This document shows positions 1-64,000 of a stretch of 64,000 nucleotides of DNA, one piece after another. The stretch lies in the NCBI RefSeq assembly GCF_018417595.1, contig NZ_CP070982.1, positions 186,001 through 250,000 on the forward strand, in the 5' to 3' direction. Positions within the stretch are counted from its first letter, which is position 1. Each line of letters opens with the position of its first letter. The stretch is from Pseudomonas entomophila. GTDB taxonomy: Bacteria > Pseudomonadota > Gammaproteobacteria > Pseudomonadales > Pseudomonadaceae. The notes beneath the pieces are model-generated. The model was not told the DNA's origin and did no database searches. It was given only the letters and a program-made list of their open reading frames with translations. The translations under genes and the position numbers were made by a program.

Positions 1-13
1 CCAGCACCCCGGC

Positions 14-493
14 TCAGTCGCCTTCCTCGGCCTCCTGACGCCTCCGGGCCACGGCGCGCAGCGTATGCAGCGCGTCGTGACCCCGGGCCTGGTCCGGTGC
101 CAGCCGGGCCAGCCAATCTTCCGTCTCGTTCTGTTCGGCGGGCCACTCGCGGGCCAATGTTTCCAGGCGCTCAAGCAGCGTGCGTTCAGCCTGAAGCTCC
201 AGGTTCTTCACTTGCTCACGCAGCCCGCTCAAGTTCGGGTCGGCCAACGCCTGCTCGCGCCACTGCTGGCGCAGCGTGCGCAGTGGGGTGACCACGTCCC
301 GCTGCCAGGGGCAGGCCAATGCTTGAAGGGCCTGTATTCGTAATTCATTCGGTGCTACCTGGCGTGCCTGCAGCCAGGTGCCGCAGAGCAGCAGGCAGAC
401 GTCGCCGCCCAGCGCCTGGAGGGCCAGGCAGGCGCCTTCGACACCTGGCCGTGCGTACAGGGCCAAGGCATGGTTCCACAGGTCGGTGTGCAT
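14..493 (-). CDS. TIGR02444 family protein (conserved hypothetical)
   Basis: This is a 159-residue protein with no signal peptide or membrane segment. It is recognised as the small, mostly helical family annotated TIGR02444 in pseudomonads, from its opening MHTDLWNHALALYARPGVE and the alanine/leucine-rich helical body. No catalytic motif is visible and the family has no established role. It runs divergently from the ABC-F gene with only 50 bases between the two starts, so they share a promoter region. The ATG at 493 has only a weak purine-rich stretch before it. The stop lies 14 bases from the window edge. Confidence 0.8.
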   Translation of the reverse strand: MHTDLWNHALALYARPGVEGACLALQALGGDVCLLLCGTWLQARQVAPNELRIQALQALACPWQRDVVTPLRTLRQQWREQALADPNLSGLREQVKNLELQAERTLLERLETLAREWPAEQNETEDWLARLAPDQARGHDALHTLRAVARRRQEAEEGD

Positions 494-543
494 GGTTTCA
501 CTCGCGCCAGTGATCGGGGAAGCTGGTAGACTCCGCGACCATC

Positions 544-2453
<1,910 letters not shown>

Positions 2454-2454
<1 letters not shown>

Positions 2455-3041
2455 TGGAGCAACTGCGTTCGCTGCTGCCAGGGCAATGGATGGACACGTT
2501 CTGGTTGGGGCTGCAGATCCTGCTGATCCTGATCGCCGCGTTCATCCTGCAGCGCATGGTTGCCCGTGGGCTGAGGAGCCTGGGCGAGCGTTATCCGCTG
2601 CCGCACGAGTTGATGGTGCCGGTGCGTGGCGCCCTGCGCTGGCTGATCATGGGCAGCGCGCTGCTGTTCGTGCTGGAGCGCATGGGGGTGTCGGCCACGG
2701 TATTGTGGACGGCGCTCTCCGGTTTCGTCGCGGTGGCGGCGGTGGCCTTCTTCGCCATCTGGAGCGTGCTGTCCAATCTGCTGTGCGCGGTGCTGATCTT
2801 CACCGTCGGGCCGTTTCGCATCGGTGATGTGGTCGAGCTGGTCGATACCCTCGACAAACCAGGGGTCAAAGGCCGGGTGATCGCCATCAACCTGCTGTAC
2901 ACAACGCTGATGGAGACGCCCGAGGCGGGTGGGGCGCTGGTACAGGTGCCCAACAGCCAGTTCTTCCAGAAGGCGGTTCGGCGTTGGCGGGGGGCTGAAG
3001 TGCCTGCTCCAGGCAAGGACCCGGCCATCGGGGCCGATTAA
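2454..3041 (+). CDS. Small MscS-type mechanosensitive channel family protein
   Basis: This is a 195-residue inner-membrane protein. Hydrophobic segments lie near residues 15-33, 60-77 and 84-115. The third is Ala/Val/Gly-rich and runs into VGPFRIGDVVEL, the pore helix and start of the MscS beta domain. The beta domain continues to VQVPNSQFFQKAVRRW. The C-terminal alpha/beta vestibule of full MscS is absent, as in other short family members. It is translationally coupled to the ABC-F gene through TGATG. The final tail (GKDPAIGAD) lies just before and partly within sequence that resembles a REP remnant, so the native C-terminus may have been altered. Gating has not been inferred beyond the family. 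Confidence 0.8.
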
Positions 3042-3079
3042 CGCCGCTCCTACAAGGAACGCACAAGGTTGGCACGGTC

Positions 3080-3112
3080 GGAGTGGGAGCGGGTTTACCC
3101 GCGAAGAGGCCC
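3080..3112. repeat. REP element
   Basis: The core GGAGCGGGTTTACCCGCGAA followed by GAGGCC is the P. putida REP consensus in the inverted sense. It lies in the gap between the MscS-type gene and the LysE gene. A partial arm (GCCGCTCCTACAAGG) lies just upstream at about 3043-3057. Confidence 0.85.
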
Positions 3113-3198
3113 TCACCGACACTGCAAAAACCACTGGTTATTTTTTCGCCAGCACCGTAGCTTAACGTTTTGCAATAAATGTTCGAGCGAGGTGTGCG

Positions 3199-3831
3199 AT
3201 GTCGATGGAAACGTGGTTGGCCTTCTTTGCCGCGTGCTGGGTGATCAGCCTGTCGCCGGGCGCCGGGGCGATTGCCTCGATGTCCAGTGGCCTGCAGTAT
3301 GGCTTCTGGCGTGGCTACTGGAATGCCCTGGGCCTGCAACTGGGCCTGATCGTGCAGATTGCCATCATCGCCGCCGGTGTTGGCGCCATCCTCGCCGCTT
3401 CGGCCACCGCCTTCCAGATCATCAAGTGGTTCGGTGTCGTCTACCTGGTCTACCTCGCCTACAAGCAATGGAAAGCCTTGCCGATGGACATGAGCGACGA
3501 GTCCGGCGTGCGTCCGATCGGCAAGCCGCTGAGCCTGGTGTTCCGAGGTTTCCTGGTCAACGTCAGCAACCCCAAGGCGCTGGTGTTCATGCTCGCGGTG
3601 CTGCCGCAGTTCATCAACCCCCATGAAGCGCTGCTGCCACAGTATGTGGCGATCACCGTGACCATGATCAGCGTCGACATGCTGGTGATGGCGGGCTACA
3701 CCGGGCTGGCGTCGCGGGTGCTGCGCCTGTTGCGCACCCCTAAACAGCAGAAGCGCCTGAACCGCACCTTTGCCGGGCTGTTCATCGGCGCGGCGACGTT
3801 CCTCGCTACCCTGCGCCGGGCGCCGATCTGA
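3199..3831 (+). CDS. LysE/RhtB family amino-acid exporter
   Basis: This is a 210-residue inner-membrane protein of the LysE translocator family, which exports amino acids or their analogues. The N-terminal SPGAGAIASMSSGLQYGF is the family hallmark (P-G near residues 20-21). Five to six hydrophobic helices follow, including KWFGVVYLVYLAYKQWK and the NVSNPKALVFMLAVLPQF segment typical of RhtB-type members. The start is supported by GAGG upstream. The substrate cannot be read from the sequence. It is monocistronic, with REP sequence on both sides. Confidence 0.9.
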   Translation: MSMETWLAFFAACWVISLSPGAGAIASMSSGLQYGFWRGYWNALGLQLGLIVQIAIIAAGVGAILAASATAFQIIKWFGVVYLVYLAYKQWKALPMDMSDESGVRPIGKPLSLVFRGFLVNVSNPKALVFMLAVLPQFINPHEALLPQYVAITVTMISVDMLVMAGYTGLASRVLRLLRTPKQQKRLNRTFAGLFIGAATFLATLRRAPI

Positions 3832-3842
3832 TTGATTGTGCC

Positions 3843-3876
3843 GGTCCATTCGCGGGCAAGCCCGCGAATGCCGCAC
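3843..3876. repeat. REP-type palindrome between convergent genes
   Basis: The motif CATTCGCGGGCAAGCCCGCG forms a hairpin between the converging lysE-like and slipin genes. It could serve as a bidirectional mRNA 3' end, though it has no T-run. Confidence 0.7.
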
Positions 3877-3878
3877 CG

Positions 3879-4631
3879 CTATTTCTGCTTATCCATCAAC
3901 CCCTTGAGCAGATCCACCGGCAACGGAAAGACGATGGTCGAGCTCTTGTCCCCGGCAATCGCACCCAGCGTCTGCATGTAGCGCAGTTGCATCGCCCCAG
4001 GCTCCTTGCCCAGCATCTGCGCCGCCTGCATCAGTTTTTCCGATGCCTGCAGCTCGCCTTCGGCATGGATCACCTTGGCCCGCCGTTCGCGCTCGGCCTC
4101 GGCCTGGCGGGCGATGGCGCGGACCATCGACTCGTTGAGGTCGACGTGCTTGATCTCGACATTGGCCACCTTGATGCCCCAGGCGTCGGTCTGTGCGTCG
4201 AGCACGGCGCGGATGTCGGCGTTGAGCTGCTCGCGCTCGGCCAGCAGCTCGTCGAGCTCGTGCTTGCCAAGCACCGCGCGCAGGGTGGTCTGGGCCAGCT
4301 GGCTGGTGGCGCTGAGAAAATCCTCGACCTGGATGATCGCCTTCTGCGGGTCGAGCACGCGGAAGTACACCACGGCGTTGACCTTCACCGAGACGTTGTC
4401 GCGGGTGATCACGTCCTGGGGCGGCACGTCGAGTACCACGGTGCGCAGGTCAACCCGCACCATCTGCTGGATCCCCGGGATCAGGATGATCAACCCCGGG
4501 CCCTTGACCTGCCAGAAGCGCCCGAGCTGGAACACCACCCCGCGCTCGTACTCGCGCAGGATGCGCAAGGCCGACAGCAGCAACAGGGCCAGCAGCACCA
4601 GCAGGGTGCCGAAACCGAACTGCATGAACAT
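3879..4631 (-). CDS. Slipin family (SPFH/stomatin-like) membrane protein
   Basis: This is a 250-residue stomatin-like protein with one N-terminal membrane segment (residues about 5-23). An SPFH domain follows, recognised from [11 protein letters not shown], the [16 protein letters not shown] stretch and [24 protein letters not shown] helical coiled-coil tail ends the protein. Slipins form oligomers in lipid microdomains. I chose the ATG at 4631 over the in-frame GTG at 4637 because AAGGAGAG lies at proper spacing before it. The gene starts two bases after the NfeD-like gene stops, the classical NfeD-slipin pairing: the protease partner is thought to cleave the stomatin partner's C-terminus. 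Confidence 0.93.
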
Positions 4632-4633
4632 CT

Positions 4634-5977
4634 TCACTCTCCTTGCGCCGTGGGCGCGGTGGCGCTGACCTCGAGCGTCAAGCCGTTACGGGCGATGACC
4701 CTGACGTGCTGGCCGGGTTGCAAGGGGGTCGCGCACTGCGCCTGCCACTGTTCGCCCTGGGCCTGTACCGAGCCGAGGAACGGGTTGTCCTGGTGTACCA
4801 CGGTCACGGTGACCAGGCTGCCCACCAGCCCGGCGTCGCCGCTGACCAGCGCCCGCCGCCGCGCCCTGAGCGCCATGCCCAGCACGCCACCGAGCAGCAG
4901 TGCCGAGACCACGGCGAGGCTGATGATCAGCGCCAGGGGAATGCCGAAGCCGGGGGCATCGGTGTCCATCAGGATCAGTGCGCCAACCACGAAGGCGACG
5001 ATGCCGCCGAAGCCGATCACGCCGAAGCTGGGCAGGAAAGCTTCGGCAATCATGAAAGCGATCCCCAACAGGATCAGCGCCACGCCGGCATGGCTGACCG
5101 GCAACAGTTGCAGGGCGTACAACGCCAGCAACAGACTGATGCCGCCGACCACGCCTCCCGCGCCGGTGCCAGGGTTCATGAACTCGAACAACAAGCCGTA
5201 CACGCCGATCATGATCAGGATCAGCGCCACGCTGGGGTTGGTGATCACTGCCAGCAGGCGTGTGCGCCAGTCGGGCAGGTGCTCCACCACGGCAGCGTCG
5301 GCGGTGCGCAGTTGCACGGGCTGGCCGGCGACCTGCACGGTGCGGCCATCGAGCTGGCGCAGCAGTTCAGGCAGGTCGCTGGCGACCAGGTCGATCACCT
5401 TCAGGCGCAGGGCTTCGCTGGCCGAAAGACTCACGGCCTCGCGCACCGCCTTTTCCGCCCAGTCGGCGTTGCGCCCGCGCAACTCGGCCAAGCCCCGGAT
5501 ATAGGCGGCGGCATCGTTGACCTGCTTGCGGGCAAGGGTGTCGTCCTCCTTGTTGGCGGGCGGTTTGTCGCCCATGCCGGGCGCGCCGATCTGCACCGGT
5601 GTCGCCGCGCCCAGGTTGGTACCAGGTGCCATTGCCGCCACATGGCTGGCATAGAGGATGTAGGTGCCGGCGCTGGCCGCCCGGGCGCCGCCGGGAGCGA
5701 CGAAGGTGACCACCGGCACGGGGCTGGCGAGGATGGCCTTGATGATCTGGCGCATGGCGCTGTCCAGGCCGCCGGGGGTGTCCAGACGGACCACCACCAG
5801 TTGCGTACCCTGCGCCTGTGCTTGTTCAAGGCCGCGCAGCAGGTAGTCGGCGCTGGCCGGGCCGATGGCGTCGTCAACGCTCAGCAGCCAGACATCCGTG
5901 CCCGGCGCGGCCTGGCCGCCTGGGGCGAGGCCAAGCAACAGTGACAGCAGCAACACGCGCCAGCAGTGAGCGATCAC
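4634..5977 (-). CDS. NfeD-type membrane serine protease (ClpP class)
   Basis: This is a 447-residue long-form NfeD protein. It has an N-terminal signal sequence ending near GGQAAPG. A ClpP/SppA-like serine protease domain follows, with [14 protein letters not shown] and the nucleophile region [23 protein letters not shown]. Four to five membrane helices come next (residues about 230-360), then a C-terminal OB-fold (about 370-447). It is the first gene of a two-gene operon with the slipin. The catalytic domain should face the periplasm. The gene is divergent from the YbaK-like gene across about 95 bases that hold an inverted repeat. Confidence 0.9.
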
Positions 5978-6007
5978 CTGTCGTCACCTCGTGCGGACCT
6001 GTTCCTG

Positions 6008-6044
6008 AAGTTTAGTCGTGCCCGACCGACCACGGCCTAAACTT
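6008..6044. promoter_or_regulatory. Inverted repeat in divergent nfeD / ybaK-like promoter region
   Basis: The arms AAGTTTAG (6008-6015) and CTAAACTT (6037-6044) are perfect inverted repeats around a 21-base spacer. Each arm contains TAAACT, a plausible -10 hexamer, pointing outwards. It may be a symmetric divergent promoter or an operator; only the repeat itself is observed. Confidence 0.4.
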
Positions 6045-6073
6045 GAGGGTGGGGGCTAAACCGGAGGTGCATC

Positions 6074-6532
6074 ATGCGAATGGCCAAGACCCTTCAGCAG
6101 CGCCTGGACCAGGCCAACTGCGACTACGACATCGTTCCCCATCCACATTCGGCCACCAGCCTGGAGTCGGCGCGCACGGCCGGCGTGCCCGCCGAGCGGG
6201 TCGCCAAGTCGGTGATGCTCGACGACCGCCATGGCAACTACATCATGGCCGTGCTGCCGGCCAACCGGCACCTGGACATGACCGAGGTGCGCATGACCGG
6301 CGCCTGGCAGCTGACCCGCGAGAGCGCGTTGCCCAGCCTGTTCGGCGATTGCGAGCGTGGCGCGATCCCGGCGCTTGGGGATGCCTACAACATCCCGATG
6401 CTGCTCGATCGCACGCTGACCCGCCAGGGTGATGTCTATCTCGAGGCGGGTGACCACGATCATCTGATCCACATGAGCATGGAGCAATACTTGAAACTGG
6501 TGCCGCACGCCGAAGTGCGCGAATTGAGCTGA
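6074..6532 (+). CDS. YbaK/EbsC-type aminoacyl-tRNA deacylase
   Basis: This is a cytoplasmic protein of 152 residues spanning one YbaK/ProX-type editing domain. The fold's features are visible: an early conserved HPHSATSLESARTAGVPAER segment, VAKSVMLDDRHGNYIMAVLPA with the family lysine, and the later FGDCERGAIPALGDAYNIP loop. These proteins hydrolyse mischarged aminoacyl-tRNAs in trans; which tRNA it acts on cannot be told from sequence. The start is supported by GGAGG six bases upstream. It is followed 60 bases later by the DUF2789 gene on the same strand. Confidence 0.9.
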   Translation: MRMAKTLQQRLDQANCDYDIVPHPHSATSLESARTAGVPAERVAKSVMLDDRHGNYIMAVLPANRHLDMTEVRMTGAWQLTRESALPSLFGDCERGAIPALGDAYNIPMLLDRTLTRQGDVYLEAGDHDHLIHMSMEQYLKLVPHAEVRELS

Positions 6533-6592
6533 TGCTCGCAACCACCGCCGGGCTGGCGTCGTGGACGACCGGCCCGGCCGAAGGAGTGAACC

Positions 6593-6835
6593 ATGGAAGC
6601 GCCGATCCACAAGTTTTCCGAACTGTTCAAGCAGCTGGGGCTGCCGGACGATCCGCTGGGCATCGACCAGTTCATCACCAGCCATTCGCCGCTCAAGGGC
6701 GATGTGAAACTGGTGGATGCGCCTTTCTGGACCGATGGCCAGCGGGCGTTTCTGAGGCAAAGCATTGATGACGATGCCGATTGGGCGGAGCTGTTCGATC
6801 AGCTCAACGAAGCCTTGCGTCGCCCACGAAAATAA
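6593..6835 (+). CDS. DUF2789 family protein
   Basis: This is an 80-residue acidic, soluble protein matching the DUF2789 family of gamma-proteobacteria (HKFSELFKQLGLP, then FITSHSPLKGDVKLVDAPFW, and an acidic C-terminal helix). Its function is unknown. AAGGAG lies seven bases before the ATG. It is probably co-transcribed with the YbaK-like gene. Confidence 0.85.
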   Translation: MEAPIHKFSELFKQLGLPDDPLGIDQFITSHSPLKGDVKLVDAPFWTDGQRAFLRQSIDDDADWAELFDQLNEALRRPRK

Positions 6836-6905
6836 AGCGCCGAGCGGCACCTGATGGGTGATCGGGCCGTTGCTATGCTCAGGAAAAACAACAGGGGATG
6901 GCGCG

Positions 6906-7544
6906 ATGAAAGATCCCTACGCACCGGGTTTCTGGTGCTCCGTGACGATCCTGGGCACCCTGACCGCCGGCTACTTCTACGGTATCCGGCACACCCAGCA
7001 GATGAACCAGGCCGTGCAATTTCTGTATGCCGCCGCCGCCGTCACCGCGGCGGTGTCGTTGTGCGGGCTGGCATGGATCGCCTGGCAGCAGTTGCACCTG
7101 AACCGTCGCGAAGTGGCTCAGGGGCGAACGCTGCTGACCATCTGGAACACCAAGGTTGCCCTGCGCCGGGTCGAGACGGTGTTCGACCGATATTTCTGGG
7201 GTAGTTACTGGCATTCCGGGCGGACGTTCGAAGAGGTCATGGGCGAGCTCAAGGGCACGCCCCTGGAGCAAAGCCTGGATGCCCTCAAGCGCCAGTGCCG
7301 GGAGCTCGACCGGGAAGTGCATGATCACCACCATCACTGGCTGGCCAATGCCCGTGATCTGTCTAGCGTGGCCACCGCGATGGCGCGCGAGCGCTACCAG
7401 CTGGACCTGTGCGATGCACCAGTGCGCGAGGGTGGCAACACCGCGGTGCTCAATCGTGACCTGGAAGTGCTGGTGTACACCTGGTCGGCGCGGCTGCGCA
7501 GCTTCGACCATCAGCTGGACGAGCTGGAGCGCGCCTACCACTGA
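6906..7544 (+). CDS. Two-helix membrane protein of unknown function
   Basis: I do not recognise this 212-residue protein. Two hydrophobic segments lie near residues 8-25 and 36-58. A soluble, helical and charged C-terminal domain of about 150 residues follows. It contains a histidine-rich stretch (HDHHHHWLANARD) and two Trp/Tyr-rich patches. The ATG at 6906 is preferred over an in-frame ATG at 6858 because AGGGGATGG lies just upstream and the extra 16 residues look non-native. The topology suggests a small inner-membrane protein with a cytoplasmic domain. It converges with the CBS gene, with three bases between the stops. Confidence 0.6.
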   Translation: MKDPYAPGFWCSVTILGTLTAGYFYGIRHTQQMNQAVQFLYAAAAVTAAVSLCGLAWIAWQQLHLNRREVAQGRTLLTIWNTKVALRRVETVFDRYFWGSYWHSGRTFEEVMGELKGTPLEQSLDALKRQCRELDREVHDHHHHWLANARDLSSVATAMARERYQLDLCDAPVREGGNTAVLNRDLEVLVYTWSARLRSFDHQLDELERAYH

Positions 7545-7547
7545 GGG

Positions 7548-7985
7548 TTAATCGCCGCGAATGTACTGCTCCAGCTGGAGGATGAGGTTGGCCTGCTCGG
7601 CGATGGTCTCTTTCACCAGGTCGCCGATCGACAGCAGCCCGAGCAGTTGGCCGTTATCCACTACCGGCAGGTGACGCAGGTGGCGGTTGGTCATCAGGTT
7701 CATGCAGTACTCGAGGTTTTGCTTGGGGTCGACGGTGACCACCGGCGAACTCATGATTTCGCGTACGGTCGTGAACGGTGAAGAGCGGCCCTTGAGCACC
7801 AGCTTGCGAGCGTAGTCGCGTTCGCTGACGATCCCGACCACCTGGCCGTTCTCCACCACCGGCAGGGCGCCGATGTTTTTCTCCGCCAGCAGCTTCAAGG
7901 CATCGAGCACCGAATCATCAGGCGCGATGGTATAGACGGTCTGAGGTTGCGACTTGTTTTTCAGGATCTGTTCGACGTTCTTCAT
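7548..7985 (-). CDS. Tandem CBS-domain protein
   Basis: This is a 145-residue protein consisting of two CBS motifs (residues about 10-65 and 75-130), a Bateman module that binds adenosyl nucleotides and often senses energy state. Diagnostic strings are VVGIVSERDYARKLVLKG, MNLMTNRHLRHLPVVDNG and LLSIGDLVKETI. No effector domain is attached, so it may act as a stand-alone regulator. The frame continues upstream, but the MKNVEQILK start fits homologue length. Confidence 0.9.
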   Translation of the reverse strand: MKNVEQILKNKSQPQTVYTIAPDDSVLDALKLLAEKNIGALPVVENGQVVGIVSERDYARKLVLKGRSSPFTTVREIMSSPVVTVDPKQNLEYCMNLMTNRHLRHLPVVDNGQLLGLLSIGDLVKETIAEQANLILQLEQYIRGD

Positions 7986-8108
7986 ACGGGCCTCAGTGGG
8001 TGGGACGGCGATGTGTCGGAGTAAATAAAGCATCCGGCACGGCGCTCTGCACGGCAATGCAGGAAACGGCATGGAGGCGATTGAAAAACGTCATGTGTGG
8101 GCCGCATG

Positions 8109-8135
8109 AAAAAAGGCGGCCCGAAGGCCGCCTTT
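8109..8135 (-). terminator. Rho-independent terminator after the DUF805 gene
   Basis: A 10-bp stem (AAAGGCGGCC / GGCCGCCTTT) with a four-base loop is followed on the minus strand by a run of T (8109-8114 on the plus strand is A). It lies 22 bases beyond the DUF805 stop. Confidence 0.85.
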
Positions 8136-8156
8136 CCATTCACGCACAGGCTGCGC

Positions 8157-8618
8157 TTACACCAGGCCTTTGGGGCTCGGGCCGAAGCGGTTGTTGCCTG
8201 GGGTGCCGTCCTTGATCAGGAACACCAAGCCGACGATAGGTACCAGCAACCACCAGCCGCTGTGGTCATTGTCGTGCACACGACGAACAGCAACGGCGAT
8301 GCTCGGGATCATGATCGCCAGGTTGTACACCAGGCCCAGCAGCGGTTTGGTGCCGATAGCGTTGTCGACGAAACCGATAGCGATCGTGATCAGCAGGTTG
8401 AAGAGCACGAACATCCAGTATTCCTTGCGGCGCGCACGGCCCTTGAATACGGCGTACTTCTTCATCACTTCGAGGTAGGCATTGCCACTGCTCACGGCAG
8501 TGGCACCCGCGATTGTGCCGTTGCCGGCAGTGGCGGCCTGGGGTGCGCCGCAGCCCGGGCAGCTCAGGGCCGATTGATGGATCTGTTTGGCGCAGCCGCG
8601 GCAGAACACCATGCTCAT
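8157..8618 (-). CDS. Zinc-ribbon DUF805 membrane protein
   Basis: This is a 153-residue protein. The N-terminus is a short zinc ribbon with CxxC pairs (FCRGCAKQ and SCPGCGAP). A linker leads to a DUF805 membrane domain with about three helices, recognised by FKGRARRKEYWMFVLFN, VRRVHDNDHSGWW and the closing DGTPGNNRFGPSP motif. The role of DUF805 proteins is not established. GAGGG lies upstream of the ATG. It is downstream of, and probably in one transcript with, the similar zinc-ribbon gene at 8640-8993, and it ends at a clear terminator. Confidence 0.88.
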   Translation of the reverse strand: MSMVFCRGCAKQIHQSALSCPGCGAPQAATAGNGTIAGATAVSSGNAYLEVMKKYAVFKGRARRKEYWMFVLFNLLITIAIGFVDNAIGTKPLLGLVYNLAIMIPSIAVAVRRVHDNDHSGWWLLVPIVGLVFLIKDGTPGNNRFGPSPKGLV

Positions 8619-8639
8619 TTGTTTTCCCTCACGTTTTGA

Positions 8640-8993
8640 TTAGCTAGCAGATAGACCGATGAAGCACAGCAGTGAAATGACTGCCATGACCACGCCGGCG
8701 ATGGCCATGCCGTTACCGGGCTTCTTCTGGCTGATGCTGACGATGCCCAGGACCAGGCCCGCCATTGAAAGCATGACCATCCCAAGGAGGGTTTCACCAT
8801 CCCAGTCAGCGTCATCGAACAGCGTCAGTACACAGAGGATGCCGAGAATCAGGGAGACGATGCCCATCCACGGCGATTCGCCGCTGACCGGGTTCGTGGG
8901 GGAGATTGCGTGCTGTGGAGCACCGCATTGTGGGCAGGTGGGTGCCGTTTCGTGCAGCTGTCTGGCACAGCCGCGGCAATAGACCATCGCCAT
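8640..8993 (-). CDS. Zinc-ribbon DUF4190-like membrane protein
   Basis: This is a 117-residue protein. Its first 27 residues (MAMVYCRGCARQLHETAPTC, then PQCGAPQ) are nearly the same as the zinc ribbon of the neighbouring DUF805 protein. A different membrane domain follows: two or three helices with the GIVSLILGILC and GMAIAGVVMAVISLL pattern of DUF4190-like proteins. AAGGA at good spacing supports the ATG at 8993. The shared ribbon suggests both proteins meet the same partner. The function is unknown. Confidence 0.8.
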   Translation of the reverse strand: MAMVYCRGCARQLHETAPTCPQCGAPQHAISPTNPVSGESPWMGIVSLILGILCVLTLFDDADWDGETLLGMVMLSMAGLVLGIVSISQKKPGNGMAIAGVVMAVISLLCFIGLSAS

Positions 8994-9126
8994 CGCAATT
9001 CCTTTTGTAGCGTTCGTCGAACGCGTCCCTGTTCGCATAACGTGTCACCCGAACGGGTGGCCGGCGCGAAGGTTACCAAACATTTCATGGGTGGCGAAAC
9101 AGTGGCGCCAGAAAATCCACACGTAA

Positions 9127-9151
9127 ACGAGAAAGGCGCCCGCAGGCGCCT
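9127..9151 (-). terminator. Probable terminator after the M20 dipeptidase gene
   Basis: A GC-rich 7-bp stem (AGGCGCC / GGCGCCT) with loop TGCG on the minus strand is followed by TTTCTC. It lies 20 bases beyond the dipeptidase stop. Confidence 0.65.
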
Positions 9152-9171
9152 CCCGTCTTTACAAGCGTGCC

Positions 9172-10902
9172 TCAGAGTTTCGGCATCTGCCCGATCCGCG
9201 CCACCATCTCGCTGACGATCTGCAAGTCGAGCATGAACTGCTCCACGGTCTTGAACTCGTTGTCGTTGTGGCCGGTGTACTTCACATCCGGCATGGCCAG
9301 GCCGAACTGCACGCCGTTGGGCAGGTCGTGCACCGAGGTGGCGCCGGCGGAGGTACCGAACTCGTGCTTCATGCCCAGGTTCTCGCTGGCCACGGCCAGC
9401 AGGGCCTTGACCCACTCGCCTTCGGGGTTGCGGTACATTGGTTCGTCGAGGGTGTAGTCGAAGGCCACCGAGGTGTGGCTGGTACGCGCCCACTCACCGA
9501 GTTTGCCGGAGATCTCCGACTTGAGAGTCTCGAGCGACTTGCCCTTGGGAATGCGCAGGTTCACCGCCAGCTTCAGCGCCTTGTCATCCAGGCCGACGAA
9601 AGTCAGCGAGGTGGTCAGCGGGCCCATGAAATCGTCCTTGAAACCCACGCCGAGCTTGTTGCCCAGGTAGTCCAGGCCCCAGTTGTCGGCGGCGTAGCGG
9701 GCAGCGTCGGTGATGTGGTTGTGCTTGAGCGGCACCTGCTTCTGCACGCCGTTGAGGAAGTCGAGCATGCGTGCCACCGGGTTGACCCCGGACTCAGGCT
9801 CGGAGGAGTGGGCCGACACACCGGTCACGGTCAGCAGTACCTGCTTGCCGTCGGCCTTGGCGTCGATGCTGAAGTCGCCGCTGTGTTGCTTGACGTACTC
9901 GGCGCCAGCTTTCTCCAGCGCCTTGGCCAGGTCCGCGGGTTTGTCGCTGATCAGCGTCGCCACCGAGCTGCCGGGGATCTGGTTGGTGGCCAGGCCGCCG
10001 GTCAGCTTCACCACCTCGGCGCCTTTACCGGTACCGGCGCGCTTGGTGAAGGTGGCCATGACGGTGCCGTAGCCTTTCTCGGCGATCACCACCGGGTAGC
10101 CGCCGTCCAGCGCCAGGTTGTAGTCGGGGGTGGCGTTGCGCGCGAAGTAGTAGGGGATCGCGTCGCCGGTGGTTTCCTCGGTGGTGTCCACCAGCAGCTT
10201 GAACTGGCGGGCCAGGGGCAGTTTCTCGTCCTTGGCCACTTTCAACGCGTAGAGCGCGACGACGATGCCGTTCTTGTCGTCCTCGGTGCCACGGCCGTAC
10301 ATGCGGTCGCCCACCAGGGTGACCTTGAACGGGTCGAGTTGGGTGCCGTCCTTGAGCTTCCAGTTTTCCGGGGTTACCGGCACCACGTCGGCGTGGGCAT
10401 GGATGCCGATCACTTCCTTGCCTTCGCCGAGGGTGATTTCGTAGACACGGTTGTCGACGTTGCGGAACTGCAGGCCGAAGCCCTCGGCCAGGGCCTTGAT
10501 CTTGTCGGCGATCTTGAGGAATTCCGGGTTCTCGTGCTGCTCAACACCCTCTTTGCGTACCGTCGGGATCTCCACCAGTTCGCGCAGGGTCTGCTTGGCG
10601 GCCTCGCCGTACTTGATCCGGGTATACAGGCCCAGCAGGCGGTTGATCTCGTCCTGCTGCTCAGTGCTCAGCGGCTTGCCGGCCAGGTACAGTTTGAGGG
10701 TGTCGCCGAGCTTGTCGGCCTTGGCCAGGTCGCTGCCGGCCAGTTTGCCGAGGAACTGCTTGAAGTCGGCCGGGTTGCTGCCGTCGTAGGCTTTGATGAT
10801 GGCGGCGGACTGTTGCTGGGAGAGGTTGGCGTGGGCCGGGATCGAGAACATCGCCAGGCTGGCCAGCATCACGGAAGCGGCGGAAAGCTTGGAAAATGGC
10901 AT
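9172..10902 (-). CDS. Secreted M20-family dipeptidase
   Basis: This is a 576-residue metallopeptidase of the M20 (PepV-like) group. An N-terminal signal peptide ends at SIPAHA. Metal-site motifs are present: GIHAHADVVPV, then MYGRGTEDDKNG, the catalytic-Glu region VDTTEETTGDAI and the late metal histidine in YTGHNDNE. The lid/dimerisation domain contains SAHSSEPESGVNPV. It should act in the periplasm on dipeptides or small amidated peptides. Two start codons are possible (10914 and 10902). AAAGGA abuts the first directly, which is too close, so I prefer the second. Confidence 0.85.
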   Translation of the reverse strand: MPFSKLSAASVMLASLAMFSIPAHANLSQQQSAAIIKAYDGSNPADFKQFLGKLAGSDLAKADKLGDTLKLYLAGKPLSTEQQDEINRLLGLYTRIKYGEAAKQTLRELVEIPTVRKEGVEQHENPEFLKIADKIKALAEGFGLQFRNVDNRVYEITLGEGKEVIGIHAHADVVPVTPENWKLKDGTQLDPFKVTLVGDRMYGRGTEDDKNGIVVALYALKVAKDEKLPLARQFKLLVDTTEETTGDAIPYYFARNATPDYNLALDGGYPVVIAEKGYGTVMATFTKRAGTGKGAEVVKLTGGLATNQIPGSSVATLISDKPADLAKALEKAGAEYVKQHSGDFSIDAKADGKQVLLTVTGVSAHSSEPESGVNPVARMLDFLNGVQKQVPLKHNHITDAARYAADNWGLDYLGNKLGVGFKDDFMGPLTTSLTFVGLDDKALKLAVNLRIPKGKSLETLKSEISGKLGEWARTSHTSVAFDYTLDEPMYRNPEGEWVKALLAVASENLGMKHEFGTSAGATSVHDLPNGVQFGLAMPDVKYTGHNDNEFKTVEQFMLDLQIVSEMVARIGQMPKL

Positions 10903-10936
10903 GGGTGTGCGCATTCCTTTGCAAGGGTGGGTGGTG

Positions 10937-10954
10937 CCCGTTTACGCAAACGGG
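10937..10954. promoter_or_regulatory. Short inverted repeat upstream of the dipeptidase gene
   Basis: CCCGTTT and AAACGGG form a perfect 7-bp repeat with a four-base centre (ACGC). It lies in the 115 bases between the hydrolase stop and the dipeptidase start. It has no T-run, so it is either an operator or a transcript-end hairpin. Confidence 0.3.
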
Positions 10955-11029
10955 AAGATGCCCACGCTAACACCAATGCACGCCCCCTTGGGAGAGGTGG
11001 CACCGTGCATTCATGCACAATTTCGCCAG

Positions 11030-11881
11030 CTAGTGTTCGCGTCCGCAGCGCGCCGGTTCGGCGAGCAGGCCTGGCCAGCGCGCCGCCCAGTCACCCCCAT
11101 GGCCTATCCCGGGAACCGCGCGGACGTGCGTGCAGTCGCCGGCCACAGCCTGGGCGAATCGTTCGGCGATCACACCAGGCACGACGCGGTCGGCGGTGCC
11201 ATGGAAGTGAATCTGTGGCAGCGCGCGCAGCCTGGCCGCCTGGTCGATCGGGTTGAGCGACTCGGGCATGGGGGTGGTCCTGTGCAACCGGTTGAATTCG
11301 GCGACATCGAGATTGCCCGCCACGGTGCGCAGGCTGGCGATGTCCACCCGACGCGCCGCCAGCAGCGCGGCGATGGCGCCACCGCCGGAGTAGCCGACTA
11401 GATGCAGCGGTTGCCCGGGCACTTGCCGGGCATAGTGATCGACCGCCTGGTCCATGGCCTGCACCACCTCTTCGGCGAACCGCTTGCCGGTCCAGTACGC
11501 CACGGCGCAGCGCGGGTTGTCGGCGGCGTGGGCGAACTGGCAGGGGCGGGCGAGGTAGAGCACGTTGGCGGCCGGGTCCGCCGCTGCCAGGGCCAACCCC
11601 ACCGGGTTGAGCGGCGTAGGGTCGTCCGAGGGTTGCGAGCGGCTGCGGAAAGCCAAGCCGTCGCCTTCGATGTAAACCGTCAACGGCAGGTCCGGGCGTT
11701 CGATGCGTACGTAACTGGTCAGCAGGAAGGCATCGGTGCGCACCTGCTCGCGCATCAAGTTCACGGTGCTGGCCAGCGCGTCCGCCTGTTGGCTGCGCTG
11801 CTGCGGCAAGGGCAAGGTCGCGCAGCCATGCAGGCCAAGGCAGACAAGCAGCGCCACAGTGGTCCCGCAGTTGGCTTTCAC
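11030..11881 (-). CDS. Alpha/beta hydrolase, predicted lipoprotein
   Basis: This is a 283-residue serine hydrolase. Starting at the GTG at 11881 gives a short signal ending in a lipobox, LVCLGLHGC, so it is probably anchored to a membrane facing the periplasm. The nucleophile elbow is [14 protein letters not shown]. The likely acid lies in [10 protein letters not shown] and the catalytic His in GIGHGGDW, a complete Ser-Asp-His triad. The substrate is unknown. The open frame continues upstream into tRNA-Arg; that part is not coding. The gene lies just beyond the tRNA terminator and may rely on read-through or on a promoter within it. Confidence 0.75.
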
Positions 11882-11900
11882 GCTACCGGTGCCCTGAAAC

Positions 11901-11930
11901 GAAAAAACCCCGGAAGCATTCCGGGGTTTC
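11901..11930 (-). terminator. Terminator of tRNA-Arg
   Basis: A perfect 10-bp stem (AAACCCCGGA / TCCGGGGTTT) with a five-base loop ends in a run of T on the minus strand. It lies seven bases beyond the CCA end of the tRNA and immediately before the hydrolase gene. Confidence 0.9.
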
Positions 11931-11936
11931 AGAAGA

Positions 11937-12013
11937 TGGCGCACTCGGCGGGATTCGAACCCACGACCCCTGCCTTCGGAGGGCAGTACTCTATCCAGCT
12001 GAGCTACGAGTGC
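11937..12013 (-). tRNA. tRNA-Arg (anticodon CCG)
   Basis: The 77-nt cloverleaf reads from the minus strand. The acceptor stem pairs GCACTCG with CGAGTGC, and the D-arm is GCTCAGCTGGATAGAGT. The anticodon stem CTGCC/GGCAG encloses the loop CTCCGAA (anticodon CCG, decoding CGG). The T-arm contains GGTTCGAATCC, and the CCA end is encoded. It is followed by a strong terminator. Confidence 0.97.
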
Positions 12014-12092
12014 AACGGGCCGCATGATACCCATCAATGCCGATGGCGTCCATCGCCTTGATATGAGGCTGTTTTTCCCTGTGGATTGCCTT

Positions 12093-12181
12093 CTGCAGGA
12101 GCGGCTTCAGCCGCGATCATCCGCGAAGCGGATGCCAGGTGCCGCGCTGCCTGCATCGCGGCTGAAGCCGCTCCTACAAGG
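12093..12181. repeat. REP pair (inverted) upstream of the gntR operon
   Basis: Two copies of the 'GGAGCGGCTTCAGCCGCG' type face each other, with a small internal hairpin (ATCCGCGAAGCGGAT) between them. The pair lies between tRNA-Arg and the gntR promoter region. Confidence 0.88.
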
Positions 12182-12271
12182 AAATGGCCGGTACGGCCGG
12201 CAAAAATGTCTATTCATATGCAATATCGATATTTCCTCTCGCTGCCTTATGCCCGCTATCTTCTGGTTACA

Positions 12272-12287
12272 ACTTGTTATAACAAGT
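12272..12287. promoter_or_regulatory. Perfect 16-bp palindrome, probable GntR/HutC-type operator
   Basis: ACTTGTTATAACAAGT is its own reverse complement. It lies 21 bases before the gntR ATG, where it would overlap the promoter or early transcript. The CTTGT...ACAAG arms resemble known operators of the HutC/UTRA subgroup of GntR regulators, which the adjacent gene belongs to. Autoregulation is inferred. Confidence 0.7.
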
Positions 12288-12308
12288 CAGCCAACAGCGA
12301 AGACAACC

Positions 12309-13058
12309 ATGGCCGAACTGCTCCCCCTCTCTCCCGTACCGCTCTACACCCAGCTCAAGGAGCTGCTGCGCGAGCGCATCCTCGACGGCAGCTATCCACC
12401 CCACAGCCGCATGCCTTCGGAAAACGAACTGGGCAAGGTGTTCGACGTCAGCCGCATCACCGTGCGCCAGGCGCTGGGCGACCTGCAGAAGGAAGGGCTG
12501 ATCTTCAAGATCCATGGCAAGGGCACCTTCGTCGCCAAGCCCAAGGCGTTCCAGAACGTCAGCACCCTGCAGGGCCTGGGCGAGTCGATGACGCAGATGG
12601 GCTACGAAGTGCTCAACCGCCTGCGCAGCTTCCGCCATGTGCCGGCCAGCGCACTGGTGGCGGCGCGGTTGCAGGTCGAGGAAGGTGCATGGGTCACCGA
12701 GATTCGCCGCGTTCGCCTGATCAACCGGGAGCCGGTGTCGCTGGAACTGACCTGGCTGCCGAAAAGTGTCGGTGAAAAGCTGGAAAAGGCTGACCTGGTG
12801 ACCCGTGACATCTTCCTGCTGCTGGATAACGACTGCGGCATCGCCCTCGGCCACGCGGACCTGGCCATCGACGCGGTGCTTGCCGACAGCGACCTCACTC
12901 AGGCCCTGGAGGTGGAGGAGGGCTCGCCGATCATGCGCATCGAGCGCCTGACCCATGCCGCCGACGGTACGCCGCTGGACTTCGAACACCTCTACTACCG
13001 TGGCGACGCCTTCCAGTACCGCCTGCGCATCGACCGCCAGAGGGGCTCCAAGGTATGA
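12309..13058 (+). CDS. GntR family regulator with UTRA domain (HutC subgroup)
   Basis: This is a 249-residue DNA-binding protein. The N-terminal winged helix spans residues about 8-75 (YTQLKELLRERILDG, then MPSENELGKVFDVSRITVRQ with the recognition helix, and GKGTFVAKP). A UTRA effector-binding domain spans residues about 95-240 (IRRVRLINREPVSLELTWLP and FEHLYYRGDAFQYRLRIDRQ). It overlaps the next gene by four bases (ATGA), so it is the first gene of the AprBA-like operon and probably its repressor. The start is the ATG just after the palindrome; the frame is open further up but crosses the REP pair. The ligand is unknown and is probably the substrate of the flavoprotein. Confidence 0.9.
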   Translation: MAELLPLSPVPLYTQLKELLRERILDGSYPPHSRMPSENELGKVFDVSRITVRQALGDLQKEGLIFKIHGKGTFVAKPKAFQNVSTLQGLGESMTQMGYEVLNRLRSFRHVPASALVAARLQVEEGAWVTEIRRVRLINREPVSLELTWLPKSVGEKLEKADLVTRDIFLLLDNDCGIALGHADLAIDAVLADSDLTQALEVEEGSPIMRIERLTHAADGTPLDFEHLYYRGDAFQYRLRIDRQRGSKV

Positions 13059-14779
13059 ACATCCAGCCTCAGGACTACGACATCGTCGTCATCGGTGGCG
13101 GAACCGCCGGGCCCATGGCCGCGATCAAGGCCAAGGAGCAGGACAAGCAACTGCGTGTGCTGGTGCTGGAGAAGGCCAACGTCAAGCGCAGCGGCGCCAT
13201 CAGCATGGGCATGGATGGCCTGAACAACGCCATCGTTCCCGGCCACGCCACACCCGAGCAATACACCAAGGAAATCACCGTCGCCAATGACGGCATCGTC
13301 AACCAGGCCACCGTGCATGCCTACGCCACCCGAAGTTTCGAGACCATCGAGCAGCTCGATCGCTGGGGGGTGAAGTTCGAGAAAGACGAGACCGGCGACT
13401 ACGCGGTGAAGAAGGTGCACCACATGGGGGCCTACGTACTGCCGATGCCCGAGGGCCACGACATCAAGAAGGTGCTCTACCGCCAACTCAAGCGCGCGCG
13501 AGTCGAGATCAGCAACCGCATCGTCTGCACCCGCGTGCTGCTCGATGACCAGGGTGCCGCGGCTGGCGTGCTCGGCTTTGACTGCCGCACGGGTGAGTTC
13601 CGGGTGATCCGCGCCAAGGCGGTGATCCTCGCCTGCGGCGCGGCCGGGCGCCTTGGCCTGCCGGCGTCGGGCTATCTGATGGGCACCTATGAGAATCCCA
13701 CCAACGCGGGTGACGGTTATGCCATGGCCTACCACGCCGGCGCCGAGCTGGCGAACCTGGAGTGTTTCCAGATCAACCCATTGATCAAGGACTACAACGG
13801 CCCGGCCTGCGCCTACGTCACCGGCCCGCTCGGTGGCTACACCGCCAACAGCAAGGGCGAGCGCTTCATCGAGTGCGACTACTGGAGCGGGCAGATGATG
13901 TGGGAGTTCCACCAGGAGCTCGAAGGCGGCAATGGCCCGGTGTTCCTCAAGCTCGACCACCTGGCCGAGGAAACCATCCAGAACATCGAAGAGATCCTGC
14001 ACGGCAACGAGCGCCCCAGCCGTGGCCAGTTCCACGCCGGGCGCGGCACCGACTATCGCCAGCACATGGTGGAGATGCACATCTCGGAGATCGGCTTCTG
14101 CTCCGGGCATTCGGCTTCTGGGGTGTGGGTCAACGACAAGGCCGAGACCAGCGTCAAGGGCTTGTACGCCGCAGGCGACATGGCCGCGGTGCCGCACAAC
14201 TACATGCTCGGCGCCTTCACCTATGGCTGGTTCGCCGGGGTGAATGCCGCGCAGTACGTGGCCGGGCGCGAGTTCGCCGAGGTCGATGCCGGGCAGGTCG
14301 AGCGCGAGCAGGCACGGGTGTTCGCGCCGCTGCATCGCGAGCATGGGCTGGCGCCGGCCCAGGTCGAGTACAAGCTGCGGCGCATGGTCAATGACTACCT
14401 GCAACCGCCGAAGGTGACGAAGAAGATGCAGATCGGCCTGGCGCGCTTCGCCGAAATCGAGCGGGACCTGGCGCAGATGAAAGCCAGCAACCCCCACGAA
14501 CTGATGCGGGCGATGGAGGTCACGGTGATCCGCGACTGCGCCGAGATGGCGGCGCGGGCGTCGCTGTTCCGTGAAGAGAGCCGTTGGGGGCTTTATCACC
14601 ACCGGGTCGATTTCCCTGAGCGCAACGATGGCGAATGGTTCTGCCATTGCCACCTGAAAAAAGGTGAGAACGGCGAAATGACCAGTTTCAAGAAGGCGGT
14701 CGAGCCGTACCTGATCCCGCTGGATGCCCAGGAACAGAGCGCCTACGACCGCTTACGGGTAAAAACCAACGCCGCCTAG
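13055..14779 (+). CDS. AprA-like FAD oxidoreductase (fumarate reductase/APS reductase alpha family)
   Basis: This is a 574-residue flavoprotein of the fumarate reductase / succinate dehydrogenase / adenylylsulfate reductase alpha superfamily. FAD-binding motifs are DIVVIGGGTAGPMAA at residues 9-23, a MGMDGLNNA segment, and the late TSVKGLYAAGDMAAVPHN stretch. That stretch corresponds in position to the FAD/active-site region of AprA, where a conserved histidine lies. The C-terminal helical domain ends in a cysteine pair, FCHCH. No signal peptide is present, so it is cytoplasmic. The next gene encodes an AprB-like ferredoxin, which argues for an AprBA-type pair. It is not the usual aerobic APS reductase (CysH), and the true substrate is unknown. 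Annotation as plain fumarate reductase would be misleading. Confidence 0.8.
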   Translation: MNIQPQDYDIVVIGGGTAGPMAAIKAKEQDKQLRVLVLEKANVKRSGAISMGMDGLNNAIVPGHATPEQYTKEITVANDGIVNQATVHAYATRSFETIEQLDRWGVKFEKDETGDYAVKKVHHMGAYVLPMPEGHDIKKVLYRQLKRARVEISNRIVCTRVLLDDQGAAAGVLGFDCRTGEFRVIRAKAVILACGAAGRLGLPASGYLMGTYENPTNAGDGYAMAYHAGAELANLECFQINPLIKDYNGPACAYVTGPLGGYTANSKGERFIECDYWSGQMMWEFHQELEGGNGPVFLKLDHLAEETIQNIEEILHGNERPSRGQFHAGRGTDYRQHMVEMHISEIGFCSGHSASGVWVNDKAETSVKGLYAAGDMAAVPHNYMLGAFTYGWFAGVNAAQYVAGREFAEVDAGQVEREQARVFAPLHREHGLAPAQVEYKLRRMVNDYLQPPKVTKKMQIGLARFAEIERDLAQMKASNPHELMRAMEVTVIRDCAEMAARASLFREESRWGLYHHRVDFPERNDGEWFCHCHLKKGENGEMTSFKKAVEPYLIPLDAQEQSAYDRLRVKTNAA

Positions 14780-14791
14780 GCGCCACAGATT

Positions 14792-14883
14792 CCTGTAGGA
14801 GCGGGTTTACCCGCGCATGCGTCCGCCAGGACGACGACGTTGCTCCTGCTGACGCCTTCGCGGGTAAACCCGCTCCTACAGGG
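14792..14883. repeat. REP pair inside the AprBA-like operon
   Basis: Two REPs of the 'GGAGCGGGTTTACCCGCG' type face each other between the flavoprotein and ferredoxin genes. In mRNA they could form a long hairpin that affects the relative levels of the two subunits. Confidence 0.9.
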
Positions 14884-14933
14884 AATGTGGACACCTTCGA
14901 TCAAGAGGGCCTCAGGCCCCGAGGATTTGTGAA

Positions 14934-15179
14934 ATGGCCCACCAACCCCAGGAAATCTTCTTTCGCAGCAGCGCCCCGGTCACCATCGATGAAGACAAGT
15001 GCATCGCCGAAAAAGGTTGCACGGTCTGCGTCGAGGTCTGCCCCATGGACCTGCTGGCGATCAACCCGGCCACCCAGAAGGCCTACATGGCCTTCGACGA
15101 GTGCTGGTACTGCATGCCCTGCGAAAAGGATTGCCCGACCGGCGCGGTCAAGGTCGACATTCCCTACCTGCTGCGCTGA
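14934..15179 (+). CDS. AprB-like 2x[4Fe-4S] ferredoxin
   Basis: This is an 81-residue ferredoxin-type protein. Cysteines at 23, 29, 32 and 36 (CX5CX2CX3CP) and at 57, 60, 63 and 67 (CWYCMPCEKDCPTGAV) can hold two [4Fe-4S] clusters. The six-residue-wide first spacing, the MDLLAINPATQKAY linker and the DECWYCMPCEKDCP motif resemble the cluster domain of AprB rather than common bacterial ferredoxins. It lacks the C-terminal tail that AprB wraps round AprA. It should pass electrons to the upstream flavoprotein. GAGG precedes the ATG. Confidence 0.85.
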   Translation: MAHQPQEIFFRSSAPVTIDEDKCIAEKGCTVCVEVCPMDLLAINPATQKAYMAFDECWYCMPCEKDCPTGAVKVDIPYLLR

Positions 15180-15201
15180 ACCCTGCGCCAAGGATCGCCC
15201 C

Positions 15202-16170
15202 ATGACAGAACGACACAGCGACAACCCCGATATCCTGGCATTGCTGCCACGCCTCGGCGATGCCGATGCCGGCGTACGGCGCATCGCCTTGATCGCCCTG
15301 GCCGATCTGGAAGAACCGGACGGATTGCCATGGCTGACCGATGCCCTGCTGGCCGACCCTGCCGAGGAGGTCCGCGCCGAGGCTGCGCGCCTGCTGGAAG
15401 CCTGGGAGGACGGCGAAGCGGTCCAGGCGCTTTGCGCCGCTCTGGCTGACGCCGCCGAACCCGTGCGGCTGGCCGCCGCGCAGAGCCTGGCCGAGCTCAA
15501 GAGCCTGGAGGTTGGCCACCTGATCTTGCCATGGGCCATGCACGCCGATGCCTTCGTGCGCGCCAGTGCCTTGCGCGCCCTGCGCGAGCTGCGTCTGGAG
15601 GAGGCTGCCGCGCCTGCGCTGCTGGCGTTGCACGATCCGGACGCCGCCGTGCGCCGTGAGGCCGTGGGCATCCTCGGGTGGCTCAAGCATGTCGCCGCCT
15701 TGCCCGACCTGGCGCGACTCGCCGTCGAGGAGCCGGACACCGACGTGCGCCGTGCCGCTATCGGTGCCTTGGGCCTGGCCCGCGATGCCAGTGTGCTGCC
15801 GGGCTTGATCACCGCGCTGGCCGATCCTGCGTGGCAGGTACGTGAAGAGGCTGCCACCACATTGGGCAAAGTGGGCCAGGCCGACGCGGGCCTGGCCCTG
15901 GTCGAGGCCCTGACGGACGGCTACTGGCAGGTACGCCTGCGCGCGGCGCGCTCGCTCGGGCGCTTGCGCCATGGGGCGGCGCTGGAACCATTGGCTGGCC
16001 TGCTGGGGCATGCCATCGCCAACCTGCGCAAGGAGGCTGCCCTGGCCCTTGGCGAACTGGGACTGGCGCAGGCCCTGCCGGCGTTGCAAGCGGCGCAGGC
16101 CGACGCTGATCCAGAGGTGCGCAAGGCGGTGCGTATCGCACTGGCGCAGTTGCAGGGCCTGGGCCGATGA
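15202..16170 (+). CDS. HEAT-repeat protein
   Basis: This is a 322-residue soluble protein built almost wholly of HEAT/PBS-lyase type repeats of about 31 residues. Each follows a pattern like DPxxxVRxxAxxALGxL; roughly nine can be counted (for example DPAEEVRAEAARLLEAW, DTDVRRAAIGALGLA and DPAWQVREEAATTLGKV). No catalytic residues are expected. The family acts as scaffolds or adaptors, and in some cases as chaperones for cofactor attachment. AAGGA lies before the ATG and the gene overlaps DUF971 by four bases, so it belongs to the operon. A role in assembling the Fe-S/FAD pair is inference only. Confidence 0.85.
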   Translation: MTERHSDNPDILALLPRLGDADAGVRRIALIALADLEEPDGLPWLTDALLADPAEEVRAEAARLLEAWEDGEAVQALCAALADAAEPVRLAAAQSLAELKSLEVGHLILPWAMHADAFVRASALRALRELRLEEAAAPALLALHDPDAAVRREAVGILGWLKHVAALPDLARLAVEEPDTDVRRAAIGALGLARDASVLPGLITALADPAWQVREEAATTLGKVGQADAGLALVEALTDGYWQVRLRAARSLGRLRHGAALEPLAGLLGHAIANLRKEAALALGELGLAQALPALQAAQADADPEVRKAVRIALAQLQGLGR

Positions 16171-16442
16171 GCGTGCCGAGCGCGGTGCGCAATCTGCCGG
16201 GGGCCGGCGAGCTGCAGGTGCAGTGGCCGGAAGGGCCGCAGCTGCTCGGCCATGTTCGCCTGCGCGGCGCCTGCCCGTGTTCGACGTGCCGGGCGGCGAG
16301 GTTGAAAGGGGCTGTCGCTCTGGTTGCGCAGGATGTTCGGATAGTGCGTGTCGTGCCCCAAGGCTACGGCCTGCAGCTGGTGTTCAGCGATGGGCACGAA
16401 CGCGGCATCTTCCCCTGGAGCTATTTGCGCGGCCTGGGTTGA
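16167..16442 (+). CDS. DUF971 family protein
   Basis: This is a 91-residue single-domain protein of the DUF971 family, the N-terminal module of gamma-butyrobetaine hydroxylase-like proteins. The cysteine motif GACPCSTCR fits a zinc or Fe-S site, and the C-terminal YGLQLVFSDGHERGIFPWSY is diagnostic. DUF971 is often found near Fe-S cluster carriers, which would fit an operon encoding a two-cluster ferredoxin. It is coupled to the HEAT gene (ATGA overlap) and is the last gene of the operon. Confidence 0.85.
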   Translation: MSVPSAVRNLPGAGELQVQWPEGPQLLGHVRLRGACPCSTCRAARLKGAVALVAQDVRIVRVVPQGYGLQLVFSDGHERGIFPWSYLRGLG

Positions 16443-16632
16443 AAAGGGTGGTATCGCCTTGGCACCTGATGCACCAAGAGGCGAGGGCTTCGCGAGGTGC
16501 CACGACCTGCCGGGGGGGCCGGTGTCCGACCTGCGCATTGGTCAGCCATTCGTGCGCATGGCCCATGCCGAGCAGGTGGGGCAAGCCCCCTGGGGCGAGC
16601 GATTCTTCCCGGCTGCGCAGTGGTGCTGACCG
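16443..16632. other. Gap between converging DUF971 and atsC genes
   Basis: These 190 bases separate the stops of the two converging genes. The only structure I see is a pair of 7-bp inverted repeats, GGCACCT (16461-16467) and AGGTGCC (16495-16501). There is no T-run and no REP. No convincing gene is present. Confidence 0.5.
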
Positions 16633-17496
16633 CTACAGCGCGATGAGCTCCGGGCGCAGCCCTTCCACGCGCAAGGGCGCAGGCTTTATGCAGGCCTGGC
16701 CACCGGTGATCTGATGCAGGACCTTCTCCCGCAGCCCGTGCAGCGCCACGCCGGTACGTTGGCGTGGATGCGGCAGGTCGATCGGCACCACGGACTTGAT
16801 CCGCCCGGGGCGTGGCTCCAGCACCACCACCCGGTCGGCGAGGTAGGTGGCCTCTTCGGCATCATGGGTCACCAGCAGGGTGGTGATGCCAGAGCGCTCG
16901 CGGATCGCCAGCAATTCGTCCTGCAGTTGCTGGCGGGTCAATGCATCCAGTGCGCCGAACGGCTCGTCCAGCAACAGGATCCGTGGGCTGGCCACCAAGC
17001 CGCGGGCGATGGCCACGCGCTGGGCCATGCCGCCGGACAACTGGTGCGGGTAGGCCGATTCGAAACCGGTTAGTCCCACCAGCTGCACGTATTCATGCAC
17101 GCGTCGGGCGCGTTCACCCTGGGTGAGGTGTTCGTTGACCAGGCCCAGGGCGATGTTCTGTTCGACGGTCAGCCAGGGGAACAGGCGGTGCTCCTGGAAC
17201 ACGATGCCGCGCTCGCCACCGATACCCGTGACCGGCTTGCCGTCGACCCGGATGCAGCCGCTGTAGTCGCTGTCCAGCCCCACCAGCAGGCGCAGCAGGG
17301 TGGACTTGCCGCACCCCGACGCACCGACGATGGCGATGAACTCGCCCTCGTCGATCGCCAGGTTGAAGTCGCGGATGGCCTCGAAGGCCTGGCCGTCGAC
17401 GCTGAAAGTCTTGCCGACCCCTTCGAAGCTGACCAGCGGTTGGGTGGCGTCGGGTTGGTTGGCCGCGTGCAGGGCCGGGGCTATGAAAGCATTCAT
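16633..17496 (-). CDS. atsC: Sulfate-ester ABC transporter ATP-binding protein AtsC
   Basis: This is a 287-residue ABC ATPase of the nitrate/sulfonate/taurine group. Walker A is GASGCGKST, the signature is LSGGMAQRVAIARGL and Walker B is [13 protein letters not shown]; the H-loop is LLVTHDAEEA. It energises the fused permease AtsB, whose gene overlaps its start by four bases. Placement with atsR and atsK follows the atsRBC system described in P. putida S-313. No arylsulfatase (atsA) follows it here. Confidence 0.82.
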   Translation of the reverse strand: MNAFIAPALHAANQPDATQPLVSFEGVGKTFSVDGQAFEAIRDFNLAIDEGEFIAIVGASGCGKSTLLRLLVGLDSDYSGCIRVDGKPVTGIGGERGIVFQEHRLFPWLTVEQNIALGLVNEHLTQGERARRVHEYVQLVGLTGFESAYPHQLSGGMAQRVAIARGLVASPRILLLDEPFGALDALTRQQLQDELLAIRERSGITTLLVTHDAEEATYLADRVVVLEPRPGRIKSVVPIDLPHPRQRTGVALHGLREKVLHQITGGQACIKPAPLRVEGLRPELIAL

Positions 17497-19076
17497 GCGG
17501 ATCTCCAGCGCGTGGCGCGCGATTCGAGGCGTTGGCCGAGCTGGCCGAGCAGGGCGCCGACCAGGCCGATCAGGACCATGGCGGCCATCACCTGGTCCAT
17601 GCGGAACAATTGCTGGGCACCGATCATCAGGCTGGCGATACCACCGTCCGAGGGCATGAAGTACTCGGCGCCGATGGTACCGAGCCAGGCATAGATCAAC
17701 GCCAGGCGCAGGCCAGCGAAGATGGCCGGGGCGGCGCCGGGCAGCACCAGCAAGCGCAGGCGGTGGGGCAGGTCCAGGCGCAGGGCCTGCGCTGCCTCGC
17801 CGAGTTGCGGCGAGAGGCTGGCGATGCCGCGCTGGGTGGCGATCAGTAGCGGGAAGAACGCCGCCAGGCCGACGAACACCAGCTTGGCGCCTTCGCCCAG
17901 GCCGAACCAGGCGGTCAGCAACGGTACCCAGGCGAACAGCGCCACTTGGCGCAACGCCGACAGGCTGGGGCCGAGCAGGCGTTCGGTGGTGTGCGACAGG
18001 CCCAACAGCAAGCCCAGGGCGAAGCCCGCGCCGCCGCCGATCAGCAACCCGGCGAGTGTGCGTTGCAGGCTCAGGCGCAAGGCCTCGGGCAGCGAGCCGC
18101 TCATCAGCCCGTGATACAGACTGCGCAGCACATCCAGCGGTGAACTGAGGATGTTGGCGTCGACCCAGCCAAAGCTGTTGGCCGCCTGCCACACCACCAA
18201 CACCACCGCAGGCAGCAACAGGCTCTGCCAGCTGTTCGTGGCGTTGCCGCGCGCCTGTTGGCCCATGGCCGGTTGAGGCCAGAACAGCAGGCGGCGTTCC
18301 AGGCGCGAGAAGCCGCGATCCATCAAGGCGCCGACCAGGCCGATCACCAGTATGCACAGGAACACCAGGTCGAGCATGAACAGCTGGCGCCCCCAGACCA
18401 TCAGGTAGCCGATGCCCTCGCTGGAGGCCAGCAGCTCCACCGCCAGCAAGGAAGTCCAGCCGGTCGCCAGGGCCAGGCGAACCCCTGCGAGGAATGCCGG
18501 CAGGGCGGCCGGCAACAACAGGCGCAGGAATACCAGGTGGGCGGGCAAACGCAGGGTGGCGGCAGCTTCACGCAGCTTGGGCTGGGCATCGCGCACACCG
18601 ACCAGGGTGTGCAGGGTGACCGGCACCACCACGGCCTTGACCAGCACCACCAGCTTGAGCAGCTCGCCGATGCCGAAGAACAGCATGAACAGCGGGATCC
18701 AGGCCAGGGTCGGGATCTGCGCCAGGGCGATGAAGGTTGGCAGCACCAGCGTCTGCGCTCTCTGCGACGCGCCAAGCCAGGTCCCCAGCAGCAACCCGCT
18801 GGCGATCCCCGCCAAAAGTCCCCAGATCAGCCGTTGCAAACTTATCCACAGATGCCCCCAGAGCTCTCCGGAGCCGAATTCCAGGGCGCTCTGCCAGACC
18901 AGCGACGGCGCGGGCAGGATCTGCTCGCTCATCCAGTGTTCACGGCTGGCGATAATCCACAATGCCACCACCGCCAACGGCACAATCCACGGTACGCAGG
19001 AGCGGCCTTGTGCCGCGAAAGGGCTGTGTAGCGGCCCCAATCGACGGCGCTGGCCTACGCTCAAGACTTCGCTCAT
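17493..19076 (-). CDS. atsB: Fused double permease AtsB of the sulfate-ester ABC transporter
   Basis: This is a 527-residue inner-membrane protein made of two consecutive BPD_transp_1 modules, each about 250 residues. The EAA-type loops are LREAAATLRLPAHLVFLRLL in the first half and LGEAAQALRLDLPHRLRLLV in the second. Most related importers (SsuC, TauC) use two copies of a 260-residue subunit; here the dimer is one chain. GAGAGG before the ATG at 19076 supports the start. Residues about 13-27 are encoded by a REP-like sequence. The gene is divergent from atsR and overlaps atsC. Confidence 0.85.
   Translation of the reverse strand: MSEVLSVGQRRRLGPLHSPFAAQGRSCVPWIVPLAVVALWIIASREHWMSEQILPAPSLVWQSALEFGSGELWGHLWISLQRLIWGLLAGIASGLLLGTWLGASQRAQTLVLPTFIALAQIPTLAWIPLFMLFFGIGELLKLVVLVKAVVVPVTLHTLVGVRDAQPKLREAAATLRLPAHLVFLRLLLPAALPAFLAGVRLALATGWTSLLAVELLASSEGIGYLMVWGRQLFMLDLVFLCILVIGLVGALMDRGFSRLERRLLFWPQPAMGQQARGNATNSWQSLLLPAVVLVVWQAANSFGWVDANILSSPLDVLRSLYHGLMSGSLPEALRLSLQRTLAGLLIGGGAGFALGLLLGLSHTTERLLGPSLSALRQVALFAWVPLLTAWFGLGEGAKLVFVGLAAFFPLLIATQRGIASLSPQLGEAAQALRLDLPHRLRLLVLPGAAPAIFAGLRLALIYAWLGTIGAEYFMPSDGGIASLMIGAQQLFRMDQVMAAMVLIGLVGALLGQLGQRLESRATRWRSA
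18996..19038. repeat. REP element inside the atsB coding region
   Basis: The sequence GGAGCGGCCTTGTGCCGCGA followed by AAGGGC matches the REP variant also present at 49308-49380. It is read in frame as GPLHSPFAAQGRSC in the N-terminal cytoplasmic tail of AtsB, before the first membrane helix. Confidence 0.8.
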
Positions 19077-19374
19077 CAAGGCACCTCTCAAACCATTCCT
19101 TGTTTATTCGTTTATGGAATTAAAAATTCTCACAAGCGATATTCAAGAGATAAGAGCATGCGCCCGCTGCATGCGAAAGCCCCAAGCCATTGCGTTTTCC
19201 TCATATTTTCCATGCGTGCACTGCAAGTCATCCGCCGGCCCGCATGACGTCTGGTTTATGTCTTCTGGTTACTAAAAAATGAAGTTTTGATCTTTGTAGG
19301 TTCTAACTCGACCTGCCTAGCTTCTGGCCAAAGCGCCGGCCATCGCCGGTGGCAGCCTGCCCAGGAGCCTCGCC
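19077..19374. promoter_or_regulatory. Divergent atsB / atsR regulatory region with GAATTAAAAAT block
   Basis: This is an AT-rich interval of about 300 bases between divergent genes. GAATTAAAAAT at 19117-19127 is identical to the block at 22512-22522 before sftP. Twenty-odd bases later GAGATAAGAGC could be a promoter or activator half-site. Control by a LysR-type activator (SftR and/or CysB) is inferred from the setting. Confidence 0.5.
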
Positions 19375-20424
19375 ATGAAGACCCGATTCCGCCACCTGCT
19401 CACCCCCCTGCTGGCCGGCCTGCTCAGTGCCTTGCCAGTGGCTGCCCACGCGGTCCAGCCCGAGGTCATTCGTATCGCCGTCCCGGACCTGAGCGCCGGC
19501 AGCAAGCCCAGCGCCGGAGGCGTGGTCGACGTACTGCGCGCCCAGCAGCTGCTTGAGAAGGCGTTTGCCAAGGACGGCATTCGCATCGACTGGCACTTCT
19601 TCAAGGGCGCAGGCCCTGTGGTCAACGAGGCACTGGCCAACGGCCAGGCCGATTTCGCCTACCTCGGTGACCTGGCCGCGATCATCGGCAAGGCCAACGG
19701 CCTCGACACCCGCGTGTTGTCTGCCGGGGTGCGCGGCGTGAAGAGCTACCTTGGCGTGGTGCCGGGCTCGGGCATCCACAGCCTGCAGGACCTCAAGGGC
19801 AAGCGCGTTGCAGTGTTCCGGGGTACCGCCAACCAGCTGTCGTTCGCCAGCGCCCTGGCCAGCCAGGGGTTGTCCGAGCGTGAGCTGAAGGTGATCAACC
19901 TGGACTTCAACGCCGCCAACGCCGCACTGGCCGCCAAGCAGATCGACGCCACCTGGGGGCTGTCCAACTTGCTGTCGCTGCGTGAGCGTGGCCTGGTCGA
20001 GCTGCCGGTCAACTCCCGCGACCTCAAGGGTGCCGGCGGCACCCAGTCCGTGCTGATCGGCACCGGTGAGTTCATCCGCCAGCACCCCGACCTGGTGCAG
20101 CGCCTGGTCACCGCCCAGCAGCAGGCGGTGAAGTGGTTGCAGAACGAACACAACCGTGACGCCTACGTGGACTTGGTGTCGACCCAGGCCAACTGGCCAC
20201 GGGCGATCCTGCGCGACGACCTGGCCCAGGAAAACCTGGCCCGTTACTTCGACCCACGCCTGGATGCCGAATTCGTCGGCCTGCTGCAGCAGGGCGTCGA
20301 CCTGGCCGCCAAGGAGCGCCTGATCCGCCGTGGCTTCCAGGTCGCCGACTGGATCGAGCCTCGCTTCCTCGAAGCCGCCCTGCAACAGGACCAGGCCACC
20401 CAGGCCACCCAGGCCGCCCGCTGA
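19375..20424 (+). CDS. atsR: Sulfate-ester-binding periplasmic protein AtsR
   Basis: This is a 349-residue substrate-binding protein of the SsuA/TauA superfamily. The signal peptide ends at LPVAAHA. The ligand-binding fold is recognised by FFKGAGPVVNEALANGQADF, then LGDLAAIIGKANG, the hinge segment DLKGKRVAVFRGTANQLSFA and VINLDFNAANAALAAKQIDA. The C-terminus ends in a short QAT repeat (QATQATQA). It should deliver sulfate esters to AtsBC, encoded on the opposite strand. CAGGAG precedes the ATG. It is co-transcribed with atsK, 37 bases downstream. Confidence 0.82.
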   Translation: MKTRFRHLLTPLLAGLLSALPVAAHAVQPEVIRIAVPDLSAGSKPSAGGVVDVLRAQQLLEKAFAKDGIRIDWHFFKGAGPVVNEALANGQADFAYLGDLAAIIGKANGLDTRVLSAGVRGVKSYLGVVPGSGIHSLQDLKGKRVAVFRGTANQLSFASALASQGLSERELKVINLDFNAANAALAAKQIDATWGLSNLLSLRERGLVELPVNSRDLKGAGGTQSVLIGTGEFIRQHPDLVQRLVTAQQQAVKWLQNEHNRDAYVDLVSTQANWPRAILRDDLAQENLARYFDPRLDAEFVGLLQQGVDLAAKERLIRRGFQVADWIEPRFLEAALQQDQATQATQAAR

Positions 20425-20461
20425 ATCCGAACCCCGACAAGAAACCGTGAGGAGCACGACC

Positions 20462-21367
20462 ATGAGCAACGCCGCACTGGCCACCACGCCGCAAGCCCTC
20501 GAACTCGACATCCAGCCCGTTGCCGGACGCATCGGTGCTGAGATCCGAGGCATCAAGCTGTCCGCCGATCTGGACCCCGCCACTATCGAGGCCATCCAGG
20601 CCGCGCTGGTGCAGCACAAGGTGATTTTCTTCCGCGCCCAGGACCACCTTGACGACCAAGGCCAGGAGGCCTTCGCCCAGTTGCTCGGCGAGCCCATCGC
20701 CCACCCCACCGTGCCGGTGGTCGACGGCACGAGTTACCTGCTCCAGCTCGATGGTGCCGAAGGCCAGCGGGCCAACTCCTGGCACACCGACGTGACCTTC
20801 GTCGATGCCTACCCCAAGGCCTCGATCCTGCGTAGCGTGGTGGCCCCGGCCTCGGGTGGCGACACGGTATGGGCCAACACCGCCGCGGCTTATCAGGAAT
20901 TGCCTGAGCCACTGCGCGAACTGGCCGACAAGCTGTGGGCGGTGCACAGCAACGAGTACGACTATGCCAGCGTCAAGCCGGATGTCGACCCGGCCAAGCT
21001 CGAGCGCTACCGCAAGGTGTTCACCTCGACGGTGTACGAGACCGAGCACCCGGTGGTGCGGGTGCATCCGATCAGTGGCGAGCGGGCGTTGCAGCTGGGG
21101 CACTTCGTCAAGCGCATCAAGGGTTACTCGCTGGCGGATTCGCAGCATCTGTTCGCGCTGCTGCAGGGGCATGTGACACGCCTGGAAAACACCGTGCGCT
21201 GGCGCTGGCAGGCAGGTGACGTGGCGATCTGGGATAACCGCGCCACGCAGCACTACGCGGTGGATGACTATGGTACCCAGCCGCGCATCGTGCGCCGGGT
21301 GACCCTGGCCGGGGAAGTGCCGGTGGGGGTGGATGGGCAACTCAGCCGAACGACCCGCAAGGGCTGA
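20462..21367 (+). CDS. atsK: Alpha-ketoglutarate-dependent alkylsulfatase AtsK
   Basis: This is a 301-residue Fe(II)/2-oxoglutarate dioxygenase that cleaves medium-chain alkyl sulfate esters to aldehyde plus sulfate. The metal triad is complete: His108 and Asp110 in NSWHTDVTF and His264 in RATQHYAVDDY. The 2-oxoglutarate arginine lies in RIVRRVT (about 279). Residue numbers and flanking sequence match AtsK of P. putida S-313. TauD is the nearest paralogue (49406-50239) but differs in its substrate-loop region. GAGG lies before the ATG. Confidence 0.9.
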   Translation: MSNAALATTPQALELDIQPVAGRIGAEIRGIKLSADLDPATIEAIQAALVQHKVIFFRAQDHLDDQGQEAFAQLLGEPIAHPTVPVVDGTSYLLQLDGAEGQRANSWHTDVTFVDAYPKASILRSVVAPASGGDTVWANTAAAYQELPEPLRELADKLWAVHSNEYDYASVKPDVDPAKLERYRKVFTSTVYETEHPVVRVHPISGERALQLGHFVKRIKGYSLADSQHLFALLQGHVTRLENTVRWRWQAGDVAIWDNRATQHYAVDDYGTQPRIVRRVTLAGEVPVGVDGQLSRTTRKG

Positions 21368-21420
21368 TGCCAGCGTAGATCTTTGTGGGAACAACCTTGG
21401 TCTTGAGGTTGGCGCGGTCT

Positions 21421-21496
21421 CTGTGGGAGCGGGCTTGCCCGCGAATACGATGGTGGCTTCACCGCCGCTTTCGCGGGCAAGCCCCGCTCCCACAGG
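21421..21496. repeat. REP pair between converging atsK and sftR
   Basis: Two inverted copies of the GGAGCGGGCTTGCCCGCG type enclose a short spacer. It lies between converging genes and could protect both mRNA 3' ends. Confidence 0.9.
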
Positions 21497-21511
21497 TTGA
21501 GTGAAAACCCC

Positions 21512-22426
21512 TCAGATTTCGGCATCGCAGGCCACCAGTTGCCTGACCAACCCCTGCGCCAACGCCGACAACCCATACCCCACCCGGCTCACCACGCCAT
21601 ATCGCGTGTAGAACGCCTCTTCCTGCTCCGGCGCCAAGTCCGCCAGCTCGAGCGCCACCAACCCCCGCTCCCCCTGGTACGGCCGCAGGTTCGCGTTGCA
21701 GGCGATGCCGATGGTGTCCGAGTGCAGCACCACATTGAGCAGCGCATAGCCGTGCTCGCATTCCACGCTGGGTAGAAAGTCCTGCCGACCACTGAGATCA
21801 CTGAGGATCTTGCGGATGTTCGGCGGGCGAAACGTGGTGGCCAATGGGTATTCGAACAGGTCCCGCGCCTGTACTTCGGCATGCTCGGTCAGCGGGTGGC
21901 TGGCACGGCAGCAGAAGTGCCAGCGCTGTGGCTTGAGTTTGAGCACCTGATAATCCGGATCGGCCTCGAACTGGCGAGTATCGGCCACGAAGAATTCGAT
22001 TTCCTCGGCGACCAATCGCCGGTTCAGTGCCTGCCAGTTATCCACCTGGAAACAGGTGCGCGCCGCCGGGTATTCGGCAACGAATCGCGCCACCGCGCGA
22101 GGCACCAGCCCACCGGCTGGCGCCGGTCCCGAGCCGAAGCGCACCACGCCTGTGGTCGCGCCATTGAACTGGTTGATCTCGTTGGCCAGGTTGTGCGCCC
22201 CATGCACCAACCGCCGCGCATGCTCCAGCACCAGCAGCCCCTGACGAGTCGGCGCCAGCTCCTTGCTGGCGCGGTCGACCAGGCGGCAGCCGACGTTGTG
22301 TTCCAGCGTCTGGATGCTGCGGCTGAAGGCCGATTGCGAAAGGTTCACCGCAGCCGCCGCAGCCACGAAGCTGCGGTGTTCGACAAGGGCGATGAAGTGG
22401 CGGAGCTGGCGCAGGTCGATATGCAT
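21512..22426 (-). CDS. sftR: LysR-type regulator of sulfate-ester metabolism SftR
   Basis: This is a 304-residue LysR regulator. The N-terminal winged helix (residues 1-60) contains LRHFIALVEHRSFVAAAAA and LSQSAFSRSIQTLEHNVG. The remainder is the periplasmic-binding-like effector domain. It is divergent from the TonB receptor gene sftP and next to atsRK, the arrangement reported for SftR of P. putida S-313, which controls sulfate-ester genes. The assignment rests on context and product family. Confidence 0.8.
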   Translation of the reverse strand: MHIDLRQLRHFIALVEHRSFVAAAAAVNLSQSAFSRSIQTLEHNVGCRLVDRASKELAPTRQGLLVLEHARRLVHGAHNLANEINQFNGATTGVVRFGSGPAPAGGLVPRAVARFVAEYPAARTCFQVDNWQALNRRLVAEEIEFFVADTRQFEADPDYQVLKLKPQRWHFCCRASHPLTEHAEVQARDLFEYPLATTFRPPNIRKILSDLSGRQDFLPSVECEHGYALLNVVLHSDTIGIACNANLRPYQGERGLVALELADLAPEQEEAFYTRYGVVSRVGYGLSALAQGLVRQLVACDAEI

Positions 22427-22619
22427 TTTCTACATGGAAACTTTCGGTGGAATGCAATTGCTGGGAAGGGTTGGGAACCTTATAAAGGGACTTACTTATT
22501 CCACAAAATATGAATTAAAAATATTTATATCTCTTAAAAGAATATAAGCCCGTCCGACCGCGATTCGGTTCCGCCAACGGAAATGCTCGCCAGGGCCCAT
22601 GCCTTCAAGGAGCATTTGC
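22427..22619. promoter_or_regulatory. Divergent sftR / sftP regulatory region
   Basis: This is an AT-rich stretch between the divergent genes. GAATTAAAAAT at 22512-22522 repeats the block in the atsB/atsR region. Further down, CTTAAAAGAATATAAGC (about 22535-22551) could hold a promoter -10. AAGGAG at 22607-22612 is the sftP ribosome-binding site. Confidence 0.5.
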
Positions 22620-24953
22620 ATGTCCCGACTTTCCCGTTGGCCCGCGCGCATATCGTTGTTCGCCTTGCAGCCCTTGGCAGCCGGTGTGTTGCTGGCCGCC
22701 GCCGGCGCCACGTTCGCCGAAGAACCCACTCCAGCGCCTGCTGTCGAGCAGGACGCCAAGCTCGGTACTGTCACCGTCAATGCCCGGCGCCGTGAGGAAA
22801 CCGCCCAGAGCGTGCCCACGCCGATCAGCGTGCTGAGCAGCGAAACCCTGGAAACCCAACGCATTTACCGGGTGCAGGACCTGCAGCAACTGGTGCCGAG
22901 CACCAACGTGTCCTACGTGCACGCCCGCCAGTCGAGCATTTCCATCCGTGGCCTGGGCAACAACCCGGCCAGCGATGGCCTGGAGGGCAGCGTCGGTGTG
23001 TACCTGGACAACGTCTACCTGGGCCGCCCCGGCATGGCGGTGTTCGACCTGCTCGATGTCGAGCAGCTGGAAGTGCTGCGCGGCCCGCAGGGCACACTGT
23101 TCGGCAAGAACACCACCGCCGGGGTGCTGAACATCACCACGCGCAAGCCGACCTTCCACCAGGAAGGCAGCGTGCAGTCTTCCCTCGGTGAGGATGGCTA
23201 CTGGCAGACCCTGGGCAGTTTCTCAGGCCCCCTCACCGACACCCTCGCCGGGCGCATCAGTGCCTACCACACCGAAGACGACGGCTATGTGAAGAACATC
23301 CACGACGGCCACGACCTCAACGGCGGCAAGCGCCAGGGCTTTCGCACGCAGTTGCTGTTCAAGCCCAACGAGACGTTCAACTTGCGCTGGATCGGCGAGT
23401 ACAACGAGGAGAACTCCGACAACGGCATCCTCAGCCTCTACAGCACCGGCCCGACCATCAACGGTGTGAACCGCTACGAAACCCTGGCCGCCCAGGCCGG
23501 GGCGACCCTGGTGTCGGGCAAGGACCGCAAGGTCAACTTCGACGCCGACCAGATGGTCAAGGTATTCCAGGGCGGCACGTCGATAGAGGCCAACTGGACG
23601 CTGCCCAACGACTTCACCCTCACCTCCATCAGCGCCTACCGCTGGTGGGATTTCACCCCGCGCAACGATGACGGCCTCAACGTGCCGGTGTTCTACAGTG
23701 CCGGGGTGTCGGTGCGGGACAAGCAGTATTCGCAGGAAATTCGCCTGGCCTCGCCCACCGGCGGCTTCTTCGACTACGTGCTGGGCGCGTACTACTTCAA
23801 GCAGGACCTGGACAACAAATCGTTCACTTACTATGGGCCGCAGGCCGATATCTGGAACCTGACCCCGGCCGGTGCCCTGGCCAATGTGAATACTATTGGC
23901 AATGGCCACATCGACACGGACAGCTATGCGCTGTTCGCCCAGGGCACCTGGCACCTGACCGAACGCTTGGACTTCACCGCCGGAGTGCGCGGCACCTACG
24001 AAGAGAAGAGTGCCTGGGTTACCCGCGATGCGCCCTACGGTGGTGCCGCGGTGGCCGGTGCTGCGGCCACGGCCCGACAGGGCCGGGTGGGCGCTTACGA
24101 TTCGGGCGACCTCAACCAGTACAGCTTCGCCCCGTCCGGCCTGCTCAGCCTGAGCTACCGCTTCACCGACGACCTGCTGGGCTATGCCAGCCTGTCCCAT
24201 GGCGAGAAGTCCGGGGGCGTCAACCTGACCGTCGGCGCCGCGCCACGGCTGGGCACCGATTCGCTGCTGGTGGGCACCGAGCGCGCCAACAACGCCGAAC
24301 TCGGGCTCAAGAGCACCTTGTTCGACAACCGTCTGCAACTCAACACCAACCTGTTCTGGACCGAAGTGCACGGCTACCAGGCCAACGTCTACGACGAAGC
24401 CAACCGCGTGCAATACCTGGCCAACGCTGGCAGCGTGCGTTCGCGTGGCCTGGAGTTCGAGGCCACGGCCCTGCCGATCCGTGGTCTTACGGTGAACTTC
24501 AACGGTTCATGGAACGACGTGCGCTACACCGACTACAAGGACGCGCCGTGCCCGCCCGAGGTGAGCCTGGCCAACCCCGCGGCCACCTGCGACCTGTCTG
24601 GCCACCAGGTGGTTGGCGCCTCCAAGTACATCGCCAACCTCAACGGGCAGTACAAGTGGCAACTGGCCGAGCGCATCGAGCCCTACGTCACCGCCAGCTA
24701 TGCCTTCCGCTCCAAGGCGGTGGGCACCATCGACGACTCCGACTACGGCCAGATCCCCAGCTACGCCATCGTCAACCTCTCCACCGGCGTGCGCCTGGAC
24801 CAGGGCGACGGCGTGCTCGACCTGTCGCTATGGGTGAAGAACGCCGGCGACAAGACCTATTTCACCAGCCTGTGGAACTCCGCCAACGGCGGCTATGCCG
24901 GCGTGCTGGGCACCCCGCGCACCGTGGGCGCCACCGCCCGCTACGACTTCTGA
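22620..24953 (+). CDS. sftP: TonB-dependent outer-membrane receptor SftP
   Basis: This is a 777-residue TonB-dependent receptor. A signal peptide ends near ATFAEEP. The TonB-box region (GTVTVNARRREE) and the plug domain follow (TPISVLSSETLE, IRGLGNNPAS, then VEQLEVLRGPQGTLFGKNTT). A beta-barrel ends in the aromatic terminus ATARYDF. The start at 22620 follows AAGGAG; an upstream in-frame ATG does not. The gene is 17 bases from astA in one operon and divergent from sftR. It probably takes up sulfate esters through the outer membrane; substrate assignment follows the S-313 system. Confidence 0.82.
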   Translation: MSRLSRWPARISLFALQPLAAGVLLAAAGATFAEEPTPAPAVEQDAKLGTVTVNARRREETAQSVPTPISVLSSETLETQRIYRVQDLQQLVPSTNVSYVHARQSSISIRGLGNNPASDGLEGSVGVYLDNVYLGRPGMAVFDLLDVEQLEVLRGPQGTLFGKNTTAGVLNITTRKPTFHQEGSVQSSLGEDGYWQTLGSFSGPLTDTLAGRISAYHTEDDGYVKNIHDGHDLNGGKRQGFRTQLLFKPNETFNLRWIGEYNEENSDNGILSLYSTGPTINGVNRYETLAAQAGATLVSGKDRKVNFDADQMVKVFQGGTSIEANWTLPNDFTLTSISAYRWWDFTPRNDDGLNVPVFYSAGVSVRDKQYSQEIRLASPTGGFFDYVLGAYYFKQDLDNKSFTYYGPQADIWNLTPAGALANVNTIGNGHIDTDSYALFAQGTWHLTERLDFTAGVRGTYEEKSAWVTRDAPYGGAAVAGAAATARQGRVGAYDSGDLNQYSFAPSGLLSLSYRFTDDLLGYASLSHGEKSGGVNLTVGAAPRLGTDSLLVGTERANNAELGLKSTLFDNRLQLNTNLFWTEVHGYQANVYDEANRVQYLANAGSVRSRGLEFEATALPIRGLTVNFNGSWNDVRYTDYKDAPCPPEVSLANPAATCDLSGHQVVGASKYIANLNGQYKWQLAERIEPYVTASYAFRSKAVGTIDDSDYGQIPSYAIVNLSTGVRLDQGDGVLDLSLWVKNAGDKTYFTSLWNSANGGYAGVLGTPRTVGATARYDF

Positions 24954-24970
24954 GCACAAGGAGCTTTGCC

Positions 24971-26644
24971 ATGAATGCCAAGACCCAACCCCATGAACTG
25001 CCCGAAGGCGCCTGCCTGACTGCCAAGGTGCCTGATCGCGACGAAGCCCTGCTGGGCGACGTAGTGGTCAACCCCTACCGCCTGGCGCCGCTGACCGCGA
25101 TCATCCGCGATGGCGGTCGCGCCATCGGCAGTGCCCATGTGCGGGTGCTGGGGCGGAGCGAGCGCGGTGTCGACATCACCTATGACGTCTCCGACCGTTC
25201 GCTGTGGACCTACGGCGGCATCCCGGTGTTCGGCCTTTATCCGGACCACGTCAACCAGGTCGAGGTCAGCTACAAGCTCGACGGCGAGCGTATTCGCCAG
25301 CGCTATGAGATCTATGCCCCGGCCGTACGCCTGCCGGTGGTGGCGAAACAGACTGCGGCATTGCCTGAGGTGGAGCCGATCAAGGTCGCCCCTGGTTTCG
25401 AAAAGCGCCTGTACCTGTTCAACCACCTGCTGGCCGAGATCCCCGGTGGGCGTGCCTTCAAGTGGAATGGCCTGGGTGGTGCCGCCGAGTGGGATTCGGT
25501 GGGCAACAACTGGATCGCCGACAGCAATGGCGATGTGCGCTGGTACCTGGATATCGAGCAGATCCACGATTCCAACCGCCGCGACGGCCTGGGCGGCACC
25601 ATGGGCTTCCACCAGACCCGCGACGGCAAACTGATCTGGGGCCAGGGCCAGACCTACTCCAAGTACGACCTGCTCGGCCGGCAGGTGTGGCAACGCAGCC
25701 TGCCGGACAAGTTCGCCGACTTCTCCCACGAGATCCGCGAGACGGTAAACGGCACCTACCTGCTGCGGGTGGGCACCAGCGACTACCGCCGCCCCGACGG
25801 CAAGCGCGTGCGTTCCATCCGCGACCACATCATCGAGGTCAACGAAGCAGGTGACGTGCTGGACTTCTGGGACCTGAACCAGATCCTCGACCCGTATCGC
25901 GGCGAGCTGCTGGAGACCCTGGGCAAGGCGGCGATCCAGCTGCCAGAGGGCGTGCAGAAACAAGACGACCGTCTGGCCAACGAGCTGGCCGAAGGCGACC
26001 TGCCGTTCGGTGATACCCCCGGCGTCGGCACCGGGCGCAACTGGGCTCACGTCAATGCCATCGACTACGACGCCGATGACGACAGCATCATCGTTTCAGC
26101 ACGTCATCAGGGTGTGGTGAAGATCGGTCGCGACAAGCAGGTGAAGTGGATCCTCGCCGCACCGCAAGGTTGGCCGGCACGTTTGCAGGACAAAGTGCTC
26201 AAACCGGTGGGCGAGGGCTTCGAGTGGTCCTGGACCCAGCACACCGCCTGGCTGACCGGGCGTGGCACATTGAACGTGTTCGACAATGGCTGGGGCCGTG
26301 ACTTCGGGCCGACCAAGCTGGCCGGCAACTACAGCCGGGCGGTGGAATACCGGATCGACGAGGCCAAGGGTACGGTCGAGCAGGTGTGGCAGTACGGCAA
26401 GGAGCGCGGGGACGAGTGGTACAGCCCGATCACCTCGGTAGTGGCGTACCGGGCGGATACCGATACCCAGTTCATCTATTCGGCCTCGGTGAACTTCCTG
26501 ACACCAGAGAAGCTGACGACCACCGTGCTCAATGAAGTGCGTCGTGGCACCCAGGAGGTGGCGGTGGAGCTGAAAGTGCACAGTCGCCAGCCGGGCAGCG
26601 TGGGTTACCGGGCGCTGGTGATCGACCTCGACAAGGCGTTCTGA
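24971..26644 (+). CDS. astA: Arylsulfate sulfotransferase AstA
   Basis: This is a 557-residue bacterial arylsulfotransferase (ASST family) that moves the sulfuryl group from phenyl sulfate donors to phenolic acceptors. Family hallmarks are the N-terminal beta domain, the propeller segments (GGTMGFHQTRDGKLIWGQGQ, then DHIIEVNEAGDVLDFWDL) and the catalytic-region NWAHVNAIDYDADDDSIIVS. WTQHTAWL and FDNGWGR come later. No signal peptide is visible, unlike E. coli AssT, so it is likely cytoplasmic. Downstream of sftP, it matches the AstA setting in P. putida S-313. Confidence 0.83.
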   Translation: MNAKTQPHELPEGACLTAKVPDRDEALLGDVVVNPYRLAPLTAIIRDGGRAIGSAHVRVLGRSERGVDITYDVSDRSLWTYGGIPVFGLYPDHVNQVEVSYKLDGERIRQRYEIYAPAVRLPVVAKQTAALPEVEPIKVAPGFEKRLYLFNHLLAEIPGGRAFKWNGLGGAAEWDSVGNNWIADSNGDVRWYLDIEQIHDSNRRDGLGGTMGFHQTRDGKLIWGQGQTYSKYDLLGRQVWQRSLPDKFADFSHEIRETVNGTYLLRVGTSDYRRPDGKRVRSIRDHIIEVNEAGDVLDFWDLNQILDPYRGELLETLGKAAIQLPEGVQKQDDRLANELAEGDLPFGDTPGVGTGRNWAHVNAIDYDADDDSIIVSARHQGVVKIGRDKQVKWILAAPQGWPARLQDKVLKPVGEGFEWSWTQHTAWLTGRGTLNVFDNGWGRDFGPTKLAGNYSRAVEYRIDEAKGTVEQVWQYGKERGDEWYSPITSVVAYRADTDTQFIYSASVNFLTPEKLTTTVLNEVRRGTQEVAVELKVHSRQPGSVGYRALVIDLDKAF

Positions 26645-26660
26645 CTCGATCCTCCCTCCG

Positions 26661-26681
26661 ACAGGTTATCGGCTAACCTGT
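26661..26681 (+). terminator. Stem-loop after astA
   Basis: A perfect 8-bp stem (ACAGGTTA / TAACCTGT) with a five-base loop lies 16 bases after the astA stop. There is no T-run, so it may be an mRNA 3'-end structure rather than an intrinsic terminator. The REP pair follows directly. Confidence 0.45.
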
Positions 26682-26682
26682 A

Positions 26683-26755
26683 CCGGCCTCTTCGCGGGTA
26701 AACCCGCTCCTACAGGTTCACCGCCGACCCTGTAGGAGCGGGTTTACCCGCGAAT
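26683..26755. repeat. REP pair downstream of astA
   Basis: Two consensus REPs (CCGGCCTCTTCGCGGGTAAA... and its inverse) flank a 17-base spacer. Confidence 0.93.
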
Positions 26756-26848
26756 GGGGCGACGCGAATTTCAGACAGGGTGTTCAACCATTCGTTCTTT
26801 TTTTCGAACAGCCTATTGTCCAACACCCCAACCCCCGCTTAGCATTCC

Positions 26849-26864
26849 GTTTGAGATTTCAAAC
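26849..26864. promoter_or_regulatory. Palindrome upstream of gabD
   Basis: GTTTGA-GATT-TCAAAC is a perfect inverted repeat with a four-base centre, 107 bases before the gabD start. Nearby, TGTTC (26781-26785) and GAACA (26806-26810) form a wider repeat. Either could bind a regulator of GABA use. Confidence 0.4.
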
Positions 26865-26912
26865 GCTCAGCACCCAGGCGTCGAACACCCTGGTGCACGA
26901 ATTTCTGACGGC

Positions 26913-26936
26913 CGCCCCCTTTTGGGGGCGCCTTTT
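26913..26936 (+). promoter_or_regulatory. Terminator-like hairpin in the gabD leader
   Basis: A 7-bp GC stem (CGCCCCC / GGGGGCG) with a TTTT loop is followed by CCTTTTC, only 35 bases before the gabD start. Its position inside the probable leader suggests attenuation or mRNA stabilisation rather than the end of an upstream unit. Confidence 0.45.
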
Positions 26937-26971
26937 CAACAATCAATAATTCGCAGTAAAGGGAAGCCGAC

Positions 26972-28414
26972 ATGCAGCTCAAAGACGCTCAGTTGTTCCG
27001 CCAGCAGGCCTTCATCAACGGTGAATGGCTGGATGCGGACAGCGGCCAGACCATCAAGGTGACCAACCCGGCCACCGGCGACGTGATCGGTACCGTGCCG
27101 AAGATGGGCGCCGCCGAGACCCGCCGCGCCATCGAGGCCGCCGACAAGGCCCTGCCGGCCTGGCGCGCACTGACCGCCAAAGAGCGTGCCGGCAAGCTGC
27201 GCCGCTGGTTCGAGCTGATGATCGAGCACCAGGACGACCTGGCCCGCCTGATGACCACCGAGCAGGGCAAGCCACTGGCCGAAGCCAAGGGCGAGATCGC
27301 CTACGCTGCTTCGTTCATCGAGTGGTTCGCCGAAGAAGCCAAGCGCGTGTACGGTGACGTCATCCCCGGCCACCAGCCCGACAAGCGCCTGATCGTCATC
27401 AAGCAGCCGATCGGCGTCACCGCTGCCATCACCCCGTGGAACTTCCCGGCCGCGATGATCACCCGTAAAGCCGGCCCGGCCCTGGCCGCCGGTTGCACCA
27501 TGGTGCTCAAGCCCGCTTCGCAGACCCCGTACTCCGCCCTGGCCCTGGTCGAACTGGCCACCCGTGCCGGCATCCCGGCTGGCGTGCTGAGCGTGATCAC
27601 CGGCAGCGCCGGCGAAGTCGGCAGCGAACTGACCGGCAACTCCCTGGTTCGCAAGCTGTCCTTCACCGGCTCGACCGAAATCGGTCGCCAGCTGATGGAA
27701 GAATGCGCCAAGGATATCAAGAAGGTTTCCCTGGAACTGGGCGGCAACGCGCCGTTCATCGTGTTCGACGACGCCGACCTGGACAAGGCGGTCGAGGGCG
27801 CGATCATCTCCAAGTACCGCAACAACGGCCAGACCTGCGTCTGCGCCAACCGCATCTACGTGCAGGACGGTGTCTACGACGCGTTCGCCGAGAAGCTCAA
27901 GGCCGCTGTCGCCAAGCTGAAGATCGGTAACGGCCTGGAAGAAGGCACCACCACTGGCCCGCTGATCGACGGCAAGGCTGTCGCCAAGGTCCAGGAGCAC
28001 ATCGAGGACGCCGTTTCGAAAGGCGCCAAGGTGCTGTCCGGTGGCAAGCTGATCGAAGGCAACTTCTTCGAGCCGACCATCCTCGTCGACGTACCGTCGA
28101 GCGCCGCCGTCGCCAAGGAAGAGACCTTCGGCCCGCTGGCGCCGCTGTTCCGCTTCAAGGATGAGGCCGAAGTCATCGCCATGTCCAACGACACCGAGTT
28201 CGGCCTGGCCTCGTACTTCTATGCCCGCGACATGAGCCGCGTGTTCCGCGTCGCCGAGGCCCTGGAGTACGGCATGGTCGGTATCAACACCGGCCTGATC
28301 TCCAACGAAGTCGCGCCGTTCGGCGGCATCAAGGCCTCCGGCCTGGGCCGTGAAGGTTCGAAGTACGGTATCGAGGACTACCTCGAGATCAAATACCTGT
28401 GCATCAGCGTCTGA
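26972..28414 (+). CDS. gabD: Succinate-semialdehyde dehydrogenase GabD
   Basis: This is a 480-residue aldehyde dehydrogenase that oxidises succinate semialdehyde to succinate, normally with NADP+, in GABA degradation. Motifs: WNFPAAMITRKAGPALAAGC, the Rossmann glycine region SFTGSTEIGRQLM, the general-base segment LELGGNAPFIVFDDAD and the catalytic cysteine in NNGQTCVCANRIYVQ (about residue 288). The length is standard. AAGGGAAG precedes the ATG. It forms the gab unit with gabT, though an intergenic terminator-like hairpin lies between. Confidence 0.95.
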   Translation: MQLKDAQLFRQQAFINGEWLDADSGQTIKVTNPATGDVIGTVPKMGAAETRRAIEAADKALPAWRALTAKERAGKLRRWFELMIEHQDDLARLMTTEQGKPLAEAKGEIAYAASFIEWFAEEAKRVYGDVIPGHQPDKRLIVIKQPIGVTAAITPWNFPAAMITRKAGPALAAGCTMVLKPASQTPYSALALVELATRAGIPAGVLSVITGSAGEVGSELTGNSLVRKLSFTGSTEIGRQLMEECAKDIKKVSLELGGNAPFIVFDDADLDKAVEGAIISKYRNNGQTCVCANRIYVQDGVYDAFAEKLKAAVAKLKIGNGLEEGTTTGPLIDGKAVAKVQEHIEDAVSKGAKVLSGGKLIEGNFFEPTILVDVPSSAAVAKEETFGPLAPLFRFKDEAEVIAMSNDTEFGLASYFYARDMSRVFRVAEALEYGMVGINTGLISNEVAPFGGIKASGLGREGSKYGIEDYLEIKYLCISV

Positions 28415-28439
28415 TCGCCAGGTAAACGGTTTTACCTCT

Positions 28440-28478
28440 GCCAGCGGGGCGCGAGAGCGACGTCTCGCTGGCCTTTTT
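28440..28478 (+). terminator. Terminator-like hairpin between gabD and gabT
   Basis: GCCAGCG (28440-28446) pairs with CGCTGGC (28466-28472). Alternative inner pairing is GCGAGA with TCTCGC. The hairpin is followed by CTTTTT. It could lower read-through from gabD into gabT. Confidence 0.65.
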
Positions 28479-28597
28479 GACATAGCGGTACCTGGTGGCC
28501 AGGGCAGGCGTGGCAGTCGATCAACGAATACTGTGCACGTCTGCATCCAGCCACCCCCGAATAAAAGCGCCGCAGAACCGGCGTAATTGAGGGCACT

Positions 28598-29875
28598 ATG
28601 AGCAAGACCAACGAATCCCTGATGCAACGCCGTATCGCCGCCGTCCCACGTGGCGTCGGCCAGATCCACCCGATCTTCGTCGATACCGCGAAGAACTCGA
28701 CGGTGATCGACGTTGAAGGCCGCGAACTGATCGACTTCGCCGGCGGCATCGCGGTACTGAACACCGGCCACCTGCACCCGAAAGTGGTCGCGGCCGTGCA
28801 AGAGCAGCTGACCAAGGTCAGCCACACCTGCTTCCAGGTACTGGCCTACGAGCCCTACGTCGAGCTGTGCGAAAAGATCAACGCCCGCGTGCCAGGCGAC
28901 TTCGCCAAGAAGACCCTGCTGGTCACCACCGGCTCCGAAGCCGTCGAGAACGCCGTGAAGATCGCCCGTGCCGCCACCGGCCGCGCTGGCGTGATCGCCT
29001 TCACCGGCGGCTACCACGGCCGTACCATGATGACCCTGGGCCTGACCGGCAAGGTCGTGCCGTACTCCGCCGGCATGGGCCTGATGCCAGGCGGCATCTT
29101 CCGCGCCCTGTTCCCGAGCGAGCTGCACGGCATCAGCGTTGATGACGCCATCGCCTCGGTCGAGCGCATCTTCAAGAACGACGCCGAGCCGCGCGACATT
29201 GCCGCGATCATCCTCGAGCCGGTACAAGGCGAAGGCGGCTTCCTGCCAGCGCCGAAAGAGCTGATGAAGCGCCTGCGCGCCCTGTGCGACCAGCACGGCA
29301 TCCTGCTGATCGCCGACGAAGTGCAGACTGGCGCAGGCCGTACCGGCACCTTCTTCGCCATGGAGCAGATGGGCGTCGCGCCTGACCTGACCACCTTCGC
29401 CAAGTCCATCGCTGGCGGCTTCCCGCTGGCCGGTGTGTGCGGCAAGGCCGAGTACATGGACGCCATCGCCCCAGGTGGCCTGGGTGGCACCTACGCCGGT
29501 TCGCCGATCGCCTGCGCCGCGGCCCTGGCCGTGATCGAAGTGTTCGAGGAAGAGAAGCTGCTGGAGCGTAGCCAGGCTGTTGGCGAGCGTCTGACCGCTG
29601 GCCTCAAGCAGATCCAGGCCAAGCACCCGATCATCGGCGATGTCCGTGGTCTGGGTTCGATGATCGCAGTGGAAGTCTTCGAGAAAGGCACCCACACCCC
29701 GAATGCCGCCGCCGTTGCACAGGTCGTGGCCAAGGCGCGCGACAAGGGCCTGATCCTGCTGTCCTGCGGTACCTACGGCAACGTCCTGCGGATCCTGGTG
29801 CCGCTGACCGCCGAAGACGCACTGCTGGACAAAGGCCTGGCAATCATCGAAGAGTGCTTCGCTGAACTGGCCTGA
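28598..29875 (+). CDS. gabT: 4-aminobutyrate aminotransferase GabT
   Basis: This is a 425-residue PLP-dependent class-III aminotransferase that converts GABA plus 2-oxoglutarate to succinate semialdehyde plus glutamate. Key segments are TTGSEAVENAVKIARAATGR (PLP phosphate binding), GGYHGRTMMTLGLTGK, the PLP aspartate in LLIADEVQTGAGRTG and the Schiff-base lysine in TTFAKSIAGGFPLAGV (about 268). GAGGG precedes the ATG. Its product feeds the GabD reaction. A strong terminator follows. Confidence 0.95.
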   Translation: MSKTNESLMQRRIAAVPRGVGQIHPIFVDTAKNSTVIDVEGRELIDFAGGIAVLNTGHLHPKVVAAVQEQLTKVSHTCFQVLAYEPYVELCEKINARVPGDFAKKTLLVTTGSEAVENAVKIARAATGRAGVIAFTGGYHGRTMMTLGLTGKVVPYSAGMGLMPGGIFRALFPSELHGISVDDAIASVERIFKNDAEPRDIAAIILEPVQGEGGFLPAPKELMKRLRALCDQHGILLIADEVQTGAGRTGTFFAMEQMGVAPDLTTFAKSIAGGFPLAGVCGKAEYMDAIAPGGLGGTYAGSPIACAAALAVIEVFEEEKLLERSQAVGERLTAGLKQIQAKHPIIGDVRGLGSMIAVEVFEKGTHTPNAAAVAQVVAKARDKGLILLSCGTYGNVLRILVPLTAEDALLDKGLAIIEECFAELA

Positions 29876-29894
29876 TAGATGTGACACGCATCAG

Positions 29895-29923
29895 AAAAAA
29901 ACCCGCTTCGGCGGGTTTTTTTT
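29895..29923 (+). terminator. Terminator after gabT
   Basis: AAAAAACCCGC-TTCG-GCGGGTTTTTTT is a textbook intrinsic terminator with a stable UUCG loop, about 20 bases after the gabT stop. Confidence 0.95.
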
Positions 29924-30012
29924 ATGCCGCTTGTGGCCATCAGGCGCTAAGGTTGTACGAGGATTCCGCGGAAGCTGCGAAGGAACGCGCGTCATTGCCT
30001 GGAGAAATGCCC

Positions 30013-31350
30013 ATGAGCGCTGTCGATCCCGTCCCCCCTTGCGTGCTGATCGCCGAAGGCGATCCCTGGGTACGCGACATGCTCAGCGAAATGCTGCTCA
30101 GCGTGCGCTGCGACGCCCGCCTGCAGGTCTGTGCCGATGGTTCCCAGGCGCTGAGTGCATTGTCCGCCAAGCCTGACCTGATCATCGCGGCCCGTGAACT
30201 GTCCGGGCTCGATGGCCTCGACCTGCTGCGTAAAGTGCGTGGCAAGGGCGGCCAGCCTGGCCTGCCGTTCATCCTCATGAGTGAACGCACCGACAGTGCC
30301 AGTGTGCGTGAGGCGCTGCCACTGCACCCCACCGCCTATCTGAGCAAGCCGCTCGACCTGGATAACCTGCGCAAGCGCCTGGAAAGCCTGTTGTTGGAAG
30401 TGGGCGAGCAGATCGCCTGCCCAGTGCCGCCCCTGCAAGCCGGGGTCAAGTTGCCGGCGTTCCTCGAGCAACGCCGTGCCACGGCCGATGGCGGCCCGTT
30501 GTTCGCCGACGTGCAGGTGGCGATCAAGCGTGCCCTCAACCCCCAGGGCCTGAACCTGCGGGTGCTTGAGGAGGAGGTGCGTGACGACCCGCAGATCACC
30601 GGCGTGCTCATCGCCGCCGCCAACAGTGCCGCGCTGCACAGCGAGTCGCCGGTACAGACCCTGCTGCAGGCGCTGAACAAGCTCGGCAGCACCCAGAGCA
30701 TGAACCTTATCCTTGGCCTTACGCTCAAGCGCAGCGCGCGCTTGAGCGATCCGCTGCTGGCCCGCTACGCCACGCACTACTGGAACCTTTCCCTGCACAC
30801 CGCGGATTACGCCCGCACCCTGGCACGCATGGTCGAGGTGGACGAGGGCCTTTGCTACTGCGCTGGCCTGTTGCATTGCCTGGGCGACCTGGCCGTTCTG
30901 CGTACCCTGCAGGAGTGGCGCCTGGCCGGCGGCGAGCTGGACGAGGACCAGGTGGAACTGTCGCTCAACGAGTTCGGTGCCCCGTTCGGTTCGGCGCTGC
31001 GCACCCGCTGGCGCCTGCCGCTGAACCTGCGCGAGCTGATCGCCTCGGTGTATCAGCTGGGAGGTGGTGTGTACTCCCGCGAGATCCTGGCCATGAACCT
31101 GGCTGGGCAACTGGCACGGTTGAGGCCCAGCGCAGGGCTGGAGAAGGTCGCCAGCAGCAAGACGGCGCGGTTGCTCAAGCTTGGGTTGCCGGAGCTGACG
31201 CGGCTGCGCAAGGTGGACCCGGAGGCGTTGGCGCGCGAGGAGGCCGAGCGCCAGGCGGCACAGGAGGCCGCCGACGAAGCGGCAGCCACCTTGATCGATC
31301 CGGCACTGGCAGAAACCCCGCCCGAAGCAGACGAGGAGCGTCCGGCCTGA
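30013..31350 (+). CDS. HDOD-domain protein with degenerate receiver domain
   Basis: This is a 445-residue protein. Residues about 8-125 form a CheY-like receiver; residues about 165-360 form an HDOD output domain; the C-terminal 80 residues are Ala/Glu-rich and probably disordered. In the receiver the phospho-acceptor position is Ala60 (DLIIAARELSGLDG), although the LMSERTD and YLSKPLD segments are kept. It should therefore not be phosphorylated in the usual way. HDOD proteins act in signalling and cell-cycle or motility control, without known catalysis. GGAG eight bases upstream supports the ATG at 30013. Confidence 0.85.
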   Translation: MSAVDPVPPCVLIAEGDPWVRDMLSEMLLSVRCDARLQVCADGSQALSALSAKPDLIIAARELSGLDGLDLLRKVRGKGGQPGLPFILMSERTDSASVREALPLHPTAYLSKPLDLDNLRKRLESLLLEVGEQIACPVPPLQAGVKLPAFLEQRRATADGGPLFADVQVAIKRALNPQGLNLRVLEEEVRDDPQITGVLIAAANSAALHSESPVQTLLQALNKLGSTQSMNLILGLTLKRSARLSDPLLARYATHYWNLSLHTADYARTLARMVEVDEGLCYCAGLLHCLGDLAVLRTLQEWRLAGGELDEDQVELSLNEFGAPFGSALRTRWRLPLNLRELIASVYQLGGGVYSREILAMNLAGQLARLRPSAGLEKVASSKTARLLKLGLPELTRLRKVDPEALAREEAERQAAQEAADEAAATLIDPALAETPPEADEERPA

Positions 31351-31361
31351 TCTGATCATTG

Positions 31362-31396
31362 CTGTAGGCGATTCAGTCTTGGGATTGGTCCTACAG
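31362..31396. repeat. Degenerate REP hairpin
   Basis: CTGTAGG (31362-31368) and CCTACAG (31390-31396) are the outer arms of a REP whose central part has decayed. It lies directly after the HDOD gene stop. Confidence 0.5.
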
Positions 31397-31490
31397 GGTT
31401 TGCAGACGGTTGTTCGTATCCAGGCAAGTCTCCCAGGCGTAGCTTTCCCTCCACTCCACCAATGGAATGGCAGGAAGGTTGCGGCTGAAG

Positions 31491-32270
31491 ATGAGCACGT
31501 ACAGACACCGTGGTCTGCGCTATCAGGTCTATCGATCTCAAGCACGAATACTCGCCCACGAAGCATTCTCCACCGGTGCCTGCTCGCCGGGTACAGAGAT
31601 TGATGCTGCCACGGTACGGTTCGAACCTATCGGGCATGGTGCTATTGAAGCCCTCCAGTTCTGGGGCAGGCAAACTCACCACTTTCCATGGGAGGAAGTG
31701 CCACGTTGGACCGATCGGGATCTCAAGGGGCTCGACGTCTCGTTGTGGTCTTCCCACGAGCTTTGCGGTCTCTGTTATGCCAGTCCCCGAAGGAGCAGCC
31801 ACTGCATCAAGATAATTCTGCTGGAGGGTAACCCAGGCCCGACGAATCCATTGAGGGGGCTAGTGGCATCACTATCGCTGTTAGCGGTCATTGAGTACGC
31901 CAGGATGCTTAAGTGCGCGCAAATCGAAGTTCAGCAACCTGCCCCGGGCGCTGAACCCTTGTATCTATCGCTTGGTTGCGCCCGTGACCCAGCTGGGCGT
32001 CTTGTAATGCCGGTAGGGGCGCTTAATCCACAAATCACTGTCCAGATATCAGAGGTGTCCATGCAATATCCGACAAGCCCGAGGAAGGCTGCATTGATCA
32101 AGCGACACACTGCCGAGGCGATCGCCCTGGCAGGTGGAATCACGGACCAACAGCGGCATATTCTCGATGTTGCATTCAAGGAGGGTCGGGAAAAAGAGCC
32201 TGAGGGGATACTGGCCGGGCCACGTAGCGGCCCGATCGACTATGAGTGGAGTACCACCGCCTTGAAGTGA
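31491..32270 (+). CDS. Low-GC hypothetical protein, possibly GNAT-like
   Basis: This 259-residue protein has no certain identity. Its central part (KIILLEGNPGPTNPLRGLVA, then VIEYARMLKCAQIEVQ, APGAEPLYLSLGCARDPAGR, LV) resembles the last half of an N-acetyltransferase fold: a basic beta strand, the acetyl-CoA loop, then a 'GAxxLYxxLG' ending. The N-terminus (TYRHRGLRYQVYRSQARILA) and the 70-residue tail are not recognised. GC content is visibly lower (mid-50s %) than the neighbours, and codon use is freer. The start is uncertain; AGGAAGG lies 12 bases before the chosen ATG. It is monocistronic and may be acquired. Confidence 0.5.
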   Translation: MSTYRHRGLRYQVYRSQARILAHEAFSTGACSPGTEIDAATVRFEPIGHGAIEALQFWGRQTHHFPWEEVPRWTDRDLKGLDVSLWSSHELCGLCYASPRRSSHCIKIILLEGNPGPTNPLRGLVASLSLLAVIEYARMLKCAQIEVQQPAPGAEPLYLSLGCARDPAGRLVMPVGALNPQITVQISEVSMQYPTSPRKAALIKRHTAEAIALAGGITDQQRHILDVAFKEGREKEPEGILAGPRSGPIDYEWSTTALK

Positions 32271-32309
32271 AACGAGCTGCTTGCTACGCCTGAACCGTGA
32301 GTAATCCGC

Positions 32310-33299
32310 TCAGCCTTTCACGATCTGGTTCTTGCCCTGGCGCTTGGCCCGGTACATGGCTGCATCCGCTCGAGCGAACAGGCTATCCAGCGTCTCGTCC
32401 TCGTCGGTGAGCCCGGTCAAGCCCTGACTCACGGTTACGCCGTAGGTCTGCTCGCCATGGTTGAAACTCAGGCGCTGGATCTCCCGTTGCAGGCGCTCAG
32501 CGATCTGCTCGGCCATCTGTGCCGTGCAGCCGGGGAACACCGCCGCAAACTCCTCGCCACCAATACGCCCGAACTGGTCGCCACGCCGCAGCACGGCCTT
32601 GCCGGCGTCGGCGATGCGTTGCAGCACCTGGTCGCCTTCCTGGTGGCCGTAGCTGTCGTTGATCTGCTTGAAGTCGTCGATATCCAGCAGCAGGAAAGCC
32701 AGCGGCGTGCCGTCCTCACGGGCGCTGTCGAAGGCTTGCTGGGCGCAGTCGAAGAAGTGCCGGCGGTTGCTGCTTTGGGTCAGTACATCGGTAGTGGCCA
32801 GGCGCTGCAGCTCGCTTTCGAGCCGCTTCTTCTCGGTGATGTCCTCGGCGATACCCACGATGATCACCCGCTGGTCACCCTCGCGTGTTTGATTGATGTA
32901 GCACTTGTCACTGATCCAGCGTACTTCGCCGGCGGCGTTGAGGATGCGGTACTCGCGGTTTTCCACGGTACCTTTGACCAGTACCTGGGCAAGGCTGCGT
33001 TCGGCGTACTCGAGGTCGTCCGGGTAGATCGCGTCGCGCCACTCGTTGTAGTCGGCGAGCACCAGGCTGGCCGGGCGACCAAAGATGCGCTCGTAGGCAG
33101 GGCTGACGTAGAGCACCTGGCGTGTCTCCCAGTCGAACGCCCACAGCACCGCGTTGACGCTGTCGAGCAGAGAGCTGTACAGCTGCTCGCGTTCGCTCAG
33201 GCGTGCCACTTCACCCTGGGCGTGGAGCAGGGCCAGCAGGGTCTGTGCGGCTTCGGGGCGGGGTGTGCCGGTGTGCGTGGGTGGGAGTTCTTTGGCCAT
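32310..33299 (-). CDS. PAS-GGDEF diguanylate cyclase
   Basis: This is a 329-residue protein with a PAS domain (residues about 35-150, ending in GIAEDITEKKRLESELQRLA) and a C-terminal GGDEF domain. The active-site motif is GGEEF (about 246-250), a catalytically competent variant. An inhibitory I-site RRGD lies five residues before it. It should make c-di-GMP from two GTP under product control. There is no membrane segment, so the PAS domain senses a cytoplasmic cue. I use the ATG at 33299; the frame is open further upstream. Confidence 0.9.
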   Translation of the reverse strand: MAKELPPTHTGTPRPEAAQTLLALLHAQGEVARLSEREQLYSSLLDSVNAVLWAFDWETRQVLYVSPAYERIFGRPASLVLADYNEWRDAIYPDDLEYAERSLAQVLVKGTVENREYRILNAAGEVRWISDKCYINQTREGDQRVIIVGIAEDITEKKRLESELQRLATTDVLTQSSNRRHFFDCAQQAFDSAREDGTPLAFLLLDIDDFKQINDSYGHQEGDQVLQRIADAGKAVLRRGDQFGRIGGEEFAAVFPGCTAQMAEQIAERLQREIQRLSFNHGEQTYGVTVSQGLTGLTDEDETLDSLFARADAAMYRAKRQGKNQIVKG

Positions 33300-33438
33300 G
33301 AGCACGGAGCGGTTCTCGACGATAGGCGTGCGGCCACGGTCAGGCCCGCCACGCGGGCGATATGTCGAATTTGAGCTGTGTGCGAAGGGTAAGTTCCGGT
33401 CGGCACGCTCCATTGCGGAGCGTGCCGATCAACGGCGG

Positions 33439-34623
33439 TCAGGCCGTGGCGGGGCGTAACGAGTAGGTTTTGAGTTGTGCGGCGAAGTCGCGCAGGGAAT
33501 GGATACCGCTGGCTTCCGCCTCGTGCACCCACTCCTTCATGGCGGCGAGCATATCGTGACCGTTGGCACTTGTGCGGGCCCAGATCTGCTGCAGCGCCAG
33601 GCGTTTTTCGTAGATGGTCTTGAGGGCCTGGCTGTGGGCGAGCATCGATTCGATGCGTACGTGATGGCGGTCTTGCAGCAGGCTGGTTTCGCGCGAGAGC
33701 AGGCGCTTGGCGCGGCGGAAACGGTGGCGTACCGAAGCGTCGACCTTGTCCAGTTCCTGCTTCACCAGCGGGGCAATCACCAGCTTGCGGTACTGGGCCA
33801 TGATCTGGAAGCGGTTGTTGAGGATGGCCATGGCGGTGTCCATGTCCAGCGAGGCCTTGCCCTCGACCCGGTGGGCGATGGGCGCGACCCGCTGCACCTT
33901 GGCCAGACGCAGCAGGCTCAGCAGGCGGATCCACATCCAGCCCATGTCGAATTCCCAGCGGCGCACCGAGAGCTTTGCCGAGTTGGGGTAGGTGTGGTGG
34001 TTGTTGTGCAACTCCTCGCCGCCAATGATGATGCCCCAGGGCACCAGGTTGGTGGCCGCGTCGCGGCATTCGAAGTTGCGATAGCCCACTGCGTGACCCA
34101 GGCCGTTGACCACGCCAGCGGCCCAGAACGGAATCCACATCATCTGGATGGCCCAGATGGTGATGCCGATGGTGCCGAACAGCAGCAGGTCGATGACCGC
34201 CATCAGGGCGATGCCACCGAGCTTGTAGCGGGTGTAGAGGTTGCGCTCGATCCAGTCATCGGGGCAGTTCTTGCCGTAGATGCGCAACGTCTCTTCGTTG
34301 CGTGCTTCTTCGCGGTACAGCTCCGCGCCCTTGCGCAGCACCGTGCCCAGCCCTTTGTGTACCGGGCTGTGCGGGTCGTCCGGGGTTTCGCACTTGGCGT
34401 GGTGCTTGCGGTGGATGGCGGTCCACTCGCGGGTGTTCTGCGCGGTGGTGAGCCACAACCAGAAACGGAAGAAATGCTTGAGGCCCGCGTTCAGCTCCAG
34501 GGCCCGGTGGGCCGAGTAGCGGTGCAGGTAGATGGTGACGCTGACGATGGTCAGGTGAGTCATCAGCAAGGTGACCGCGACCAGTTGCCAGGCCGACAAG
34601 TCGAGCAGACCGTAGTACCACAT
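33439..34623 (-). CDS. desA: Delta-9 fatty acid desaturase DesA
   Basis: This is a 394-residue membrane-bound acyl desaturase. The three histidine boxes that hold the diiron centre are HRYSAH (first), HRKHH (second) and HNNHH (third). Four hydrophobic segments frame them. It introduces the delta-9 double bond into phospholipid acyl chains for membrane fluidity. The ATG at 34623 (MWYYGLLDLSAW) is the family start. It is divergent from the GGDEF-EAL gene, as P. aeruginosa PA0286 (desA) lies beside PA0285. Confidence 0.88.
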   Translation of the reverse strand: MWYYGLLDLSAWQLVAVTLLMTHLTIVSVTIYLHRYSAHRALELNAGLKHFFRFWLWLTTAQNTREWTAIHRKHHAKCETPDDPHSPVHKGLGTVLRKGAELYREEARNEETLRIYGKNCPDDWIERNLYTRYKLGGIALMAVIDLLLFGTIGITIWAIQMMWIPFWAAGVVNGLGHAVGYRNFECRDAATNLVPWGIIIGGEELHNNHHTYPNSAKLSVRRWEFDMGWMWIRLLSLLRLAKVQRVAPIAHRVEGKASLDMDTAMAILNNRFQIMAQYRKLVIAPLVKQELDKVDASVRHRFRRAKRLLSRETSLLQDRHHVRIESMLAHSQALKTIYEKRLALQQIWARTSANGHDMLAAMKEWVHEAEASGIHSLRDFAAQLKTYSLRPATA

Positions 34624-34734
34624 AACGGGAAAGACCCTCGAAAACACAGGGGGAACAGCGCTCGCATTATCCCTTGGCGGGGAAATAAAACCAGTCGCCC
34701 TTTTTGATAGGAAGTCACAGGGTGTTTCAGCCCC

Positions 34735-34740
34735 TATAAT
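34735..34740 (+). promoter_or_regulatory. Candidate -10 element of the GGDEF-EAL gene
   Basis: TATAAT is a perfect -10 hexamer. It overlaps the ATG at 34739, so that codon cannot start translation from this promoter; this favours the ATG at 34775. No good -35 lies at 17 bases; TTGATA at 34704-34709 is 25 bases off. Confidence 0.5.
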
Positions 34741-34774
34741 GCCCCTTCCTTTTCCATGGGCTAATCCACCCGAC

Positions 34775-36670
34775 ATGTCTGTTTCCGTTCGCGACGCCTT
34801 GCGCATGGCCGGGCTCTATGTGGTGCTTTCGATTCTCTGGCTGGCGCTGTCCGAGCTGGTCCTGCATGGCATGACGGAGGACCCGTTGGCGCTGACCGTG
34901 GGGCGGCAGATCAACGTCGTGGTCTGGGTACTGCTCAGTGCCCTGCTGATCTTCGTCTCGCGCGCCCGTCTGCTGAATTTCATCGGTGTCGGCGCCCGCC
35001 TGCGCAGCGAGGACCGCGAACGCTTGCGCATGGCCGCCGCGGTGTTCGACAGCACCCTGGAGGGCGTGCTGGTGACGGATCGCAACGGCCTGATCGTGCA
35101 CGTCAACCGGGCGTTCATGCGCATCACCGGGTACCAGCAGGACGAGGTGGTCGGCCAGCGGCCGAGCAAGTTCAAGTCGGGCCGCCATGGCGCGCCGTTC
35201 TACCAGCAGATCTACGCCGCGCTGGCGGAAAAGGGCGAGTGGAGCGGGGAAATCTGGAACCGTCGCAAAAGTGGCGAGATCTACCCGCAATGGCAGACGA
35301 TCTGCGCCATTCGCGACGACAGCGGCGAGCTCAGCCACTATGTAGCGGTGTTCAGCGATATCAGTGCGATCAAGCACACGGAGGAGGAACTGGCCTACCT
35401 CGCCCACCACGACCCGCTCACCGGTTTGCCCAACCGCCTGCTGTTCAACGACCGCGTCGAGCAGGCCCTGGCCTCGGCCCAGGCCAACAAGCGTGGCTGC
35501 GCCCTGCTGCTGCTCGACCTGGACCACTTCCAGAGCATCAACGATGGCCTTGGCCATACCATCGGCGACCAGTTGCTCAAGCTGGTCGGCGAACGCTTGC
35601 GTGAGGTGCTTGGCAACGGCGTGACCCTGGCCCGCCTGGGCGGTGACGAGTTCGGGCTGCTGGCGGAGAACTGCCAGCAAGTCGGCCTGGCCGGCAAGCT
35701 GGCGCAGACCATCATCGAGCGGCTGAAAGAACCGTTCAGCTTCGAGGGCAACCGGCTGTTCATCAGTGCCAGCATTGGCATCAGCCTGTTCCCCAGCGAC
35801 GCGCTGAGTGCCGAGCAATTGCTGCGCAATGCCGACTCGGCGCTGTTCAAGGCCAAGGGCAATGGCCGGGCCTGCTACGCGCTGTACACCGAAGAGCTCA
35901 CCGCCCATGCCCAGCAGCGGGTCGAGACCGCCGGCGAGTTGCGCCGGGCGCTGGAGCAGCAAGAGCTGCGGGTGTTCTTCCAGCCGGTGCATGACTTGTT
36001 CACCTCGAGGATGATCGGGGTGGAGACGCTGGTACGCTGGCAGCACCCCACGCGTGGGCTGGTCCCGCCTGGGGAGTTCATCCCCATCGCCGAGCGCACC
36101 GGGCTGATCGCCGAGATCGATGCCTGGGTGCTGGGGCAGGCCTGTCGGCAGATGGTGCAGTGGCAGACCGAGGGGCGAGTGCTGGAGTTCGTCGCGGTGA
36201 ACATCTCCAGCCGGCTGTTCAACCAGCGCGAGTTGTACCGGCAGGTGGCCGATGTGTTGCACGACACCGGCCTGAATCCGGCCCTGCTGGAACTCGAGGT
36301 CACCGAGAGCGCGGTGATGGAGGACCCGGAGGTGGCGCTGGAGCAGATGCACCGGTTGCGTGAGCTCGGGCTGAGCCTGGCCATCGATGACTTCGGTACG
36401 GGCTACTCCTCGCTGCTGCGGCTCAAGCGCTTGCCGGTGCAGAAACTGAAGATCGACCAGGGCTTCGTTGCCGGCTTGCCCCATGACGACGATGACATCG
36501 CCATCGTGCGGGTGATCATTGCCCTGGCGCGCAGCATGGGCATGCAGGTGCACGCCGAGGGGATCGAACAGGCCGAGCAGGCGCGCTTCCTGTTGGAGCA
36601 GCAGTGCCAGATGGGGCAGGGGTACTGGTTTGGCAGGCCGGTGCCGGCTCAGGAATTGCGCTGGGTGTAG
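34775..36670 (+). CDS. Membrane PAS-GGDEF-EAL c-di-GMP protein (PA0285/PipA-like)
   Basis: This is a 631-residue protein. Two N-terminal membrane helices (residues about 8-26 and 40-58) precede a PAS domain (about 85-200), a GGDEF domain with intact GGDEF near 289, and an EAL domain (from about 385). In the EAL domain the signature reads ETL (VETLVRW), but the metal and catalytic residues are kept: NISSRLF, the glutamate in LEVTESAV, DDFGTGYSSL, the lysine in KLKID and HAEGIEQ. Phosphodiesterase activity is therefore likely. The start at 34775 is favoured by the TATAAT position. The stop codon lies in a REP. Confidence 0.85.
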   Translation: MSVSVRDALRMAGLYVVLSILWLALSELVLHGMTEDPLALTVGRQINVVVWVLLSALLIFVSRARLLNFIGVGARLRSEDRERLRMAAAVFDSTLEGVLVTDRNGLIVHVNRAFMRITGYQQDEVVGQRPSKFKSGRHGAPFYQQIYAALAEKGEWSGEIWNRRKSGEIYPQWQTICAIRDDSGELSHYVAVFSDISAIKHTEEELAYLAHHDPLTGLPNRLLFNDRVEQALASAQANKRGCALLLLDLDHFQSINDGLGHTIGDQLLKLVGERLREVLGNGVTLARLGGDEFGLLAENCQQVGLAGKLAQTIIERLKEPFSFEGNRLFISASIGISLFPSDALSAEQLLRNADSALFKAKGNGRACYALYTEELTAHAQQRVETAGELRRALEQQELRVFFQPVHDLFTSRMIGVETLVRWQHPTRGLVPPGEFIPIAERTGLIAEIDAWVLGQACRQMVQWQTEGRVLEFVAVNISSRLFNQRELYRQVADVLHDTGLNPALLELEVTESAVMEDPEVALEQMHRLRELGLSLAIDDFGTGYSSLLRLKRLPVQKLKIDQGFVAGLPHDDDDIAIVRVIIALARSMGMQVHAEGIEQAEQARFLLEQQCQMGQGYWFGRPVPAQELRWV

Positions 36671-36750
36671 GAGCGGCCTGGTACCGCGAAAGGGCCGCAG
36701 GGCGGCCCTGCTATTCTCCTGGCAGCAAGACAATTAGGGCCGCTCCTGCA
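36667..36750. repeat. REP pair overlapping the end of the GGDEF-EAL gene
   Basis: GTAGGAGCGGCCTGGTACCG begins inside the coding region, so the TAG stop is part of the repeat. The inverse arm GGGCCGCTCCTGC ends at 36749. It separates the converging GGDEF-EAL and metI-like genes. Confidence 0.8.
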
Positions 36751-36761
36751 TGGCGAATGGC

Positions 36762-37406
36762 TCAACGCTTGTTCAACCCTTTCGCCAGGCGATCCCCGCC
36801 CAGCTGGATCACCGCCACCAACGCCACCAGCATCACGATCACGGTCAGCATGATTTGGCTGTCGAAGCGCTGGTACCCATACCGATAGGCGATGTCTCCC
36901 AACCCCCCGGCACCGATCGCGCCAGCCATGGCCGACGAGTTGATCAGCGTCACCAGGGTGATGGTGAACCCACCGACGATTCCCGGCAGCGCCTCGGGCA
37001 GCAGCACATGCCAGACGATGTGCCAGCGCCGGCAGCCCATGGCCTGTGCCGCTTCGATCAGGCCATGGTCGACCTCGCGCAGGCTCACCTCGGCAATCCG
37101 CGCGAAGAACGGCGTCGCCGCGATGGTCAACGGCACCACCGCCGCCCACACGCCATAGGTGGTGCCGACCACCAGGCGGGTGAAGGGGATCAGCGCGACC
37201 ATCAGGATCAGGAACGGGATCGAGCGGAACAGGTTGACGATGGCGCCCAGCACCCGGTTCAGCGCCGGCGCCTCGAAGATCCCGCCCTTGTCGCTGGTGA
37301 CCAGCAGCACCGCCATCGGCACGCCGACAAGCAGCGCGACCAGCGACGACACGCCGACCATCAGCAAGGTGTCGAGCAGGCCTTGCAGCAAGCGATCAAT
37401 CCACAT
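36762..37406 (-). CDS. MetI-type ABC permease
   Basis: This is a 214-residue permease with five membrane helices of the methionine-uptake (MetI) type. The EAA loop is [20 protein letters not shown], and [20 protein letters not shown] is the family C-terminal motif. GGAGG supports the ATG at 37406; a TTG lies six bases further up. It overlaps the metN-like gene by 11 bases. The transported compound may be methionine or another organosulfur compound, given the downstream monooxygenases. Confidence 0.88.
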
Positions 37407-38505
37407 GGCCAAGCACCTCCACGTCCGCAGCCCAGCGACGGGCGCGCTCCAACAATTGACGGGTGTCCAGCGGCGAGCCGCGCACGGACAGGATCAGTTG
37501 CCCCAGGGCATGCTCGCCGATGGTCTCGATGCCGCCCTGCAGCAGGCGCACCCGCCCACCCAGGTCAGCGAACAGGGTGCTCAACTCTGGCTCGCCCAGC
37601 AGATTGAGCCTGAGCACCACGGCCGCGTCGCGGCTGGCTGGGCTGGCGCGCAGGCCGGCCTGCAATGCTTCGGGGAGTCGTGTCTGCAAGGGTGCCAGCA
37701 GCGTGCGGGTGACCTCATGGCGCGGTGCGCCAAACACCTGCCAGACCTCGCCCTGCTCGACCACCTCGCCACGCTCCAGCACCACCACACGGTGGCAGAT
37801 ATCGCGGATCACTGCCATTTCATGGGTGATCAGCACCACGGTCAGGCCCAGGCGCCGGTTGATGTCGCGCAGCAGCTCAAGGATCGAGGCGGTGGTTTCC
37901 GGGTCCAGCGCCGAAGTGGCCTCGTCGCACAACAGGATCTCGGGGTCGTGCACCAGCGCCCGGGCGATGCCGACGCGCTGTTTCTGCCCGCCCGACAGTT
38001 GCGCGGGGTACACATGATGCTTTTCCGAAAGACCCACCAGATCCAGCAGCTCGCGCACCTTGCGCTGGCGCTCGGCCTTCGCCACCCCGGCCACCTTCAG
38101 CGGCAGCTCGACGTTCTGCCACACGGTCTTGGCCGACATCAGGTTGAAGTGCTGGAAGATCATGCCGATGCGCCGACGCAGGGCCACCAAGTGGTCTTCG
38201 TCGAACGGCGCGATATCCACCTGGTCGATCAGCACCCGGCCCTGGCTGGGTTGCTCCAGGCGGTTGATGGTGCGCAGCAGTGACGACTTGCCGGCGCCGC
38301 TGCGGCCGATGATGCCGAAGATCTCGCCGCGGCGAATGTTCAGGTCGATGCCGTGCAACGCCGGCTGGGCCTGGCCCGGGTAGGTCTTGCCCAGGCCGAT
38401 GAAGCGCACGTGGGCCTGGTTCACGTCCGGGCGCAGGGCCTGCTCCGTGGCCTTGTGCGGTGCGGCGGGCGGGACGGGCGCCCTGAGGGCGCTGGCCTGG
38501 GCCAT
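37396..38505 (-). CDS. MetN-type ABC ATP-binding protein with NIL domain
   Basis: This is a 369-residue protein. The ATPase core has Walker [10 protein letters not shown], signature [15 protein letters not shown] and Walker [15 protein letters not shown]. The last 80 residues form a NIL domain ([20 protein letters not shown]), the regulatory methionine-binding module of MetN. An N-terminal extension of about 30 residues is unusual. GGAAGG precedes the ATG. It starts one base after the metQ-like gene ends. Confidence 0.9.
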
Positions 38506-38506
38506 G

Positions 38507-39307
38507 TCAGCCTTCCCATCCGGCCTGGTAGAGCTTGCCGTGGGCTTTGTCCAGGGCGGCGCGCACGGCGGGCGAGTGCTGGTAGATGTCGACGAACTTG
38601 GCCAGGCGTGGGTCGTCCTTCTCCTGCGGACGGATCACGAACTGGATCACGTATTCCTTGTTCTCCAAGCCGTCGAACAGCAGCGCCGAGGTGGCGTCGA
38701 AGCTGTTGGCCAGGCGGATATAGGCCGGGTAGCCCTGGACCAGGTCGGCGTCGTCATAGGCGCGCACCAGTTGCACCGCTTCAACCTGGAGAATCTTGAT
38801 CTTCTTCGGGTTGGCGACGATGTCGTCCTCGGTGGCCTTGTAACCGACGCCCGGCTTGAGGGTGATCAGCCCGGCCTTGGCCAGCAACTGCAAACCGCGG
38901 CCGCTGTTGATCGGGTCGTTGGCGATGGCCACGCTGGCGCCCTCGGGCAGCTCGGCGAAGCTTTTGTATTTCTTCGAGTAGAGGCCGACGTTGTTGATGA
39001 TCCCCGGCGCGTAGGGCACCAGGTTGAAACCAGCGGCGGCCTTGGCGTTTTCCAGGAACGGGATGTGCTGGAAGTAGTTCACGTCGATGTCGCCGCTGTT
39101 GAGGCTGACGTTCGGTGCGATCCAGTCGCTGAACTCGATCAGCTTCACTTCCAGGCCTTGTTTGTGGGCCTCTGCCACGGCCGCTTCCAGTGGGATGGCG
39201 AAGGCTGCGGTGGTGCCGATCTTCAGTGGTTCGGCGGCGAACGCGGCGGCGGACAGGCCGAGGCCCAGGGCGATGGCCGCGACGGGCCGGAACAGTTTCT
39301 CAAGCAT
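38507..39307 (-). CDS. MetQ/NlpA-type periplasmic binding protein
   Basis: This is a 266-residue substrate-binding protein of the NlpA/MetQ family ([20 protein letters not shown], then [26 protein letters not shown]). The signal peptide ends at AAAFAAEP and has no cysteine lipobox, so it is soluble in the periplasm rather than a lipoprotein as E. coli MetQ is. It overlaps the upstream monooxygenase gene by eight bases. Together with the MetI/MetN-type proteins it makes a complete importer. Confidence 0.88.
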
Positions 39308-40691
39308 GGTGCAGGGCTCCAGTCGGGGCAGGGACATGTGGGTTGCGGTAGGCGGCGCCGGGGTGGTCGGCGGGCAGGTGGGCGTGGGGGGTGGCGAACA
39401 GCTTCTGGCGCAGGCTGCCGTCTGTGTAGGCGGTCTTGTAGCGGCCGCGGCGTTGCAGTTCGGGGATCACCAGGTCGATGAAGTCCTCGTAGCTCTCCGG
39501 GGTGACGGTGCGCGCCAGGTTGAAGCCGTCCAGGCCGGTTTCGTCGATCCAGGCGATCAGTTGCTCGGCCACTTGCTCCGGGGCGCCGACCAGGGTCACG
39601 TAGCGCCCGCCAAGTGCGTGCTGCTCGAGCAGGCGGCGGCGGGTCCAGGCGCTGTCCTGCAACTGGCGGGTGGCGGACTGGATGGCGTTGCCCTTGGCGA
39701 AGCCGATGGGTTCGTCCAGTTCATAGCGCGAGAAGTCGATACCGGTGGAGCTGGCGAAGTGCGCCACGCCCGCCTCGGCGCTGGCGTGGCGCAGGTACTC
39801 GGCGTGCTTGGCACGGGCCTGCTCCTCGGTCGGGGCGACGATCACGGTGAGGCCCATGAACACCTTCACCGCCTGGGGATCGCGCCCGGCCGCCTTGGCC
39901 GCCGCGCGCACCTTGTCGACCTGGGCGCGGGTGGACGGCTTGTCCTGGCCGCTGATGAACACGCATTCGGCATGGTTGCCGGCGAACGCCAGGCCGCGCG
40001 CCGAACTGCCCGCCTGGAACAATACCGGTGTGCGCTGGGGTGAGGGTTCGCACAGGTGGTAGCCCTCGACCTTGTAGAACTCGCCGTGGTGCTCGACCTT
40101 GCGCACCTTGTCCGGGCGCGCATACACGCGCTGTTCGCGGTCGGCGACCACGGCGTCGTCGTCCCAGCTGCCTTCGAGCAGCTTGTACAGCACCTGCAGG
40201 TACTCGTCGGCCTGGTCGTAGCGGCGGTCATGCTCGGGCTGTTGCTCCAGGCCCATGGCCCGGGCGGCACTGTCGAGGTAGCCGGTGACGATGTTCCAGC
40301 CGACCCGGCCGTTGCTCAGGTGGTCGAGGGTGGAGAGGCGCCGGGCGAACAGGTAGGGCGCCTCGTAGGTCAGGTTGGCGGTGAGGCCGAAGCCCAGGTG
40401 TTTCGTCACTGCGGCCATGGCCGAGACCAGCAGCAGCGGGTCGTTGACCGGCAGTTGGATGGCCTCCTTCAGTGGCACGTCCACCGACTGCCCGTAGACG
40501 TCGTAGGTGCCGACGATGTCGGCGATGAACAGGCCGTCGAACAGCCCGCGCTCCAGCAGGCGGGCGAGGTCGGTCCAGTATTCCAGGGTCTTGTACTGGG
40601 TCGAGGTGTCCCGTGGGTGGGTCCACAGGCCATGGTTGATGTGCCCGATGCAGTTCATGTTGAAGGCATTGAGCAGGATCTGGCGGGCCAT
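39300..40691 (-). CDS. NtaA/SnaA/DszA-type flavin-dependent monooxygenase
   Basis: This is a 463-residue bacterial luciferase-like enzyme of the NtaA/SnaA/DszA (SoxA) branch. Hallmarks are the opening MARQILLNAFNMNCIGHIN, EAPYLFARRLSTLDHLSNGR, GWNIVTGYLDSAARAMG, and RTPVLFQAGSSARGLAFAGNH. Such enzymes use FMNH2 and O2 from a separate reductase. The neighbours suggest it oxidises an organosulfur compound. It overlaps the SfnB-like gene by one base. No flavin reductase is encoded in this operon; SsuE could serve. Confidence 0.87.
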   Translation of the reverse strand: MARQILLNAFNMNCIGHINHGLWTHPRDTSTQYKTLEYWTDLARLLERGLFDGLFIADIVGTYDVYGQSVDVPLKEAIQLPVNDPLLLVSAMAAVTKHLGFGLTANLTYEAPYLFARRLSTLDHLSNGRVGWNIVTGYLDSAARAMGLEQQPEHDRRYDQADEYLQVLYKLLEGSWDDDAVVADREQRVYARPDKVRKVEHHGEFYKVEGYHLCEPSPQRTPVLFQAGSSARGLAFAGNHAECVFISGQDKPSTRAQVDKVRAAAKAAGRDPQAVKVFMGLTVIVAPTEEQARAKHAEYLRHASAEAGVAHFASSTGIDFSRYELDEPIGFAKGNAIQSATRQLQDSAWTRRRLLEQHALGGRYVTLVGAPEQVAEQLIAWIDETGLDGFNLARTVTPESYEDFIDLVIPELQRRGRYKTAYTDGSLRQKLFATPHAHLPADHPGAAYRNPHVPAPTGALHHA

Positions 40692-41872
40692 CAGATGGTC
40701 CCCCGGCGTGGTGGTTTCTCGTCGTTGAGGTAATAGTTGCCGATGGCGTGGTACTTCCAGCGTACCGGGTCGTGCAGGGTGTGCACGCGAGCGTTGCGCC
40801 AGTGGCGGTCGAGGTTGTGCTCGGCCAGGGTGGCCTGGCTGCCGGCCAGTTCGAACAGGGTGGTGCCAGCGGCGAGCGAGATCTCGGTGCTGATCGCCCG
40901 GGCCTCGGCCACGGCGATGGAGGCGGCGGCCAGGGTTTCGGCGTTGCTGTCGGCCTGGGCGATGTCGAGGATTTCGCCGGCGCGCTCCAGCAGGGCCTCG
41001 GTGGCATGCAGGCGGATCGCCAGGTGGCCGAAGCTTTTCAGGGTGAGCGGGTCGTCGCTGGCCTTGTCGAGGCCGGAGTCGATCCAGGGCCGGCTGCGGC
41101 TGCGCACGAAGTGCAGGGCGTCCTCGAAGGCGGCGCGGGCGATGCCGGTGTCGATGGCGGCGTGGAGGATCTGCGCCAGCGGGCCGACGGTGGTCGGGCG
41201 ATCGAAGGCGCTCTGGAACGGCACCACGTCGTCGGCATGAACGAACACGTTGGTGAATACCACCGAACCGCTGCCGGTGGTGCGCTGGCCGAAGCCGCTC
41301 CAGTCGTCGATCACCTCGATGCCCGGAGTGTCGGCGGGCACGAAGGCCAGGTGCGACACGCCTTGTTCGTCGATCACCAGGGTCGGGATGCGTTGGGCAT
41401 AGAGGGCCCCGGTGCAGTAGAACTTGCGGCCATCGATGCGCAAATGGTCGCCGTCGCGGGTCAGCCGAGTGGTGCGCTCATGGGCGTTCTTGGTACCGAT
41501 CTCGGCCAGGGCGTTGCCGAAGCGGCGGCCGGCGAGCACTTCCGCATACAGGCGCTTCTGTTGTTCCGGGGTGCCGTTCACCCGCAGCACTTCCAGGGCG
41601 TAGAAGTGGTTCTGCGGGATCTGCCCGATCGAGGCGTCGGCCTGGGCGATCCGGGCGATGACCTTGGCCAGGGTAGCGCTGGACACACCAGCGCCGCCGT
41701 AGGCCTTGGGCACGCTGATGCCCCACAGGCCGGTCTGCACGAAGTGGTCGAGTTCGGCATGGGGCAGGCGGCGCTCGCGGTCGCGCGCGGCGCTGTCGTG
41801 GCGCAGTGATTGGGCGATTTCTTCGGCGACGGCCAGGGCTTGGGCGTCGCTGGTGATGAGGGATGCAGTCAT
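40691..41872 (-). CDS. SfnB family sulfur-acquisition oxidoreductase (copy 1)
   Basis: This is a 393-residue flavoprotein with the acyl-CoA dehydrogenase fold, of the SfnB/DszC-like group that acts in sulfur acquisition. Features are the helical N-domain (LDHFVQTGLWGISVPKAYGG), the SIGQIPQNHFYALEVLR segment, the beta domain with IEVIDDWSGFGQRTTGSGSV and the conserved end DRHWRNARVHTLHDPVRWKY. It is about 45-50% like copy 2 by eye. GGAG precedes the ATG. It may act with the adjacent DszA-like enzyme as a DszC-type partner. Confidence 0.87.
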   Translation of the reverse strand: MTASLITSDAQALAVAEEIAQSLRHDSAARDRERRLPHAELDHFVQTGLWGISVPKAYGGAGVSSATLAKVIARIAQADASIGQIPQNHFYALEVLRVNGTPEQQKRLYAEVLAGRRFGNALAEIGTKNAHERTTRLTRDGDHLRIDGRKFYCTGALYAQRIPTLVIDEQGVSHLAFVPADTPGIEVIDDWSGFGQRTTGSGSVVFTNVFVHADDVVPFQSAFDRPTTVGPLAQILHAAIDTGIARAAFEDALHFVRSRSRPWIDSGLDKASDDPLTLKSFGHLAIRLHATEALLERAGEILDIAQADSNAETLAAASIAVAEARAISTEISLAAGTTLFELAGSQATLAEHNLDRHWRNARVHTLHDPVRWKYHAIGNYYLNDEKPPRRGTI

Positions 41873-41884
41873 TGTGCTCTCCAC

Positions 41885-41952
41885 AGGGGCTGTTCGCCGG
41901 CAAGCCGGCTCCTACGGGGATTGCGTAGGGGCCGGTTTGCCGGCGAAGGGCC
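41885..41952. repeat. REP pair between the two sfnB-like genes
   Basis: TTCGCCGGCAAGCCGGCTCC and its inverse (GGGGCCGGTTTGCCGGCGAA) fill the 85-base gap inside the operon. Confidence 0.85.
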
Positions 41953-41957
41953 TTGAA

Positions 41958-43199
41958 TCAGATCCAGGAATGGCGGGCAGGCAGGGTGCCGTTGAGGTAG
42001 TAGGCGCCGACGGCGTGGTACTTCCAGCGCACCGGGTCGTGCAGGGTGTGTACCCGGGCGTTGCGCCAGTGCCGGTCGAGGTTGAACTCGGCCAGGCTGG
42101 CGCGGCTGCCGGCCAGCTCGAAGAGTTTCTCGCTGGCCTGCAGCGAGATCTCGGTGGTGAGCACCTTGGCTTCGGCCACGGCGATCGACGCCCGCGCGGC
42201 GGCGGTGTCGTCGACGGGGCCGGCGTTGACCTCGTCGAGCACCTGCGCGGCCTTGCGCAACAGCGCTTCGGCGGCGTGCAGGTCGAGCTTGAGGCGGCCG
42301 ATGTCGGCGATCACATAGGGGTCGTCGCTGTTGCGCTCGACCTTGGCTTCGATCCACGGCCGCGATTTCTCGCGCACGAACTGGATCGCGTCGTCGATGG
42401 CCGCTTCGGCGATGCCGGCGTCGATGGCGGCCTGGATCAGTTGCGAGGCCGCGCCCTGGGTGCTGGGTTGCTCCCGGTGGCGCCAGTTGTCGATGACCAG
42501 GTCGGCCTCCACCGGCACCTGGTCGAGCAGCACGGTGCCGCTGGCGGTGGTGCGCTGGCCGAAGCCGGACCAGTCGTCGACGATGCGCAGCCCCGGGCTG
42601 CCCCGACGAACCAACGCCAGGCGCTGACGCCCCTCGTCGTCCAAGGCCTTGACCGCCACCCAATGGGCGAACAGGGCGCCGGTGGAATAGAACTTCTCGC
42701 CGCTGATGCGATAGCCATCGCCGTCGCGGGTGATGCGGGCCTTGAGCGTGAGCGTGTCCTTGGTGCCACGTTCAGGGCCGGCATTACCGATGCGCCAGCC
42801 GTCGAGCACGGCACGGAAGATCGCTTCCTGCTGCGCTTCGGTGGCCGTCAGGCGTATCAGTTGGAGAATGCCGAACTGGTTCTGCGGAATCTGCCCCAGC
42901 GCAGGGTCCGCTGCACTGATCAGGCGGAAGACTTCGGCGATGGTTGCGTAGGAGACCTCAGGGCCGCCGAAGGCCTTGGGCACGCTGATGCTGCCCAGGC
43001 CGCTGCGGGTGAACTGTTCGATCTCGGCCCACGGCAGCTTGCGTTGCTGGTCCCGGCGCGCGGCCTGTTGGCGGGCCACCTGGGCCAACTCGCGGGCGGC
43101 TTGCAGGGCCTCCTCGTCATTGCTCAGCACCTTGGCCGGCAGCAGCAGCGGCGAGCTGTCGATATCGCTGTGGAATTGGGTAGTTGGCTGGCTGGACAT
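41958..43199 (-). CDS. SfnB family sulfur-acquisition oxidoreductase (copy 2)
   Basis: This is a 413-residue acyl-CoA dehydrogenase-fold protein, paralogous to copy 1. It shares FGGPEVSYATIAEVFRLISA, ALGQIPQNQFG, LRIVDDWSGFGQRTTASGTV and the DRHWRNARVHTLHDPVRWKY end. It is the first full gene of the operon leading through copy 1 and the DszA-like gene to metQNI. Its start overlaps by one base (TGATG) the stop of a 22-codon upstream frame with its own ribosome-binding site, which suggests translational coupling. Confidence 0.87.
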   Translation of the reverse strand: MSSQPTTQFHSDIDSSPLLLPAKVLSNDEEALQAARELAQVARQQAARRDQQRKLPWAEIEQFTRSGLGSISVPKAFGGPEVSYATIAEVFRLISAADPALGQIPQNQFGILQLIRLTATEAQQEAIFRAVLDGWRIGNAGPERGTKDTLTLKARITRDGDGYRISGEKFYSTGALFAHWVAVKALDDEGRQRLALVRRGSPGLRIVDDWSGFGQRTTASGTVLLDQVPVEADLVIDNWRHREQPSTQGAASQLIQAAIDAGIAEAAIDDAIQFVREKSRPWIEAKVERNSDDPYVIADIGRLKLDLHAAEALLRKAAQVLDEVNAGPVDDTAAARASIAVAEAKVLTTEISLQASEKLFELAGSRASLAEFNLDRHWRNARVHTLHDPVRWKYHAVGAYYLNGTLPARHSWI

Positions 43200-43267
43200 C
43201 AGTACCGCTCCTTGGCTGCACTCAATGCCCTGGCGTTGGCCACTGGGGTGATTGTGATCCTGACCAT
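43199..43267 (-). CDS. Possible leader peptide of the sfnB operon
   Basis: This is a 22-codon frame beginning MVRITITPVA and ending in KERY. GAGG lies six bases before its ATG, and its TGA stop overlaps the ATG of sfnB copy 2 (TGATG). The tight junction and the ribosome-binding site suggest real translation, either for coupling or for attenuation. It has no recognised family and no cysteine codons. Confidence 0.4.
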   Translation of the reverse strand: MVRITITPVANARALSAAKERY

Positions 43268-43427
43268 TCCTTACCTCACAAAGTTGAATGTGCCGCCTCA
43301 GCTGATGGCGACAGACGTTTGCTGGTCCGGTGGTCCGGTGGATATACCCTATTCGTTTATAAAAGTTTTATGAACTAACTCTTTGGAATATCCATAGAAG
43401 TCGGAATCGGCTTCGGATGTGCGAAAG
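43268..43427. promoter_or_regulatory. Upstream region of the sfnB operon
   Basis: This is a locally AT-rich stretch (about 43340-43395) with TTTATAAAAGTTTTATGAAC, similar in character to the upstream regions of tauA, ssuE and sftP. It probably carries the operon promoter reading leftwards. I find no sigma-54 -24/-12 element with correct spacing. Confidence 0.4.
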
Positions 43428-43496
43428 CATTCGCGGGTAAACCCGCTCCTACAGGTTCAGCAGCGATCCTGTAGGAGCGGGTTTACCCGCGAAGAA
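43428..43496. repeat. REP pair downstream of tcyN
   Basis: Two consensus 'GGAGCGGGTTTACCCGCG' REPs in inverted order lie 15 bases beyond the stop of the tcyN-like gene. Confidence 0.93.
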
Positions 43497-43510
43497 GACA
43501 ACGCCGGATT

Positions 43511-44272
43511 TCAGTCTTGCGCGGCGGCGGTCCCGAGGAACTTGCGCAGGAACTGCCGGGTGCGTTCTTCTTTCGGATCGGCGAACAACGCCTTGGCCTC
43601 GCCCTGTTCGACGATCACGCCCTTGTCGAAGAAGATCACCCGGTTGGCCACGTCACGGGCGAAACTCATCTCGTGGGTGACGATGATCATCGTGCGTTTC
43701 TCCTCCGCGAGGCCGCGGATGGTCGCCAGCACCTCACCCACCAGTTCGGGGTCGAGCGCCGAGGTGGGTTCGTCGAACAGGATCACCTCCGGCTCCATGG
43801 CCAGGGCACGGGCGATGGCCACCCGTTGCTGCTGGCCACCGGACAGCCGCCGGGGGTAGGCGTCTTCCTTGCCCGCCAGGCCGACCTTGGCCAGCAGGCG
43901 CCTGCCCAGTTCGACGGCCTGCTCGCGGGGCGTCTTCTTGACGATCACCGGCCCTTCGATGACGTTGTCCAGGGCGGTACGGTGGGGGAACAGGTTGAAG
44001 TTCTGGAACACGAACCCGGCCTGCTGGCGCAGGCGGCGGATCGCACTCTGCTGGCCACCCAGCGGGCGCCCGGCATCGATGGTGATGTCGCCGATCTGGA
44101 TACGCCCGGCATCGGGGGTTTCCAGCAGGTTCAGGCAGCGCAGGAAGGTGGTCTTGCCCGAGCCGCTGGGGCCGATGATGGCCACCACTTCGCCGGGCTG
44201 CACGGTCAGGTCGATGCCGTTGAGCACGGTCTGGCCCTTGAACCGTTTGGTCAGGCCCTCTACTACGATCAT
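43511..44272 (-). CDS. tcyN: Cystine-type polar amino-acid ABC transporter ATPase
   Basis: This is a 253-residue ATPase of the polar amino-acid (HisP/GlnQ-like) group. Walker A is GPSGSGKTT, the signature is LSGGQQQRVAIARAL and Walker B is VILFDEPTSALDPE; the H-loop is MIIVTHEMSFARDV. AGGAG supports the ATG at 44272. It is the last gene of tcyJ-tcyL-tcyN. Cystine as substrate is inferred from the binding protein and from the divergent serine acetyltransferase. Confidence 0.85.
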   Translation of the reverse strand: MIVVEGLTKRFKGQTVLNGIDLTVQPGEVVAIIGPSGSGKTTFLRCLNLLETPDAGRIQIGDITIDAGRPLGGQQSAIRRLRQQAGFVFQNFNLFPHRTALDNVIEGPVIVKKTPREQAVELGRRLLAKVGLAGKEDAYPRRLSGGQQQRVAIARALAMEPEVILFDEPTSALDPELVGEVLATIRGLAEEKRTMIIVTHEMSFARDVANRVIFFDKGVIVEQGEAKALFADPKEERTRQFLRKFLGTAAAQD

Positions 44273-44273
44273 C

Positions 44274-44942
44274 TCAGTGCTCCTGGTCGTGCTGGTTGAC
44301 CCGCGCTTCCATGCGGTTCTGGAAGTGCGCCAGGATGCTGCAGAGGATCCAGTAGACCACCGCGACAGCCAGGTACATGGTGAAGACTTCGAAGGTCCGG
44401 GCGGTGATCAGCTGCGCCTGGCGGAACAGCTCGGGCACCTGGATGGTCGCCGCCAGGGCGGTATCCTTGACCAGCGAGATGAAGCTGTTACCCAGCGGCG
44501 GCAGTGCAGTGCGCAGGGCCTGCGGCAGGATCGCCCGGCGCATGGCCTGGGTGCGGGTCATACCGATGCTGGCCGCGGCTTCCCACTGGCCACGGTCGAT
44601 CGAGGATATCGCGGCGCGGAGGATTTCGCAGATGTACGCCGCCATGTTCAACGACAGGCCGATCAGCGACGCCGGGATCGGGTCGAGCTCGATGCCGATC
44701 TGCGGCAGGCCGAAGTAGATCACGAACAGCTGCACCAGCAGCGGCGTGCCCCGGAAGAACGACACGTAGATGCGCGCCAGCCAGTCCAGCGGCAGGATCT
44801 TCGACAGCCGCATCAGTGCCAGGGCAAAACCCAGTACCAGGCCGAAGAACATGCCGCCGACGCTGAGCAGCACGGTATAGCCCGCGCCCTTCAACAGGAA
44901 GGGCACGGAGTCGACAACGAGTTGCAGGCTTTCAGCGATCAT
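44274..44942 (-). CDS. tcyL: Cystine-type ABC transporter permease
   Basis: This is a 222-residue HisM/GlnP-type permease. Three to five membrane helices are visible, with the family opening VPFLLKGAGYTVLLSVGGMF and the EAA loop WEAAASIGMTRTQAMRRAIL. IYVSFFRGTPLLVQLFVIYFG is a diagnostic segment. It overlaps tcyJ by four bases (ATGA) and ends one base before tcyN. Confidence 0.88.
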   Translation of the reverse strand: MIAESLQLVVDSVPFLLKGAGYTVLLSVGGMFFGLVLGFALALMRLSKILPLDWLARIYVSFFRGTPLLVQLFVIYFGLPQIGIELDPIPASLIGLSLNMAAYICEILRAAISSIDRGQWEAAASIGMTRTQAMRRAILPQALRTALPPLGNSFISLVKDTALAATIQVPELFRQAQLITARTFEVFTMYLAVAVVYWILCSILAHFQNRMEARVNQHDQEH

Positions 44943-45733
44943 TTGGTGACATCGGCACCGAAGTACTTCTCGGACAGCTGTTTCAGCGTGCCGTCAGCCT
45001 TGAGCTTGTCGATGGCCTTGTTCAGCGCCTCGAGCAGTTCAGGCTCGCCCTTGCGCAGGGCCACGCCGCTTTCCAGGCGCGAGAACGGGGCGCCGGCGAG
45101 TTCGGTATCCTTGGCTTTCTGCGCGTATTCCAGCGCGGCCAGACGGTCGATCAGGATGGCGTCGATGCGGCCGTTGCGCAGGTCGGCGAACTTGGTCGGG
45201 TCGTCTTCGTAGGTGCGTACTTCGGCTTTCGGTACGTCCTGCTTGACCCATTGCTCGTAGTTGGTGCCCAGGCCCACGCCGACTTTCTTGCCCGCCAGGT
45301 CTTGCGCGGTCTTGATATTCAGCTGCTCGGCCTTCTTCTTCAGGATCAGCGCCTGGATGCCGGAGATGGTGTAGGGCTCGGAGAAGTCGTACTTCTTCTT
45401 GCGCTCCTCGGAGATGGTGACCTGGTTGATCACCACGTCCAGGCGCTTGGATTCCAGGGCGGCGAGGATGCCATCCCACTTGGTTGGCTGGACCTTGGCC
45501 TTGACCCCGAGCTCCTTGGCCAGCAGCTCGGACAGCTCGACCTCGAAGCCTGCCAGCTTGCCGTTCTCGTCCTGGAAGCTGAACGGTGGGTAGGTGCCTT
45601 CCAGGCCGACGTTGATCACGCCTTTTTCCTGGATGGTCTTGAGTTGCTCGCCGGCGAAGGCCTGGCCGAGCAGGCCGGCGCCGAGCAGGAGCGCCAGGCT
45701 GGCGTTGAGAAGGGGTTTGGCGAATTTGGTCAT
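44939..45733 (-). CDS. tcyJ: Cystine-type periplasmic binding protein
   Basis: This is a 264-residue family-3 solute-binding protein resembling FliY/TcyJ. The signal peptide ends at GQAFAGEQ. Ligand-fold motifs are GTYPPFSFQDENGKLAGFEV, then WDGILAALESKRLDVVINQV, SEPYTISGIQALI and GLGTNYEQWVKQ. The first gene of its operon, it faces epsC across a 330-base gap, which links cystine uptake to O-acetylserine supply. Confidence 0.87.
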   Translation of the reverse strand: MTKFAKPLLNASLALLLGAGLLGQAFAGEQLKTIQEKGVINVGLEGTYPPFSFQDENGKLAGFEVELSELLAKELGVKAKVQPTKWDGILAALESKRLDVVINQVTISEERKKKYDFSEPYTISGIQALILKKKAEQLNIKTAQDLAGKKVGVGLGTNYEQWVKQDVPKAEVRTYEDDPTKFADLRNGRIDAILIDRLAALEYAQKAKDTELAGAPFSRLESGVALRKGEPELLEALNKAIDKLKADGTLKQLSEKYFGADVTK

Positions 45734-46062
45734 GGCAGGCCCCGCGCTTGTTGTGGAAGTAGTGAGGTGGCGACTATAGAGGTGGGCTTTATAGGTCGGG
45801 AAATAATAAAAAATCAGGTTGTTATTCCAGTTTTGCTTTCCGCAATGGCTTATGCCCGACTTAGCTCAGGATGGAATAAAGCGTTGTTTTTTCCAAGGGG
45901 AAGATTTGACGTATTGTGGGTTGCATCTATCCAGTATTGGCCTCTTCGCGGGCAAGCCCGCTCCCACAGGTTGAGCACCAACCCTGGGGGAGCGGGCTTG
46001 CCGGCGAAGAGGCCGGAACAGGCAATAACAAGGCAGATGGCCTACCCGGCAGGAGAAACACC
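45734..46062. promoter_or_regulatory. Divergent tcyJ / epsC region
   Basis: The tcyJ-proximal half is AT-rich (GGGAAATAATAAAAAATCAG near 45797) and could bind a CysB-type activator. The epsC-proximal half contains a REP pair. No other gene is evident. AGGAG at 46051-46055 is the epsC ribosome-binding site. Confidence 0.4.
45939..46014. repeat. REP pair upstream of epsC
   Basis: GGCCTCTTCGCGGGCAAGCC and its inverse enclose a 20-base spacer, ending about 50 bases before the epsC start. Confidence 0.92.
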
Positions 46063-46995
46063 GTGAGCGAACAACCATCAACAGGGCATTGGCAGTTGCA
46101 GGGCATCGTCAGCGGCCTGCGCAGTGCCCGTGAACAGTGGCGCAGCCGCAATGGCCGCAGCAGCGGCGAGCAGGGCGGGCGCGAGTTGCCGTCGCGCGAA
46201 GCGATGCGGCAGATTCTCGAGCAGCTGTGTGGCGCGCTGTTCCCGATGCGCCTGGGCCCGGTGGACCTGCGCGAAGAGAGCGAGGATTTCTACGTCGGCC
46301 ACACCCTCGACGCCGCGCTCACCGCCCTGCTGGCCCAGGCCCGCCTGGAGCTGCGCTACGCCGCGCGCCACGGCAAGACCGAGGTCACCGACGTAGACGG
46401 CCACGCCCTGCGCTTGATCCAGGACTTCGCCGCGGCCCTGCCGGCCCTGCGCGTGCTGCTCGACACCGATGTGCTGGCCGCCTACCACGGCGACCCGGCG
46501 GCGCGCAGCGTCGATGAAGTGCTGCTGTGCTATCCCGGCATCCTGGCGATCATCCACCACCGCCTGGCCCACCACCTGTACCAGGCCGGCCTGCCGCTGC
46601 TGGCGCGGATCAGCTCGGAGCTGGCGCACTCGGCCACCGGTATCGACATCCACCCTGGCGCGCGCATTGGCCAGAGTTTCTTCATCGACCATGGCACCGG
46701 CGTGGTGATCGGCGAAACCGCGATCATCGGCGAGCGGGTGCGCATCTACCAGGCCGTGACCCTGGGCGCCAAGCGCTTCCCCAGCGACGAGTCGGGCACC
46801 CTGCACAAAGGCCTGGCGCGCCACCCGATCGTCGAGGACGACGTGGTGATCTATGCCGGTGCGACCATTCTCGGGCGGATCACCATCGGCAAGGGCTCGA
46901 CCATCGGCGGCAACGTTTGGCTGACCCGCAGCGTGCCGGCTGACAGCAACATCACCCAGGCCAACCTGCAGCTCGATTGCCAGGATAAGAATTGA
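46063..46995 (+). CDS. epsC: Serine O-acetyltransferase EpsC
   Basis: This is a 310-residue serine acetyltransferase that makes O-acetylserine, the acceptor for sulfide in cysteine synthesis and an inducer signal for CysB-type control. A helical N-domain is followed by left-handed hexapeptide repeats (HPGARIGQSFFIDHGTGVVI, ETAIIGERVRIYQAVTLGAK, then GATILGRITIGKGSTIGGNV). The catalytic His is in FFIDHGTG. The start is GTG at 46063, with AGGAG at ideal spacing; the frame runs further up through a REP, which is not coding. It belongs to the longer EpsC type rather than E. coli CysE. Confidence 0.92.
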   Translation: MSEQPSTGHWQLQGIVSGLRSAREQWRSRNGRSSGEQGGRELPSREAMRQILEQLCGALFPMRLGPVDLREESEDFYVGHTLDAALTALLAQARLELRYAARHGKTEVTDVDGHALRLIQDFAAALPALRVLLDTDVLAAYHGDPAARSVDEVLLCYPGILAIIHHRLAHHLYQAGLPLLARISSELAHSATGIDIHPGARIGQSFFIDHGTGVVIGETAIIGERVRIYQAVTLGAKRFPSDESGTLHKGLARHPIVEDDVVIYAGATILGRITIGKGSTIGGNVWLTRSVPADSNITQANLQLDCQDKN

Positions 46996-47022
46996 CCTTG
47001 TATTGCCGTTGGCTTTTCTGAT

Positions 47023-47096
47023 TTGTTCGCCGGCAAGCCGGCTCCTACGTGTAGCGCAAACCTGTCTAGACCGTAGGATCCGGCTTGCTGGCGAAA
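47023..47096. repeat. REP pair (partly decayed) downstream of epsC
   Basis: TTCGCCGGCAAGCCGGCTCC (from 47026) faces a weaker copy, GGATCCGGCTTGCTGGCGAA, ending at 47096. Confidence 0.75.
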
Positions 47097-47168
47097 GCCT
47101 GCACGGCAGCCCCGCAAGGCTCCCGCCCAGCGACATCGGGTCGCATTGAACGCCGATCCATGTTTAAC

Positions 47169-47184
47169 TTGAACGCTTGTTCAA
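47169..47184. promoter_or_regulatory. Palindromic operator upstream of betT
   Basis: TTGAAC-GCTT-GTTCAA is a perfect inverted repeat with a four-base centre, 115 bases before the betT ATG. Its TTGAAC...GTTCAA arms resemble TetR-type (BetI-like) sites of choline genes. Binding by BetI is inferred and no betI gene is in the window. Confidence 0.5.
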
Positions 47185-47230
47185 CGAAAAACGCTGGTCC
47201 ATTGCCGGTGTTCAAAAGGAGGAATCGCCT

Positions 47231-47287
47231 TTGCTGAACCCGTTCAATCCGAACCTCACGTCCTTCGACGAGGTGCCCGTTCAATGA
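47231..47287 (+). CDS. Possible leader peptide coupled to betT
   Basis: This 18-codon frame begins at TTG and reads MLNPFNPNLTSFDEVPVQ. Its ribosome-binding site is near perfect (AAAAGGAGG, eight bases before the TTG), stronger than that of betT. Its TGA overlaps the betT ATG in the arrangement ATGA. It may couple or gate betT translation. Alternatively the strong site serves a regulatory RNA structure. The sequence has no recognised homologue. Confidence 0.4.
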   Translation: MLNPFNPNLTSFDEVPVQ

Positions 47288-49287
47288 GTGCACCGACCCC
47301 CGAGCTTGCCAACGGCAAGATCCGCATGAACCCCCCCGTGTTCTACTTCGCGGCCAGTTTCATCCTCATTTTTGGCCTGGTGGTCATCGCCCAGCCGCAG
47401 GCTGCGGGCGAGTGGTTGCTGGCGGCGCAGAACTGGGCGGCCAACACCGTCGGCTGGTACTACATGCTGGCCATGACCCTGTACCTGGTCTTCGTGGTGG
47501 TCACCGCCTTGTCCGGCTACGGCAAGCTCAAGCTCGGTGCCGACCACGACGAGCCCGAGTTCAGTTACCTGTCCTGGGCCGGCATGCTGTTCGCCGCCGG
47601 CATCAGCATCACCCTGTTCTTCTTCTGCGTCTCCGAGCCGCTGACCCATATGCTGCAGCCACCGCAAGGCGAAGCGGGCACGGCCGAGGCCGGGCGCCAG
47701 GCGATGCAGATCCTGTTCCTGCACTGGGGCCTGCACGGCTGGGGTGTGTTCGCCTTCGTCGGCATGGCGCTGGCCTATTTCGCCTACCGCCACAACCTGC
47801 CACTGGCCCTGCGTTCGGCGCTGTACCCGCTGATCGGCAAGCGCATCAATGGCCCGATCGGTTACGCAGTGGACGGCTTCGGCATCATCGCCACGGTGTT
47901 CGGCCTGGGCGCCGACATGGGCTTTGGCGTGCTGCACCTGAACGCCGGCCTCGACTACCTGTTCGGCCTCAGCCACAGCCAGTGGGTGCAGGTGCTGCTG
48001 ATCGCCCTGATGATGGGCGCGGCGGTGGCCGTGGCGGTCGCCGGGGTGGAGAAGGGTGTGCGGGTGATGAGCGACATCAACCTGTTCCTGGCCTGCGCGC
48101 TGCTGCTGTTCGTGCTGTTCGCCGGCCCCACCCAGCACCTGTTCAACACGCTGATCCAGAACCTCGGCGACTACCTCGGCGCCTTGCCGCGCAAGAGCTT
48201 CGATGTGTACGCCTATGGCGAGAACCGCGACTGGCTGGGTGGCTGGACGGTGTTCTACTGGGCTTGGTGGATCGCCTGGGCGCCGTTCGTGGGGCTGTTC
48301 ATCGCGCGCATTTCCCGGGGCCGCACCATCCGCGAGTTCGTCTTCGGCGTGCTGCTGATCCCGCTGGGCTTCACCCTGGCGTGGATGTCGATCTTCGGCA
48401 ACAGCGCCATGAGCCAGGTGCTCGACCATGGCATGACCGCCCTCGGCCAGTCGGCCCTCGACAACCCGTCGATGAGCCTGTACCTGCTGCTGGAGACCTA
48501 CCCCTGGAGCAAGACGGTGATCGCCGTGACGGTGTTCATCAGCTTCGTGTTCTTCGTCACCTCGGCCGACTCCGGCACCGTGGTGCTGTCGACGCTGTCG
48601 GCCAAGGGCGGCGGCGCCGACGAGGATGGCCCGAACTGGCTGCGGATATTCTGGGGCGCGATGACCGCGCTGATCACTGGCGGCCTCTTGTTCGCCGGCA
48701 GCATCGATTCGCTGAAGTCGGCGGTGGTGCTGACCTCGCTGCCGTTCTCGCTGATCCTGCTGTGCATGATGTGGGGGCTGCACAAGGCCTTCTACCTGGA
48801 GAGCCAGCGGCAGATCGCGCAGATGCACTCGCTGGCGCCGTTCGCCCAGTCGCGGCGCGGGCGTGGCGGCTGGCGCCAGCGCCTGAGCCAGGCCGTGCAC
48901 TTCCCGTCGCGGGACGAGGTGTACCGCTTCATGGATGACGTGGTGCGCCCGGCGATCGCCGAGGTGCGCGAGGTGTTCGAGCAGAAGGGCCTGGTGCTGA
49001 TCACCCAGGACGACCCAAGCCACGACAACGTCAGCCTGAAGATCGGCCATGGCGAGGAGCAGCCGTTCATCTACCAGGTGCAGATGCGTGGCTACTTCAC
49101 ACCCTCGTTCGCGTTGGGTGGGTTGGGCACTCAAGAGCTGAAGAACCGCCGCTACTACCGGGCGGAGGTGCACCTGAGCGAAGGCAGCCAGAACTATGAC
49201 CTGGTGGGCTACAGCAAAGAGCAGATCATCAACGACATCCTCGACCAGTACGAGCGGCACATGCAGTACCTGCATTTGGTCAGATAG
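47284..49287 (+). CDS. betT: BCCT family choline/betaine transporter BetT
   Basis: This is a 667-residue inner-membrane transporter of the betaine/choline/carnitine family with twelve predicted helices. The family signature is FYWAWWIAWAPFVGLFIARI, followed by SRGRTIREF. Other conserved segments are HWGLHGWGVFAFVGMALAYF and VFFVTSADSGTVVLSTLSAK. A long cytoplasmic tail (about 170 residues) is typical of the BetT type with osmoregulated activity. GAGGTG precedes the ATG. The substrate is choline or a betaine; the tau genes downstream raise taurine as an alternative, but there is no direct evidence. Confidence 0.88.
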   Translation: MSAPTPELANGKIRMNPPVFYFAASFILIFGLVVIAQPQAAGEWLLAAQNWAANTVGWYYMLAMTLYLVFVVVTALSGYGKLKLGADHDEPEFSYLSWAGMLFAAGISITLFFFCVSEPLTHMLQPPQGEAGTAEAGRQAMQILFLHWGLHGWGVFAFVGMALAYFAYRHNLPLALRSALYPLIGKRINGPIGYAVDGFGIIATVFGLGADMGFGVLHLNAGLDYLFGLSHSQWVQVLLIALMMGAAVAVAVAGVEKGVRVMSDINLFLACALLLFVLFAGPTQHLFNTLIQNLGDYLGALPRKSFDVYAYGENRDWLGGWTVFYWAWWIAWAPFVGLFIARISRGRTIREFVFGVLLIPLGFTLAWMSIFGNSAMSQVLDHGMTALGQSALDNPSMSLYLLLETYPWSKTVIAVTVFISFVFFVTSADSGTVVLSTLSAKGGGADEDGPNWLRIFWGAMTALITGGLLFAGSIDSLKSAVVLTSLPFSLILLCMMWGLHKAFYLESQRQIAQMHSLAPFAQSRRGRGGWRQRLSQAVHFPSRDEVYRFMDDVVRPAIAEVREVFEQKGLVLITQDDPSHDNVSLKIGHGEEQPFIYQVQMRGYFTPSFALGGLGTQELKNRRYYRAEVHLSEGSQNYDLVGYSKEQIINDILDQYERHMQYLHLVR

Positions 49288-49307
49288 ACCGTTGGGGCCG
49301 CTTTGCG

Positions 49308-49380
49308 GCCCTTTCGCGGCACAAGGCCGCCCCTCCAGGGGAACGCGATCTCCTGTGGGAGCGGCCTTGTGCCGCGAAAG
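49308..49380. repeat. REP pair between converging betT and tauD
   Basis: CTTTCGCGGCACAAGGCCGC and its inverse GCGGCCTTGTGCCGCGAAAG are the same REP variant that lies inside atsB. Confidence 0.9.
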
Positions 49381-49405
49381 GAGGCCGAAGCCCCCTCTGG
49401 GCCCT

Positions 49406-50284
<879 letters not shown>

Positions 50285-50287
50285 CTA

Positions 50288-51127
50288 TCAATGGCTCTGC
50301 CCGTGCCAGGGCACCAACTTGCGTTGCAGGGCGCGCAGGCCCATCTCCAGGGCGAAGGCGATCAGGGCGATCAGGAGGATCCCCAGCACCACCACGTCGG
50401 TGACCAGGAACTGCGCCGCCGACTGCACCATGAAGCCCAGGCCGCTGGTGGCGGCGATCAGCTCGGCGGCGACCAGGGTCGACCAGCCCACGCCAAGCCC
50501 GATACGGATGCCGGTGAGGATGTCGGGCAGGGCGCTGGGCAGGATCACATGGCGGATCAGCTGGGCCTGGGTGGCGCCCAGCGACTGGGCGGCGCGCAAC
50601 TTGGCCGGGTCGACGGTGCGCACGCCGGTGGCGGTGGCGATGGCGATCGGGGCGAAGATCGCCAGGTAGATCAGCAGCACCTTCGACAGCTCGCCGATAC
50701 CGCACCAGATCACGATCAGCGGCAGGTAGGCCAGTGGTGGGATCGGCCGGTAGAACTCGATCAGCGGGTCGAGGATGCCACGGGCCACGCGGTTGTAGCC
50801 GATGGCCAGGCCCACCGGGATGGCGGTCAGGGTGGCGGCCAGCAGGGCCAGGCCGATGCGGCCGAGGCTGGCGCCCAGGTGCTGCCACAGGCTGGCATCC
50901 ATGTAGCCCTGGGTGATCAGGGTCCAGCCCTTGGCCAGGATGTCGCCGGGCGGGGGCAGGAACAGCGGTTCGATCCAGTCGGCGGCGGTCACCAGCCACC
51001 AGGCCAGCAGCAAGGTGGCGAGGGTCAGGGTGCTGATCCAGCGGGTCGGCAAGGGCTTGCGGGGTTTCACTGCAGGTTGCGTCCGTTGGGCCTGCTTGGC
51101 GGCGGCCGGCAATTCGATGGTGCTCAT
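50288..51127 (-). CDS. tauC: Taurine ABC transporter permease TauC
   Basis: This is a 279-residue permease with about six helices. An N-terminal cytoplasmic tail rich in K, P and A leads into [17 protein letters not shown]. The EAA-type loop is [20 protein letters not shown]. It overlaps tauB by four bases. Presumably it works as a homodimer with TauB and TauA. Confidence 0.93.
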
Positions 51128-51903
51128 GCGGACTCCTGGCGTTGCGAAAATACCCGTGCCAGCACGTGCTCGCGGGTTTCGATGAAGCGGGGATCGGACT
51201 TGATCGCCCGGGCCGACTCGCCAGCGGCATAGCGCTGGCCGAAGTCCAGTTGCAGGCGCTCGACCACACGCCCGGGGTTGGGGGCCAGCAGTACCAGTTC
51301 GGTAGCGAGGAACACCGCTTCCTCGATGTCGTGGGTGATCAGGAACACCGGCTTGGCGGTGCGCTGCCAGACCTGCAGCAACAGCTCCTGCATCTGTTCA
51401 CGGGTGAAGGCGTCGAGGGCACCGAAGGGCTCGTCCATCAGCAACACCCGAGGGTCGGCGGCCAGCGCACGGGCCAGGCCCACGCGCTGTTTCTGCCCAC
51501 CCGAGAGTTGCCAGATACGTCGTTCAGCGAAGCCCGCCAGGTCAACCAACGCCAACATCTCACGGGCCTTGGCTTCGCGCTGGGCGCGGGGCACGCCGGC
51601 CAGCTCCAGGCCGAAGGCGACGTTGGCCAGCACGTCCTGCCAGGGCAGCAGGGCATCGTCCTGGAACACCACGCCGCGCTCGGCGCCGGGGCCTTGTACC
51701 GGCGCGCCATCGAGGGTAATGCGCCCGTCGCTGGGGGCGACGAACCCGGCGATCAGGTTGAGCAGCGAAGTCTTGCCGCTGCCGGAAGGCCCGAGGGCCA
51801 CCAGCAACTGGCGTGGCCCGAGGCTCAGGTTGATGTCGGCCAGCACCGGGGTGGTGGCGCCGGGGTACTGTGCGCTGATGCGCTCCAGTTCAAGCAAGGC
51901 CAT
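51124..51903 (-). CDS. tauB: Taurine ABC transporter ATPase TauB
   Basis: This is a 259-residue ATPase. Walker A is GPSGSGKTS, the signature is [15 protein letters not shown] and Walker B is [14 protein letters not shown]; the H-loop is [14 protein letters not shown]. It lies 13 bases after tauA and overlaps tauC. Its close relatives in the window are AtsC and SsuB. Confidence 0.93.
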
Positions 51904-51916
51904 GACGGGCTCCGGA

Positions 51917-52888
51917 TCAGTTGGGCAGGTATTGGGCGCTGACGTAGGGCGAGTAGTCCGGCAGCACGGCTTCGACCTTGCCCTGTTGCTTGAGGAAGGT
52001 GGCGGTGTCGGTCAGTGCCTGGGTGGTCGGCGCGCCCAGGGCGCTGGCCTGGTCGGCGGCCAGCGGGTAGACGTTGCCCTGCAGCAGCACCGGGATGTCG
52101 GCCGGCTTGGCGCCGGACAGTTTGACCAGCTTGGCGACGTTGTCTTTGTCGGCCAGCCACGCCTGCGGGTCCTTGCGGTAGTCGGCGTAGGCGTCGAGGG
52201 TCACCTTGGCGAACGACCTGACGATCTCGGGGTGCTTGGCGGCGAAGTCCTTGCGCACGATCCAGGCGTCGAAGGTCGGCGCGCCTTTCTCGGCCAGCTC
52301 GCCAGAGGTGATCAGCACCTTGCCGTTCTCCTTGGCCACGCCCAGGGCCGGGTCCCAGACGTAGGTGGCATCGATGTCGCCGCGCTTCCAGGCAGCGATG
52401 ATCGCCGGTGGCGTCAGGTTGAGGATCTGCACCTTCGAGGGGTCGATATTCCAGGCCTTCAGCGCGGCCAGCAGGCTGTAGTGGCCGGTGGACACGAAAG
52501 GCACGGCGACTTTCTTGCCGACCAGGTCCTGTGGGGTCTTGATGCTGTCGCGGGCGACCAGCGCCTCGCCGGCGCCGATCTGGGTGGCGATCAGGAAGGT
52601 CTCGACCGGCAGCTTGCGGGTGGCGGCGGCGGCCAGGGGGCTGGAGCCGAGGTAGCCGATCTGCACGTCGCCCGAGGCCACGGCGGTGATCACGTCGGCG
52701 CCGTTATCGAACTTGCGCCAGTCGATGCTGGCCTTGCTGTCCTTTTCATAGGTGCCATCGACCTGGGCCACTTTGGCCGGGTCGACGGTGGTCTGGTAGG
52801 CGACGGTCAGGTCGGCGGCCTGGGCCAACCAGCTGGCGCCGGCGAGGGTCAGGGCGGCGAACAGGCGCAGCGGAGCATGCGGGATCAT
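51917..52888 (-). CDS. tauA: Taurine-binding periplasmic protein TauA
   Basis: This is a 323-residue binding protein. The signal peptide ends at WLAQAADL. Taurine-binding family segments are [20 protein letters not shown], then [29 protein letters not shown] and [19 protein letters not shown]. It is the first gene of tauABCD. The upstream region is AT-rich, as expected for sulfate-starvation control. Confidence 0.93.
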
Positions 52889-53051
52889 GGTTGAACCTCT
52901 CGTCAGGCAAATGGGGGTATGGATGGCGAGAAGACTAGATGATCTAAGAAATTAAAAATAAATAACTTTTTTGCATTAGCTTAAAAGCCAAATGCTCTGA
53001 GCATGGCCGGTGCCCATGGCGCAAAACTCAAGCCATTGATCGGATACGACT
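52889..53051. promoter_or_regulatory. tauA upstream region with AT-rich block
   Basis: GAAATTAAAAAT at 52948-52959 differs by one inserted base from the GAATTAAAAAT block of the ats and sft promoter regions, though here it lies in the opposite sense relative to the gene. The stretch from 52940 to 52990 is strongly AT-rich. Confidence 0.45.
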
Positions 53052-53138
53052 TCTGTAGGAGCGGCTGCAGCCGCGATCACCCGCGAAGCGGGGGCCGGAT
53101 ACTGCAGCGCCTGCATCGCGGCTGAAGCCGCTCCTACG
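53052..53138. repeat. REP pair between divergent tauA and the porin gene
   Basis: TGTAGGAGCGGCTGCAGCCG and its inverse (ATCGCGGCTGAAGCCGCTCC) enclose a small hairpin (CCCGCGAAGCGGG). Confidence 0.9.
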
Positions 53139-53516
53139 GAGGGCGCTTGCTGACTGGCGGAATCCGGGTTCCCTGCTAGCCTTCCTCGGCTCCGCTGGGG
53201 CAAGCAACGGGCCGCTCTACGGCAAACGTTTGCACATAACCTAAAGGTATGATTGACAGCGTCGATACATCGAATGGCAGTAAAGGTTCCAATGTTATTC
53301 CGTAAAAATCTTACAGATTCATAAAACGGTCATTTTGGATTTATAGGATTGTCATTATCCTGTAGCGCAGGTTGCGGGTTAGACCAAAGTCGCAAATCAG
53401 CCGTCAACGATTGACTTGGCGGTCACGCATTGGTGCTAAATCGCCAATCCAGGCGAGTGGGGCAGAAGATCCCGCCGCTTGAGACGCACAAAAATTAGAA
53501 CGTAGAGGAGCAAAGC
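53139..53516. promoter_or_regulatory. Long porin leader region with LacI-type palindrome
   Basis: These 378 bases hold no gene that I can support. GCAAACGTTTGC (53222-53233) is a perfect palindrome with a central CG, the form of LacI/PurR-family operators. AGGAT-N7-ATCCT lies at 53345-53361. GAGGAG at 53505-53510 is the porin ribbon-binding site for ribosomes (Shine-Dalgarno). Confidence 0.45.
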
Positions 53517-54857
53517 ATGTACAAGTCCAGCCTGGCCCTGGCCGTGGCACTGGGGGTTCTCGCCCAACAAGCAGGCGCTGCAGGTTTCATCGAGGACAGC
53601 AAGCTGTCCCTGAGCTCGCGCACCATGTACTTCAACAACGACAACCGTGAGGCTCACGCCACCGGGACTGCCAAGCGTCCTGACCAGCGTGAGTCCGGCC
53701 AGGGCTTCAAGCTCGACTACATCTCGGGCTTCACCCAAGGCACCGTCGGTTTCGGTGTTGATGCCCAGGCCCTGTGGGGCATCCGTCTGGACGGCGGCAA
53801 GGGTTATCACAAAGCCGGTTTCTTCCCGGATGATGGCAAAGGCGCCGCAGACCAGTGGGCCCGTATCGGTGGCAACGCCAAGGCACGCTTCTCCAAGACC
53901 GAGGCGCACTTCGGTAGCGCCCTGGCCCCGAACCTGCCGATCCTGGTCTCCAACGACGGTCGTCTGCTGCCGCAGACCTTCGAGGGTGGCACCATCCAGT
54001 CGAAGGAAATCGACAACCTGACCATCAACGCCGGTCAGCTGACCCACGCCATGGGTCGTGCCTCGAGCAACCGCACCGGTCTGTCCGTTGCCGGTGCTAC
54101 CGCCGAGAGCAACAAGTTCCGCTACGGCGGCCTGGACTACAAGCTCACTCCAGACCTGACCCTGCAGTACTACTACTCGAACCTGGAAGACTTCTACAAG
54201 CAGCACTTCCTGGGCGCGACCCACGTCTTCAAGATCGCTGACGACCAGTCGTTCAAGACCGACCTGCGCTACTTCGACAGCAGCAACGACGGCAAGAACG
54301 GTCACGACGCGACCTACAACTTCAACAACAACGGCGGCTATGCCAAGAACAAGGGCAAGATCGACAACAAGACTTGGTCGGCCATGTTCACCTACACCCT
54401 GGGTGGCCACGCGCTGATGCTCGGTCGCCAGCAGGTCGGCGACGACGGCGGCTTCGTCTGGATGGGCCAGGGCAACCTGGTCAACGACAGCGGTACTTCC
54501 GAAGGCGCTGGCGGCTCCAGCTTCTACCTGTTCACCGACAGCATGATCAACCAGTTCGCCCGTGCTGGCGAGAACACCAACTTCGGTCAGTACTCCTATG
54601 ACTTCGCTGCGCTGGGCGTGCCGGGCCTGAAGGCTTCCGTGGCCTACCTGCGTGGTGACGACATCCGCAACCAGAACGGCCATGGCACCTACAACGAATG
54701 GGAACGTGACGCACGCGTCGACTACACCATTCAGCAAGGCACCTTCAAAGGCCTGGGCTTCACCCTGCGCCAAGGCGTCTATCGTGGTAGCGGCGAAAGC
54801 AGCGCTGACCAGGATCAGACTCGCTTCCTCGTGAACTACACTTACGCCTTCATGTAA
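53517..54857 (+). CDS. OprD-family outer-membrane porin
   Basis: This is a 446-residue porin of the Pseudomonas OprD/OprE/OprQ family, which forms substrate-selective 18-strand channels. The signal peptide ends at AQQAGAAG. Diagnostic parts are FIEDSKLSLSSRTMYFNNDN, the DPVWRI-like YTLGGHALMLGRQQVGDDG region and the terminal TRFLVNYTYAFM with a C-terminal aromatic strand. Codon use is that of a highly expressed gene. Lying between tau and lsfA, it may admit organosulfur compounds; OprE or OprQ orthology cannot be decided here. Confidence 0.9.
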   Translation: MYKSSLALAVALGVLAQQAGAAGFIEDSKLSLSSRTMYFNNDNREAHATGTAKRPDQRESGQGFKLDYISGFTQGTVGFGVDAQALWGIRLDGGKGYHKAGFFPDDGKGAADQWARIGGNAKARFSKTEAHFGSALAPNLPILVSNDGRLLPQTFEGGTIQSKEIDNLTINAGQLTHAMGRASSNRTGLSVAGATAESNKFRYGGLDYKLTPDLTLQYYYSNLEDFYKQHFLGATHVFKIADDQSFKTDLRYFDSSNDGKNGHDATYNFNNNGGYAKNKGKIDNKTWSAMFTYTLGGHALMLGRQQVGDDGGFVWMGQGNLVNDSGTSEGAGGSSFYLFTDSMINQFARAGENTNFGQYSYDFAALGVPGLKASVAYLRGDDIRNQNGHGTYNEWERDARVDYTIQQGTFKGLGFTLRQGVYRGSGESSADQDQTRFLVNYTYAFM

Positions 54858-54873
54858 GTCGTAGCGGCACACG

Positions 54874-54902
54874 AAAAGCCTCGCCTAGTGCGAGGCTTTT
54901 TT
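54874..54902 (+). terminator. Terminator after the porin gene
   Basis: AAAAGCCTCGC-CTAGT-GCGAGGCTTTT followed by TT is a clear intrinsic terminator 16 bases after the stop. Confidence 0.95.
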
Positions 54903-55021
54903 GTGCCTGCCATTTCGTATGCAATCTGGTTATAAATAAATTGATATTTATTCTTTTTATTTTTATTCGGAAGCAGGCACATTGAACCCATCAGGCCAGA
55001 CACAGCACAGGAGCCGCTTCC

Positions 55022-55660
55022 ATGAGCCTCAAACTCGGCGACATCGCCCCCGATTTCGAACAGGATTCCAGCGCCGGCAAGATCCGCTTCCACGAATGGC
55101 TGGGCAACAGCTGGGGCGTGCTGTTCTCCCACCCGGCCGACTTCACCCCGGTGTGCACCACCGAGCTGGGCCTGACCGCCAAGCTCAAGGAAGACTTCGC
55201 CAAGCGCGGCGTGAAAGCCATCGCCCTGTCGGTGGACCCGGTCGACTCCCACCACAAGTGGATCGATGACATCAACGAGACCCAGAACACCGTGGTCAAC
55301 TTTCCGATCATCGCCGACGCCGACCGCAAGGTTTCCGACCTCTACGACCTGATTCACCCCAACGCCAGCGACACCCTTACGGTGCGCTCGCTGTTCGTCA
55401 TCGACCCGAACAAGAAGGTGCGCCTGACCATCACCTATCCGGCCAGTACCGGGCGCAACTTCAATGAGATCCTGCGGGTGATCGACTCGTTGCAGTTGAC
55501 CGACAACTACAAGGTCGCCACCCCAGGCAACTGGCAGGACGGCGACGAGGTAGTGATCGTGCCGTCGCTGAAGGACGAAGACGAAATCAAGCAGCGCTTC
55601 CCGAAAGGGTACCGGGCGGTGAAACCCTATCTGCGGCTGACCCCGCAACCGAATCGTTAA
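55022..55660 (+). CDS. lsfA: 1-Cys peroxiredoxin LsfA
   Basis: This is a 212-residue Prx6-type peroxiredoxin. The peroxidatic cysteine is Cys45 in DFTPVCTTELG, and no resolving cysteine follows. The C-terminal segment (GDEVVIVPSLKDEDEIKQRF) is typical of the 1-Cys class. LsfA of Pseudomonas is induced by sulfate starvation and protects against peroxide, which fits the flavin and Fe(II) oxygenases encoded around it. CAGGAG precedes the ATG, and the upstream 60 bases are very AT-rich. Confidence 0.93.
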   Translation: MSLKLGDIAPDFEQDSSAGKIRFHEWLGNSWGVLFSHPADFTPVCTTELGLTAKLKEDFAKRGVKAIALSVDPVDSHHKWIDDINETQNTVVNFPIIADADRKVSDLYDLIHPNASDTLTVRSLFVIDPNKKVRLTITYPASTGRNFNEILRVIDSLQLTDNYKVATPGNWQDGDEVVIVPSLKDEDEIKQRFPKGYRAVKPYLRLTPQPNR

Positions 55661-55702
55661 GGAATTCCTCGTTGTATTGCTCTTAGCCAAGCAGGGATCT
55701 TC

Positions 55703-55726
55703 GGGCCGTTTCGACGGCCCTTTTTT
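55703..55726 (+). terminator. Terminator after lsfA
   Basis: GGGCCGT-TTCG-ACGGCCC followed by TTTTTT is an intrinsic terminator with a UUCG loop. Confidence 0.95.
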
Positions 55727-55751
55727 ATGCCTGCCGAACGCTATGCACGAT

Positions 55752-55840
55752 CCCTGTAGGAGCGGCTTCAGCCGCGATGCAGCCACCGCAGCACCCGGCA
55801 CCCGCTTCGCGGGTGATCGCGGCTGAAGCCGCTCCTACAG
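55752..55840. repeat. REP pair between lsfA and ssuE
   Basis: TGTAGGAGCGGCTTCAGCCG and the inverse ATCGCGGCTGAAGCCGCTCC flank a spacer with a short hairpin. Confidence 0.93.
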
Positions 55841-55983
55841 AGGGGATTCTTAAATAGCATTAATTGGAATAAATACATAAAAAAATATGATTTATAGATA
55901 TATGTGACGAGCTGTTAATGTCATTTCCATCCAGCGGGGCCAACCCTCTCGGCCCTGCAATCGAATCGAAGGAAGCGCTTTCA
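55841..55983. promoter_or_regulatory. ssu operon promoter region
   Basis: The stretch 55850-55910 is the most AT-rich of the window (AATAAATACATAAAAAAATA, then TGATTTATAG). Sulfate-starvation promoters of the ssu type need a LysR-family activator that binds such sequence. GAAGGA at 55969-55974 serves ssuE. Confidence 0.5.
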
Positions 55984-56577
55984 ATGCTGGTTGTTTCTGT
56001 CGGTGGTAGCCCCAGTCTTCGTTCACGCTCCGGCGTGCTGCTAGAGCGTTCACGCGACTGGCTGCAGGAACGCGGCGTCGAGGTGGTGACCTTCCAGGTG
56101 CGGGAGTTCCCCGCCGAGGACCTGCTCCACGCGCGCTTCGACAGCCCGCAGGTGCGCCACTTCAACGAACTGGTGGCCCAGGCCGACGGCCTGGTGGTTG
56201 CCACCCCGGTGTACAAGGCATCGTTCGCCGGCGCGCTGAAGACCCTGCTCGACCTGCTGCCCGAGCGCGCCCTGGAACACAAAGTGGTACTGCCGATCGC
56301 CACCGGCGGCAGCATCGCCCACATGCTCGCCGTGGACTACGCGCTCAAGCCCGTGCTGTCGGCCCTCAAGGCGCAGGAGACCCTGCAAGGAATCTTCGCC
56401 GACGACGGCCAGATCACCTACGGCGAAGGCAGCAAGCCCGCGCAACTGGCGCCCGCCCTCGAGCAGCGCCTGCAGGATTCGCTGGAAACGTTCCACAGCG
56501 CCTTGGCGCGCCGGCCTCGGCCGGTCGCCCCTGGCGTGCTCAACGAACGCCTGATCAGTGCCCGCTGGAGCATCTGA
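55984..56577 (+). CDS. ssuE: NAD(P)H-dependent FMN reductase SsuE
   Basis: This is a 197-residue flavodoxin-fold reductase that supplies FMNH2 to SsuD and probably to other flavin monooxygenases. The FMN phosphate loop is [11 protein letters not shown] near the N-terminus; [20 protein letters not shown] is the family signature, followed by [20 protein letters not shown] chose the ATG at 55984 because GAAGGA precedes it and the length matches P. putida SsuE; the frame is open further upstream. It is the first gene of ssuEADCBF. Confidence 0.94.
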
Positions 56578-56673
56578 ACCCGGCCATCACCGTTTCATCG
56601 CTGTTCCCACCTTACTCGCCCGCCAACGAGGCAAGCAGGTGCTACCCGAACCCCACTCGCACAGGAGAGCGCC

Positions 56674-57639
56674 ATGCGCACAGTCTTCTTGCGTCGCGGT
56701 CTGGTCGCCCTGTTTGCGGCGGCTGTATCCTTCGGCGCCATCACCCAAGCCCAGGCCGAGAGCCTGCGCATCGGTTACCAGAAATACGGCACCCTGGTGC
56801 TGCTCAAGGCCAAGGGTTCGCTGGAGAAGCGCCTGGCCGAGCAAGGCATCCAGGTGCAATGGACCGAATTCCCCGGCGGCCCGCAGCTGCTCGAAGGGCT
56901 CAACGTCGGCTCCATCGATTTTGGCGTGACCGGTGAAACGCCGCCGGTGTTCGCCCAGGCCGCAGGCGCCGACCTGCTCTACGTCGCCTACGAACCGCCG
57001 GCGCCGCACAGCGAGGCGATCCTCGTGCCCAAGGGCTCGCCGATCCAGTCGGTGAAAGAGCTCAAGGGCAAGAAAGTCGCCTTCAACAAGGGTTCGAACG
57101 TTCACTACCTGCTGGTCCGCGCCCTTGAAGACGCCGGCCTCACCTACGCCGACATCCAGCCGGTCTACCTGCCGCCCGCCGACGCCCGCGCCGCCTTCGA
57201 GCGCGGCAGCGTCGATGCGTGGGTGATCTGGGACCCGTACCAGGCTGCCGCCGAGCAGCAGCTGCAGGCCCGCGTGCTGCGTGATGGCAAGGGCCTGGTC
57301 GACAACCACCAGTTCTACCTCGCCACCCGCGGCTATGCCACCCAGCATCCGGCGGTGATCAACACCCTGGTCGAGGAAGTGCGCGCCGTGGGCCAGTGGT
57401 CCCAGGCCAACCCGCAGCAGGTCACAGACCAGGTCGCGCCGCTGCTCGGCCTGCCCGCCGACATCACGCTCACCTCGGTGAAGCGCCAGGGTTACGGCGC
57501 TGGGCCGCTGACCCCGGAGGTCATCGCCGCGCAGCAGAAGATCGCCGACACCTTCACCGCCCTGAAGCTGATCCCCAAGCCCTTGAGCATCAAGGACGTG
57601 ATCTGGACACCCCCGGCCAAGGTCGCCAGCGCGCCTTGA
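56674..57639 (+). CDS. ssuA: Aliphatic sulfonate-binding protein SsuA
   Basis: This is a 321-residue periplasmic binding protein. The signal peptide ends at TQAQAESL. SsuA signatures are LRIGYQKYGTLVLLKAKGSL, then FPGGPQLLEGLNVGSIDFG, GETPPVFAQAAGADL and WVIWDPYQAAAEQQLQARVL. AGGAG precedes the ATG. It delivers aliphatic sulfonates to SsuCB. Confidence 0.94.
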   Translation: MRTVFLRRGLVALFAAAVSFGAITQAQAESLRIGYQKYGTLVLLKAKGSLEKRLAEQGIQVQWTEFPGGPQLLEGLNVGSIDFGVTGETPPVFAQAAGADLLYVAYEPPAPHSEAILVPKGSPIQSVKELKGKKVAFNKGSNVHYLLVRALEDAGLTYADIQPVYLPPADARAAFERGSVDAWVIWDPYQAAAEQQLQARVLRDGKGLVDNHQFYLATRGYATQHPAVINTLVEEVRAVGQWSQANPQQVTDQVAPLLGLPADITLTSVKRQGYGAGPLTPEVIAAQQKIADTFTALKLIPKPLSIKDVIWTPPAKVASAP

Positions 57640-57698
57640 ACGATTCGCCGCGCCGGGGCGCCGCCCTGGCTTGAGCCACCCTTGAGGAGACAACTCCA

Positions 57699-58847
57699 AT
57701 GAGCCTTAACATCTTCTGGTTCCTCCCCACCCACGGTGACGGCAAGTACCTGGGCACCACCGAAGGCGCCCGCGCCGTCGACCACGGCTACCTGAGCCAG
57801 ATCGCCCAGGCCGCCGACCGCCTGGGTTTCGGCGGCGTGCTGATCCCCACCGGGCGTTCCTGCGAGGACTCCTGGCTGGTGGCAGCGTCGCTGATCCCGG
57901 TGACCGAGCGCCTGAAGTTCCTGGTCGCCCTGCGCCCGGGGATCATCTCGCCGACCGTGGCGGCGCGCCAGGCGGCCACCTTGGACCGCCTGTCCAATGG
58001 TCGCGCGCTATTCAACCTGGTGACCGGTGGCGACCCGGACGAACTGGCCGGTGATGGCCTGCACCTCAACCACCAGGAGCGCTATGAGGCGTCGGTGGAG
58101 TTCACCCGCATCTGGCGCAAGGTGCTCGAAGGCGAAGTGGTCGACTATGACGGCAAGCACCTCCAGGTGAAGGGTGCCAAGCTGCTCTATCCGCCGATCC
58201 AGCAACCACGCCCGCCGCTGTATTTCGGTGGCTCGTCCGACGCCGCCCAGGACCTGGCCGCCGAGCAGGTCGAACTGTACCTGACCTGGGGCGAGCCACC
58301 GGCCGCCGTGGCCGAGAAGATCGCCCAGGTGCGCGAGAAAGCCGCGGCCCTTGGCCGTGAGGTGCGCTTCGGTATTCGCCTGCACGTGATCGTGCGGGAA
58401 ACCAACGAAGAAGCCTGGGCCGCCGCCGACAAACTCATCTCGCACCTGGACGACGACACCATCGCCCGCGCCCAGGCCTCGCTGGCGCGCTTCGACTCGG
58501 TCGGCCAACAACGCATGGCCGCCCTGCACGGTGGCAAGCGCGACAAGCTGGAGGTGGCGCCGAACCTGTGGGCCGGCGTCGGCCTGGTGCGTGGCGGCGC
58601 CGGCACCGCGCTGGTGGGCGATGGCCCGACCGTCGCGGCGCGGGTCAAGGAGTATGCGGACCTGGGTATCGACACCTTCATCTTCTCCGGCTACCCCCAC
58701 CTGGAAGAGTCGTACCGCGTCGCCGAGCTGCTGTTCCCGCACCTGGACGTGCAACGCCCGGAGCAGCCGAAAAGCGCTGGCTATGTCAGCCCGTTCGGTG
58801 AAATGGTCGCCAACGACATCCTGCCCAAGTCCGTGTCGCAGAGCTGA
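57699..58847 (+). CDS. ssuD: FMNH2-dependent alkanesulfonate monooxygenase SsuD
   Basis: This is a 382-residue luciferase-like enzyme that cleaves alkanesulfonates to aldehyde and sulfite with FMNH2 and O2. SsuD motifs are [35 protein letters not shown] with the conserved Cys54, [20 protein letters not shown] and [26 protein letters not shown] precedes the ATG. It depends on SsuE from the same operon. Confidence 0.95.
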
Positions 58848-58858
58848 GGACCGAGGCC

Positions 58859-59656
58859 ATGAGTCGAGCAACCTCAACCACCTGGTCGAAGCGCCTGGCG
58901 CCCTGGGCCCTGCCGATCCTGCTGGTGGCGGTGTGGCAGCTGGCGGTCAGCGCCGGCTGGCTGTCGACCCGCATCCTGCCGGCCCCGAGCGCGGTGGTGA
59001 GCGCAGGCGTCGAGCTGGTGCGCAGCGGCGAGCTCTGGACCCACCTGGCCATCAGTGGCTGGCGTGCCGGCCTTGGCTTTTTCATCGGTGGCAGCCTGGG
59101 GCTGTTGCTGGGCTTCATCACCGGCCTGTCGAACTGGGGCGAACGCCTGCTCGACAGCTCGGTGCAGATGATCCGCAACGTGCCGCACCTGGCGCTGATC
59201 CCGTTGGTGATCCTGTGGTTCGGTATCGACGAGTCGGCGAAGATCTTCCTGGTGGCACTGGGGACGTTGTTCCCCATCTACCTGAACACCTACCACGGCA
59301 TCCGCAACGTCGACCCGGCGCTGGTGGAGATGGCGCGCAGCTACGGCCTGTCGGGCTTCGCGCTGTTCCGCCAGGTGATCCTGCCGGGTGCGCTGCTGTC
59401 GATCCTGGTCGGTGTGCGCTTCGCCCTCGGGTTCATGTGGCTGACGCTGATCGTCGCCGAGACCATCTCGGCCAACTCCGGCATCGGCTACCTGGCGATG
59501 AACGCCCGTGAGTTCCTGCAGACCGACGTGGTGGTGTTGGCCATCGTCCTGTACGCGGTGCTCGGCAAGTGCGCCGACCTGGCCGCCCGAGGCCTGGAGC
59601 GTGTCTGGCTGCGCTGGCACCCGGCGTACCAGGTGGCGAAGAAGGAGGGCGCATGA
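58859..59656 (+). CDS. ssuC: Aliphatic sulfonate ABC permease SsuC
   Basis: This is a 265-residue permease with about six helices. It opens with a basic tail, then [20 protein letters not shown]. The EAA loop is [20 protein letters not shown], and [20 protein letters not shown] is typical for SsuC. It follows ssuD by 11 bases and overlaps ssuB by four (ATGA). Confidence 0.94.
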
Positions 59657-60468
59657 TGACCGTGCTCAAGGAACAGCCGCCACGCCTGCTGCGTGGCATC
59701 CCCCTGGCGGCCAACGACCTGCGCCGTACCTTTGGCCAGCGTGAAGTGTTGCGCGGTGTCGATCTGCATATCCCGGCCGGTCAGTTCGTCGCCATCGTCG
59801 GCCGTAGTGGCTGCGGCAAGAGCACCTTGCTGCGGCTGCTGGCCGGGCTCGACCAGCCCAGCGCCGGCGAACTGATGGCGGGCGCTGCGCCACTGGCCGA
59901 GGCCCGCGAGGACACCCGGCTGATGTTCCAGGATGCGCGCCTGCTGCCCTGGAAGAAGGTGATCGACAACGTCGGTCTGGGGTTGTCCGGCAACTGGCGG
60001 CCCCGTGCCCTGGAAGCGTTGGAAGCGGTCGGCCTGGCCGAGCGCGCCCATGAATGGCCGGCAGCATTGTCCGGCGGCCAGAAACAGCGGGTGGCCTTGG
60101 CCCGAGCACTGATTCATCAGCCGCGCCTGTTGCTGCTGGACGAACCGCTCGGTGCGCTGGACGCCCTGACCCGTATCGAGATGCAGCAACTGATCGAGCG
60201 CCTGTGGCGCCAGCATGGCTTCACCGTGCTGCTGGTCACCCACGACGTCAGCGAAGCCGTCGCCGTGGCCGACCGGGTGATCCTGATCGAAGACGGCGCC
60301 GTCGGCCTGGACCTGGTCGTCGACCTGCCACGGCCGCGGGTGCGTGGTTCGCACCGCCTGGCGGCGCTGGAAAGCGAAGTGCTCAACCGCGTCCTTTCCG
60401 TCCCGGGCACCCCGCCCGAGCCGGAACCTGTAGCCCCTTTGCCCACGCACCTGCGTTGGGCCCACTGA
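59653..60468 (+). CDS. ssuB: Aliphatic sulfonate ABC ATPase SsuB
   Basis: This is a 271-residue ATPase. Walker A is GRSGCGKST, the signature is [15 protein letters not shown] and Walker B is [14 protein letters not shown]; the H-loop is [20 protein letters not shown] supports the paired ATGATG start (59653 or 59656). A Pro-rich tail ends the protein. Confidence 0.93.
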
Positions 60469-60498
60469 ACCCCTGAAACCAGCAAAAGGAAGCATGCC

Positions 60499-60714
60499 AT
60501 GACCATCAAAGCCATCAACGTACGCAACCAGTTCAAAGGTACCGTGAAGGAAATCCTCGAAGGCCCGGTACTGTCGGAAATCGACGTGCAGACCGCCTCC
60601 GGCATCGTCACCTCGGTGATCACCACCCGTTCCGTCAAGGAGCTGGAGTTGCAGGTGGGCAGTGAAGTGATCGCCTTCGTGAAATCGACCGAGGTGTCCA
60701 TCGCCAAGCTCTGA
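60499..60714 (+). CDS. ssuF: SsuF, molybdopterin-binding-like (TOBE) protein
   Basis: This is a 71-residue single TOBE/MOP-fold protein (NVRNQFKGTVKEILEGPVLS, then VITTRSVKELELQVGSEVIA). The fold usually binds molybdate or other oxyanions. In P. putida ssuF belongs to the sulfonate operon and is needed for full sulfonate use; its molecular role is unclear. AAAGGA precedes the ATG. It is the last gene of the operon. Confidence 0.92.
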   Translation: MTIKAINVRNQFKGTVKEILEGPVLSEIDVQTASGIVTSVITTRSVKELELQVGSEVIAFVKSTEVSIAKL

Positions 60715-60728
60715 TGCCTTGCACGGTC

Positions 60729-60814
60729 CCTGTAGGAGCGGCTTCAGCCGCGATCACCCGCAGAGCGGGTGCCAGATCGCGTCGCCTGCATCGCGGCTAA
60801 AGCCGCTCCTACAG
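60729..60814. repeat. REP pair between converging ssuF and tetR
   Basis: TGTAGGAGCGGCTTCAGCCG faces ATCGCGGCTAAAGCCGCTCC, with an inner CCCGC/GCGGG hairpin. Confidence 0.92.
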
Positions 60815-60828
60815 GAATTTCTGCTGGC

Positions 60829-61461
60829 TCAGGGTTGGCGCTTGGCCAGATAAGGCGGCAGATACAACCCCAGGTAAGCCTCGAACACCCGCATCCCTTC
60901 CTCCGCCATGCGCGGGGTGATCTGCTCGTGCAACTGCATCGAGCGGGCATACACCCGGTCGCTCAGCTCCATCGCCAAGGCGAACACATCCACGTCCCTC
61001 GGCATCGCCGGGAGCTGGAAATGCCGGTCGAACAGCCGGTGCATCAGCTCGCCCAGTTCCAGGTCGTGCTGGCGGTCGGCCTGCACCACTTCACTCAGCC
61101 CATGCTGGGCGAGGATCAGCTGGCGCGCCGCGGTGTCCTCGTTGTAAATGTCGAGCATGCGCTGCTCGATCAGCCGTGACAGACCGTGCCACGTGCTGAA
61201 CGCCGAGCTGTCGATGGGGGCGCTCAACGCCTCGCGAAAGGCCCGGTGCACATCGGCGGTCAAGGCCTCGAGCAATGCCGGAACGCTGGCGAAGAAGTGG
61301 TACACCGACGACGGCGGGATCTGCGCCCGCTCCGCGACGCTGTAGATCGACAGCGCCGCCACGCCCTGGCCGGCCAGCAGCTCGCGGGCCGCGGCCAGGA
61401 TCGCCTCGATCCTGGCCTGGCTGCTGGCGCGTGGCTTGCGCGGGGTGGCGGTGCGGTTCAT
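60829..61461 (-). CDS. TetR family transcriptional regulator
   Basis: This is a 210-residue regulator. The N-terminal helix-turn-helix spans residues about 15-62 (IEAILAAARELLAGQGVAAL, then VAERAQIPPSSVYHFFASVP). The C-terminal ligand domain is not diagnostic. It overlaps the gshA stop by one base (TGATG) and so lies downstream in the gshA transcript. Its targets are unknown; genes for glutathione or for ssu are only guesses. Confidence 0.9.
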   Translation of the reverse strand: MNRTATPRKPRASSQARIEAILAAARELLAGQGVAALSIYSVAERAQIPPSSVYHFFASVPALLEALTADVHRAFREALSAPIDSSAFSTWHGLSRLIEQRMLDIYNEDTAARQLILAQHGLSEVVQADRQHDLELGELMHRLFDRHFQLPAMPRDVDVFALAMELSDRVYARSMQLHEQITPRMAEEGMRVFEAYLGLYLPPYLAKRQP

Positions 61462-63038
61462 CAGTTGCTGATCGCCAGGATGCTGGCCTGGTAGGCGCCG
61501 ACGAACAGGTCGAAGTCACCGACTTCCTGTTGCTCCAGGCGCGACTGCTCGGCCAGGGACTCTCGGGCGAGGGTCTCGAAAGCCAGCTGGCGTTCGGCGG
61601 GCAGTGGCTGCTCACGGAAGGTTTCGGCGTGCAGGCGGCTCTGGCGCAGGGAGAACTGGACGAAGGTCTCGTCATGTTCGGTCATGCGCGCCAGCACCTG
61701 GGCCGACGGCGTCAGCTCAGGGTCGTTGACCTTGGCCTGCTGTGCTTCCAGGGCTTTGGCATGGGCGTTGCCGCCGTGGGCGCGGTCGAGCAGGCCGGCC
61801 AGCTGGCCGATACGTTCGATCAGCTCGGTGGCCCAGGTCTTCAGCGCGACTGGCTGGCCGTCACGGCGCAGTTCCAGGCCAGGGCGACGGCCTTCCTTGA
61901 CCACGGTGAGGAAGTTGTCGGTGCATTGGCCGCATTCACCGTTGTCCAGTTGAGGGCTTTCTTCCAGCGCGCAGAACAGCAGGAAGGCGTCGAGGAAACG
62001 CGCCTCGGACAGGTCGATGCCTACCGGCAGGAACGGGTTGATATCCAGGCAGCGCACTTCCACGTACTGCACGCCACGGGACATCAGGGCCTGGATCGGC
62101 CGCTCGCCAGTGTAGGTGACGCGCTTGGGGCGGATGTTCGAGTAGTACTCGTTCTCGATCTGCAGGATGTTGGTGTTCAGCTGCACCCACTCGCCATCCT
62201 TGTGCGTGCCGACTTCGACATAGGGCGGGTAGGGTGTGCCCACGGCCCTGCGCAGGCTGTCGGTGTAGCTGGCCAGGTTGTTGTAGCAGGGGGTGAGGCC
62301 GGCCTGGGCGTTGCTCTGGTAGCCCAGGTCGCTCATGCGCAGGCTGGTGGCGTAGGGCAGGTAGAGCGTCTGTTCATCCAGTTCTTCGAGCTGGTGCGGG
62401 CGGCCGCGCAGGAAGCCTTTGTCCAGGGTCGGCGAGGCACCGAACAGGTACATCAGCAGCCAGCTGTAGCGGCGGAAGTTGCGGATCAGCGCGATGTAGG
62501 CCGAGGACTGGTAGTCGCGGTCGTTCTCCTTTCCGCCTTCGGCTTCGCGCAGCAACGGCCACAGCGCCTCGGGCAGGGAGAAGTTGTAGTGGATGCCGGC
62601 GATGCACTGCATGGTGCGGCCGTAACGCAGGGCGAGGCCCTTGCGGTACACGTGCTTGAGCTTGCCGATGTTCGAGCTGCCGTATTCGGCGATCGGGATG
62701 TCTTCCTCGGCCGGCAGTGCGCAGGGCATCGACGGGCTCCACAGGTATTCGTCGCCCAGCTTGGTGTAGACGAAGCGGTGGATCTGGTCGAGGCTCTCGA
62801 GCACCTTGGCAGGGTCCGCCAGGGCCGGGGTGATGAACTCCAGCAGCGACTCGGAATAGTCGGTGGTGATCTGCTCGTTGGTCAGCGCCGAACCCAGGGC
62901 CTCGGGGTGCGGGGTCTGGGCCAGGCGACCGTCGTTGGTCACGCGCAGGCATTCGCGCTCAATGCCGTGCAGGCACTGCTTGAGCAGGTCGATATTGTCG
63001 CCGAGCAGGCTCAGGCGGCGGTTGAGGAGGTCGCTCAA
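61461..63038 (-). CDS. gshA: Glutamate-cysteine ligase GshA
   Basis: This is a 525-residue ligase joining glutamate and cysteine, the first step of glutathione synthesis, of the gamma-proteobacterial type 1 class. Markers are [20 protein letters not shown], the [14 protein letters not shown] segment, [20 protein letters not shown] and [21 protein letters not shown] start it at the TTG at 63038, because AAGGA lies seven bases upstream and the product then begins [10 protein letters not shown] as in relatives. The GTG at 63053 would contain that site in the coding region. A UUG start is also known for E. coli gshA. Confidence 0.93.
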
Positions 63039-63161
63039 GATGGATTCCTTCACGCGTCAGTCGCCCCAATATGGGGGTAGGGATGACGGTCTACAAGGGT
63101 AGTTGGGAAAGGAACTGGCGTTGTCGCCTGGTTTACGCGGTTCCGGCGCTGGCCTGTATGC

Positions 63162-63235
63162 GCCTGATCGCGGGTCATGCCCGCTCCCACGAAGCCTGTG
63201 AACGTTCGTGGGAGCGGGCTTGCCCCGCGATCAGG
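63162..63235. repeat. REP pair upstream of gshA
   Basis: CTGATCGCGGGTCATGCCCG faces GGAGCGGGCTTGCCCCGCGA within the gap between the thioesterase stop and gshA. The remaining bases of the 240-base gap hold no gene I can support. Confidence 0.88.
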
Positions 63236-63279
63236 TGTACAGCAATACGCCGAAAATACCGCAGATGGGGTTGCGTCAG

Positions 63280-63663
63280 CTAGAGAACCGCGAAGGTTCC
63301 CTGCGCCTTGGCCACCAGTTTGTCGCCCTGAAGCACGTCGGCGTCGACCACCAGCGTGCGCCGTCCGGCATGCAGCACGCGGGCGGTGCACAGCACCTCG
63401 CCCTCGCTGACGGCGCGCATGTAGTTGATCTTGCACTCGATGGTCACGCTTTGCTGGTCGAAGCCATGGCTGGCCGAGCAGGCCAGGCCCATGGCGATGT
63501 CCACCAGGCTGAAGATCGCCCCGCCGTGCAGCTTCTGGCCACGGTTGCGCAGGTGCGGCTCCAGCGCCAGGGCCACCTCGGCCACGCCCGTGTCCAGGCG
63601 TTGCAGGCGGCAGCCCAGGAGCTGGCTGAAGGCGCTTTCGACGTGCTCCGGCGCGACGTCCAT
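63280..63663 (-). CDS. PaaI-type hotdog thioesterase
   Basis: This is a 127-residue hotdog-fold protein. The family motif is RNRGQKLHGGAIFSLVDIAM (with HGG and the acidic catalytic Asp), and CKINYMRAVSEGEVLCTARV follows. It hydrolyses acyl-CoA or related thioesters; the substrate is open. The ATG at 63663 overlaps the tex stop by one base (TGATG), so the two genes are translationally coupled. Confidence 0.88.
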   Translation of the reverse strand: MDVAPEHVESAFSQLLGCRLQRLDTGVAEVALALEPHLRNRGQKLHGGAIFSLVDIAMGLACSASHGFDQQSVTIECKINYMRAVSEGEVLCTARVLHAGRRTLVVDADVLQGDKLVAKAQGTFAVL

Positions 63664-64000
63664 CACTTCTTCTTCAGTTGCTTGGCGTTGGCGAACAGTG
63701 CCGCCATGGCGTTGTTGGCCGGTGCCGCAGTGGTGGCTTCGCGTGGACGTGGGGCCTGCTGCTGGCGGTTGCCGCCATTGCCAGCGCGATTACCGCCACG
63801 GTTGCCTTCGACCTTCTCGCCCGGGGTGTCGCTCATGCGCATGGACAGGCCTACGCGCTTGCGCGGAATGTCCACTTCCATGACCTTCACCTTTACCACG
63901 TCACCGGCCTTGACCGCTTCACGCGGATCTTTGACGAACTTCTCCGACAACGCCGAGATATGTACCAGGCCATCCTGGTGCACACCGATGTCGACGAAGG
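63663..64000 (-). CDS. tex: Transcription accessory protein Tex, C-terminal part (5' part outside window)
   Basis: The last 112 residues of Tex are present. The S1 RNA-binding domain is visible ([20 protein letters not shown], then [27 protein letters not shown]). A low-complexity basic tail rich in Gly, Asn and Arg follows ([16 protein letters not shown]), ending in LKKK. The N-terminal helical and YqgF-like domains lie beyond the window. Confidence 0.93.

Follow-up and report, generated by a model that had tools for sequence, protein, structure and literature searches.

An AprBA-like flavoprotein-ferredoxin operon with a HEAT-repeat partner in Pseudomonas: a candidate reductase of an imported anion

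What could be the function of an operon resembling the APS reductase AprBA in a bacterium whose genome, as expected from an earlier sequence-only reading of the locus, also encodes a CysH-type APS reductase (281.8 bits)? The gene set is confirmed at positions 12309..16442 of the window, the whole stretch of 64,000 nucleotides analyzed here. All five genes lie on the plus strand and encode a GntR/UTRA (HutC-type) regulator (12309..13058; PF00392 and PF07702), a 574 aa AprA-like FAD flavoprotein, denoted A (13055..14779; NCBIfam NF006131, 1136.7 bits), an 81 aa AprB-like ferredoxin with two [4Fe-4S] clusters, denoted B (14934..15179; PF12838), a HEAT-repeat protein (15202..16170; PF13646) and a DUF971/GBBH-like_N protein (16167..16442; PF06155, 65.9 bits). 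ATGA overlaps join the regulator gene to A and the HEAT gene to the DUF971 gene, so that the description of the genes as linked by overlaps or short gaps applies to these junctions but not to that between A and B, where 154 nt include an inverted repeat (14792..14882), read by eye, which we take to be REP-like.

Upstream of the regulator gene lies a perfect 16-bp palindrome, ACTTGTTATAACAAGT (12272..12287), which from sequence comparison across loci is likely to be the GntR operator. Sites with at most two mismatches to the consensus ACTTGTYATRACAAGT, which was written after inspection of the same loci in which it was then counted, precede the GntR gene in all 81 Pseudomonas loci, the window included (mean control fraction 0.001), and sites with at most three mismatches do so in 20 of 23 other loci. 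All 80 Pseudomonas loci have the GntR gene at most 8 kb from A, as do 25 of the 40 diverse loci. UTRA regulators respond to small ligands, and GntR would repress the operon until its ligand is bound.

The module is found in Proteobacteria, Cyanobacteria and Actinobacteria. At least 6,454 protein clusters match A at E ≤ 1e-60 (8,000 candidates scored), and among the matches listed, most of those with a name carry the label “fumarate reductase/succinate dehydrogenase”. All 40 diverse loci combine A, B and HEAT, and in 37 of them B lies no more than 2 kb from A; HEAT was counted in 39 loci and as a fusion to A in one (L093), and the fusion in the second actinobacterial locus (L137) was recognized by ORF length and the HEAT match. 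Since the genes are found together again in distant phyla, their linkage, far from being confined to close relatives, is more than chance. The HEAT protein matches residues 612-896 of PRK13800, an A-HEAT fusion family, and because of this family and the two actinobacterial fusions it is more plausibly a partner of A, perhaps an obligate one, than as the general maturation factor first suggested. The DUF971 protein, encoded in 26 of the 40 loci, is a possible Fe-S factor; either this protein or an Mrp/NBP35-type protein (six of the 40 loci, four of which are cyanobacterial with the gene adjoining HEAT) would load the Fe-S clusters. A DUF971 domain within the cyanobacterial Mrp itself was absent in the three proteins tested. 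The view of the operon as an undescribed system agrees with the literature searched, from which most subscription papers were excluded: no description of the module was found there, the available portions of PMC13352529 and PMC3506598 contain nothing on it, and the sole match for PRK13800 was PMC8401276, which in its accessible part deals with mycorrhizal fungi.

Taken as the whole system, the four genes A, B, HEAT and DUF971 give an incomplete picture, because a cassette encoding a substrate-binding protein (SBP), a permease and an ATPase, a dedicated ABC importer, separates B from HEAT in 68 of 80 Pseudomonas loci; ABC importer matches are present in 35 of the 40 diverse loci. The top score of the SBP is to SsuA (112.4 bits, below the SsuA cut-off of 163.5), and it carries NMT1/THI5 domains of a family that is not specific for sulfur and also transports nitrate and other anions. 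In four of 11 SBPs, a NosL-like C-terminal domain exceeds the cut-off of 24 bits; the match is weaker in four and was not reported in three. A copper role is not claimed, since conserved Cys or Met residues were not seen in the aligned NosL-like part. The predicted SBP structure (mean pLDDT 48.9) was discarded.

Other companions are restricted to some lineages. FdxA is encoded in 17, ferredoxin reductase (FNR) in 12 and an Nfn/GltD-like flavoprotein in two of the 40 diverse loci, and six rnf genes directly follow FdxA in L151 and L152. The putative sulfite exporters YeiH (10 of 40; PF03601 confirmed in five of five scanned) and TauE (four of 40) occur in a minority of loci that lack independence: of the ten with YeiH, six come from one Pseudomonadaceae clade and three are cyanobacterial. 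YeiH is in line with the operon in L141-L143 and L145-L147, and in Salmonella it drives resistance to sulfite (PMC12880088, accessible text). The 80 loci closest to the window yielded no YeiH, TauE, FdxA or FNR.

The NF006131 (PRK08275) score of A is above the curated cut-off of 587 bits, and the family is labeled fumarate reductase/succinate dehydrogenase. Against the aprA family (TIGR02061), A scores 187.2 bits and, against aprB (TIGR02060), B scores 35.3 bits, both under the respective cut-offs (641.75 and 135.65), so that the pair is AprBA-like but not AprBA; together with the subunit design, these scores bear out the earlier description of the core of the operon. The best PDB relatives of A by sequence are the Methanothermococcus PAPS reductase MtPAPSR (8a8o), the nearest match, and AprA (1jnr); a profile alignment gives 31% identity over 517 columns. 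The predicted structure of A likewise matches 8a8o first and then 1jnr, ahead of Sdh/Frd, a ranking given little weight owing to the low quality of the model (mean pLDDT 57.7, with residues 195-357 mostly below 50). According to the accessible text of PMC10322725, MtPAPSR consists, like A-B, of an FAD-containing alpha subunit and a small beta subunit with two [4Fe-4S] clusters and a conserved Trp, which is proposed to be an electron conduit; as described there, it lacks HEAT, importer and GntR, and A, for its part, is not encoded in a sulfate-activation operon. The relatives of B include aprB, HgcB and the PAPSR beta subunit, and eight Cys and the DECW[YF]C motif, Trp included, are present in all 43 aligned B rows. 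AprBA (1jnr, 2fja, 3gyx) shares with the module the subunit design, the cluster motifs, the Trp of B and the active-site His, whereas B is devoid of the C-terminal tail of AprB.

The three AprA residues to which the sequence-only reading had directed attention, Arg, His and Trp, fared differently when 39 rows of the A family were compared with 14 AprA rows. The His is kept as in AprA (His352 in A, at the position of MtPAPSR His346, 39 of 39; the profile alignment gives the same pairing). The position of MtPAPSR Arg237 and AprA Arg265 is occupied by Leu (Leu243) and that of AprA Trp234 by Tyr, each in 39 of 39 rows, with the numbering of the two AprA residues taken from the 1jnr alignment; Arg265 and His398 are the catalytic residues of AprA. 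The PAPS loop K120-R121-S122 of MtPAPSR is not kept either, with V121 and H122 in all 39 rows and His (33) or Arg (6) in the third position. Rather than a fumarate reductase, the gene set looks like a conserved enzyme system that has the architecture of a sulfate-activating enzyme, though its active site differs.

Our tentative explanation, to which we assign a probability of about 0.45, is that the operon encodes the catalytic core of a conserved module in which a ferredoxin-driven reductase of the AprBA type would act on an imported anion, likely an organosulfur compound, and release sulfite. The substrate would most likely be an organosulfur oxyanion of the R-SO3- or R-O-SO3- class, the sulfite being assimilated or exported. 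The SsuA/TauA-like importer, where present, would take up the substrate; low-potential electrons from NADPH or the membrane would pass via ferredoxin reductase, Rnf or an Nfn-like flavoprotein to FdxA and then, via the two [4Fe-4S] clusters and the conserved Trp of B, onto the FAD in A. Once reduced, the flavin would attack the substrate; the pocket retains the AprA-type His, and its lining is specific to the family. As the AprA substrate Arg is missing in A, the sulfuryl chemistry may not persist. The operon's position beside a sulfonate/sulfate-ester transporter, from which the link to sulfur had been derived, is a local feature seen in 15 of 80 Pseudomonas loci, and none of the five neighboring proteins scanned in three other loci is a sulfur gene product. 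A link to a sulfur compound is plausible. Among 20 selected neighboring proteins from non-annotated loci, no recurring pattern was seen apart from the rnf genes.

A more specific version appears unlikely as a whole, namely that A-B-HEAT is an AprBA-derived, oxygen-independent sulfonate or sulfate-ester reductase of aerobes and cyanobacteria that would reductively split the bond to the SO3 group via a flavin-sulfite adduct, with Rnf, FNR or Nfn-like donors providing low-potential electrons through ferredoxin, HEAT as an obligate component, a dedicated importer and a sulfite exporter. The Ssu and Tau systems, both encoded in the same window, have importers of the same ABC superfamily, but SsuD and TauD cleave C-S bonds using O2, and no oxygenase is among the conserved genes of the module. 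If sulfonates or sulfate esters were reduced without oxygen, this would be a reductive route of sulfur assimilation beside SsuD, TauD and the sulfatases, with a bearing on soils, rhizospheres and cyanobacteria. Anaerobic sulfonate assimilation as a concept is known from the nitrogenase-like isethionate system of Rhodobacter capsulatus, whose enzymes (nitrogenase-like and radical SAM) are, as far as the available text goes, unrelated to the module (PMC11423573).

The strongest competitor, which we regard as less probable but far from negligible, retains the low-potential reductase module and changes the substrate to a sulfur-free one, such as an aromatic, heterocyclic or unsaturated acid or another oxyanion, with A reducing a C=C or ring bond in the manner of other FAD_binding_2 enzymes. 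Any hard reduction could be served by electrons from Rnf, FNR or an Nfn-like protein, the importer family is not sulfur-specific, and a regulator of the specific-ligand type would suit a catabolic substrate and a sulfur source equally well. Moreover, a third AprBA-like pair (L234, 29% identity) is accompanied by a TRAP transporter, an amidohydrolase and an aldehyde dehydrogenase, with no evident sulfur gene in the locus, so that the AprBA-like fold does not imply sulfur. Against a non-sulfur substrate stand the top score of the SBP to SsuA, the recurrence of YeiH and TauE in some clusters, and the release of sulfite by the nearest characterized enzymes (PMC10322725, in its accessible part). 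Even with such a substrate, a ferredoxin-driven enzyme with a HEAT partner, and with rnf genes at two loci, would be of biochemical interest.

The organosulfur reading could also be turned around, with an imported reduced sulfur compound being oxidized and electrons passed to ferredoxin. AprBA runs in both directions in nature, and an Acidithiobacillus plasmid carries the module; yet in aerobes reduced ferredoxin usually comes from FNR and Rnf, ATP sulfurylase is not named among the neighbors at 18 annotated plasmid loci with incomplete gene tables, and the APS-type Arg is absent, all of which makes this direction improbable.

Because the order reductase-ferredoxin-SBP resembles asf, the pair was also compared with AsfA/AsfB of Pseudomonas putida S-313, a reductase-ferredoxin pair that is required for growth on arylsulfonates and would feed an oxygenase. 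The asfRABC genes, in the accessible part of PMC4267179, encode a reductase/ferredoxin, a substrate-binding protein, an ABC transporter and a LysR regulator, and an asfA mutant does not use arylsulfonates. The reductase, the ferredoxin and the sulfonate-type importer resemble the module, whereas its regulator is GntR, not LysR, and asf is part of an oxygenase electron chain. Furthermore, Cupriavidus metallidurans CH34 is reported, in the available text of PMC2864759, to possess AsfA/AsfB (Rmet_4334/5), yet NF006131-like proteins are absent from it at E ≤ 1e-12 save for three matches of 26-29% identity. The identity with AsfAB was set aside on this ground; A-B is probably not AsfA/AsfB, a match that we judge very improbable from these sequence comparisons. 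“AsfA” is not among the names of the 239 matches listed, many of which are unnamed or abbreviated. A TcuA/TcuB-like pair lies near the expected site of Rmet_4334/5 in C. metallidurans (793.5-796.2 kb of CHR2), and a guess from locus-tag spacing alone would equate the two.

A role of A-B as an APS/PAPS reductase, whether assimilatory or dissimilatory, is still less probable, even though 8a8o and AprA are its closest solved relatives and, in Ilyobacter, a comparator AprA-like/ferredoxin pair sits among sulfate-activation genes, between cysC and cysD: apart from the substituted Arg265 and PAPS loop, a long branch separates A from AprA and PAPSR in the tree, cysC, cysD and cysN are not named near the same 18 plasmid loci with their incomplete gene tables, and the host has its CysH-type enzyme. 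The automatic name, fumarate reductase, succinate dehydrogenase or an enzyme closely related to these, can hardly be correct despite the NF006131 label and the shared FAD_binding_2 and C-terminal domains, given that Gly and Asn (39 of 39 each) replace, respectively, what we take to be the covalent-FAD His of SdhA and the substrate His of the QxH motif of SdhA and NadB, that no Sdh/Frd iron-sulfur or anchor gene was seen in the module, and that the host's own SdhA and NadB are placed elsewhere in the tree, with A outside the fumarate reductase and aspartate oxidase rows used. A placement inside these rows would have counted against the initial proposal. Judged by its sequence, A departs from typical fumarate reductases, aspartate oxidases and APS or PAPS reductases, and the databases apply the “fumarate reductase” label to a family whose active site fits neither fumarate reductase nor succinate dehydrogenase.

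In the window, the B-HEAT junction (15180..15201) is without the cassette of the relatives, and HEAT directly follows B also in L014-L018, L020 and L022. No close relative of the importer SBP was found elsewhere in the host genome, and the junctions were compared: the window lineage has lost the importer. In the loci that lack it, the core genes are under purifying selection, with a dN/dS of 0.06 for A.

The operon, AprBA-like in build with a distinct active site, is a real and conserved module. In the window, it consists of genes for a GntR/UTRA regulator (12309-13058), an AprA-like flavoprotein, A (13055-14779), an AprB-like ferredoxin, B (14934-15179), a HEAT protein (15202-16170) and a DUF971 protein (16167-16442), all on the + strand, with ATGA overlaps at the GntR-A and HEAT-DUF971 junctions and a 154-nt gap between A and B that contains a REP-like inverted repeat (14792-14882). 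A second such repeat lies 5′ of GntR (12095-12179). Just upstream of the operon is a tRNA-Arg(CCG) gene (11937-12013, − strand); of 22 Pseudomonas loci scanned for it, 16 have it at most about 1 kb upstream. The closest matches place the host as a Pseudomonas near P. entomophila and P. putida.

Module genes were detected by tblastn (E<=1e-6) in 40 diverse, phylogenetically non-independent loci: 20 plasmid regions (two without annotation) drawn from 55 matching records, and 20 genome regions comprising 8 of 61 Pseudomonadaceae matches, all 4 class-level matches besides the window, and 8 of 14 non-Pseudomonadaceae phylum-level matches. Every locus has B, which in 37 of them is no more than 2 kb from A, and 39 have HEAT, with an A-HEAT fusion in the remaining locus (L093) and another in L137. 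The linkage that the sequence-only reading had presumed in proposing an AprBA-like redox operon beside sulfur genes is thus upheld far beyond close relatives, A, B and HEAT (fused in two) recurring in 40 diverse loci. A substrate-binding protein (SBP), permease and ATPase of an ABC importer lie within 8 kb in 35 loci, followed in frequency by DUF971 (26), GntR (25), FdxA (17), ferredoxin-NADP reductase (FNR; 12), YeiH and CRP (10 each), Mrp (6), TauE (4) and an Nfn/GltD-like flavoprotein (2). Among the best 80 of 584 Pseudomonas loci, GntR is found in 80, B in 79, HEAT in 75, DUF971 in 74 and the importer in 68, with the order B-SBP-permease-ATPase-HEAT in 68, and tblastn detected no FdxA, FNR, YeiH, TauE, CRP or Mrp; loci without HEAT or importer matches include L039, L040, L081, L082 and L084, all but one of them short or ending early. 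Occurrence is patchy: 61 of 198 Pseudomonadaceae, 5 of 274 genomes at class level and 21 of 398 at phylum level (the window's genome counted in each), 3 of 240 Alphaproteobacteria (centre genome counted), and none of 14 control genomes above the cut-off. No description of the module was found in the literature searched. On a Nostoc plasmid (L136:886-19683), A lies amid HAD hydrolase, methyltransferase, GNAT, FosA-like and amidase genes, an arrangement resembling a biosynthetic cluster.

With 1136.7 bits against a cut-off of 587, A is a full member of NCBIfam family NF006131; it reaches 878.6 bits, under the cut-off of 1196, against PRK13800, a model of an NF006131-type flavoprotein fused to a HEAT domain, to residues 612-896 of which the window HEAT protein aligns. 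The closest solved structures are the Methanothermococcus PAPS reductase (MtPAPSR, 8a8o) and AprA. In a tree of 48 rows (11 more omitted for size), the 32 family rows form one group with weak support (60/89), an inner branch 5.97 long separates them from 10 AprA and 2 PAPS reductase rows, and the root is unsure because the outgroup rows are very long. The host SdhA and NadB, TcuA of Cupriavidus metallidurans CH34 and a fumarate reductase-like protein all stand apart, so that A falls outside the fumarate-reductase and L-aspartate-oxidase rows used, in keeping with the initial assignment.

Across 39 family proteins compared with 14 AprA, Leu is invariant at AprA Arg265 (Mt Arg237), Tyr at Trp234 (Mt Trp206) and His at Mt346; in place of the PAPS loop K-R-S they have V-H-H/R. 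All 39 carry Asn where SdhA/NadB have the QxH His, and Gly where SdhA has its covalent-FAD His. The Arg and His pairings are the same in a profile-profile alignment. Many nearby residues do not vary among the phyla sampled, suggesting a single conserved substrate. MtPAPSR is reported to keep the catalytic residues of APS reductases, with its PAPS-reductase traits attributed to Ser122, Lys120 and Arg121 and Trp42 proposed as an electron conduit (PMC10322725). In 43 aligned proteins, B keeps eight Cys and the DECW[YF]C motif, the Trp of which aligns with a Trp of the Ilyobacter beta subunit; B terminates at a conserved IP[YF]L, whereas AprB has a C-terminal tail. The Ilyobacter plasmid genes (L231:5378-10709; cysC, AprA-like, ferredoxin, cysD, GTP-binding protein) look like an assimilatory PAPS reductase operon.

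Clusters of several lineages contain FdxA and FNR, replaced in Acidithiobacillus pTcM1 and L149 by a large NfnA/GltD-like flavoprotein; in L151 and L152, six rnf genes (A, B, C, D, G, E; L151:10990-16010, L152:11236-16359) directly follow FdxA on the same strand, downstream of GntR-A-B-HEAT-FdxA. These three unrelated sources of reduced ferredoxin at equivalent places, a matter of gene order, argue that the A-B enzyme works as a low-potential reductase.

Ranked as the most likely function (probability about 0.45) is that of a reductase that draws electrons from ferredoxin, acts on an imported organosulfur anion and releases sulfite. YeiH, to which sulfite resistance in Salmonella is mainly attributed (PMC12880088), is encoded within the cluster in three cyanobacteria and in six loci that belong to a single Pseudomonadaceae clade; in L156 it lies at a distance of about 7 kb. 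PF03601 was confirmed in all five YeiH proteins scanned. TauE/SafE occurs in clusters of three cyanobacteria and 5′ of GntR in Aquabacterium. The importer SBP resembles SsuA/TauA, scoring under family cut-offs. Neighbors include an FMN monooxygenase and SsuA-family SBP (Cupriavidus), an SsuD-like oxidoreductase and 3-mercaptopropionate dioxygenase (Paraburkholderia), and a sulfonate ABC transporter and TauD (Sinorhizobium). The window itself has a dense organosulfur region (16633-24953, 51917-52888, 56674-59656) with LysR, a TonB receptor, TauA, SsuA, SsuD and SsuC (these four above cut-offs) and a fused-permease, ats-like sulfonate-type ABC transporter below cut-offs. Organosulfur neighbors accompany some loci and are absent beside others. 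The main rival, in which the same machinery acts on a sulfur-free substrate, is somewhat less probable. The obvious known candidate is the arylsulfonate (asf) system (PMC4267179, PMC10441942, PMC9694294), with AsfA/AsfB of CH34 given as Rmet_4334/5 in PMC2864759; identity of A/B with AsfA/AsfB is rejected on strong, albeit incomplete, grounds, judged via CH34 rather than the S-313 sequence, as a search of the CH34 genome at E<=1e-12 gave just 3 matches to the A family, each with an identity of 26-29%. A TcuA/TcuB-like pair (L206:13507-16222) near the expected place is likelier to be AsfAB of CH34, and AsfAB may be a TcuAB-type system. A third AprBA-like pair (L234:8641-10616; 29% identity) neighbors TRAP transporter, amidohydrolase, FAD-linked oxidase and aldehyde dehydrogenase genes.

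The SBP-permease-ATPase cassette is missing in the window, at the B/HEAT junction (15180-15201), and in seven related loci (L014-L018, L020, L022), apparently through repeated loss within the P. putida group. Its presence switches 4 times on a quick GntR+A tree of 31 loci, with at least 2 switches forced by well-supported branches; the cassette-less junctions differ, that of L014 lying at a short CATCCG repeat. No close importer SBP is encoded elsewhere in the window's genome (4 matches, 27-32% identity). The core genes remain under purifying selection: relative to L015, L016 and the importer-retaining L073, dN/dS is 0.06-0.08 for A, 0.01-0.03 for B, 0.15-0.18 for HEAT and 0.13-0.37 for DUF971. 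At a guess, another transporter, perhaps the adjacent ats-like one, may have replaced the importer. A NosL-like C-terminal domain, apparently lacking copper ligands, characterizes the SsuA/TauA-like SBP of L088 (11049-12476) and homologs, being detected in 8 of 11 importer SBPs tested and over the cut-off in 4.

A palindrome, ACTTGTTATAACAAGT (12272-12287), lies upstream of GntR in the window; with up to 2 mismatches to a consensus drawn up after inspection of these same loci, it is found at this place in all 81 Pseudomonas loci (the window counted), against a mean fraction of 0.001 in controls. When up to 3 mismatches are allowed, 20 of 23 further loci have it as well.
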